Below, piece by piece: positions 1 through 32,330 of a stretch of DNA of 32,330 bases (the first letter of the stretch is position 1; the number at the start of each line of letters is the position of its first letter). The position numbers were made by a program, and so were the translations under genes. This stretch comes from Lentisphaerota bacterium (lineage in GTDB: Bacteria > Verrucomicrobiota > Kiritimatiellia > UBA8416 > JABMPJ01). Where the stretch lies: the NCBI GenBank assembly GCA_013203785.1, contig JABMPJ010000170.1, forward strand, positions 1-32,330, read 5' to 3'. The notes under the pieces are model-generated. The model saw only the letters and a list, made by a program, of their open reading frames with translations. It did not search any database and was not told the origin of the DNA.

Positions 1-1
1 C

Positions 2-70
2 CTCGACCCCTACAAGCTCAGGACGCTCATTGATGCAAAACAACGCTCAATCTTCAGCAAGCTTCGGTAA
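2..70 (+). CDS. possible C-terminal tail of a gene entering the window (transposase-like?)
   Basis: A frame open from the left edge gives 22 residues ending in SIFSKLR before a TAA at 68-70. The composition (LDPYKLR, then IDAKQ) resembles the C-termini of integrase-core (DDE) transposases, which often end with a short DP-x-x-L-x-x-x-I-D-x-K segment. That is recollection of a family pattern, and 22 residues cannot prove it. The direct repeats just downstream would fit the end of an insertion element. It could equally be chance. Sequence to the left of the window would settle it. Confidence 0.3.
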   Translation, partial: LDPYKLRTLIDAKQRSIFSKLR

Positions 71-196
71 CATCAATTATGGCGCAGCCATGTCTCTCGC
101 GGGACATGCTTCGGTAACCTTTTATTCTGGCGCAACGCGTGGCATGTCGAGTTTTGGGATACGAGTTCCAGTCTCTGTGCTTTCACAGCTGGCGCA
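61..196. repeat. short direct repeats GCTTCGGTAAC and TGGCGCA
   Basis: The 11-mer GCTTCGGTAAC occurs at 61-71 and 108-118, 47 bp apart. It is followed in each case by TGGCGCA (80-86 and 128-134), and a third TGGCGCA lies at 190-196. The arrangement looks like a decayed tandem duplication or the repeated binding sites near the end of a mobile element. No function can be assigned. Confidence 0.5.
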
Positions 197-625
197 GGTA
201 TTGTCCCCATGGGATCCCCCAACCTGTTCTGAGGACATGACTGGCCTCCCCGAAAAATGGGACGTTTCGTAGCCCCGTTTCTTGGTTGCGCTGCTGGGGA
301 CTCGAATTGCGGGATGATTCAAGTCGGCAAGGCCCGTCAAATGGGCGCCAGAGCGCTACGCAAGCGCAAAGAGGGGCCTGCCCACGAAAGGTATTGCTCC
401 TTAACCGGCCAATGTGGCCGGTTAAGGAGCAATCTATACACTGGAGCGGCCAACGATATAGACTGAAGAACTGTGCACGAAGCCCCCTTGCTCGCCACAT
501 CAGTTGGTCGGCAGCGTGCAGCTAACGCGGCCACCAGTCTCGTTCTCTTCTTTGGCGGCTTCGCCGATATGCGTCCGCAAAGGCGATCAGAAATATGGTA
601 AGTGCCGACGGCCCTTTTCGGATTC
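71..625. other. about 550 bp without a convincing gene
   Basis: Short open frames exist on both strands here, but none has a ribosome binding site, a recognisable domain or neighbour-like codon use, and they overlap each other heavily. The stretch contains the direct repeats at 61-196 and the long palindrome at 393-433. It is best read as intergenic or relic DNA downstream of the minus-strand thuA-gfo operon. Confidence 0.6.
393..433. repeat. 41-bp perfect inverted repeat (19-bp stem, 3-nt loop)
   Basis: The arms ATTGCTCCTTAACCGGCC (393-410) and GGCCGGTTAAGGAGCAAT (416-433) are exact reverse complements. The A-T pair at 411/415 extends the stem to 19 bp and leaves a 3-nt loop. There is no T-tract on either side, so it is not a classical Rho-independent terminator. 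The length and perfection suggest a dispersed palindromic element or a protein-binding site. It lies about 190 bp beyond the end of the gfo gene. Confidence 0.75.
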
Positions 626-1729
626 CTAATCCATCTCTCCCTTGAGCATGCCGGTGGGCAGGGGGGCGGGACGCCCGCATGTGCTTTCGAGTGCGATGTG
701 TTTGCCCTGCTCAGAGGCGTCGTGGAAGCCGTGCATGATGTCGAGCACATGGTAGGCCAGTTCACCCGAAGCGCGGTGGGGGCGGTTGGCTGCGATCGCC
801 GCGGCCATGTCGGCCGGCCCGATGCCACGTGCCTTGTCCGCATATCCATGTGTCAGCGGCAGGTCGCTCCACGCCTGGGCTCCCATGCGCATGATCTTGG
901 GCACGCCACCAAAGCCGTTGGGGTCGGGCACGCTCAGTGAGCCCTCTGTTCCGAAGATCTCGATGCGCGGGACCTCCGCGCCCCAGACATCAAAACTGGT
1001 CGTGATGGTGCCGATCGCGCCGCTGGCGAAATCCATGATGCCGGTCACGTGGGTTGGGATTTCCACATCCACCTTCTGGCCATATTTCTTTGCACTCGTG
1101 ATCGTCCGTTCCGGGAAACTGATCCGGGCCGACCCTGTGACGCGCTTGACCGGTCCCAGCAGTGAGACCAGGGCGGTAAGGTAGTAGGGGCCCATATCAA
1201 ACATGGGGCCGCCGCCAACCTTGTAGTAAAATTCCGGATCCGGATGCCAGGACTCGTGGCCGTGGCAGAACATGAAGGCTTGGGCCCCGATCGGCTGCCC
1301 GATCCAGCCATCATCAATCAGTTTGCGGCAGGTCTGGATGCCGCCACCCATGAAGGTGTCCGGTGCACTGCCGACGCGCACCCCTTTGGCTTTGGCCGCA
1401 GCCAGGAGCTGACGTCCCTCGTCGCGGGTCAATACCACCGGTTTCTCATTGTGGACGCTCTTACCCGCCTCGACGGCCTGCATGGCCACCGGGAAATGAC
1501 CTTGGGGTGTAGTGAGGTTGACAATGATCTCAATCTCGGGATCGGCCAGAATCTCTTCAAGCGTGGCGGATTTGACCGAGGGGTACTCCGCCAGCTTGGC
1601 GGCCACGCGCTCCGGATCCAGATCCGCACACGCCTTGACCTCCACGTTATCAAAGACCGTACAGAGATTCTTGAAATAGATCGCACTGATGTTGCCGCAA
1701 CCGACGATCGCTATGGGTGTCTTCTTCAT
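626..1729 (-). CDS. Gfo/Idh/MocA family NAD(P)-dependent oxidoreductase
   Basis: A 367-residue protein of normal family length, probably a cytoplasmic NAD(P)-dependent dehydrogenase acting on a sugar, inositol or related polyol. The N-terminal Rossmann fold shows the GCGNIS nucleotide loop at residues 10-15. The family lysine motif EKP is at 95-97. The C-terminal half carries MFDMGPYY near 177-183, typical of the large subgroup of this family found in PVC bacteria and Planctomycetes. The start is supported by a GGGAGGAG ribosome site just upstream. It lies 58 bp downstream of the ThuA gene on the same strand and is probably co-transcribed; ThuA and Gfo/Idh/MocA proteins are frequent partners in sugar catabolism. 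The exact substrate cannot be read from the sequence. Confidence 0.93.
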   Translation of the reverse strand: MKKTPIAIVGCGNISAIYFKNLCTVFDNVEVKACADLDPERVAAKLAEYPSVKSATLEEILADPEIEIIVNLTTPQGHFPVAMQAVEAGKSVHNEKPVVLTRDEGRQLLAAAKAKGVRVGSAPDTFMGGGIQTCRKLIDDGWIGQPIGAQAFMFCHGHESWHPDPEFYYKVGGGPMFDMGPYYLTALVSLLGPVKRVTGSARISFPERTITSAKKYGQKVDVEIPTHVTGIMDFASGAIGTITTSFDVWGAEVPRIEIFGTEGSLSVPDPNGFGGVPKIMRMGAQAWSDLPLTHGYADKARGIGPADMAAAIAANRPHRASGELAYHVLDIMHGFHDASEQGKHIALESTCGRPAPLPTGMLKGEMD

Positions 1730-1787
1730 TTTTACGCTCCTCCCGTTGCCTTACCGATCCGAATCCCCCCCCATCAACCACTTCCCA

Positions 1788-2501
1788 TCAGCCCGACACA
1801 TACTCCGGCACAACCTTCTCCCCCACGGCCCACTGCATCCCTCTCTTCACGATCTCCAGTGCCTCGGGCACGTCGAAGTCGGCCGCCACATGGCCCAGTG
1901 ACGTATAGAAGACGCGCGATGTCCCGTAGCGGCGCTTCCAGATGACCGGCATGACCGTGCCCTTGATCCAGGGAACATCGCCGTGGCGGCCACTGAAGGT
2001 CGTGGTCGCGAGGACCTCGTTACCCGGATCGGTATGCATGTAGTACTGCTCCGATGTCATCCAAAAATCCTGCAGCCCCTTGGTGATGGGATCCTTCTGG
2101 TTGGTCACATTGACCTTGTAGCGAATAATGTTTCCCGGATGCACGACCCACTGGCCACCGGTCATGAACTGGTACTCCGTGTTCTGACGGAAGGAGTCGC
2201 ACATGCCGCCGTGCCAGCCCGCCACATTGGCCCCGCTAAGCACCGCATCGCGCAGGCCCTGCCATTGCGGCCCGGTGATCTCCCCCATGGTCCAGATCGG
2301 GACGATCAGGTCGAACTTACGCATACGCCGTTTGTTGGTGTAGATGTCGAGCGTATCCGACACCACCACGCGGAAGCCCTTGGCCTCTAGCCAGGGCCCA
2401 AAAATATCAGCGCACGCCTTGGGTGTGTGCCCGTCCCAGCCGCCCCACACAATCAGGGCCGCCTTTTGACTTCGCTCTGTTGTCGCCTTCTTAACCGCCA
2501 T
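1788..2501 (-). CDS. ThuA-domain protein (trehalose-utilisation family)
   Basis: A 237-residue protein with a class-I glutamine-amidotransferase-like (flavodoxin-like) fold of the ThuA family. Visible landmarks are [11 protein letters not shown] near residues 15-25, AGWHGG near 94-99, HPGN near 121-124 and [10 protein letters not shown] near 200-209. ThuA was named from trehalose catabolism in rhizobia. In PVC bacteria the family usually sits with Gfo/Idh/MocA dehydrogenases, as here. There is no signal peptide, so it is probably cytoplasmic. It is the first gene of a two-gene unit with the oxidoreductase downstream. Its leader is odd: the only Shine-Dalgarno-like element is a run of ten G residues 8 nt before the ATG. 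The divergent AraC gene is a likely regulator. Confidence 0.92.
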
Positions 2502-2621
2502 AGTGAAATCCCCCCCCCCGTTTACCGATGAGCACCTTGCATGCGGCTCTATTTCATATGTGAATTCTCGCCATACTATGTTGCGCTTGTATCAAATGAA
2601 ATGGATGTTATTGTCTATTAT
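2502..2621. promoter_or_regulatory. divergent AraC/thuA control region with a C10 homopolymer
   Basis: The 120 bp between the thuA start and the preferred araC start hold a 10-base C run (2510-2519) and an AT-rich stretch (about 2541-2621) that contrasts with the GC-rich genes around it. This composition is why the araC start is placed at 2622 and not at the upstream in-frame ATG (2541). On the minus strand the homopolymer is a G run placed like a ribosome binding site for thuA. No clean -35/-10 pair could be assigned. Confidence 0.5.
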
Positions 2622-3461
2622 ATGGACGATTTCACCATTCATACGGCTCCACTGCTGCGACGTATGCCATCTGGTCTTCCCGTGCAGACGATTGGCTACA
2701 GTTCGCACAAGCGCGATCGCGTCGGCCGTGTGTTTAGCTCTTTCAATTTCTCGTTTATTCTCTCGGGAGGCGGTACTTACCATTTCAGAGGAGAGGTCCT
2801 GCCGGTCGAGGCGCCTTGCGTCATTACCCAGTGGCCGGGCGCGCCAATGGACTACGGGCCGTCGGGGCGCTGGGTGCATTGGGAGGAGCTCTATCTGACC
2901 TACTCGGCCGCGCAGATGGAGGAACTCGCCCGGCGCGGACTGGTCACTGAGGGCAAGCCGCTCTGGCCGGTGCGGCGCGACACGCCACTGCGTGAGCAGC
3001 TGGCGCTCCTCTTTCGACTTCTCGAGGAGGGGCTTTCGGAGGCGGGGGCGCCCGAGCGCATTGATCGCGCCTGCGAGCTGCTGGTGGTGGAGAGCCTGCT
3101 GGGCGAAAGCCGTCCCCCCATGGGGCGGGACGAGGCGATCATCCGGACTATTCGCCGCCACGTCCAGGAGCACTACCTGGAGCATCACGACTTTGATGCC
3201 CTGGCGCGCACGCACGGGCTTTCGCCCACCACGTTCCGGCGCCACTGGCAGCGCCACGTGCCTGTGCCGCCCGCACGCTATGTCATGCAGCTGCGGATGC
3301 GCGAAGCCTGTCGCCGGCTCGTGGAGACCGATCAGACCGTGGCCGAAATTGCGGCCGCGCTTGGCTTTGACGATCCCCTCTACTTCTCACGCCGCTTCGC
3401 CACCATGGCCCACATGCCCGCCACGGTTTATCGTCGGCGCCATGTCATGGCCTCGCGATAG
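2622..3461 (+). CDS. AraC family transcriptional regulator
   Basis: A DNA-binding regulator of about 279 residues. The N-terminal half is a cupin-like sensor (FSFILSGGGTYHFRGEVL, then APCVITQWPG), and the C-terminal 100 residues are an AraC double helix-turn-helix (DFDALARTHGLSPTTFRRHW, then TVAEIAAALGFDDPLYFSRRF). An in-frame ATG at 2541 would add 27 residues, but that segment uses AT-rich codons unlike the rest and has no ribosome site; 2601 is a third option. None of the starts has a good Shine-Dalgarno. The divergent position beside thuA-gfo suggests it senses a sugar-like ligand and controls that pair. The ligand is unknown. Confidence 0.88.
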   Translation: MDDFTIHTAPLLRRMPSGLPVQTIGYSSHKRDRVGRVFSSFNFSFILSGGGTYHFRGEVLPVEAPCVITQWPGAPMDYGPSGRWVHWEELYLTYSAAQMEELARRGLVTEGKPLWPVRRDTPLREQLALLFRLLEEGLSEAGAPERIDRACELLVVESLLGESRPPMGRDEAIIRTIRRHVQEHYLEHHDFDALARTHGLSPTTFRRHWQRHVPVPPARYVMQLRMREACRRLVETDQTVAEIAAALGFDDPLYFSRRFATMAHMPATVYRRRHVMASR

Positions 3462-3520
3462 CGCTGTCGCGACCGGACTATAGCGTCAGGCCGTTCTACG
3501 ATCTTGCCGTGGTGTAGAGG

Positions 3521-4366
3521 TCAGGGGGCCTTGAACATCGGCGTGGCCTTTCCGGCTAGAAGGGCGCGTGTATACTCCCACTCATAGGGGGCTTCACGTA
3601 GGCGGCCGGGACCATTGCGGATGTCGATGCCTTTGTTGGCGGCTTTCGGGTAGTGACTGTAGATCATGAGACGGCGCGGACCCGCTGTGGTGTTCGTCCG
3701 CGAGTTGTGGACCAGGAGCGAATGGAAGAGCATGACCGATCCGGCCGGCGCGAGGATATCGACGCCGCCTTCGGGATCGATCAGGCCCGGCTTCACCTCA
3801 AGTCCAATATCGATTCGAGCATGTTCCAAATGCACGTTGTGGCTTCCCGGCCAGACATGGAGCGGACCATTGTCCGGTGTGCAGTCGTCCATCGATATGG
3901 CCGAGGAGATGATCGTTTGGGGGTAATCCTGCGCCGCGTAGTAGGCCCAGTCGTTGTGAATAGGGAAGCGTGTAGACTTGTGCGGTGCCTCCAGACCCTC
4001 GACGGGTTCAGTGAGAGGTTGTTTGTAGTTCAGCTTCTCTTCCATCAAGACCGGCTCATCCCCCATCAGCTGGCGCATCGGTCCCAGCAGCCGTTCATCC
4101 TCCGAGACCTGGCTTAGATAGAGGGAGAGGTCATTGATGGGCTGAATCTTGCGCATCACATAGCGGTCTTCAGTTTCACGACATAGGTCCATGCGATGGC
4201 TCTGGCGCTTGTTGTGGCAGGAGGAGTTAATGCTCAACTCAAGGATGTGGTTGGCCTCCGCGCGCATGTGGGCAATCTCCGAGGGCTCGAATGCCGCATT
4301 CAAAATGAGGTATCCCTCTCGCTCGAAGTCCGCCATCTCCGCATCGCTCAACACCGTCTTATTCAT
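3521..4366 (-). CDS. phytanoyl-CoA dioxygenase (PhyH) family Fe(II)/2-oxoglutarate oxygenase
   Basis: A 281-residue oxygenase of the PhyH family, which uses Fe(II), 2-oxoglutarate and O2 to hydroxylate small molecules. The iron-binding HxD is H137-N-D139 (HNDWAYY), with the distal His near 220 (LLVHNSR) and a following Arg near 231 suited to 2-oxoglutarate. The N-terminus (FEREGYLIL) is typical of the family. The ATG at 4366 is chosen because AGAGGAG lies 10 nt upstream; an earlier in-frame start at 4429 lacks this. The gene overlaps the last 8 bp of topB, so the two are probably translationally coupled, an unexpected partnership. The substrate is unknown. Family members act on lipids, phosphonates, ectoine and secondary metabolites, so the name should not be taken as fatty-acid specific. 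Confidence 0.9.
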   Translation of the reverse strand: MNKTVLSDAEMADFEREGYLILNAAFEPSEIAHMRAEANHILELSINSSCHNKRQSHRMDLCRETEDRYVMRKIQPINDLSLYLSQVSEDERLLGPMRQLMGDEPVLMEEKLNYKQPLTEPVEGLEAPHKSTRFPIHNDWAYYAAQDYPQTIISSAISMDDCTPDNGPLHVWPGSHNVHLEHARIDIGLEVKPGLIDPEGGVDILAPAGSVMLFHSLLVHNSRTNTTAGPRRLMIYSHYPKAANKGIDIRNGPGRLREAPYEWEYTRALLAGKATPMFKAP

Positions 4367-6845
4367 GAGTAACGTGCTCCTCTTTATTTGATTTGGCCGG
4401 ACCATACTCCACGGCCTCTTCCTTAGCAAGCCCCTCTTTCACATTCCCCTCGGCGGGCTCTTTTGTTTCATTTGGCGTGAAGTCAAAACCGACCTTGCCC
4501 CCCGCTTCCAGCTTCAGCCGGGCATCAAAACGCTTCCCGTCACGCCGCTTGAATTTCTGAATAAAGGGCGTGATGCCATCCTTCAGAAGCGTGCGCACCA
4601 TCGCCACCGGCAGGGCTTTCTGGCTCATCGTCCGCCACACGACGAAGGGACAGCCCTCCTTCCATCGTACGCAGCCAAATTGCTTGTCGCCCTGGATCAC
4701 GTCGCTGCCGCAGAGCGGACACGGTCCCACAAGGGCACGTTCGCGTACCTTGTCGCGGGCCCCAACCGGTGTCCAGTCGATGGTGTGGTCAGCCTTCAGG
4801 ATCAGCCGTCCATAGCGGCGCACGGTCTCCTCCACGTGCAGCAAGAGCGGATCGACGGTCTTGCGCTGTGTCAGGAGGGCGTTCAGGTCGCTCTCGCGCA
4901 GACGTGCCCCAAATTGCTCTTTCCAGATCACAAAATCACAGCCGCTCTTCCAGCGGCTACAGCCATAGCCTCGCTTGCCTTCGATAATCGACCCCTCGCA
5001 CTTCGGGCAGGGGCCCAATCGCCGCACCCGATTCACCGTGGTGGTCTGACTGATAATGCGCTGCGTGTGTGCTACGACCTGCGCCATGAAAGCATCGCCA
5101 TCATACTCACCGTGCTCGATACGTCTGAGCTGGGCCTCCCATTCGCCCGTCAACTCGGGCGACTTGAGTTGCTCATCGGCCACGATATCGATCAGCTCGC
5201 GTCCCAAGTCGGTGCTGACGAGATTCTTGCGGCGGCGGATGATATAGCGTCGCTGGATCAGCGTCTCAATAATCGCCGCGCGCGTAGCGGGGGTTCCGAT
5301 GCCCTTCTCTTTGAGGGCATCCTGCAGTTCCTCGTCATCCACCAGTTTGCCTGCCGTCTCCATCATCTGCAGTAGGGAGGACTCTGTAAAGGCATGCGGC
5401 GGCTTGGTTGTGAGCTCCTTCAGAAACGGCTCATGCGGTCCCTGCTCCCCTTTGACGAACTCCGGCAGTGCCTGGTCCTCGTCTTCCTCGGGGCCGCCGT
5501 CGCCCTCCTCGGCACCTTCCTTCTTCTTTTTTGGGGTGCTCGTCTCCAGCATCTTGGGGAAGAGTCCTTGCCAGCCCGGCTCGATGACTGTGCTGCCCGA
5601 GGCGCGGAAAGGCTCGTCCTCCACCATCGCCCGTACGCTGGTCACGCTTTTGATGCAGGCGGGGTAGAAGGCGGCGATGAAGCGCATCAGGACCGCCTCG
5701 TAGACCTTGCCCTCGGGGCCGCCGAAGAGCTGGGCGGGCGGTTGGGTGGTGGGGATGATGGCGTGGTGATCCGTCACCTTAGCGTCGTTGATAATCCGTG
5801 CCGTGGTCGGCAAGTTGGCCAAGTCGAGGCCCCCAATGGCCTCGGGTTGCAGCGCGCGCAGCGCCGCCAGCACCTGCGGTACGGTCTTGGCTGTATCCGA
5901 GTCCAAGTAGCGGCTATCCGTACGGGGGTAGGTCAAGTGTTTGCGCTCGTAGAGCGTCTGTGTGGCGGCCAACGTCTGCTTGGCGGTCATGCCCCACCGC
6001 TTGTTCATATCGCGTTGCAGCTCGGTCAGGTCGTAGAGCAGGGGCGGGCGGAAGCTCTTACGCTGTTGCTGAATATCGGTGATCACGAGCTCCGGTCCGG
6101 TCACCTTGGCGAGGAGGCGCTGCGCCTCGGGCGCCGCTTCGATCTTGCCGCGTTCGTGTTTAAAGTCCACGGCGCGGTAGAGTGTATGCAGCTCGTGGTA
6201 GTCACTCGATTTGAAGTCGTCGATAGTTCGGTCACGCCCCACGATCATCGCCAGCACGGGGGTCTGCACTCGCCCCACGCTCCAGAGCTCCTTGCGCCGA
6301 CCATAGCGCACCGAGAAGAAACGCGTACCATTCATGCCGACGATCCAGTCCGCCTCACTGCGGCAGCGCGCGGCACGATAGAGGTGGTCATAGTCGTGCC
6401 CGTCGCGCATCTCTTTGAAGCCGCGCTTGATGGCATCGTCCGTCATCGAGCTGAGCCAGAGCCGACGCACTGGCTTCTCCTCGCAGCCCGCCCAGGTGAC
6501 GACGTAACGGAAGATCAGCTCACCTTCCCGGCCGGCATCTGTGGCGCAGATCAACTCATCGGCCTGCATGAAGAGATCCACGACCCGCTGTAGCTGCTCC
6601 GCCACCCCATCTCCGTGGCGCGGTTCGAGCTGAAAGTGTTCCGGCACAATCGGCAGCGTTTCGACCGACCACCGTTTCAGGGCCGGGTCATAGGCCTCCG
6701 GATTCTGGAGCTGAACCAAATGACCGAACGCCCACGTGACCGCCCAGCCCTTGCCTTCGATCCACCCGTCGCGCTTCTGCCCCTTGCCGATACAGCGCGC
6801 AATGTCACGCCCCACCGACGGCTTTTCAGCAAACACCACCTTCAT
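4359..6845 (-). CDS. topB: DNA topoisomerase III (type IA)
   Basis: An 828-residue type IA topoisomerase that relaxes or decatenates DNA by single-strand passage. The Toprim domain opens with MKVVFAEKPSVGRDIA and carries the acidic ATDAGREGE at about 101-109. The catalytic tyrosine is Y306 in TYPRTDS. SVGRVQTPVLAM (189-200) is a conserved TopB block. An acidic, lysine-rich linker near 438-458 precedes the last catalytic part. The C-terminus has two four-cysteine zinc modules (C613, C616, C629, C636 and C709, C712, C725, C732), which explain the extra length over E. coli TopB (about 650 residues). The ATG at 6845 is preferred over 6881 because the family begins at MKVVFAEKPS; no strong ribosome site is visible. 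The 3' end overlaps the PhyH gene. Confidence 0.96.
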   Translation of the reverse strand: MKVVFAEKPSVGRDIARCIGKGQKRDGWIEGKGWAVTWAFGHLVQLQNPEAYDPALKRWSVETLPIVPEHFQLEPRHGDGVAEQLQRVVDLFMQADELICATDAGREGELIFRYVVTWAGCEEKPVRRLWLSSMTDDAIKRGFKEMRDGHDYDHLYRAARCRSEADWIVGMNGTRFFSVRYGRRKELWSVGRVQTPVLAMIVGRDRTIDDFKSSDYHELHTLYRAVDFKHERGKIEAAPEAQRLLAKVTGPELVITDIQQQRKSFRPPLLYDLTELQRDMNKRWGMTAKQTLAATQTLYERKHLTYPRTDSRYLDSDTAKTVPQVLAALRALQPEAIGGLDLANLPTTARIINDAKVTDHHAIIPTTQPPAQLFGGPEGKVYEAVLMRFIAAFYPACIKSVTSVRAMVEDEPFRASGSTVIEPGWQGLFPKMLETSTPKKKKEGAEEGDGGPEEDEDQALPEFVKGEQGPHEPFLKELTTKPPHAFTESSLLQMMETAGKLVDDEELQDALKEKGIGTPATRAAIIETLIQRRYIIRRRKNLVSTDLGRELIDIVADEQLKSPELTGEWEAQLRRIEHGEYDGDAFMAQVVAHTQRIISQTTTVNRVRRLGPCPKCEGSIIEGKRGYGCSRWKSGCDFVIWKEQFGARLRESDLNALLTQRKTVDPLLLHVEETVRRYGRLILKADHTIDWTPVGARDKVRERALVGPCPLCGSDVIQGDKQFGCVRWKEGCPFVVWRTMSQKALPVAMVRTLLKDGITPFIQKFKRRDGKRFDARLKLEAGGKVGFDFTPNETKEPAEGNVKEGLAKEEAVEYGPAKSNKEEHVTHE

Positions 6846-6961
6846 ACGCCAGAGCCTATCAAGTCGTGGTTGGCATTTCAACGGTACTCCCGCACAGGAC
6901 TGGCCTCGTCAGCCCGCTCTCTGGCCTAACGAAAGGTCTTGGACATGTGGCATCCCTGCGA

Positions 6962-6987
6962 GTACGCTGGCAACCGTCAATAGCACC
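6962..6987 (+). promoter_or_regulatory. motif shared with the DUF2237 upstream region
   Basis: TACGCT at 6963-6968 is followed by GGCAACCGTCAATAGCAC. Nearly the same words in the same order occur upstream of the DUF2237 gene at 12919-12946, with a 4-base insertion (TGTT) between the two halves. Position relative to the start differs (about 80 nt here, about 20 nt there), so this looks more like a regulator site than a fixed promoter element. Confidence 0.35.
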
Positions 6988-7056
6988 TGAAGTGAGGACG
7001 GTCCATGGGGTATATCCTGCGGCCGGCGCTTGGGATCGAAAAGGAAAGAAAGAATC

Positions 7057-7662
7057 ATGGATACCATTGAAGCAATCGAAACCCGGCGGGCTGTTAAGCA
7101 TTACGATCCTAGTCATACGATGTCTGAGGCGGAGGTTGAGAAACTGATGGGGCTGGCCATGCGGGCACCGACCGCGTTCAACATTCAGAACTGGCGCTTT
7201 GTGCTGGTCCGCGATCCTGAGCTGCGCAAGCAGGTGCGGGCGGTGGCCTGGGACCAGGCCCAGGTGACCGATGCTTCGCTGCTGGTGGTCATGTGTGCCG
7301 ATGCCCATTCATGGGAGAAAGATCCTTCGCGTTATTGGGCCAATGCTCCGGAGGGCGTCAAGGAGTTCATGGTGCCTGCGATTGACCAGTACTACCGCGG
7401 ACACGACCAGGTGCAGCGGGACGAGGCCATGCGTTCGTGCGGCATCGCGGCGCAGACGCTCATGCTGGCTGCACGCGCCATGGGGTATGATAGTTGTCCG
7501 ATGGACGGATTTGACTACGACGCAGTGGGCAAACTGATCAACCTGCCCGCCGACCATGTGGTGGCTATGTTTGTGGCCATTGGAAAGTCGACGAAGGCCG
7601 CATGGCCTCTGCCTGGCCAGTTGCCCATGACCGAGGTCGTGATCGAGAACCGCTTTGCGTGA
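7057..7662 (+). CDS. nitroreductase family FMN oxidoreductase
   Basis: A 201-residue nitroreductase-fold protein, expected to bind FMN and reduce nitro compounds, quinones or similar electrophiles with NAD(P)H. Family features are the N-terminal AIETRRAVKHYD, the MRAPTAFNIQNWRFVLV block near residues 36-52 and the C-terminal half MDGFDYDAVGKLINLPADHVVAMFVAIG. The ATG at 7057 has AAAGGAAAG about 10 nt upstream; an earlier in-frame start at 7030 is less likely. It is transcribed away from topB across a spacer of about 210 bp. It begins a run of genes with redox themes. The physiological substrate cannot be predicted. Confidence 0.92.
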   Translation: MDTIEAIETRRAVKHYDPSHTMSEAEVEKLMGLAMRAPTAFNIQNWRFVLVRDPELRKQVRAVAWDQAQVTDASLLVVMCADAHSWEKDPSRYWANAPEGVKEFMVPAIDQYYRGHDQVQRDEAMRSCGIAAQTLMLAARAMGYDSCPMDGFDYDAVGKLINLPADHVVAMFVAIGKSTKAAWPLPGQLPMTEVVIENRFA

Positions 7663-7841
7663 GGCATGGGCCTTGCCAGCGGCTTGCACACTCCAGTAAG
7701 GCTGGATCGTCCCCACCGGCTCGCGGGGCCGCTCGCCCTCCCTCCCATAAGAATCCAGTGATTCCTTGGGGGCGCTGGCCTTAGCGGCAGCAAAAGGTGA
7801 AATACAGCCATGGCATGAATGGTGACTGATCCGATTCCCTT

Positions 7842-7870
7842 TTGCACCTTTGCTGGTATTCTGATAAACT
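7842..7870 (+). promoter_or_regulatory. candidate promoter of the nuclease gene, possibly leaderless
   Basis: TTGCAC (7842-7847) and TAAACT (7865-7870) are separated by 17 bp. The -10 element ends 7 nt before the ATG at 7878, so a start of transcription at the usual distance would give a leaderless message. No Shine-Dalgarno sequence is visible before that ATG, which fits. The match to consensus is only moderate. Confidence 0.35.
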
Positions 7871-7877
7871 GTTACGA

Positions 7878-8717
7878 ATGAAGCCGATAAGAACCATCGT
7901 CATCGCGTTAATCGTGGCCACCATGGCGCGGGGCGGGTCTGCTGCCGAGCTGAAGCGTCTCGACGGTGCGACCCTCGTGGCCGACCCGTGGAACGATGGC
8001 GACAGCTTCAAGGTGTCGCACGCGGGTAAGGAGCTTACCCTCCGTCTCTATTTCGTCGACTGTCCCGAAACCGGTGCCTCTTCTGCAACGGATGCTCGGC
8101 GTGTGCGTGATCAAACCCGCTACTTCGGCCTGCCCGGTTATGATCGCACGACCCATTTCGCGCGTGAGGCCTCCGCGTTCGTTCAACAGACGCTGGCGAC
8201 CGCTTTCACGGTCCATACCGCCTATGCAAGCGCCTCGGGTCGTGGCCGCAAGAATCGATACTATGCCTTCGTGACGACCGCGCAGGGAGAAGACCTTGCA
8301 CACCTGTTGGTGCGACGGGGTTACGCCCGCTGTTTCGGAGTAAGGCGGGCACTCGCCGACGGTACGACAGGGGAGGAGGCCCGAGCTCGTTTGTGCGACA
8401 CTGAGCTCTCCGCCATGTTGGATCGCCGCGGGATATGGGCTGAGACCGACGGCGAGCGCCTGGTTGAGCTTCGCGCGACGGCGCGGATCGAGGCTGAAGA
8501 GCTCGCCCAGATTGGGCGTGAGTCCAGAGCGGTGGGGCGGATTGACCTCAATACTGCCTCGATACAGGATCTCGAGGCCATCCATGGCGTCGGTCCCCAA
8601 ATCGCCAGCCGCATCATTTCAAGCCGGCCGTTCGCGGCCCCGCAGGACCTCGCGCGTGTTCCCCACATCCCCCACAACGTCCTGACCAATCTTCAGCACC
8701 ACTTCACGCTTGAGTGA
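7878..8717 (+). CDS. secreted thermonuclease-like nuclease with C-terminal helix-hairpin-helix
   Basis: A 279-residue protein. Residues 1-23 look like a signal peptide (KPIRTIVIALIVATMARGGSAA). Residues about 30-150 are a staphylococcal-nuclease (SNc) domain with the acidic DGD at 40-42, catalytic-type R56, D61 and E64 in LRLYFVDCPET, and a basic GRGRKNRYY near 121-129 where the third catalytic Arg is expected. Residues 221-279 form a ComEA-type helix-hairpin-helix DNA-binding unit (RIDLNTASIQDLEAIHGVGPQ). It probably cuts extracellular or periplasmic DNA or RNA. The frame also opens at 7842, but MKPIRT gives the signal peptide. The gene ends where the sigma-factor reading frame opens, so the two may be co-transcribed. 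The nuclease plus helix-hairpin-helix combination also suits DNA uptake. Confidence 0.88.
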   Translation: MKPIRTIVIALIVATMARGGSAAELKRLDGATLVADPWNDGDSFKVSHAGKELTLRLYFVDCPETGASSATDARRVRDQTRYFGLPGYDRTTHFAREASAFVQQTLATAFTVHTAYASASGRGRKNRYYAFVTTAQGEDLAHLLVRRGYARCFGVRRALADGTTGEEARARLCDTELSAMLDRRGIWAETDGERLVELRATARIEAEELAQIGRESRAVGRIDLNTASIQDLEAIHGVGPQIASRIISSRPFAAPQDLARVPHIPHNVLTNLQHHFTLE

Positions 8718-8805
8718 GTCGCCCTTTGCCGCTCTCTTGCGGCGCGGTCAGCACTTTACGATCAGGTCTACGTCTGATAGTTTCATCCTCTCCCTACTGG
8801 GGGTC

Positions 8806-9420
8806 ATGCAGGGCAAAGAGGCGCTCACCATAGTGAATCTATCAGAAGACGATTTCACCACCCTTTCCGGTCTGGCTGCCCAGGCACAAAAGGGGGATAC
8901 GGAGGCTTACAGCGATCTGCTGCGGCAGCTCTACCCCTTTGTGTTGATGGTGGTTCGCACGAAACTGGGCGCTGCGGTCGACGCCGACGACGTCACCCAG
9001 GAATGCTTGCTGGCTGTCCATAAATCGTTGGCGACCTATCATCCTTCTCGTCGCCTCAAACCGTGGATTCGGGCCATTATTCGCTACAAGATCGCCGATT
9101 ACTTCCGCAAACTATCCCGCACGAATGAGCGTGAGTTCGTGGAAGAGCTGCACAGTGTCACAAATGATGACCTCAGCGCGAATAGGTCTAAGGAGGGACA
9201 GGAACGGGATGAGGTCGACCTGGACGCGTTGCTAGTAGGGCTCCCGGAGAGCCTGCGGCGACCGTTGGTGCTCACGAGGCTACAGGGCCTCTCCTGCTCG
9301 GAGGCAGCGCTCCAGGAGGGGCTCTCGGAGGCCGCCCTGCGCAAGCGCGTCTCTCGCGCCTACAAGTGGCTGGCCTGTGAGATATCGCGACAGAGGGAGG
9401 GGGAACGTGCCGAAGGATAG
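8806..9420 (+). CDS. ECF-type RNA polymerase sigma factor
   Basis: A group-4 (ECF) sigma factor of about 204 residues. Region 2 runs through AYSDLLRQLYPFVLMVVRTKL, DADDVTQECLLAVHKSL and KPWIRAIIRYKIADYFRK. Region 4 is LVGLPESLRRPLVLTRLQGLSCSEAA with the DNA-reading helix in LSEAALRKRVSRAYKWL. The frame opens further upstream, and a TTG at 8710 overlapping the nuclease stop is an alternative start. The ATG at 8806 is chosen because it gives a usual ECF length and has a G-rich stretch just before it. The next gene, overlapping by 14 bp, is an integral-membrane anti-sigma factor of the DUF1109/NrsF type. This pairing suggests an ECF16-like (SigF-type) system. In Caulobacter such sigma factors respond to oxidative and heavy-metal stress. 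Confidence 0.9.
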   Translation: MQGKEALTIVNLSEDDFTTLSGLAAQAQKGDTEAYSDLLRQLYPFVLMVVRTKLGAAVDADDVTQECLLAVHKSLATYHPSRRLKPWIRAIIRYKIADYFRKLSRTNEREFVEELHSVTNDDLSANRSKEGQERDEVDLDALLVGLPESLRRPLVLTRLQGLSCSEAALQEGLSEAALRKRVSRAYKWLACEISRQREGERAEG

Positions 9421-10045
9421 GGAGAGATTTATTGCGGACCTCGTGTCCTCGCACACGCCCCGCCCGCCATTGGCGCTGCCGGGCCGTCGAGCACTGCGCT
9501 GGTGTCTGGCCGCTCTGGCCGTTACTGTCACGCTGTTGTGGCTGGTGCAGCCGTTCCGGCCAGGGTGTCTGCGCGCCCTGTGTGGACACCCCCTACGCTT
9601 GGTCGAGCTCCTGAGCGGTCTGCTCTGCGTGGGTTGGGGTGCCACCATGGCCCTGGTTGGCTCAACGCCGGGCACCCGCCTCTCATTGGCGAGCCGTTGT
9701 GTAGCGGGTCTGTCCGCCGTCGTTTTTGCCGTGAGTCTCGTTGTGGCCAGTATCGCCTCTACCCCCGAAAGCTCATCGATCGGGCATCGTCCGTACTGCT
9801 GGATGGAAGTGCTTGTCTACGGGGGTGCTTCACTGGGCGCGATGCTGTGGATGGCGCATCGCTCCTACCTGCGCTTCACGGCACCAACGGCCATATGGGT
9901 TGGCCTCGCGGCCGGACTGGTCCCCGCCCTCCTCATGCAGTTGGCCTGCGTGTATGACCCGTGCCATGGGCTGGCGTTCCACTACGGTCCGATTCTGCTG
10001 CTGGTGGGGCTGGGTGCCTGGCTGGTGAAACGTCTGGCGCGCTGA
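9407..10045 (+). CDS. NrsF-like (DUF1109) membrane anti-sigma factor
   Basis: A 212-residue protein with six predicted membrane helices (about 29-47, 65-83, 96-117, 132-151, 161-178, 192-209) and a short cytoplasmic N-terminus that would bind the sigma factor. The GTG at 9407 is chosen because GAGGGAGGGGGAA directly precedes it; it overlaps the sigma gene by 14 bp. Size, topology and context match NrsF/DUF1109 anti-sigma factors. Cysteines occur at 33, 54, 59, 74, 98, 131, 181 and 186. As I recall, Caulobacter NrsF uses two conserved cysteines in a similar region to sense chromate and cadmium. Here C131 (RPYC) and C181/C186 (CVYDPC) are the natural counterparts. The convergent neighbours encode methionine sulfoxide reductases, a likely regulon output. 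Confidence 0.82.
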   Translation: MPKDRERFIADLVSSHTPRPPLALPGRRALRWCLAALAVTVTLLWLVQPFRPGCLRALCGHPLRLVELLSGLLCVGWGATMALVGSTPGTRLSLASRCVAGLSAVVFAVSLVVASIASTPESSSIGHRPYCWMEVLVYGGASLGAMLWMAHRSYLRFTAPTAIWVGLAAGLVPALLMQLACVYDPCHGLAFHYGPILLLVGLGAWLVKRLAR

Positions 10046-10101
10046 AGCAGTCGCCATGTCGAAGAGGCCGATGTCAAACGGATCCGGGTTGAATCACCCC
10101 T

Positions 10102-10650
10102 TCAGCGACGCTTCTTAAAGAAATCCTGGTGGTACGCTTCGGCCTCATAGAACGGCTTGGCTGGTTCGATCCGCGTAACCATTGTGCCGTCGGTGTGTGA
10201 GGACGCCGCCAACCGGTGTTTCGATCGCTCGGCCGCTTGCTTCTGCGCTTCGGTATGATGGAAAATGGCGGTCCGATAGCGCGTGCCATGCTCCGCAGTG
10301 GGATCAACATGTTCCCAGAAAATATCCAGGAGTTCCCGATAACTCACCTGGCTGGGATCATAGTGCACCTGTACGGCCTCCATGTGTCGGGTGTGGCCCG
10401 CCGATACCTCGTCATAGGTCGGGTCTGGTTTGTCTCCGCCGGTATAGCCCGATACGGCACTCGTCACACCCGGCACCTCTTCAAAAGCCCGTTCCATGCT
10501 CCAGAAGCAGCCCCCGGCAAAAGTGGCCACGGCTGGCGGCTCGATCCCCGGTTTCGTGTGATCCTTCATGAGAGCCAGCGTCGTGATCCCGGCGAGGCTC
10601 AGTCCAATCAGCACCGCCACCACGCTGACCGCTATGCATGGCGCCTTCAC
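10102..10650 (-). CDS. msrA: peptide methionine (S)-sulfoxide reductase, membrane-anchored
   Basis: A 182-residue MsrA that reduces the S-epimer of methionine sulfoxide in proteins. The catalytic motif is GGCFW with C48. The downstream blocks [27 protein letters not shown] and YHQDFF are standard MsrA. Residues about 5-28 form a hydrophobic signal anchor, so the enzyme probably faces the periplasm. The GTG at 10650 is chosen because GTGA overlaps the stop codon of the upstream msrAB gene; a frame extended to 10701 lacks this logic. The only cysteine outside the anchor is the catalytic one, and the position three residues on is Ser where the MsrAB paralogue has Cys. Recycling therefore needs an external thiol or a different mechanism. 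Confidence 0.92.
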
Positions 10651-11789
10651 TGTCCGTTCTTTGTGTTCTGGCCATCCGGTTGGGTAAAGAGGTTGCTCCA
10701 TTCCCCGTAGCCTTCCTTCTCCAGCGCATCAGCCGGAACAAACCGGAGCGAGGCAGAGTTGATGCAGTAGCGCTTGCCCGTCGGTGCGGGTCCGTCGCCA
10801 AAGACGTGCCCGAGATGGCTGTCGCCGCTCTTGGACCGTACTTCGGTGCGAGTCACCCCCAGACGGTGGTCGCTCTTTGCCACGACGTTGTCCGTCACAA
10901 GCGGTCGATCAAAAGAGGGCCAGCCCGTGCCCGATTCGAACTTATCGCGCGAGCTGAACAGCGGTTCCCCAGAAACTACATCCACGTAAATACCCGCCCT
11001 CTTGTTATCCCAGTAGGTGTTCCTAAATGGACGCTCCGTCCCCTCTTCCTGCGTCACGTTATACTGGAGTGGCGTGAGTTGTTCGCGCAGGGTCTTCTCG
11101 TCCGGCTTTACGAATCCCATGGGCTTCGGTTCGGGCTCGTAGTGAAGCTCATGGCTCCATGCCGCGGCGGCGAACCGATCACGCCCGGATGCCCTGCGGT
11201 AGGCCTTGTAGTGCGCTGAGTTCTTCTTGTAGTAGTCCTGGTGGTATTCCTCGGCCGGGTACCATGTCTGCGCGGGTTCGATGGCGGTTGCAATCGGCTT
11301 GTCAAAACGGCCCGACGCTTCCAAGCGCTGCTTGGATGCCTCGGCGTCGCGTTTCTGTGCTTCGGTATGATAGAAGATGACCGGGCGGTACTGGTTGCCC
11401 CGGTCCGCAAACTGGCCGCCGCCGTCGGTAGGATCCATGCTGCGCCAGAAGACCTCCAGCAAGTCGTTGTAGGTAATCAGTCGTGGGTCATAATGAACCT
11501 GTACGGCCTCTGCATGGCCCGTCCCCCCCGATGAAACCTCTTTGTAAGTCGGGTTCAGTTTCGCGCCGCCGGTATAGCCGGATATGACCCGCGCCACTCC
11601 CGGCAGTTTCTCGAAAGGCGGCTCCATACACCAAAAGCAGCCACCCGCAAACGTGGCGCGTTCCAGCATCTCACCGCTGTTCATGTGGCCCTGCATGGCC
11701 TCGTTCTTGTCTCGGCCGCGGACCTGTAGGCCCAGTAGAGCCAGAATCGCGACCACGCTCACACCCACTATCATTCGCTTCATCTTCAT
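10647..11789 (-). CDS. msrAB: bifunctional methionine sulfoxide reductase MsrA-MsrB, exported
   Basis: A 380-residue fusion with an N-terminal signal peptide or anchor (residues 1-25), an MsrA domain (about 44-195) and an MsrB domain (about 230-355), so both epimers of methionine sulfoxide can be repaired outside the cytoplasm. MsrA has GGCFWC with C51 and C54. MsrB has [19 protein letters not shown] (322-330) and the catalytic C342 in [11 protein letters not shown]. The MsrB zinc CxxC pairs are absent (SGEPLFSS replaces one), as in zinc-free MsrB proteins. AGAGGGAG precedes the ATG. It is the first gene of a two-gene operon with msrA, GTGA-coupled. It faces the sigma/anti-sigma pair convergently. 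Confidence 0.95.
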
Positions 11790-11980
11790 TTCTCCCTCTG
11801 CCTAAGCCGACCGTATGACCTGCACCTCCGCGTTGTGCTTCGTCCATTCGCCACAACGCCTTCCACTATCCCATTCGCTAAAGCAACGGATTGTGACGCG
11901 GAAAATCACGGCGTTCAAAGCACCGGACCCGCTGAGCCTCGCTCTTGCGCGTACGCACCCGTATCCCCTATGATCGGAGC

Positions 11981-12832
11981 ATGACACGGCTTGCGCTCTT
12001 TGCCGCTCTCGTCGGCTTGCCCTGGTACCTTCTCGCGGTAGGGGGTGTGGTGGCGGCCATGGTGTGGGGCCTGCGTCGCCAAGCACGCGCGACGCATCGC
12101 CGACTCCTGCGCACCACCCCGCTGTCGCCGGAGTGGCGGGCCGTCGTGGAGCAAAACGTTTCCCCCTATGTCCATCTCCCTCCCGCACTACAGACGAAGC
12201 TGGAGGGATACATCAATCTGTTTCTTGATGAAAAGGGTTTTGAGGGGTGTGGCGGTCAGGAGATCACGGACGAGGTGCGGGTGACGATTGCCGCCCAGGC
12301 GTGCCTGCTGCTGATCGGTCGCGACTCTCAATGCTACCCCAGGCTGCGCTCCATTCTGGTCTACCCTCACACCTATGTGGCGGGTGGCAAGGGGCTTTTC
12401 GGTGGAGATGGCGACGCGCCTTCGGTCCGTCTCGGGGAGTCGTGGCAAACGGGTGTGGTGGTGCTCGCGTGGGACAGTGTCTGCGGCGGCATACGTAATT
12501 TCGATGACGGCCACAATGTCGTGCTTCATGAGTTCTCCCATCAGCTCGACCAAGAGGACGGCAGCGCGGATGGGACCCCCTTGCTCGATACGCTCTCCTG
12601 CTATGGGTCGTGGTCTCGCTGCCTGGGTCGGGAGTATCAACTGTTTCTAAAGCAGGTGGCCAAACACAGGCGCACGGTCATCGATCACTACGGTGCCACT
12701 AATGCGGCGGAGTTCTTCGCCACAGCGACCGAGGCCTTCTTCGAAAAGCCGGAAGCCCTCTCACGCAAGCACCCGGACCTGTATGCCGAATTGCAGCAGT
12801 ACTATCACCTGGATCCCGTCACATGGGGGTAG
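11981..12832 (+). CDS. mtfA: MtfA-like zinc-dependent peptidase (M90 family)
   Basis: A 283-residue protein with one N-terminal membrane helix (about 8-30) and a cytoplasmic MtfA/DUF980 domain. The gluzincin motif HEFSH (H183, E184, H187), extended by QLDQEDG, and the downstream AAEFFATATEAFFE (around 242-255) supply the zinc ligands and catalytic Glu expected for this family. E. coli MtfA binds the glucose repressor Mlc and has aminopeptidase activity; whether this homologue does so is unknown. The ATG at 11981 follows CGGAG closely; an earlier in-frame start at 11945 is possible. It is divergent from msrAB with a spacer of about 190 bp that shows no clear promoter match. Confidence 0.88.
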   Translation: MTRLALFAALVGLPWYLLAVGGVVAAMVWGLRRQARATHRRLLRTTPLSPEWRAVVEQNVSPYVHLPPALQTKLEGYINLFLDEKGFEGCGGQEITDEVRVTIAAQACLLLIGRDSQCYPRLRSILVYPHTYVAGGKGLFGGDGDAPSVRLGESWQTGVVVLAWDSVCGGIRNFDDGHNVVLHEFSHQLDQEDGSADGTPLLDTLSCYGSWSRCLGREYQLFLKQVAKHRRTVIDHYGATNAAEFFATATEAFFEKPEALSRKHPDLYAELQQYYHLDPVTWG

Positions 12833-12917
12833 TATGGAATGGTGGCCCGTGTGTGCCTTTTGAAGTTACGGACGCTTGCCCTGACAGTTGGCCCTTGTGG
12901 AATGTGGGGTGGGGGCA

Positions 12918-12946
12918 CTACGCTTGTTGGCAACCGCAAATAGAAC
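12918..12946 (+). promoter_or_regulatory. motif shared with the nitroreductase upstream region
   Basis: TACGCT (12919-12924), then TGTT, then GGCAACCGCAAATAGAAC, ending just before the DUF2237 ribosome site. It matches the nitroreductase upstream sequence at 6963-6986 in nearly every aligned base apart from the 4-base insertion. This may be an operator or transcript leader shared by two genes of the same stress cluster. Confidence 0.35.
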
Positions 12947-12955
12947 GGAACGACC

Positions 12956-13318
12956 ATGGCGCGAAACGTATTCAGTGAAGAGTTGGAGTCCTGCTGTCTG
13001 AATCCTGTCACCGGGTTCTTTAGGAATGGAAAATGTGACACCACGGGTCAGGACCGCGGTATGCACACGGTCTGCGTGCAGATGACCGATGAGTTTTTGG
13101 AATTCGCGAGGGAGCAGGGCAACGATCTGATCACGCCTGCGCCGGAGTATCATTTTCCGGGGCTGAAGGCCGGCGATCAGTGGTGCGTCTGTGTGGGCAC
13201 GGTTATGGAGGCCATCGCCGCCGACAAGCCGCCCCGCATCAATCTGAAGGCGACCCATGCCTCCGTCCTGGAGTTTATCACGCTGGACGCTCTGAAGGCC
13301 TGCGCCGTGGACGCCTGA
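12956..13318 (+). CDS. DUF2237 family protein
   Basis: A 120-residue cytoplasmic protein of the DUF2237 family, recognised by the N-terminal NVFSEELESCCLNPVTGFFRNGKC, the central GMHTVC and NDLITPAPEYHFPGLKAGDQWCVCV, and the C-terminal ATHASVLEFITLDALKAC. Function is not established for this family. Seven cysteines (13, 14, 27, 40, 77, 79, 116) in 120 residues suggest redox sensitivity or metal binding, but this is inference. Expected length for the family is about 120 residues, so it is complete. The ATG has GGAACG just upstream. It is followed after 18 bp by the cupin gene and probably forms an operon with it. Confidence 0.9.
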   Translation: MARNVFSEELESCCLNPVTGFFRNGKCDTTGQDRGMHTVCVQMTDEFLEFAREQGNDLITPAPEYHFPGLKAGDQWCVCVGTVMEAIAADKPPRINLKATHASVLEFITLDALKACAVDA

Positions 13319-13336
13319 GCACCGAGAGGATGACGG

Positions 13337-13705
13337 ATGAGTAAGAGCACGGCGACGTATTGGAACCCGTTGGTCCCTGAGCATGATGGCGAATGGACCG
13401 CCATCGAGAATACGAACGGTCTGGTGGAGCAGTTGACGCTGGCAATAGATGAGGTGTCGGGGGATTACACGCGCCTAACTCGCTTCCGGGCCGGCGCGGA
13501 TACGACGGCTTCGGGCGCCAGTGTTCATGACTATCCGGAAGAGGTCTTCATGGTAGTCGGCCGACTCTATGATGCCTCGTTTGACCGCTGGCTGGAAACG
13601 GGGGCGTATGCCAGCCGACCACCAGGCGAGGTTCATGGCCCATTCAGGGCGGAGGAGGAATGCCTTGTCCTGGAGGTTTCCTTTCCGAGCCAGGCACGGC
13701 CGTGA
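13337..13705 (+). CDS. ChrR-like cupin domain protein
   Basis: A 122-residue single-domain cupin. The metal-site pattern is visible as H64 and E68/E69 (VHDYPEEVFMVVGRLYD) and H100 (RPPGEVHGPFR), as in the cupin half of ChrR-type anti-sigma factors and small dioxygenases. It lacks the N-terminal zinc anti-sigma domain of ChrR, so direct sigma control is unlikely. GAGAGGA precedes the ATG by 6 nt. It is the last gene of the plus-strand run and is followed by a 9-bp hairpin. The probable role is ligand or metal binding in the same redox cluster; the activity is unknown. Confidence 0.85.
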   Translation: MSKSTATYWNPLVPEHDGEWTAIENTNGLVEQLTLAIDEVSGDYTRLTRFRAGADTTASGASVHDYPEEVFMVVGRLYDASFDRWLETGAYASRPPGEVHGPFRAEEECLVLEVSFPSQARP

Positions 13706-13710
13706 GTGCC

Positions 13711-13739
13711 TGTCGTTGCAGCGTCCTTTGGCAACGACA
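13711..13739. terminator. hairpin between convergent cupin and AraC genes
   Basis: TGTCGTTGC (13711-13719) and GCAACGACA (13731-13739) form a perfect 9-bp stem with an 11-nt loop. It sits between two genes that end toward each other, so it can act as a bidirectional terminator. There is no long T-tract on either side, so intrinsic termination would be weak. Confidence 0.55.
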
Positions 13740-13753
13740 CATAGTCTGGATGC

Positions 13754-14572
13754 TCAGTCCCCGCGCCGAAAGGCGCGAGGGCTTCTGCCTGTCCTGGCGT
13801 GAAAGACGCGGCTGAAGTGGAGCGCATCGCGAAAGCCTACGGCAAAGGCGACCTCATTAACGCGCATGGCCGTGCCTTGCAGAAGGGTGCAGCCGTGGCG
13901 GATCCGCAGGTTGCGCAAGTAGCGCATGACGCTTTCGCCCATGCATTCACGAAAAGTGCGACCAAAGTGGTGTACACTGAGTCCGGAGATGCGCGCGACA
14001 TCGTCGAGGGTTAGATCCGGTTCGTGGAAGTGGTGCGTCATCCAGTCGAGCGCTCGTTCGATGGTGGCCGGTCGGCACGCGGCCGTACCCGACTGGCTGA
14101 ATTCACTTCGGACCACAGCGAACAGCTCCAGTATCGATGCCTTGAGGAAGAGAGGGTCGGCCTCGTCCTTGACGAGAAGGCGGCTGGCCAGCTTCTGGAA
14201 GGCCTCCGTCAAGCGGGCGGGGTCACTCACGCGGGTCATCTCACGCACAGGATGCTTCCAGAGATAGTCGAATTCGGGGACACCCGCCATGTCCAGAGCC
14301 GCGCCCCAGAACTCAACCGACTCCGCAGGATCCGATGAGGCACTTCCCTGGTGGCAGCAGCCGATGTAGAGATGGTGCAGAGGCAGCGTCCAGGGCTTCC
14401 CACCAACGACCCACTCCCCCAGGTCTCCTTTCGCCATGAACCCGAGAGCGACGTACGGAGCCGGGGTATTCAAGCTGCGCCGCCGCGCAAGTTCCGCAAA
14501 GAAAAGCGGCGGCTGTGAGCGGGCGCTTACCCACTCCGCGATCTTGTCTATGAAGTCGCATGGTTTATCCAT
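13754..14572 (-). CDS. AraC family transcriptional regulator
   Basis: A regulator of about 272 residues. The C-terminal AraC domain is clear: LTLDDVARISGLSVHHFGRTFRECMG, then VNEVAFAVGFRDALHFSRVFHARTGRSPRAFRR. The N-terminal sensor region includes WTLPLHHLYIGCCHQG and has no strong match to a named ligand domain. The ATG at 14572 is preferred because a promoter-like pair ends just before it; 14629 is an in-frame alternative adding 19 residues. It is transcribed divergently from the PhyH/URO-D-like operon and is the obvious candidate activator of it. The spacer contains GGTTAAACGGTTGAAACC, where GGTT-A/G-AA occurs twice, a possible half-site pair. Confidence 0.87.
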   Translation of the reverse strand: MDKPCDFIDKIAEWVSARSQPPLFFAELARRRSLNTPAPYVALGFMAKGDLGEWVVGGKPWTLPLHHLYIGCCHQGSASSDPAESVEFWGAALDMAGVPEFDYLWKHPVREMTRVSDPARLTEAFQKLASRLLVKDEADPLFLKASILELFAVVRSEFSQSGTAACRPATIERALDWMTHHFHEPDLTLDDVARISGLSVHHFGRTFRECMGESVMRYLRNLRIRHGCTLLQGTAMRVNEVAFAVGFRDALHFSRVFHARTGRSPRAFRRGD

Positions 14573-14577
14573 GTCAT

Positions 14578-14606
14578 AAGTATAGACAGATATCGCATAT
14601 TCGCAA
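14578..14606 (-). promoter_or_regulatory. candidate sigma-70 promoter, leaderless with respect to the AraC start
   Basis: Reading the minus strand, TTGCGA (14606-14601) and TATACT (14584-14579) are separated by 16 bp. Transcription starting about 7 nt downstream would begin at the ATG at 14572, giving a leaderless message. No Shine-Dalgarno is visible before this ATG, which agrees. Confidence 0.45.
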
Positions 14607-14797
14607 CATAATTGGTGCATCGTATTCATGTGTACCGGATCAATGAGACGGGTTTATCCATACCAATACAGGCGGGATCAAGGTTAAACGGTTGAAACCA
14701 AGCATGGCGGGACGACGGGCACCGACGACATCATCTGCTACTGCCGCACACGCGGACGAGGCTGATCACGTCTGTGCATGATCAACGAAAGGACTGA

Positions 14798-15571
14798 ATG
14801 ATGATTGGAGCAGAAGAGAAGCAGACCTACATGCAGGACGGCTACTGCCTCGACCGGAAGGTGATTCCCCAAGAGGCGATTACCGCCGCCCGAGCCCGCG
14901 TGCACGAGATGATTGAGGAGCCGCCAGAGTGGGCACCACAGTCATGGCAGGTGGTCGATCCCGCTCGAGCGCTGAACAGCAAAGGGCAGCCACTCCCGGC
15001 CGGCATTCAACGACCGGCGCGATTCGAGGGTGTCTTCGCCGAGATTGCGCATCATCCCAATCTGGTGGCTGCCATGACCACACTCCTGGGCGGCGAGGTC
15101 GAATTGCGCACGGATCAGATCGGCGTCAAACACGGCTTCATCACCGAGGAGCAGGGGGGGCGGACCTACCACCATCAAGATGCCTATTACCTCCGAGTCG
15201 AACCCGAGATCGGCGCCAACTGCTGGATCCCGCTGGATGAGGTCGGGCTGGATGCGATCGCGCTGGCAGTCAAGCCGGGTACCCAGCGGGGATGGAAGCT
15301 CCATCCCCACCAGGACTACGATGACACCCCTGCCTGGGGGCACATGGAGAAGGGAGTCTTTCGGCCGTTTCAACGCCACCGAATCCCCTTGAATGACGTG
15401 GACGTCTCGGACGAGATCGTCTTCCCCATGGTGCCGGGAGATGGTGTATATTTCACCAACTACACGTGGCATCGCAGCGAGCCAAACCGAAGCGGCAAGA
15501 CGCTCCTGTTCTACGCCATGGATTATCAATTGACGAAAGAGGCCGTGGCCGAACGGAGACCAGGCAGATGA
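14798..15571 (+). CDS. phytanoyl-CoA dioxygenase (PhyH) family Fe(II)/2-oxoglutarate oxygenase
   Basis: A 257-residue PhyH-family oxygenase, only distantly similar to the one at 3521-4366. The iron triad is H126-Q-D128 in YHHQDAYYLR and H225 in NYTWHRSEPNRSG, with R231 well placed for 2-oxoglutarate. VPGDGVYF (about 212-219) is the usual strand before the distal His. The ATG has AAAGGA 6 nt upstream; a second ATG follows immediately. The stop codon overlaps the start of the URO-D-like gene as ATGA, so the two proteins are made together and probably act on one pathway. A hydroxylation that labilises a methyl or similar group is one hypothesis. The substrate is unknown. Confidence 0.9.
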   Translation: MMIGAEEKQTYMQDGYCLDRKVIPQEAITAARARVHEMIEEPPEWAPQSWQVVDPARALNSKGQPLPAGIQRPARFEGVFAEIAHHPNLVAAMTTLLGGEVELRTDQIGVKHGFITEEQGGRTYHHQDAYYLRVEPEIGANCWIPLDEVGLDAIALAVKPGTQRGWKLHPHQDYDDTPAWGHMEKGVFRPFQRHRIPLNDVDVSDEIVFPMVPGDGVYFTNYTWHRSEPNRSGKTLLFYAMDYQLTKEAVAERRPGR

Positions 15572-16758
15572 ACTCACGCGAACGGGTACGGCTGATCTTG
15601 AATCACGAGGAGGCGGATCGGCCGGCGATCGATCTGGGCGCCATGTCGTGTTCCGGGATCTGCATGTGGATCTACCGTGATCTGAAGCGAGCGCTGGGCA
15701 TCGCGGGCGACCGGGTGACGGTTGGGAATCTCCAGTACATGCTGGCCCATGTCGAGGATGCGGTGCTGGATGCTCTCGGTTGCGATTTCGTGCCGCTTCC
15801 GGGCGAGGTGGATTTGACCGGTGTGGAGGCGGAACCCACCAAGCCGTTTACCTTTTGGGACGGGCAGACGTTTGAGGTGCCGGTTGGGTTTGATCCGGCC
15901 GTCGGTGCTGACGGATCACTGAATTGGCGCGGCCAATGTATGCCCCAGGGAGGGCGATTCCTGGATCCCGTCCCCGCACCAGCAGCGCCCATGAATGAGG
16001 ACGCGCCCGCCTTCCCCCCAGAATCGGAGTGGCACTTTGAGACGAGTTTGCCGGACGAGTTTCTGCGGGCGCAAGAGGCGCGCGCCCGGGCTCTATACGA
16101 GCGAACAGATCGGGCCATCATGGCCTGTCCTTGGCAGGGGGCCTTGTTTGCACCTCTGGTCGGGGCGATTGAGATGCTGACGGAACCTGAGACCAGCCGC
16201 GAGCACATCATGCGTCAGGCGGAAGCCGTGGCGCGATGCAACGAGCAGTATCTACAAGCCGTCGGGCCTTACATCGACGTGCTTCTGTTTGCCCCCGGCG
16301 ACTATGGGTACCAGGATCGGGAGTCATTCAATCCGGATCTGATGGGCGAGTTCTGGGTGCCCGCTTGGCGGCTCGTGACTGATGTCATACATCGCTTTCC
16401 CCATGTGAAGGTATTCTGCCATAGTTGCGGCTCGAACACCGGGTTCATGCCTCACTACATCGCGGCCGGCATTGACATATTCAACCCGGTGCAGTGGACG
16501 GCGCAGAACATGGATCCACGCTGGCTCAAGCGTGAGTTTGGCGACCAACTGACCTTCTGGGGCGGCGCCGTCAGCACGCAGCATACGCTGCCGTTCGGGT
16601 CACCCGATGAGGTCCGCCAGGAAGCGGAAGAGATGCTGAGCGTCTTTGCGCCGGGCGGAGGCTATGTCTTCAACGCGATCCACAACATCCTGGCCGAGGT
16701 ACCCATCGAGAACATTGTAGCCCTCTATGAAGCCGGGCAACGCTATCGGTATTCATAA
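15568..16758 (+). CDS. URO-D/methyltransferase-like TIM-barrel protein
   Basis: A 396-residue member of the uroporphyrinogen-decarboxylase superfamily, in the branch related to MtaA/CmuA corrinoid methyltransferases and not to haem HemE. It starts with NSRERVRLILNHEEADRPAIDLG and lacks the RQAGRYM anion-binding motif that true HemE proteins have (compare 31158-32225). The zinc-type HSC (H285, C287, in KVFCHSCGSN) near strand 5 fits a thiol-activating methyltransferase. Conserved family blocks GIDIFNPVQ and GGGYVFNAIHNI follow. Start at 15568 is fixed by the ATGA overlap with the PhyH gene. It may move a methyl group to or from a cofactor, but no corrinoid protein is encoded in the window. Confidence 0.87.
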   Translation: MNSRERVRLILNHEEADRPAIDLGAMSCSGICMWIYRDLKRALGIAGDRVTVGNLQYMLAHVEDAVLDALGCDFVPLPGEVDLTGVEAEPTKPFTFWDGQTFEVPVGFDPAVGADGSLNWRGQCMPQGGRFLDPVPAPAAPMNEDAPAFPPESEWHFETSLPDEFLRAQEARARALYERTDRAIMACPWQGALFAPLVGAIEMLTEPETSREHIMRQAEAVARCNEQYLQAVGPYIDVLLFAPGDYGYQDRESFNPDLMGEFWVPAWRLVTDVIHRFPHVKVFCHSCGSNTGFMPHYIAAGIDIFNPVQWTAQNMDPRWLKREFGDQLTFWGGAVSTQHTLPFGSPDEVRQEAEEMLSVFAPGGGYVFNAIHNILAEVPIENIVALYEAGQRYRYS

Positions 16759-16759
16759 C

Positions 16760-16784
16760 CGCAGTCGACCGGCCAGCGACTGCG
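16760..16784. terminator. hairpin between convergent URO-D-like and isomerase genes
   Basis: CGCAGTCG (16760-16767) and CGACTGCG (16777-16784) form a perfect 8-bp stem with a 9-nt loop in the 39-bp gap between two convergent genes. It is placed for bidirectional termination. No T-tract follows. Confidence 0.55.
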
Positions 16785-16797
16785 TGGGGATCTGAGC

Positions 16798-17736
16798 TTA
16801 GCTCTTGAGCGCGGCTTCGCGGTCGCGCCAATAGCGCGCCGTGTCACCGACAAGCGTGTCCAGGCGCTGCGGATCCGGGCGGCCGAACATGGCCGGATAG
16901 GGATTACCGCCCGGCCCCAGGGGTTCTGGGGTGGCGAAGCGGTGTGCACCCGCGAAGCCGGCGACGTAGAGCGCCATGATGACGGCGTCCAGATCCAAGG
17001 ACCCGGCCCCTAAGGCACTGCGGTTGGAGTCGGCGAGATGCAGGTTAATCAGGCTGTCGCCGGCCTCACAGATCGCCTCGGCCACATTGGCTTCTTCTGA
17101 CTGCATGTGATAGGCATCGCCATTGATGTGCGCGACACCGGGATGGTCGACCGCCGCGATGTAGCGCTTGGCGTCGGCAATGGTGTGAACCAGCGACACT
17201 TCCGCCGAACGAATCGGCTCGATGGCGGCACGCACGCCAGCGGCAACAAAATCATCCGCGACCAGCCGCAGTGTCTCGACCGAGCGTTCAAACTCCATGT
17301 CGTCGTAAGCGCGTGGCCGTCCGACGGCACCGGGCACGACCAGCATGTAGGTGGCGCCAACGGCGTGGCAGAGATCGAGTTGCCGCCGGATGTAGTCGAT
17401 GGCATTCTGGCGCACGATCCCCGAGTTACTCGACAGGTCGTTTTCGGAGCCGAACATGCCGCACACACCGGCCACGGAGATGCCGTGATGTCCCAATGTG
17501 TCCAGGACGTCGTTGGCTCGGTAGCCGAGGTCAGCACCGTAGCGGTTTCCGTGCAGCTCGATCCACGTGATGCCGTGTGTCGCGAGCCGCTTGGCGGAGT
17601 CCGCGAGCGGTTCGAGGCCGAAGCCCCAGTTACTCCAGGAGAGCTCCAGCGCGTGTTGCTTGAGATCAGGAGATGTTTCCATGGTCGATCGAAACGCTTC
17701 GACCAGCTTGGCTCGCTTCTGTTCGTAGTTCTGCAT
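16798..17736 (-). CDS. sugar phosphate isomerase/epimerase (xylose-isomerase-like TIM barrel)
   Basis: A 312-residue AP-endonuclease-2/xylose-isomerase-like TIM barrel, a family of metal-dependent keto-sugar epimerases and isomerases. Candidate metal ligands lie where expected: E173 (AAIEPIRS), D207 (INGDAYHMQSEE), H233 (NLHLADSNRSALG) and a Glu near 271 (ATPEPLG). The ribosome site AAGGAG lies 9 nt before the ATG and overlaps the stop codon of the upstream short gene, which is only 11 nt away, so translation is probably coupled. No signal peptide, so cytoplasmic. The substrate is probably a ketose or inositol derivative but cannot be specified. Confidence 0.9.
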   Translation of the reverse strand: MQNYEQKRAKLVEAFRSTMETSPDLKQHALELSWSNWGFGLEPLADSAKRLATHGITWIELHGNRYGADLGYRANDVLDTLGHHGISVAGVCGMFGSENDLSSNSGIVRQNAIDYIRRQLDLCHAVGATYMLVVPGAVGRPRAYDDMEFERSVETLRLVADDFVAAGVRAAIEPIRSAEVSLVHTIADAKRYIAAVDHPGVAHINGDAYHMQSEEANVAEAICEAGDSLINLHLADSNRSALGAGSLDLDAVIMALYVAGFAGAHRFATPEPLGPGGNPYPAMFGRPDPQRLDTLVGDTARYWRDREAALKS

Positions 17737-17747
17737 GATGAAGCTCC

Positions 17748-18152
17748 TTAGACTGTATCCAGCGGCACATCCAACATGATGGCCATTTTGCGCAGGGCAT
17801 CAAGGTGATGACCGAGTCCCAGTACGCCGTGATGGGTGGGCCCGAGGACGCTCCACCGGTTGATGAGCTCTCGTAGCCCGCCGTCAAAGCGGACCCTGCA
17901 ATTAGTGTCCCCCAGGTTCAGCCCTGGCCCTGGTACAAGTAGCACGACGGGAACATCCAGATCGCGAACGGCCGGTAGCAACGTGTTGGACGGTGCATAG
18001 GTCCCGATCTGGCAAATGACCAGATCGACGTCGTGTCTCTTGATGCGTTCACCGATCTGGTTCTGGTAGCCAACCAAGCGGTCACGTAGGCCATCGAATT
18101 GTGGCCAATAGGTTTCAAGGCCAATGCCGAAGAGTCCAATTCTGGTCTGCAT
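17748..18152 (-). CDS. short AraA-like protein with two in-frame internal deletions
   Basis: A 134-residue protein assembled from three separate pieces of an L-arabinose/L-fucose isomerase-like family (normally about 470-500 residues). Residues 1-36 match the family start (RIGLFGIGLETYWPQFDGL). Residues about 38-75 match the later VDLVICQIGTYAPSNTLLPAV segment. Residues about 80-134 match the C-terminus (GDTNCRVRF, then GPTHHGVLGLGHHLDAL). The HH at 107-108 corresponds to the C-terminal metal His of AraA; the other metal ligands (two Glu, one His) lie in the missing part, so isomerase activity is not expected. Yet the frame is intact, with TAGGAG before the ATG and the stop tied to the next gene's ribosome site. 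It may be a remnant, a regulatory subunit or a coupling leader. Confidence 0.75.
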   Translation of the reverse strand: MQTRIGLFGIGLETYWPQFDGLRDRLVGYQNQIGERIKRHDVDLVICQIGTYAPSNTLLPAVRDLDVPVVLLVPGPGLNLGDTNCRVRFDGGLRELINRWSVLGPTHHGVLGLGHHLDALRKMAIMLDVPLDTV

Positions 18153-18500
18153 AGAAAGCTCCTATCGAAGATCGTGTATAGTCCGCCCTGATCGTTCGAC
18201 CCTACCCTACACGGTGCCGTGAGGAAATGGAATGGACAGGCTGCCTGAATATTTGCACATTATGACTGCGAAGCAGCAGCGCTAACATGCCCTTTCGCGC
18301 CCAAACCGGCACCGCGCCGCGCCACTATCAGATCGAGATTCAGATCAACAAGGCGCGCAAGTCTGGGATCAGGAATCGACAAAGCTTGCGACAAAGCTCG
18401 CGACAAAGTTTAAGGGACACGCCCCATTCGGGGGGTCATGACCTTTTCGGATGACGTCTACCTAAGATCGTTCTGTGGATACAGTATTACCTAAACTGCT
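18153..18500. other. 348-bp gap with short repeats and palindromes
   Basis: No convincing gene. A 55-codon open frame (18287-18454, plus strand) has no ribosome site and no recognisable family. The stretch contains a 12-bp tandem repeat at 18377-18412, a CCCC-ATTC-GGGG hairpin (18422-18433) and the perfect palindrome GGTCATGACC (18434-18443) followed by TTTT. The dense short repeats suggest the relic of a small mobile or REP-like element. A TATACA at 18175-18180 (minus strand) may be the -10 of the short AraA-like gene. Confidence 0.5.
18377..18412 (+). repeat. three tandem copies of a 12-bp unit CGACAAAGCTNG
   Basis: Copies at 18377-18388, 18389-18400 and 18401-18412 all begin CGACAAAG; the third is degenerate at its end. 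They are followed directly by GGGACACGCCCC and the palindromes at 18422-18443. Function is unknown. Confidence 0.6.
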
Positions 18501-20855
18501 CTAGACGGGCTGCTCCTCAGGCGTTGTCTCCAAGAGGGGCGTGTGCGTATGGCCCTGATAGCCTTGCAGCAGCGAGTAACTGGACATGGCGCGCGCGTAC
18601 CATCCTCCGCATTCGTACTCGTTGAAGGGGTTGCGCACGCGACCGTCGTAGCGTGATCGGGCACCGCGAACGATCTCCAGCCCCTCTTCTGTGCAGCCCA
18701 GCATCATCAGATGCGCCGCGACCTGGTACTCGATGCCCGTCCACACTTCGTCGGCATACACGAACGGCAACGACGGGCGACCGCCGTGGGGCCATGAGCA
18801 GAGCAGCAGCCCGGCCTCCTCTTCGATGGCAAAGCCCGGCCGTACCGTACAGGCGTGATCGTGCAGCGACGCGCGGAAGTTGTAGCGGTGCACCGCCCGC
18901 AGGTGCGAGCGGACCTTGTCCTCATCAAGAATAGGTCCCAGCAAACAGCACCGCGCCAGCCAGTCGCCGATGACGCCGTCCGAGAGGCAGCCCGGCCCGT
19001 ACTGATACTTGGGCCCCTCCTCCTCAAGCAACTCCAGCGATTCGGGGTCGTACACCGGCTTGATCATTACTCCCTCGTCCTCGGCCGCTGTGACCGGATC
19101 AGCGTGGTGTAGCTCCTTCCACATGACCTTCTGAATAAAGTATTCGCCGTTCCATAACTCGGATTCCATGGCCTGCCGACCACGCGCGTAGAGCTCGTGG
19201 TACAGGTTCACATCGTCGCCCAGCGCTTCACCCATTACCGCAGCGGCCTTCAGGGCTGCCAGGTAGAAGCTGGTGCACATACCGTCCGGGCCCCAGAATT
19301 CGATATCGTACGTGTTGTGATGGGGTTCGCTTACCAGACCGTTGTGGTCCGGGTCCCAGGTCAGGATACAGTAATCGAGGCTTTCGCGAGCCTTGGGCCA
19401 GAGGGAGCGCAGCCAGTCCGTGTCGCCACAGATGCGCCATTCCCTGTGCAGCTTGACGATGCCGCCGAGTTGCCCGTCCGCCGCGGCGTAGCTGTTGTGC
19501 CTGGGTTCGCGGATGGGAAGTTCGCCGCGGAAGCTCTGGTGTCCGCTCTCGTCCTGGTTGACCAGGAATTCCGTCTCACGCAGGCCGCGCTCCAACTCGG
19601 GGAAAAGGTGAGGCAGGGCTTGGGCATAGTTCCACACGTGGGAGCAGGATCCCCAACAGGATCCGGTGTGATCGAAGCAGCCTTCCCAGCCATAGAGCCG
19701 TCCGTCATGTTGCCGCAACACGGTCGGCGACTTGAGTATATACAGGTTGGCCCCCACGGCTTCGAGGATCTCGGGTGGTAGCGTGGTATCGTAGAGGTCA
19801 TTCGTGAAGGCCTCGGTGCGGGCGCGGCTGTCGCGATAGGTGGCGTGCCAATGGTCGGCGGTTGCTTCGAGCGAGGGGAATCGCGCGATATGCCACGGCG
19901 TATAGCTGCCTGCGGGCGCGCAATTGTTGAGGTCCGTGTAGCGCGGCTCCCACTGGTCCGAAACAGGCATGTACCACGTGATCGCGAGGGTGACGGTGCG
20001 GCTCTCGCCGGCGGGCAACCGTAAGGGCACATACAGGCTGCCGCCCACGCTCGGACCGAAGGCGTCTTCGTGCGGCGGACGGTCGAGACGCTTACCGGCA
20101 GCGACGTTGCGCCAGAGCATGGTCATCGTGTCGTGCCAGCCGCCGCGGAACCAGGCCGCGTCGGTCGTGGCCCCGTGGTCGAGCACGTCGATCGCCACAT
20201 GGCCCTCGTCGTGCGGAGCGGCTTCGCTGCCGTCGTTGTGGAATGCAAGACCGTTCGGGCGCTTGGTGATCCGTCCTTGTTTGGCCCAGGCGCGGTGCGC
20301 GAATGCCGGATTGAACGCATGGAACGAGAAGACGGTGTCGAGGTGGGTTGCGGTTGGGTTCGTAAAGGTGTACTCCAGTCCGATCACAGGCAGGCTGCCT
20401 GCATCGACGTCGCCGGGAACGAACGGGCTCCAGCCCGTGAGTTCGACGCGAACGGGCATATCCTCATCGCTCAGCCGTACATGGCCGAAAGGGAAGCGTG
20501 CCTCGAACTCGGCTTGGCGGAACCGCGGTAGACTGTTGGCCCCGCTGGGCATGGCGACGCCATGCAGGGGGTGGTTCCCCGGCCCGTCGGGAATGCCGCC
20601 CCCAAAGATCCGGTCGCGCGGGATCGGCCCTTCGAGCAGGCGTGTCACGGGTTTATCACCCGCCACGTGCAGGCAGCCGAACATGGTTTCAGCCCCCATA
20701 AGACCGGGTTTATGATGCAGGCAGAAACCACTAAAGCCGCCGTTGCCGTTGAGCTGGATCATGCCCGCGCCAAGCCCGCCCATGGGCATGGCGACGTGCT
20801 CGAGATGGGCGCCCTTGTAGGGTCCATTGAAACGATGCGAGGGGGGGCGGGGCAT
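18501..20855 (-). CDS. GH116 family beta-glycosidase (GBA2-like)
   Basis: A glycoside hydrolase of about 784 residues from clan GH-O, related to non-lysosomal glucosylceramidase and the archaeal and bacterial GH116 beta-glucosidases/xylosidases. The N-terminal part is the beta-sandwich domain (GGLGAGMIQLNGNGGFSGF, EYTFTNPT). The C-terminal part is the (alpha/alpha)6 barrel (WGSCSHVWNYAQALPHLFPELE, HNTYDIEFWGPDG, YADEVWTGIEYQVA). Alignment by eye to GBA2 places the nucleophile at E510 (GLVSEPHHNTYD) and the acid/base at D626 (CLSDGVIGDW). No signal peptide, so it acts on imported glycans. The ATG at 20855 is chosen because MPRPPSHRFNG fits the family start; the frame opens at 20951. It lies 124 bp downstream of the large secreted protein and probably acts in the same pathway. 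Confidence 0.9.
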   Translation of the reverse strand: MPRPPSHRFNGPYKGAHLEHVAMPMGGLGAGMIQLNGNGGFSGFCLHHKPGLMGAETMFGCLHVAGDKPVTRLLEGPIPRDRIFGGGIPDGPGNHPLHGVAMPSGANSLPRFRQAEFEARFPFGHVRLSDEDMPVRVELTGWSPFVPGDVDAGSLPVIGLEYTFTNPTATHLDTVFSFHAFNPAFAHRAWAKQGRITKRPNGLAFHNDGSEAAPHDEGHVAIDVLDHGATTDAAWFRGGWHDTMTMLWRNVAAGKRLDRPPHEDAFGPSVGGSLYVPLRLPAGESRTVTLAITWYMPVSDQWEPRYTDLNNCAPAGSYTPWHIARFPSLEATADHWHATYRDSRARTEAFTNDLYDTTLPPEILEAVGANLYILKSPTVLRQHDGRLYGWEGCFDHTGSCWGSCSHVWNYAQALPHLFPELERGLRETEFLVNQDESGHQSFRGELPIREPRHNSYAAADGQLGGIVKLHREWRICGDTDWLRSLWPKARESLDYCILTWDPDHNGLVSEPHHNTYDIEFWGPDGMCTSFYLAALKAAAVMGEALGDDVNLYHELYARGRQAMESELWNGEYFIQKVMWKELHHADPVTAAEDEGVMIKPVYDPESLELLEEEGPKYQYGPGCLSDGVIGDWLARCCLLGPILDEDKVRSHLRAVHRYNFRASLHDHACTVRPGFAIEEEAGLLLCSWPHGGRPSLPFVYADEVWTGIEYQVAAHLMMLGCTEEGLEIVRGARSRYDGRVRNPFNEYECGGWYARAMSSYSLLQGYQGHTHTPLLETTPEEQPV

Positions 20856-20978
20856 GGGGCGTCGTCCTATATGTTGACTGGTTGAGTCTACAGCTGCGGC
20901 AATGCTCGGGGGGCTGTCGGCACCGCCTGTTACCCCGCCCCCCGGCCGCATTGAGCCACTCGTGGTGACGTATCCGGA

Positions 20979-23900
20979 TTAGAGTCCCGAAGGTGATTTC
21001 AGTACTACGGCCTGCTCCACTGTTACGCCTGTGAGGACATCTTCGACCTCCAGAACCCATTCCCCGCGCAGGTCATTGACGGCGAAGGTTAAACTGTGAG
21101 TCACGCTACCATCTTCCGTCAGCAGGCGGCGAGCATACTCTCGACTGGTATGGCCTTCAGGGTCACGCAGCGTGAGCTGTAGCGGCAGGGGCGTCGTCAG
21201 GACGGTGGCCTCGCTGTCGCGGACATACACGCCGAGCGAAATCTCGATTCCGGGCGTCACCGTCTTGGGGACACCGACCACCTCCAGTGTGGCCGGCAGC
21301 GCCGGCAGGAACACAATCAGCATGCCGTCCCACTTGGAGATTTCCAGCGCCACGGTCATCTTGCCGTCCATCCGCACGGCGTCCAAGGCGCGACCACCAA
21401 ACACATCGAAGGGTATCCGTCCGTCGTCCTCACGGGTCAAGGTGGTGGTCACCACATCCTGGCGATAGCCCAGCTCATCTTCGAGCGCACGTGCCTCGTC
21501 CGGCGCGGCCTGCTTCGAGCGCTTCAGTCGGCCGAGCTCGTCCTTCGTGTAGTTGTGCACCAACCAGACGCCGGGTGTGCCGTCAGGCAGCGCCGCACGT
21601 CGAACCATCACGAACGGATCGTCGCAGTCGACGACCGGTGGGGCGAGCGGTAGCAGCGCTTCGCGCACTGCGGCAATGCGATCTGCTTGACCGTATGTGC
21701 CGCTCCCTGAGTAGACGGGTAAGGCCTCCCGCATCGTGGCTCCGGCGATCGGAATAGCCGCCGCCGTCGCGCTATCGACCACCACGGTGCCCCCGCCTGC
21801 AATGTAGTCCTCCAGCAGCGCCGCCGTCCCGGCCTTGAGCCACTTGGTCTGGGTCAGAATCACGGCCTCATAGGCCTTGATGTTGATGGCGTTTAACTCC
21901 TCCGGGCTCACGGGTTCTACATCGGTCTTAGCGAGCAGAAAATCCATGTAGGAATACGCCATCATATAGCCATTCGGAATATGAATCGTGACATTCTCGA
22001 ACGGTACGAGCATAGCGACCCGCTTGGGCAGAGGCCGGAGCGCCTCCAGCAGTAGCCCGAAGCGCTTCGACCATGCCCCAAATCCACGCATGGCCGAGAG
22101 TGCCTCGGGCATGTCATTGCCATCCGTAAAGTAGGGTATCCCCTGCGCACCACCGGCAAACAGAAGCCACAGGTTGTTGCGGTAGAACGATTCGTAATGG
22201 AAGTGATAGCTTTCGGGCATGAGCCATTGCTCGATATCGCGGTTACCCATGCGTTGGGCCTCGAGCCACCAGACATGCGTCATGGGGGGCTGCCAGTAAC
22301 TGTTGTAGTAGTAGCAGGAGGCCATACTAAATCCATCCAGCTTACCGGAATTGAAGGGAGGATACTGTCCCGACCACATGCTGATTGTCGGAATCTGCAT
22401 GGCACCTGGAATGCTGCCGACCTTGCCCTCGCCACCGGTCGCGGCTTCCATCGCGCGCGCAAAGCGCCGCCCGGAGTCGCCCAAAGTCTCACTCCAGTAG
22501 CGGCAGAGTAGTAGCCACGGGTCGTCATCGGCCACAATACCCGGTTCGCGCGGAACATCAACCGTTCCGAAGGGATCCTCGGCCTCTATCGGCCGCGGTG
22601 GCTCGATGCCATAGCGTGCGCGGAATCCCTCCACGGCAAACCGGTTGTAGTCGAGGCCGAACCATTGACTGTAGTCATCGGCGGTGACAGTGCGCTTCCG
22701 GAAGGCGGGCATATCGCCGTTGAGCTCGGCGACCAGACGCCCGAACTCGTCGGCCTCCGCCTGCCGTTGGAAGGGGCTGGCGAAGCCATGGGATTCTCGC
22801 TTGTCGCCGTGGGCACGCACGCGCAGGACCTCGCCGCTGCCGCCGCGCCGGTAGGTGTCATAACCCAGCGGGCTGACAATGTTCCGCACGTGTCCGTGCC
22901 GCCGTGAGGAGTAGCTGAACCCATACCAGAGCGCGAGGTCGCGACCGATGGGCAAATCACCCCAGAACATGGGTTCCAGGTTGTGGGAGGCCAACATATC
23001 GAGGCGGTTTTCGGTACGAAACTGCTTGGGGGAGGCGGAGCTCGAGAGGGCGATGTGCGTGCCGCGATGATCAGGGAGGGGGGCGATGCGCAACTCGCGC
23101 TCGACCCGGATCGATTCAGCGCCGCACGTTACGTCCGCGGCAACGGTGTAGATCCCCACGCGTAGCCCGCTCAGATCGAACGCGCCAATCAGGGCGTCCG
23201 CTTGTTCCTGGCTCACCGGCACCATGACGCTGTTCTCGCGCAACACCGCATCGCCCTCGTACAGGGCCACATGCACACTCACCTCATGAATCGAGGCGTC
23301 AAAAGTCTGGGCGCGCAGGACCAGGGGAACCATCTCACCGCGAAGATACACCATGCGCCGATCGGCGTCGCCATACCGCAGCGCAGCCTCGATCGGTACG
23401 GTCGCGGCCGGCAGAGGATCCGGAGCTGGCACATCCACGGCCGTGCCCGAATAGCGGGCAAACCGATAGACGTTGGACAGCAGCGCTTCGGCGGCGGGGC
23501 TGGCGATGTCCGGGACAAAAATAAAACCGCTGAAGGGCACTTCGGGTCGAAGGTTCACCAGGCCCACGCCGGTGAACTCGCCTGTGGGATCGGTCACGAA
23601 CGGAAGTGTGACACTGCGCGTATGGACCGGGCGCACGAGACCACTAGCCGGCTCAAGGCCCCACGCTTTGCCGACGGCTGTGAGCGTGGGGTGAGTCCCC
23701 GTCCCGTAGGCGGTCTTCCGATCAGTCGTCAGTCCCAGCATCTCCTGGGATGGCGCACTGCCGTACTGCTTATGAGGCCCTCGTTCCCCCTGAGCCAGGT
23801 ACATGGGGATGTTGGACAGCCAGACCACACGTCCCCCGGCCCGCATATAGTCGGCCAGCAGACACTCGGCATAGGGCGCGTACACGACATTCATGGGAGC

Positions 23901-24656
23901 CATCCCCATGGCAAAGATGATCGAACTACCGATACCGGCATCGCCCTCGGATCGGGCCTTCATCCAGCGCTCGGTTTCGATGGCGCTCATGGCGGGCACG
24001 CCGCGACGGGTAAAGAACGCCGCCACACCCGGTGCATCATTGACCCAGTGCGTATCGTAGGTCGGGTCGTAAAAGAGCACCGTCTCGTCAATGGCCCAGC
24101 GTGCCAGATCGGCGGCGCTGAACTGAACCGCACCGCCCGCCAGCTTAACGACCGAGCCTGGTGCCGCGCGCTGGGGGTCGGTGCCGTAGTAGCCCAGTAA
24201 TTGATAGCTCTCCTGGGCGGCGGCCCAGGCCGCCTGCCGCTCGGCGTCAGCGGGCGCGATGGCGGTCCAATCGATCACGAACTCCTGTGCAGCACCGCCG
24301 CTGTAGCTGAGAGTAAAAACGGTATCGTCAGGCGCTGAGACCTCAAAGAGCAACCCGTATAGACCGGGCTCAGAAGCCAATCGCTGCGTGCGATTCTCGC
24401 CGCCGCCGGAGAGGGCGAGCAGGCCGGCGCCACCACCGAACACCTGTAGCTCGTAGAGGCCCGGTGTGATGCCAACGGTCCTTGTCAGTTCGGCACTTAC
24501 CAGCAGTGCTGTCGCCCCTTCGCGCGGTTGTAGGCTGCCCTCGGTCTTCTGCCAACCGGAGTCGGTTGTCGACAGATCCGCTGGCGTGCGGTCGGTAATG
24601 TCGCTCGCAAGAGCGGTGGTCGCGATCAGTAACAGGGATAGTATGCGCATCTTCAT
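20979..24656 (-). CDS. very large secreted protein, putative novel glycoside hydrolase
   Basis: A 1225-residue protein with a clear signal peptide (about 1-17, ILSLLLIATTALA). By eye it reads as a beta-rich N-terminal part (20-150). A class-I amidotransferase-like domain follows (about 230-400, with YAPYAECLLADYMRAGGRVV), then an Ig-like stretch (about 420-540). A central region (about 550-860) rich in Trp, Tyr and acidic residues, such as SYHFHYESFYRNNLWLL and GAQGIPYFTDGND, resembles GH-A clan barrels. A second amidotransferase-like domain (about 880-1000, YEAVILTQTKWLKAGTAALL) and beta domains close the protein. Barrel plus amidotransferase-like domain recalls the GH42 architecture, but I do not recognise the family. 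AAGGAA precedes the ATG. The neighbouring GH116 and two GntR regulators support a glycan-degrading role. Confidence 0.72.
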   Translation of the reverse strand: MKMRILSLLLIATTALASDITDRTPADLSTTDSGWQKTEGSLQPREGATALLVSAELTRTVGITPGLYELQVFGGGAGLLALSGGGENRTQRLASEPGLYGLLFEVSAPDDTVFTLSYSGGAAQEFVIDWTAIAPADAERQAAWAAAQESYQLLGYYGTDPQRAAPGSVVKLAGGAVQFSAADLARWAIDETVLFYDPTYDTHWVNDAPGVAAFFTRRGVPAMSAIETERWMKARSEGDAGIGSSIIFAMGMAPMNVVYAPYAECLLADYMRAGGRVVWLSNIPMYLAQGERGPHKQYGSAPSQEMLGLTTDRKTAYGTGTHPTLTAVGKAWGLEPASGLVRPVHTRSVTLPFVTDPTGEFTGVGLVNLRPEVPFSGFIFVPDIASPAAEALLSNVYRFARYSGTAVDVPAPDPLPAATVPIEAALRYGDADRRMVYLRGEMVPLVLRAQTFDASIHEVSVHVALYEGDAVLRENSVMVPVSQEQADALIGAFDLSGLRVGIYTVAADVTCGAESIRVERELRIAPLPDHRGTHIALSSSASPKQFRTENRLDMLASHNLEPMFWGDLPIGRDLALWYGFSYSSRRHGHVRNIVSPLGYDTYRRGGSGEVLRVRAHGDKRESHGFASPFQRQAEADEFGRLVAELNGDMPAFRKRTVTADDYSQWFGLDYNRFAVEGFRARYGIEPPRPIEAEDPFGTVDVPREPGIVADDDPWLLLCRYWSETLGDSGRRFARAMEAATGGEGKVGSIPGAMQIPTISMWSGQYPPFNSGKLDGFSMASCYYYNSYWQPPMTHVWWLEAQRMGNRDIEQWLMPESYHFHYESFYRNNLWLLFAGGAQGIPYFTDGNDMPEALSAMRGFGAWSKRFGLLLEALRPLPKRVAMLVPFENVTIHIPNGYMMAYSYMDFLLAKTDVEPVSPEELNAINIKAYEAVILTQTKWLKAGTAALLEDYIAGGGTVVVDSATAAAIPIAGATMREALPVYSGSGTYGQADRIAAVREALLPLAPPVVDCDDPFVMVRRAALPDGTPGVWLVHNYTKDELGRLKRSKQAAPDEARALEDELGYRQDVVTTTLTREDDGRIPFDVFGGRALDAVRMDGKMTVALEISKWDGMLIVFLPALPATLEVVGVPKTVTPGIEISLGVYVRDSEATVLTTPLPLQLTLRDPEGHTSREYARRLLTEDGSVTHSLTFAVNDLRGEWVLEVEDVLTGVTVEQAVVLKSPSGL

Positions 24657-24743
24657 CGTGTGTTCCTTTTCATTTGGGAGTGTACAGTGCCAGTGTAGTC
24701 GATAGCCGTCCCTGAGCCGCGACGCTCTGACAGAGCTATATGA

Positions 24744-24756
24744 GGGGCACCGCCCC
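24744..24756 (-). terminator. small GC hairpin after the minus-strand GntR gene
   Basis: GGGGC (24744-24748), a 3-nt loop and GCCCC (24752-24756) lie 27 bp past the stop of the GntR gene. On the minus strand it is followed by TCATATAG, so a T-tract is lacking. It may be a weak terminator separating the regulator from the secreted protein gene. Confidence 0.35.
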
Positions 24757-24783
24757 GTTGTTCTTGTTCAGCCCGTGTCTATA

Positions 24784-25968
24784 TCATTTACCCATCGCCT
24801 CATGTCCCTGCTCATCAATCACGCGCGCCCCCAGCATCACGCTTGCGGGCAATTCACCATTGATCTGCTCGCGAACGGAGGTCAGCAATGCCGCTGCCGC
24901 CTCGTCCGCACTGTTCTCCATAAATGTTGCCGGGAACGGGCATAGAAGCTGTAGCTCTTTGTTGCGGTGCAGCGCAAGCCGCAGGTCCTGCGGGACGTCC
25001 ACACGATGGCCGAGAATGGCCGTGATGACGCCCGCGACCATCACATCATCTCCCACGAGAAGTCCGTCAGGTTTCCGCGAGCGCGACCAGATTCGGCTGA
25101 AGGCGTCGTAGCCGAAGCGCTCCCAGGTTGCGGAGCCCTGAGCATCGAGAGAGGCGTTGCCGGCCTCGATCCATTCATCGCGCAGCTCCAGCCCATGGCG
25201 ACCGCACACATCGACGAAGCGCTCAAAGGCCAGCGCATACGGGTGCATGTTGCCATCCGGTCCGCAGTGCTCCGGGTGCCACGGCGCGATCAGACCGACA
25301 GACCGGCATCCCCGGCGGCTGAGCGACTCGACACCCAACTCGACAAGACAGCGCACGTCATTGGAGACGTGCGCGCCCTCGCCCTCGGCGGCAAGCGAGA
25401 CCGTGGGTGCCGGGAACTGGGGCAACCATTTGAGCGGCTGTCCGGTACTGTTCAGCACGATGACGCCCCGCAGCTCCCTGCTCGTGGCCGCTTGGGCGAG
25501 AGAGAGAGGTGCTGTGGCCTCCTGATCGGCCTGTGAGCGGGGGTCCGCCCACATTCGCAAATGGAGCCCGGCATCCTTTGCGCGGCGCCCAAGGGCACGC
25601 ACGACCGCCCGCTCGTAGGCGTGATCGGGGCCGGCCGCAGCCAGGTTGATGCACTGGTAGACCCCGATGCAGGCTGCGCACTGCGTGTGGGTGCTTGCGG
25701 TGTACGTGCCTCTGCCGTGGACCCGCGTGAGCAGGCCCTCGCGGGTCAATTGGGACATCGCCAGATGAATGGTCGACGGGCTGATGTCCCATAGATTGGC
25801 GAGCAAGCGTGTGGTGGGAAACGGCCTGTTGGCGGGGATCTGGCTAGACCGCAGTCGTCCGCTGACAAAATCGACAATCTGAGGCACCATTCCTTCCGAA
25901 GAATCCGGCGCGAATGATTTCAGGACTCTGATCGTTCGGTCGTCAATTGCGACAGGCGCACGAGACAT
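24784..25968 (-). CDS. GntR-type regulator with LacI-like sensor domain
   Basis: A 394-residue repressor-like protein. Residues about 25-90 are a GntR winged helix (PTTRLLANLWDISPSTIHLAMSQLTREGLLTRVHGRGTYTAS). The rest is a periplasmic-binding-protein-like sensor as in LacI and AraR (RGCRSVGLIAPWHPEH, DGLLVGDDVMVAGVITAIL, DLRLALHRNKELQLLCPFPATF). AraR of Bacillus has the same fusion and binds arabinose; the ligand here is unknown. The ATG at 25968 is fixed by AAGGAGGG directly upstream; the frame extends to 26046. It is divergent from a paralogue at 26149-27330 with which it shares the control region. It lies upstream of, and on the same strand as, the large secreted protein and GH116, its probable targets. 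Confidence 0.9.
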   Translation of the reverse strand: MSRAPVAIDDRTIRVLKSFAPDSSEGMVPQIVDFVSGRLRSSQIPANRPFPTTRLLANLWDISPSTIHLAMSQLTREGLLTRVHGRGTYTASTHTQCAACIGVYQCINLAAAGPDHAYERAVVRALGRRAKDAGLHLRMWADPRSQADQEATAPLSLAQAATSRELRGVIVLNSTGQPLKWLPQFPAPTVSLAAEGEGAHVSNDVRCLVELGVESLSRRGCRSVGLIAPWHPEHCGPDGNMHPYALAFERFVDVCGRHGLELRDEWIEAGNASLDAQGSATWERFGYDAFSRIWSRSRKPDGLLVGDDVMVAGVITAILGHRVDVPQDLRLALHRNKELQLLCPFPATFMENSADEAAAALLTSVREQINGELPASVMLGARVIDEQGHEAMGK

Positions 25969-25995
25969 ACAATACCCTCCTTGAAGTGAATGCAC

Positions 25996-26025
25996 ACTAT
26001 AAGACACTATCATATTGTATGTCAA
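25996..26025 (-). promoter_or_regulatory. sigma-70 promoter of the minus-strand GntR gene
   Basis: Reading the minus strand, a perfect TTGACA (26025-26020) and TATAGT (26001-25996) are 18 bp apart. The expected start of transcription, near 25990, leaves a leader of about 20 nt containing the strong ribosome site before the ATG at 25968. The direct repeat ACACTAT (25994-26000 and 26004-26010) overlaps the -10 and could be an operator half-site pair. Confidence 0.65.
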
Positions 26026-26073
26026 AATAGATCTCGCTAAAAACAACTATCACTTTGTTCTTAATTTATATCT

Positions 26074-26110
26074 TGACAATTGATCCCGCTCCCTATATTA
26101 CATCAATTGT
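26074..26110 (+). promoter_or_regulatory. promoter and inverted-repeat operator of the plus-strand GntR gene
   Basis: TTGACA (26074-26079) and TATATT (26095-26100) are 15 bp apart, or ATATTA at 16 bp. The perfect inverted repeat ACAATTGAT (26077-26085) and ATCAATTGT (26102-26110) brackets the -10 element, with centres 25 bp apart. A related TTAATTGTA follows at 26122-26130. The arrangement is that of an autoregulated repressor. Confidence 0.6.
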
Positions 26111-26148
26111 TTTAAGGCATATTAATTGTATTAGTGATTGTACTTCTT

Positions 26149-27330
26149 ATGACTCCATGCGACACAGCTACCGAGATCCCAGTGGATCACTTGTTTTCGC
26201 TGAATGGGGAATCCCCGGTTAGCGAACAGGTTGCCGCACATGTGCGCAGCTTCATTCGATCCGGGCGGTGGCCGGTTGACCACCGGCTTCCCTCCACACG
26301 CGCGCTGGCAGAAGCGTTCAGCGTGGCACCGCTAAACGTTCAGACAGGGATGCAGCAGTTGGTTCGGGAGGGGCTTCTGACACGCGTGACCGGGCGAGGC
26401 ACCTTCGTCAGAAAGACTAGTCGGAAACTAGCGTGCATAGGCGTTTATGACTCGTGCGGCGTTGATACCCATGCCGAAATGGCGTTCAGTCGCCGCTTGC
26501 TCACGGAACTGCAGGGGCTGGGTGCAGCGGCGGACATTGACCTGCGGGTATTTGTGGACACTCGGGATAGAACCACGCTTTGTGACAAGCCGCCACTTGA
26601 TCTGGCGAACGCCTGTGCGGGCGGTGAGATCCAGGGGCTAATCACTCTAAGCGCTGAGGACAACGATTGGCCATGGCTGAATAAGTTGCCTGTGCCACTG
26701 GCTGCTATCGTAAATTGGGCGCAGACGGGCAAGGTGCAGCCGGATCGGTCTCAATTGATGGACCTCGCCGTGCGGGACTTGGCGCGACGGGGGTGTCGCT
26801 CGGTGGGGCTGCTGGATATCTCGCGAGTTGATATGCGGGCCCCGAACAGCCTGGGCGCCCGGGCAGTGAGCATGTTCAAGAGGCGGTCGCATGAGTTGGG
26901 CGTGGAAACACGCGATGCATGGATGCTGTTGCCATCGCCGGATTTCCATGACGATTTCCTGACACATGAGGAGTACGGTTACATCCGCTTCAAACGGCTC
27001 TGGAGTCTCGCTGAGCGTCCTGAGGGTCTCGTCGTGATCGACGACGTCGTGGCGCGTGGTGTGCTGCTGGCGTTGTTGGAGCATCGGGTTCACGTGCCCG
27101 AGGAACTACAGCTCACCATCCAACGCAATCGGGAATGCAAGCTTCTGTGTCCGGTACCGGCCTCCTTTGTCGAGTTGAGTGTGCGTGAAGTGGCAGCAGC
27201 GTTGATGAAGGACTTGAGCCGACAATTCAATGCGGTCCCTCGCCCGGTTATTACCGTGCCGTTTCGCCTTGTTCCGGCGGAACGGGCGTACCATCGGAAC
27301 GAGGGCGAATGTGTTGGATACGGGGGGTAA
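26149..27330 (+). CDS. GntR-type regulator with LacI-like sensor domain (paralogue)
   Basis: A 393-residue regulator with the same plan as its divergent neighbour. The GntR winged helix lies in residues about 15-85 (PSTRALAEAFSVAPLNVQTGMQQLVREGLLTRVTGRGTFV), followed by a LacI-like sensor (RRGCRSVGLLDISRVDMR, EGLVVIDDVVARGVLLALLEHRVHVPEELQLTIQRN). The two share a C-terminal block around RNRECKLLCPVPASF versus RNKELQLLCPFPATF, so they are duplicates of one ancestor. The ATG at 26149 is chosen; a GTG at 26134 is an alternative, and neither has a clear ribosome site. It is followed 23 bp later by the discoidin-like secreted protein on the same strand, which it may regulate. Confidence 0.88.
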   Translation: MTPCDTATEIPVDHLFSLNGESPVSEQVAAHVRSFIRSGRWPVDHRLPSTRALAEAFSVAPLNVQTGMQQLVREGLLTRVTGRGTFVRKTSRKLACIGVYDSCGVDTHAEMAFSRRLLTELQGLGAAADIDLRVFVDTRDRTTLCDKPPLDLANACAGGEIQGLITLSAEDNDWPWLNKLPVPLAAIVNWAQTGKVQPDRSQLMDLAVRDLARRGCRSVGLLDISRVDMRAPNSLGARAVSMFKRRSHELGVETRDAWMLLPSPDFHDDFLTHEEYGYIRFKRLWSLAERPEGLVVIDDVVARGVLLALLEHRVHVPEELQLTIQRNRECKLLCPVPASFVELSVREVAAALMKDLSRQFNAVPRPVITVPFRLVPAERAYHRNEGECVGYGG

Positions 27331-27353
27331 ACCAAAGAAAGGGAGATGCGAAG

Positions 27354-28478
27354 ATGAAGGCTCGTTTGAAGAGACAGTGGATATGGGTTGCGGCGGCGAC
27401 GGTGCTTGCGGCGGCGGTTATGGAGACCAGAGCGGATGAGATTCTAATCGTACCCACAACCGGGACGGCGTCACACAACGTTGGCGCGCGCAACGGCACC
27501 AAGACGATTGATGGTACGGAGCTGAGTACGAATGCGGCGACCGGAACGACGGTTCCGATGTCGTGGCCGACCGCTGGTAACATAGCCGACCACACATGGG
27601 TCGGGGCTAGCACCGCCCCGACCATATCATGGGATCTGGGGGCGCTCTACGTGCTGTCCGGCTTCCACCTGTGGAACTACAACGGGAGCGATTCGTCAGG
27701 AAACCGTGGGATCAAGACGGCGACTGTTTATGCGAGCGATGACGCTGTCGGAGCGGTCACGACGAACCTCGGCAGCATGACATTCACCGCCGCCCCCTTG
27801 ACGGCTGGCTATACTGGCGAGGACTACAGCCTATCCGTGACGACTCGGTACGTGCGCATGGTTACCACCGACGTGTTCCCCGACAATGACGGGTATACGG
27901 GCCTGAGCGAAATCCGCTTTGTGGGCACACCGGTGCAGCCCTTGGGGGAGGTGGTGAAGGCTGTCTCTGCGACGGTATCGCACAGTGTTGGCGCGCGCAC
28001 CGGAACCAAGACGATTGATGGCACGGAGATGAGTACCAATCCGGCGACGGGAACGCCCGTGCCGACGACATGGGCCTCTATCGAGGGCAGCGCCTACGAC
28101 GGATCGTGGGTGGGGAACAGTGCATCGCCCATCATTACCTGGGATCTGGGCGAGGCCTACTTGGTCGGCGGGTTCCACCTGTGGAACTACAACGCAAGCG
28201 ATTCAGCAGGAAACCGAGGGATCAAGACCGCCACAGTTCATCTCTCGAACGACCCCACTTTCGCCACCTATACAGATTCCGGCAGTCTGACGTTCGCGCC
28301 GGCGCCGTTGGTTCTGGGGTACGTCGGCAAGACCTACTCGCTACCAGAGCCCGTAAAGGCGCGATACGTGCGCTTCAATACGACGGCCGTCTTTCCTGAC
28401 AACGACGGTTACACCGGACTGAATGAGGTCCTGTTTATCGACGTGCCCCCTTCGGGCACGGTTGTTATCCTAAGATAG
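27354..28478 (+). CDS. secreted protein with two tandem discoidin (F5/8C)-like domains
   Basis: A 374-residue protein with a signal peptide (about 1-27, cleavage near TRADE). Two similar domains follow, about 33-192 and 202-364. Each begins VGAR-x-GTKTIDGTE-x-ST, has TWVG or SWVG and I-x-WDLG in the centre, then GGFHLWNYN-like and NRGIKTATV segments, and ends RYVR-x-x-TT-x-VFPDNDGYTGL. This is the pattern of galactose-binding-like/F5-8C carbohydrate-binding modules. No catalytic domain is visible, so it probably binds glycans at the surface or in the medium. The end (PPSGTVVILR) has no PEP-CTERM sorting signal. AAGGGAG precedes the ATG at 27354. It follows the GntR gene by 23 bp. Confidence 0.82.
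   Translation: MKARLKRQWIWVAAATVLAAAVMETRADEILIVPTTGTASHNVGARNGTKTIDGTELSTNAATGTTVPMSWPTAGNIADHTWVGASTAPTISWDLGALYVLSGFHLWNYNGSDSSGNRGIKTATVYASDDAVGAVTTNLGSMTFTAAPLTAGYTGEDYSLSVTTRYVRMVTTDVFPDNDGYTGLSEIRFVGTPVQPLGEVVKAVSATVSHSVGARTGTKTIDGTEMSTNPATGTPVPTTWASIEGSAYDGSWVGNSASPIITWDLGEAYLVGGFHLWNYNASDSAGNRGIKTATVHLSNDPTFATYTDSGSLTFAPAPLVLGYVGKTYSLPEPVKARYVRFNTTAVFPDNDGYTGLNEVLFIDVPPSGTVVILR
27462..28439 (+). repeat. tandem duplication inside the discoidin-like gene
   Basis: The segments 27462-27929 and 27966-28439 are direct repeats with a period near 504 bp (168 codons). Long stretches are almost identical in DNA, for example GACGATTGATGG and CCACCTGTGGAACTACAACG in both copies. Conservation at the nucleotide level indicates a fairly recent duplication or gene conversion. 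Confidence 0.75.
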
Positions 28479-28571
28479 ATCGAGCAGCAGTAGACCAAGG
28501 CTTCCTGCTGGTGAGGCATTTGCGATGTCGCATGATTTGGCGGGTTGGTGATTGGATGGTCTAACGAATCA

Positions 28572-28677
28572 GTGTGTGAGTGCGTGGGTATGTGTGTTGC
28601 GTAGCCTGTTGGAGGTCGAGGGGTCAATCTTGCACTGTGCCTCCCTCACAAACCCATAGACTCACATACTCCGACAC
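28572..28677. repeat. period-8 octamer arrays in inverted arrangement
   Basis: Plus strand 28572-28603 is four consecutive 8-mers of the form GTNNGTGG (GTGTGTGA, GTGCGTGG, GTATGTGT and a degenerate one). At 28646-28677 the same family recurs in reverse complement as four 8-mers of the form YCACNNAC. The two arrays face each other across about 42 bp and could pair imperfectly. They fill much of the 279-bp spacer between the discoidin-like gene and hemG. Confidence 0.65.
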
Positions 28678-28757
28678 TTCATATAGGTTGAAATGCACAG
28701 AACAGACCGTTCGTTCCGGTCACCCAGAAAGGGGGCGGAGCCACTACATCACGACGC

Positions 28758-30140
28758 CTAGTGGCTGCGTAGATACTGCAGCACATGGGTGGCTGCGGTT
28801 TCACCCGATGCGATGCAGTCGGGGATACCGACGCCGTTGAACATGGCACCGGCCATGAAGAGTCCGGGGTGCTGGGCCAGTCGGCAGTTAACGGAGTCTA
28901 TGCGGTCCAGGTGTCCCATGTTGTACTGCGGTAGTGCGTTGGGATAGCGGATGATGCGATGGAAGAGCGGCGGGGTGTCGATCTGGAGCGTTGACCTGAT
29001 CTCATCTCTGGCGATGTCGAGCAGGCGGTCGTCTTCATACTGTGTCACGTCGGTTTGGTCGTAGCGGCCCACATAGACGCGCAGGAGTAGTGTGGTGCTG
29101 GGGGCTCGGTCACGCCACTTGCGAGAGGTCCAGGTGCAGGCCAGGGCTTCACGCTGCTCAATGCGGGGAATCAGATAGCCGTATCCGTCCAGCACCGGGA
29201 GGTCCGCTTCATCGAACGCTAGGTTGACCAGCGCGGTCGAGGCATAAGGGATGTCGAGCAGTGTCGCGGCCCATTCGGCATCGAGCGTGCTGAGGAGCTG
29301 ACTGCTCACGAAAGCCGGTGTGGTGATGATGACCGCCTCTGCGTGGAGGGGCTCCGCTTTGGGCCCGGAGAGCTGAAGCAGGTAGCCGCGCTCGATGGGG
29401 TCCACGTGGGTGACCGCGACGTTGAGGCGAAGGTCCACGCCCGTTAGTTGCCCAACTAACGCATCCACCAGCGTCTGCATGCCGTTCTTAAAAGAAACGA
29501 ATGGAGGATAGAGTGGGGCGGGGGCGGGCTGCTGGAGGTTGAGGCCCTTGAGTAGGCTGCCGTGTTCTTGCTCCAGTCGGCGCAGCTGAGGGAACATGGC
29601 GGCCAGACTCAACTGATCGGCCTGGCCAGCACAGATGCCGCCCATGAGAGGTTCAACCAGGTGATCGAAGGCCTCTCTCCCGAGACGGCGTGAGATGAAC
29701 GAGGCGACGGACTCGTCGTCGCTGCCGGGGCGCGGTGGGAGCGTGGGCTCCTGCGTTACATGCGCGATGCCCTCCGCAGAGAGCAGTGAGGAGTTCGTCA
29801 AGGCGTCGAGTTGGGTGGGGATCATGCCGGTCAATCCACTGGGTAGCGGATGCAGGCGGCCGTCTCGCAGGACGAAGGTCTTGGCATGATCCGGGTCGCG
29901 CCCTATCAGCTGATCTGCGATGCCCAGTGATTCACAAAGGGCTATTCCGTGCGGCTTGCGAGAGAGAAAGCAGTCGGGCCCTGATTCGATTAGAAACCCG
30001 TCAACATGTTCGGTGGCGATCTTGCCGCCCCACTGGGCTGACGCCTCAACCAGTGTCAGTGTGAGCTCGGGAGCGATGTGGTGCAGTTGGTATGCGGCGG
30101 AGAGTCCTGCAATGCCTCCTCCTATGATCACTACATTCAT
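28758..30140 (-). CDS. hemG: protoporphyrinogen oxidase, oxygen-dependent (HemY type)
   Basis: A 460-residue FAD protein that oxidises protoporphyrinogen IX to protoporphyrin IX with O2, the penultimate step of haem synthesis. The N-terminal dinucleotide motif is GGGIAGLSAAYQL (about 7-19), followed by GWGGKI-type sequence and IESGPDCFL. The C-terminus has the FAD-closing block AGAMFNGVGIPDCIASGETAA. This is the HemY-type enzyme, also called HemG in many annotations, unrelated to the flavodoxin-like E. coli HemG. It is the last gene of hemE-hemH-hemG. No Shine-Dalgarno precedes the ATG; the leader instead contains a period-8 repeat. Confidence 0.93.
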   Translation of the reverse strand: MNVVIIGGGIAGLSAAYQLHHIAPELTLTLVEASAQWGGKIATEHVDGFLIESGPDCFLSRKPHGIALCESLGIADQLIGRDPDHAKTFVLRDGRLHPLPSGLTGMIPTQLDALTNSSLLSAEGIAHVTQEPTLPPRPGSDDESVASFISRRLGREAFDHLVEPLMGGICAGQADQLSLAAMFPQLRRLEQEHGSLLKGLNLQQPAPAPLYPPFVSFKNGMQTLVDALVGQLTGVDLRLNVAVTHVDPIERGYLLQLSGPKAEPLHAEAVIITTPAFVSSQLLSTLDAEWAATLLDIPYASTALVNLAFDEADLPVLDGYGYLIPRIEQREALACTWTSRKWRDRAPSTTLLLRVYVGRYDQTDVTQYEDDRLLDIARDEIRSTLQIDTPPLFHRIIRYPNALPQYNMGHLDRIDSVNCRLAQHPGLFMAGAMFNGVGIPDCIASGETAATHVLQYLRSH

Positions 30141-30152
30141 TGGGTGTCTCGT

Positions 30153-30200
30153 GTAGCTGCGTATGTGGGTGTGTGGGTAAGTGGGTATGTGGGTGGGAGA
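30153..30200. repeat. period-8 octamer array (GTNNGTGG) between hemH and hemG
   Basis: On the plus strand 30161-30192 is four exact-phase 8-mers: GTATGTGG, GTGTGTGG, GTAAGTGG and GTATGTGG. Degenerate copies flank them (GTAGCTGC before, GTGGGAGA after). It occupies most of the 85-bp hemH-hemG spacer and is the same repeat family as at 28572-28677. On the transcribed strand it is a C-rich leader directly before hemG. Confidence 0.75.
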
Positions 30201-30225
30201 GGGTGGTGTTGGGATCGATGCCTGT

Positions 30226-31161
30226 TCACGACCATCCGCGTTCCTTTGCCTTTGCTATCACCAGATCGGCCAACTGTTGCATGAACAGGGGATCGGTATT
30301 CAGCGCGGGCGGGCGTTCGAGGCGTACTCCGTATCGCTTCGCGACGCGCTGTGCTTTGATGTCAATGTCGTAGAGGATCTCCACATGATCGGAGACGAAA
30401 CCGATCGGGACGGTCACCACATTCCTGATTCCGCGTTCGGACAGCTCGGGCAGGTAGGCGTCGAGCTGCGGTCCCAACCAAGGCTCCGGACTGCGGCCTG
30501 CCGATTGGTAGCTCCATGACCATTGGTCATCGCGCAGGCCCGCTTGACGTGCAATGAGGGCGGCCGTCTCCAGGAGTTGGCGTTCGTATGGGTCGCCCGC
30601 TGCGATGATGCGCACGGGCAGGCTGTGCGCGCTGAAGACGACGTGGACTTTATCTCGCTCCGCTTCGGGCCATCGTCCGATTCCCTCGAGTACGCGGTTG
30701 GCTAGCGGGGTGATCAACCCAGGCACATCGTGATAGCTGTCGATATGAGCACACTCCATCTCGCCCCGCTGCAGGGTGAGTCCGGCGTGCAGTCGTTCCT
30801 GGTATTTGACGACGCTCAACGTGCTGAAGTGGGGGGCCAGTACGAGGCTCATGGCCTGTTCGATGCCGTCGTCGAGCATCGTGCGAACCGTGTCCTCGAT
30901 CCATGGTGCCCAATGACGCATCCCGAGGTAGACGGTGAACTGTTGTGGGTCAAGGAGCGCTGCGATGGCTTCAGACTGGGCCGTCGAGCAGGCGAGGAGC
31001 GGTGAGTGTCCACCGATCTGCCGATAGATATCGGTGATGTCATCGAGGACGTCCGGCGGGGTTACGCGGCCCTGCCTGATGTCGGCCAGGAAGCCGGGGA
31101 TTTCATCCAGCGTGTTTGGTCCGCCGTAGGCCATCACGATAACACCAATGGGATGTGTCAT
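30226..31161 (-). CDS. hemH: ferrochelatase
   Basis: A 311-residue ferrochelatase inserting Fe(II) into protoporphyrin IX, the last step of haem b synthesis. The catalytic His is H179 in SAHSLP and the conserved Glu is E261 in FVSDHVEILYDID. WSWSYQSAGRSPEPWLGP (about 214-231) and the N-terminal AYGGP are family signatures. There are no C-terminal iron-sulphur cysteines, as in most bacterial soluble enzymes. The ATG at 31161 is fixed by AGGAGGG 5-6 nt upstream and by the ATGA overlap with the hemE stop; the GTG at 31167 is too close to that site. Order hemE-hemH-hemG means tight co-expression of the last steps, although the coproporphyrinogen step is not encoded here. Confidence 0.95.
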   Translation of the reverse strand: MTHPIGVIVMAYGGPNTLDEIPGFLADIRQGRVTPPDVLDDITDIYRQIGGHSPLLACSTAQSEAIAALLDPQQFTVYLGMRHWAPWIEDTVRTMLDDGIEQAMSLVLAPHFSTLSVVKYQERLHAGLTLQRGEMECAHIDSYHDVPGLITPLANRVLEGIGRWPEAERDKVHVVFSAHSLPVRIIAAGDPYERQLLETAALIARQAGLRDDQWSWSYQSAGRSPEPWLGPQLDAYLPELSERGIRNVVTVPIGFVSDHVEILYDIDIKAQRVAKRYGVRLERPPALNTDPLFMQQLADLVIAKAKERGWS

Positions 31162-32225
31162 GCCCACCCTCCTGTGGGCGGTGTGAGGGTCCGTTCGTGC
31201 ACGTAATCCACAAGGCGCTTGACATTGTCAACGGGGGTCTCTTTGAAAATACCGTGGCCGAGATTGAAGATGTGGCCCGGTCGGCCCGCGATCCTGTCCA
31301 GCACGTCATCCGCCCTGAATTTCAGTTCGCGCCAGTTAGAGAGGAGGGCGATCGGGTCCAGGTTGCCTTGGATTGGTCGATCCGTCCCGACCCGGGTCCA
31401 CACTTCATCGATCGGCATGTGCCAGTCCACGCTCAGCACGGTGCCCCCGCACTGTGCAACGGCTTCGATATACGAGGAGGTGCCTGTGCTGAAGTTGATG
31501 AGGGGGACATCGAGGTCGGCCAGCATATGGAAGAGTTGCGTGTTGAAGGGTTGAACGTAGTGGATGTAGTCCAGCCGCCCCAAGGCGTGGCCCGCCCAGG
31601 AATCGAATAGTTGCAGCGCCGCCGCGCCAGCCTGCACCTGCTTGCGCATGTAATCGGCCTGCACGGTGACCAGCTTATGCATCAGGCGTTGCCAGGCGGT
31701 GGGCTCATTGTACATCAGTGTCTTGGTCCGTTGGTAGGTCTTGGAGCCGCCGCCCTCGATGGCATAGCTGGCCAGTGTGAACGGTGCCCCGGCGAAGCCG
31801 ATCAACGGGGTGTGATGACCCAGCTCGGCCGAGACCAGTTTGATGGCACCCAGTGTCCCTGACATGGTCTGCTCCGCCGGTGGGGTGGCCAGGCGATCGA
31901 TATCATAGGGCCGCTCCAGGCGGTTGTGCAGGACGGGTCCCTCGCCCTTAACAAACTCAAGGTTCAATCCCATGCCCATCAACGGCGGCAAGATGTCGGA
32001 GAATATGATCGCGGCGTCCATCTCGAAGGCCTTGATGGGCTGCAGGGTCAGTTCTGCGGCCAGCTCAGGGGTGTGAATGCAGTCGAGCATCGAATATTTG
32101 GCGCGAACATCGAGGTAGTTGCGCATATAGCGCCCGGCCTGACGCATAAGCCATATCGGCGTGGCGTCGACGGGCAGCCCGGCGCAGGCGCGCAGGAAGC
32201 GGGAAGCTGGTGCAGCGTTCATCAT
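31158..32225 (-). CDS. hemE: uroporphyrinogen decarboxylase
   Basis: A 355-residue HemE that decarboxylates uroporphyrinogen III to coproporphyrinogen III. The anion-binding RQAGRYM (28-34) and the catalytic Asp in IIFSDILPPL (D77) are intact, as are GFAGAPFTLASYAIEGGGSK and the C-terminal FNLGHGIFKETPVDNV. Length is normal, in contrast to the URO-D-like paralogue at 15568-16758, which lacks the arginine motif. Two ATG codons in tandem (32225 and 32222) could start it; no strong ribosome site is visible. Its stop overlaps hemH as ATGA. Confidence 0.96.
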   Translation of the reverse strand: MMNAAPASRFLRACAGLPVDATPIWLMRQAGRYMRNYLDVRAKYSMLDCIHTPELAAELTLQPIKAFEMDAAIIFSDILPPLMGMGLNLEFVKGEGPVLHNRLERPYDIDRLATPPAEQTMSGTLGAIKLVSAELGHHTPLIGFAGAPFTLASYAIEGGGSKTYQRTKTLMYNEPTAWQRLMHKLVTVQADYMRKQVQAGAAALQLFDSWAGHALGRLDYIHYVQPFNTQLFHMLADLDVPLINFSTGTSSYIEAVAQCGGTVLSVDWHMPIDEVWTRVGTDRPIQGNLDPIALLSNWRELKFRADDVLDRIAGRPGHIFNLGHGIFKETPVDNVKRLVDYVHERTLTPPTGGWA

Positions 32226-32307
32226 GTCAAGTGACGGGAGGGGAGCGACGGGGGGAAGCTCTGAATGGCACTAATACAAGGGTTTCTAGCCGGGGACTTG
32301 AACACCC

Positions 32308-32330
32308 AATATCCAACAAGGAATATCCAA
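32308..32330. repeat. period-7 repeat cut by the right edge
   Basis: AATATCCAA occurs at 32308-32316 and 32322-32330, separated so that the phase is 7 (AATATCC, AACAAGG, AATATCC, AA). The array continues beyond the window. It lies about 80 bp upstream of hemE and is another short-period intergenic repeat like the octamers around hemG. Confidence 0.5.

Follow-up and report, generated by a model that had tools for sequence, protein, structure and literature searches.

The short open reading frame (ORF) at 17748..18152 on the minus strand of the window, which is the whole 32,330-nucleotide stretch of DNA analyzed here, is probably a pseudogene of recent origin, the relic of a ~490-residue aldose isomerase of the AraA/FucI superfamily that two frame-keeping deletions have reduced to 134 amino acids. 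The relic reading is favored because metal ligands are lost, the short form is not conserved, the predicted fold is poor, and a parallel case exists in the genome G540. An enzyme gene has been shorn of two thirds of its length with the frame kept, and gene finders would call the result a normal small protein. An intact short ORF and a good ribosome site are not evidence of function. In-frame relics recur in the AraA-like isomerase family, and relic formation here is an ordinary process. If the short form were selected instead, a new small protein would have been born from a dead enzyme.

The Short ORF and Its Signals

The ORF runs on the minus strand from an ATG at 18150-18152 to a TAA at 17748-17750, and its 134 codons form an unbroken frame. 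As read from the sequence, an AGGAG Shine-Dalgarno (SD) motif lies 6 nt 5' of the ATG (18159..18163, minus strand), and the AAGGAG motif of the downstream epimerase gene (17744..17749, minus strand) overlaps the TAA of the short ORF. The gap to the ATG of that gene is 11 nt. Both the good ribosome site and the 11-nt spacing to a TIM-barrel gene had been reported in the first-pass annotation, and both are seen again here. Scans of the locus for promoters, terminators, and Rfam families gave no match. The short ORF is probably the first ORF of a two-gene unit and is probably still translated. Its codon bias is low, with only 10 of 237 windows of neighboring genes lower, which is a weak pointer to relaxed constraint; as a counterpoint, the bias is also weak in the regulator at 26134-27330.

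Family Assignment

Over its retained parts, the short ORF belongs to the AraA/FucI-superfamily aldose isomerases, as judged from sequence comparison. It matches a profile of full-length relatives at E=2e-46 with three collinear domains (hmm 20-65, 84-118, and 422-483 of 484); this profile was built from eight full-length relatives and the short protein itself, whose inclusion raises its own score, while the pairwise matches are independent of the profile. In pairwise comparison, ~490-residue ORFs from numerous genomes of the phylum match the short protein. When searched alone as a single sequence against Pfam and NCBIfam models and PDB sequences it has no match, and its homology is visible only via the family profile or in pairwise comparison with full-length relatives. 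Membership of the AraA family, which had earlier been proposed from motif recognition only, is thus borne out by the profile, and the three collinear pieces agree with the claim that the family start, a middle segment, and the C-terminal metal-His region are kept.

The full-length relatives contain the Pfam AraA C-terminal and central domains, some of them below the curated cut-off, and match L-arabinose isomerase structures by profile at E=1.6e-21. The fold of a full-length relative matches AraA with a TM-score of 0.86, and fucose isomerase comes next. Similar to the known AraA/FucI superfamily (PF11762, PF24856, PF02952; E. coli AraA 2ajt, 4f2d), these relatives share the fold, the domains, and the four metal ligands. 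In the short ORF, the N-terminal start, the middle strand-helix-strand, and the C-terminal His region are retained, but ~330 of ~484 positions are gone, among them three of the four ligands. The AraA-like proteins L067, L068, and L098 (MAGs labelled Planctomycetia and Eubacteriales bacterium; G540) are ~50-53% identical to the short ORF over the retained residues; in contrast to it, all are full-length, with ~490-514 amino acids. Matches on plasmids cover up to about 40% of the query and are full-length-type arabinose isomerases of rhizobia and Deinococcus. Viral contigs gave a single, very short match.

Deletions and Lost Residues

At junction 1 (18021..18032, minus strand; residues ~41-44), ~26 amino acids are missing from the N-terminal domain. 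When aligned to L067, IKR-D is joined to VDLV and the 26 residues VDVIDLGLIDSPEKTHWAAEQFRNNC are skipped, a segment that forms strand 2 and helix 2 in the structure predicted for a full-length relative. At junction 2 (17931..17939, minus strand; residues ~72-74), ~303 amino acids are missing, including three of the four metal ligands. With them go the central domain, the remainder of the N-terminal domain, and the greater part of the active site (profile positions 119-421 are absent), and the full set of N-terminal, central, and C-terminal domains, which takes ~450-500 residues, is not present in the 134-residue product. The retained C-terminal part of ~62 residues (17751..17936, minus strand) carries the GDTNCR and GPTHH motifs. 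By alignment, with residue numbers counted along the alignment to AraA, Glu306, Glu333, and His350 of E. coli AraA fall in the deleted part, and only the equivalent of His450 (H108) is kept; we take these four residues to be the metal ligands of the E. coli enzyme. Because three of the four are lost, the short protein should be without isomerase catalysis. The missing segments are found nowhere else in the window, and the search of the remaining genome yielded only distant full-length family members.

In relatives, VD-type repeats mark the two ends of deletion 1 (VDV... and VDLV..., like the starts of strands 2 and 3). A slip between such short repeats, which would be in frame by construction, is a plausible origin of this deletion, with the putative microhomology read from L067. 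The isomerase gene of ~490 residues would then have lost a single strand-helix unit of its N-terminal domain (~26 residues), with a naturally in-frame outcome if the deletion fell between the repeats at the starts of strands 2 and 3. A second deletion would have removed ~303 residues, with the frame kept by chance. The resulting peptide is probably translated but would give no working protein, and the only likely effect of the short ORF would be that it precedes the epimerase gene, which is equipped with a ribosome site of its own.

The first-pass annotation had described two in-frame deletions of about 35 and 300 residues; the frame and the larger size hold, while the smaller deletion comes to ~26. 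It had also argued that decay by chance usually leaves frameshifts and stops. That argument is weak here. The chance that two independent deletions are both in frame is 1/9, so two clean in-frame deletions are not improbable by themselves, and other relics of this isomerase family also have in-frame deletions.

Predicted Fold

AlphaFold, run with 40 aligned family members, gives the short protein a pLDDT of 66.9 and a pTM of 0.47, and residues 76-90 fall below 50. A full-length relative predicted with nearly the same alignment reaches a pLDDT of 93.0 and a pTM of 0.92. The predicted fold of the short protein has no match in the PDB at E<=0.001. The structure prediction suggested earlier as a check thus gives no confident fold next to an excellent full-length control. 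The remnant is predicted to make no sound stand-alone domain, although the model would allow it to fold with a partner.

Distribution of the Short Form and of the Downstream Epimerase

The search covered two overlapping sets, one of 346 genomes from the class and one of 388 sampled from the phylum, which together make up ~680 distinct genomes. The short protein has matches in 92 of the 346 and in 101 of the 388. The majority of the matches examined lie in full-length frames, and the short ones mostly run into contig ends. No comparable intact short form occurs in either set; among the matches examined, the one other short form of this kind is the decaying copy of G540, which has another junction. 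Among the ~680 genomes of the phylum there is also no relative closer to the short protein than ~53% identity. A contig scan found six relatives, of which four are full-length or nearly so, one is cut by a contig end, and one is a weak match. The short form thus appears unique to the source genome, and the suggested search for the same short form in related genomes found none conserved across the phylum set. An AraA-like ORF of a genome of the same genus (L028 3606-5438, G004) has the last ~85 family residues replaced by ~140 unrelated ones inside the contig, which looks like a C-terminal deletion with read-through.

The gene downstream of the short ORF (16798..17736, minus strand) is intact and encodes a TIM-barrel sugar epimerase/isomerase-like protein of 312 amino acids (PF01261, E=6.5e-29). 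Outside the source genome it has 18 orthologues with 57-72% identity, and 0 of the 18 adjoin a gene of the isomerase family of the short ORF; therefore, the pairing of the two genes is not conserved. In G183, a very distant isomerase lies ~5 kb from the epimerase orthologue on the opposite strand. Four genomes of the same genus have no close match to either the short ORF or the epimerase gene, and among the genomes searched none shares this locus.

Parallel Relics

G540 contains a 140-residue ORF (L120 7026-7445, G540:C45) in which profile positions 22-81 are joined to 423-484 by one in-frame deletion. At the corresponding position, its congener G611 carries the full-length gene next to an AraC orthologue (71% identity), and in G606 a full-length gene adjoins a less similar AraC gene (48%). 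Over 115 shared codons, the changes specific to the G540 copy at codon positions 1/2/3 number 11/13/17, against 9/7/42 summed over the two congeners (positions 1+2 versus 3, Fisher p=0.003); the C-terminal piece was aligned without gaps for these counts, and the comparison of synonymous with nonsynonymous changes does not reach significance by itself (p=0.10). In addition, the metal His is changed, the stop codon is lost, and 6 of 25 conserved columns are changed. The G540 copy is clearly decaying, with near-neutral changes across codon positions, and it demonstrates that an in-frame, ORF-preserving deletion occurs during plain decay in this family.

The short ORF of the window and the G540 form belong to the same family, both join the N- and C-terminal ends in frame, and their C-terminal breakpoints are one profile position apart (422 and 423, respectively). 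In contrast to the window, the G540 form has one deletion and not two, has lost conserved residues and its stop codon, and has a full-length orthologue in G611.

A third relic of the family, L095 6113-7058 (G158:C10), has several in-frame deletions as well as frameshifts. An in-frame excess over the three relics (6 of 8 indels, p ~0.02, with the G158 indels counted from our own reading of the alignments) was considered and dropped, since two of the three relics owe their detection to being in frame.

Relic or Selected Protein

In the short ORF of the window, 23 of the 26 columns conserved at >=95% are kept and three are changed, and two of these changes (N to D and A to V) are common to the relative L068. 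The retained residues look unworn, as they would if the deletions were recent or if selection continues. The intact start, stop, SD motif, and spacing, the frame of both deletions, and the removal of an exact strand-helix unit fit selection as well as youth. When one or three of the changes are counted as neutral, and 2.3 nonsynonymous sites per codon are assumed, the neutral divergence since the loss stays below about 8 or 13% (95% limit). At such divergence, a 134-codon frame remains without stops with a probability of about 0.2-0.4 or more, so youth alone explains the intact frame, as selection would too. In a leave-one-out profile comparison the short form scores 6th lowest of 51, which is uninformative since divergent full-length subfamilies score lower.

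Most Salmonella pseudogenes have a single inactivating mutation, with short deletions prevailing, and the youngest of them disappear quickly (Kuo and Ochman 2010, PMC2916853), so that at a given time most of the relics that can be observed are young and little degraded. Similar to these bacterial deletion pseudogenes, the short ORF was made by deletion, has few lesions, and is probably young. Unlike them, both of its deletions keep the frame and leave a usual-looking ORF.

The first-pass annotation had left the choice between a selected mini-protein and a very young relic; the latter fits better. A selected mini-protein would be a stable small domain, for example a subunit that partners the downstream epimerase or senses sugar for it, and the intact frame, start, stop, and SD motif, the almost unchanged conserved residues, the clean excision of one strand-helix unit, and the tight spacing to an intact sugar gene are all consistent with it. 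However, the same short architecture was not found in several species, 18 genomes have the epimerase without it, the product has neither a confident stand-alone fold nor a fold match, the ligands are lost, and the known second short form, that of G540, is decaying. We therefore consider such a protein unlikely. It is quite improbable that in-frame excision of strand-helix units has given rise to a small protein under selection, which might sense sugars or partner the epimerase, with the breakpoints at 422/423 marking a separable module.

Translational coupling, in which the peptide itself is irrelevant and its translation opens or feeds the epimerase ribosome site, would agree with the 11-nt gap and with the overlap of the TAA and AAGGAG, but the epimerase gene has a good SD motif of its own, its orthologues stand without such a leader, and the full-length gene would have passed on this spacing in any case, which makes a coupling leader very improbable. 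An assembly collapse or chimera in this metagenome-derived contig, with a longer real gene, comes to mind with a draft of 229 contigs. That too is highly improbable, as the window holds no missing segment at another place, only distant full-length members were found in the remainder of the genome, and there are two separate junctions, both in frame, with an unbroken downstream context. Finally, unequal recombination could have fused two tandem AraA-like paralogues, with the N-terminal 41 residues taken from one and the rest from another. The N-terminal part is nearest to L067, the C-terminal part is nearest to L068, with which it shares GDTNCR and HHGV, and the segment trees disagree; yet AU tests reject neither placement (p 0.40-0.85), the segments are short, and L068 sits on a long branch, and so this origin is extremely improbable.

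Gene Neighborhood

The source genome is a 4.0-Mb draft with 93.7% completeness, and the short ORF is set in a carbohydrate gene cluster. Upstream of it, at a distance of 348 bp, is a GH116-type glycoside hydrolase gene, and beyond that come a 1225-residue ORF and a regulator of GntR/LacI type. The 348-bp spacer (18153..18500) contains an interspersed GACAAAGC repeat at 18376-18408. Further copies of this GACAAAGCTTGC/GACAAAGCTCGC repeat occur in the genome on three contigs, two of which have facing inverted pairs. At 24784-27330, two divergent GntR-like regulators of similar architecture lie side by side, and the second of them (26134-27330) has an unusually weak codon bias. On the minus strand at 10102-11789, two overlapping ORFs resemble peptide methionine sulfoxide reductases by eye, MsrA and then MsrA-MsrB.

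Follow-up and report, generated by a model that had tools for sequence, protein, structure and literature searches.

The locus described here raises the question of what kind of protein is encoded by a gene of 1225 codons lying between a GH116 enzyme and a sugar-type regulator. The window, i.e. the whole stretch of DNA analyzed, comprises positions 1-32,330 of contig JABMPJ010000170.1, and positions refer to it. In an initial annotation the gene product was described as secreted, the GH116 enzyme downstream as cytoplasmic, and the regulator as lying on the same strand. The ORFs, the Pfam matches and the N-termini judged by eye agree with this description. The GH116 gene follows 27 bases downstream of the 1225-residue gene, and the regulator precedes it. 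The genes around it are as follows.

16798..17736, minus strand: xylose-isomerase-like sugar epimerase/isomerase (PF01261, E 6.5e-29)
18501..20951, minus strand: GH116 enzyme of 816 residues, ExoMA2-like, subfamily 4 type (Pfam, PDB match, active-site residues)
20979..24656, minus strand: ORF with ATG start for the 1225-residue protein, uncharacterized GH42-like family (ORF, alignment, predicted structure, profile comparison)
24675..24692, no strand: candidate operator, an imperfect palindrome ahead of the 1225-residue gene
24784..26046, minus strand: regulator with GntR-HTH and LacI-type sensor, GntR + Peripla_BP_3 (Pfam, NCBIfam)
26134..27330, plus strand: second regulator, GntR-HTH and LacI-type sensor, GntR + Peripla_BP_3 (Pfam, NCBIfam)
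27309..28478, plus strand: double F5/8C (discoidin) protein, secreted-looking (Pfam)

The N-terminus of the 1225-residue protein (MKMRILSLLLIATTALA-SD) is signal-peptide-like by eye, and relatives have similar hydrophobic N-termini. Three weak Pfam matches were found, none of them above the cut-off: MG2 (PF01835) at residues 1134-1206 (E 5.4e-5), and GLMA_2nd and ABC_transp_aux near residues 899-961. No match was obtained with NCBIfam, nor with PF02449 (Glyco_hydro_42) at E values up to 1, and sequence searches of the PDB gave nothing significant (best E 0.26; a BgaB fragment, E 0.27). Homologues of about 850-1820 residues with 24-31% identity are found in several phyla; therefore the gene is not a chance ORF.

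An AlphaFold2 model was calculated from a 16-row alignment for residues 18-1217 (model residue n is protein residue n+17), with a mean pLDDT of 77 and a pTM of 0.73. In the Foldseek search of the PDB the GH42 and GH164 enzymes are on top (4oif, E 3.9e-14), while a BFVD fold search returned poor matches only. With VIA-align the best match is the GH42 enzyme 3tts (Z 20.4, 502 aligned residues, 4.2 Å), followed by 5xb7 of GH42 (Z 20.2), GH164 (Z 19.5), the GH35 glucosyltransferase IaSGT (Z 18.7), the GH96 α-agarase 9m0b (Z 18.1), the GH151 fucosidase 6tvk (Z 17.2) and Op5Man5 of GH5 (Z 15.3); GH families missing from these lists were not counted as excluded. The main matches all span model residues ~512-1100 (protein residues ~529-1118). 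This section contains a barrel, an amidotransferase-like domain of the trimerization type and a C-terminal β domain, in the same order as in the GH42 β-galactosidases (3tts, 5xb7, 1kwg).

The N-terminal part, residues 18-445, was folded separately (pLDDT 66). Residues 173-396 of this model superimpose on residues 398-622 of the GH42 B domain of 5xb7 (Z 11.5, 194 aligned, 4.1 Å), and the same first amidotransferase-like domain matches the ThuA-like structure 1t0b (Z 9.3). Residues 30-118 match CBM36/CBM6-type sandwiches (Z 8.4, 86 residues, 2.4 Å), an assignment of moderate confidence over a weakly modeled region. In the models the chain thus reads as signal, CBM-like sandwich, amidotransferase-like domain, Ig-like domain, barrel, second amidotransferase-like domain, β domain and MG2-like domain.

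24603..24656, minus strand: signal-peptide-like N-terminus, residues 1-18 (by eye)
24243..24518, minus strand: CBM6/35/36-like β sandwich, residues ~47-138, low-confidence model (fold match)
23418..24089, minus strand: first amidotransferase-like domain (GH42 B-domain/ThuA-like), residues ~190-413 (fold match)
23082..23393, minus strand: Ig-like β domain, residues ~422-525 (secondary structure of the model)
22047..23072, minus strand: (β/α)8 barrel, residues ~529-870 (predicted structure, fold matches, profile alignment)
22674..22679, minus strand: D660-D661 at the acid/base position of GH42, end of strand 4 of the barrel (model and alignments)
22212..22214, minus strand: E815, GH42 nucleophile position (alignments)
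21471..22019, minus strand: second amidotransferase-like domain (GH42 trimerization type), residues ~880-1062 (Pfam, model, profile alignment)
21300..21470, minus strand: GH42 C-domain-like β domain, residues ~1063-1119 (VIA-align)
21039..21257, minus strand: MG2/Ig-like C-terminal domain, residues 1134-1206 (PF01835, below cut-off)

The barrel between two amidotransferase-like domains and β modules, which had been proposed from the sequence together with structure prediction and fold searching as the way to check it, is therefore seen in the predicted structures. The arrangement could not at that stage be matched to a named family. This holds for Pfam and NCBIfam, where nothing exceeds the cut-off, but not for the fold, in which the barrel, the second amidotransferase-like domain and the β domain of the model are recognizable as the known GH42 architecture. 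Unlike GH42, the protein is secreted-looking and has in addition a CBM-like, an Ig-like and a further amidotransferase-like domain.

The relationship to GH42 is also detected at the level of sequence profiles. Nine genuine GH42 proteins from related genomes, which make up 9 of the 15 loci listed for PF02449, served as reference. Comparison of the family alignment with these nine proteins by hhalign gave a probability of 98.0% (E 3e-13, 380 columns), and 91.4% with a narrower family alignment. In eight further proteins (two of the core family and six broader relatives) PF02449 gave no match at E 0.1; PF08532 matches weakly in four of the six broader ones.

It is important to compare the positions of the catalytic residues. 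In the GH42 row L088, E160 (following N159) and E313 are invariant in the GH42 alignment, and we take them to be the strand-4 acid/base and the strand-7 nucleophile. In the 1225-residue family the strand-4 place is occupied by N/S/A-Asp-Asp directly after model strand 635-642, and the GH42 Glu is absent there. Position 815 at strand 7, four residues after the invariant W811, is Asp in ten of the twelve core rows and Glu in two (the window protein and L038), so it is acidic in all twelve. D660, D661, D669, Y782, Y784, W797, R802, R806 and W811 are likewise present in 12/12 core rows, which are partly non-independent (L072 and L077 are 85% identical, L037 and L040 82%), and E799 is kept in 11/12. 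The D298-x-x-R301 of the GH42 rows corresponds to E799-x-x-R802, so that the D/E-x-x-R before strand 7 is common to both. Both also have the spacing of Trp + 4 to the strand-7 acid. The hhalign superposition pairs the GH42 Glu with D661, leaving D660 unpaired, and places E313 one residue off E815; residue equivalence at both sites therefore carries a doubt of one residue. The conserved Glu pair that had been anticipated in the central region is not found: the positions are Asp/Asp or Asp/Glu in the alignments. By these sequence comparisons the protein is homologous to GH42 and yet not a member, because the strand-4 Glu is lost and PF02449 does not match.

An ordinary divergent GH42 β-galactosidase would account for the common three-domain fold and the significant profile match. 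However, the failure of PF02449 even at the most permissive threshold, the lost strand-4 Glu and 500 extra N-terminal residues make this most improbable. The replacement of both GH42 Glu positions in 10/12 core rows could also mean that the fold was kept and the catalytic Glu lost, in a non-catalytic secreted protein for glycan binding or scaffolding. The broader rows L046, L051 and L054 point the same way, since their strand-7 acid is missing (Ser, Ser and Asn at 815, with Asp-Asp in 3/3), and the acid pair is thus not universal. On the other hand, acids at both positions in every core row and many invariant barrel residues would be needless under binding-only drift, and we regard a protein devoid of catalysis as quite improbable.

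We favor another explanation with moderate confidence: the protein would be a glycoside hydrolase that is secreted and built of several domains, from an uncharacterized family with its origin in the GH42 fold. The fold and profile matches, the retained barrel residues and the sugar-type genes around it and beside L035, L041 and L042 are in its favor; the replacements just described, the doubt of one residue at both sites and the partial non-independence of the core rows weigh against it. In it the strand-4 Asp (D660 or D661) and the strand-7 Glu/Asp (E815) would replace the Glu/Glu of GH42 in cleaving a glycan held by the CBM-like module, and the amidotransferase-like domains are probably structural, in an assembly as in GH42 trimers. 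Shorter side chains on both sides could widen the distance between the carboxylates toward an inverting geometry, the usual distances being about 5 Å for retaining and about 10 Å for inverting enzymes. We know of no activity for any homologue of the protein.

The GH42-type architecture is not confined to GH42. It is reported for the GH164 β-mannosidase Bs164 and for Op5Man5 of GH5, the latter with the catalytic pair Glu156/Glu281 (PMC8233224). Both are fold matches to the 1225-residue protein and have no significant sequence match to it. The GH151 fucosidase ALfuk2 (6tvk) has a barrel, a Rossmann domain and a β domain, without the N-terminal CBM-like/Rossmann extension; its nucleophile is Asp154 at the end of strand 4 and its acid/base is Glu235 at the end of strand 6 (PMC10154630). 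D660/D661 lie right after model strand 4 and so occupy the position of a GH151-type Asp. In the GH96 α-agarase Cm-AGA (9m0b) a GH42-like module (chain residues 846-1442) is found within a larger protein, preceded by a CBM-like domain (700-805). Asp994 and Glu1129 are proposed as its catalytic residues, and Asp779 and Asp781 as those of AgaE (PMC11311870). The likeness of Cm-AGA to our protein is one of fold, with no significant sequence match. Since both GH151 and GH96 are fold matches that use, or are proposed to use, Asp, a strand-4 Asp has a precedent in a GH42-like fold for an α-linked L-sugar.

A rival reading is a mechanism of the GH151/GH29 kind, in which the invariant strand-4 Asp would be the nucleophile, another residue the acid/base, and α-L-fucosides or similar L-sugars the substrates. 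In addition to these two fold matches, fucosidase-type genes adjoin two family members. Ahead of the member at L035 lie a gene of family GH29 (5764-7041) and a regulator of the GntR/LacI type (7099-8286); L042 has a GH95 gene (4792-7233) and an incomplete regulator gene of this type. However, such genes are found beside these two family loci only, and the YYYN stretch matching GH151 strand 6 contains no conserved acid where GH151 has its Glu; pLDDT is low thereabouts. We consider a fucosidase-like mechanism unlikely. A further gene, unmatched in Pfam, is homologous between L035 and L042 (27% identity over 611 residues), and L041 has a GntR/LacI-type regulator (5516-6628).

A bolder proposal is possible but doubtful: an unclassified glycoside hydrolase family of the GH42 fold whose catalytic Glu residues became Asp (Asp-Asp on strand 4, Asp or Glu on strand 7), with a changed mechanism (for example inverting, or with a strand-4 Asp nucleophile as in GH151), a changed substrate, perhaps α-L- or arabinofuranosyl linkages, and a duplicated amidotransferase-like domain before the barrel. 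Pfam, NCBIfam, PDB sequence and literature searches suggest that the family is undescribed. Enzymes of the GH42-type three-domain architecture span β-galactosidase, β-mannosidase and α-L-fucosidase, and a related module occurs in α-agarase. If a secreted family this sparsely distributed has the same fold but carries Asp in the catalytic places, it would illustrate how the fold shifts mechanism or substrate.

The family is thinly scattered over MAGs labeled Lentisphaerae, Planctomycetota, Armatimonadetes and Verrucomicrobia. The genome itself contains one other member, the paralogue L002 (28% identity over residues 204-1224), in a frame of ~1820 residues with an F5/8C-like stretch in front. A single-sequence search of 57 relatives gave eight matches, mostly over the C-terminal part alone. 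Among 345 genomes of the class, five have a member covering the barrel (G000 and G475 two each, G005, G007 and G165 one), and three further ones match at E 1e-40 only from profile position 634 onward. A scan of one-genome-per-species contigs with the single protein found nothing, while a four-row alignment found eight loci, in MAGs labeled Lentisphaerae, Planctomycetota, Phycisphaeraceae, Armatimonadetes and Verrucomicrobia, and one unlabeled; judging by their length, three of these contigs are identical with contigs of the class genomes (L035 = G005:C12, L038 = G007:C132, L039 = G165:C102). No relative was found in plasmid and viral contig searches. In a 15-row tree the window protein groups with L036, L038 and L039 (support 93/93), which are without most of the N-terminal ~400 residues, and L002 is in the other group. 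Over the C-terminal third there are matches to many further large proteins of the phylum (39/387 genomes at E 1e-20), the majority of them without a match in the barrel.

The neighboring GH116 enzyme gives a possible indication of substrate. Its family assignment stands with Pfam (PF04685, E 4.3e-51; PF12215, E 1.8e-32), and no signal-like N-terminus is seen by eye. In the PDB it is matched best by ExoMA2 (8ic6, E 2.4e-111), and the β-glucosidase TxGH116 type comes next (6.6e-20). For ExoMA2 the catalytic residues Glu431 and Asp557 and the specificity residues His446 and Arg483 have been named (PMC10509167). E423, D549, H438 and R475 of the neighbor meet these in the same order, with a constant chain numbering offset of +4, so that the nucleophile, the acid/base and both named specificity residues are common. 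The same letters occur in the four homologues examined (L103, L104, L108 and L109) out of a set of seven that also comprised L105, L106 and L107. As a first guess from sequence, the activity may be exo-β-D-arabinofuranosidase-like and not that of a β-glucosidase. Because ExoMA2 is closest and all four residues are kept, a β-glucosidase label would be misleading. The gene for ExoMA2 belongs to a D-arabinan locus that also encodes GH183 and GH172. In this genome GH172-family matches lie on contigs C92 and C111, and GH183 (DUF4185) has no match at 93.7% completeness, with 14 control genomes likewise at zero and hence no positive control. The idea of a full D-arabinan locus is weak because GH183 was not found. 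The arabinofuranosidase likeness offers a concrete first substrate to try.

A small glycan-utilization locus with an extracellular first and an intracellular second step had been proposed. Gene order and the secreted-looking/cytoplasmic-looking pair agree with it; the adjacency of GH116 is not seen at other members, which also counts against our favored explanation. The conserved pairing of a GH116 gene with the 1225-residue gene was rejected by tblastn at 0/12 other loci of family or broader relatives with very unequal flanks. A GH116-like gene somewhere in the genome is present in 5/5 family-bearing genomes and in 1/4 of the same genus without the family, a small and related sample. The two-step model is thus plausible but local. 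In this model the sugars or oligosaccharides set free would enter through a transporter whose gene lies elsewhere, the co-directional GH116 enzyme would trim them in the cytoplasm, and the sugar isomerase would act downstream. A later pathway step is possible for this isomerase, for which one further family search gave only sub-cut-off matches. No transporter family is found among 25 window ORFs scanned with Pfam (68 ORFs are listed, many overlapping), as had been remarked before. The family would give a testable enzyme for glycan breakdown in Lentisphaerae/Kiritimatiellota, Verrucomicrobia and Planctomycetota, groups that are poorly cultured.

The two regulators, already noted as paired GntR regulators, each carry GntR and Peripla_BP_3, are divergent and are 35% identical to each other. 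They may control the locus, and the GntR head with a LacI-type sensor resembles the AraR arrangement. The true start of the regulator on the minus strand is probably the ATG near 25968; a promoter-like site lies by this gene at 26025-25996. The motif TGTACA was considered as a signal and discarded, with three occurrences in the window against 3.2 expected, and therefore only the longer palindrome at 24675..24692 is notable. The double F5/8C protein is a possible glycan binder, and proteins similar to it also adjoin the paralogue L002.

Large proteins sharing the C-terminal part of the 1225-residue secreted-looking protein were found in 39 of the 387 genomes of the phylum. Examples from the phylum-wide search are those at the loci L047, L050 and L057-L071, and many of the proteins are approximately 1050-1300 amino acid residues long. 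Weak matches to the GH42 trimerisation domain occur in some of these proteins, and Glu is found at the strand-4 place in those of L047 and L050 (alignment A3). They make up a wider reservoir of GH42-like proteins that is still untapped.

Two family members are located in tandem in the class genome G475 (locus L080, contig C37, 8721-12458 and 12557-15625), with an identity of 85% by pairwise sequence comparison; the second is incomplete, as the contig end cuts the gene. The own-genome paralogue (L081, contig C60, 9592-15057) contains F5/8C-like stretches and adjoins a separate F5/8C-like protein (8332-9480). A double F5/8C protein (27309-28478) is also found near the family member of the window.

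Further genes of the window are as follows:

626-2501, ThuA-family protein adjoining a GFO/IDH/MocA oxidoreductase (Pfam)
8710-10045, Sigma-70/ECF sigma factor, then NrsF-type anti-sigma factor (Pfam)
10102-11789, fused MsrA-MsrB gene (Pfam), then a second ORF
14798-16758, PhyH-type dioxygenase gene overlapping a URO-D-like gene (Pfam)
within 28758-32225, URO-D family gene (PF01208)
within 28758-32225, ferrochelatase-like and protoporphyrinogen oxidase-like genes (by eye only)

The ThuA and GFO/IDH/MocA genes form another sugar-type pair. In a pairwise comparison, the ORF following the MsrA-MsrB gene has 52% identity to part of that fusion. An AraC regulator is located near the dioxygenase and URO-D-like pair, and the segment 28758-32225 is a haem cluster.
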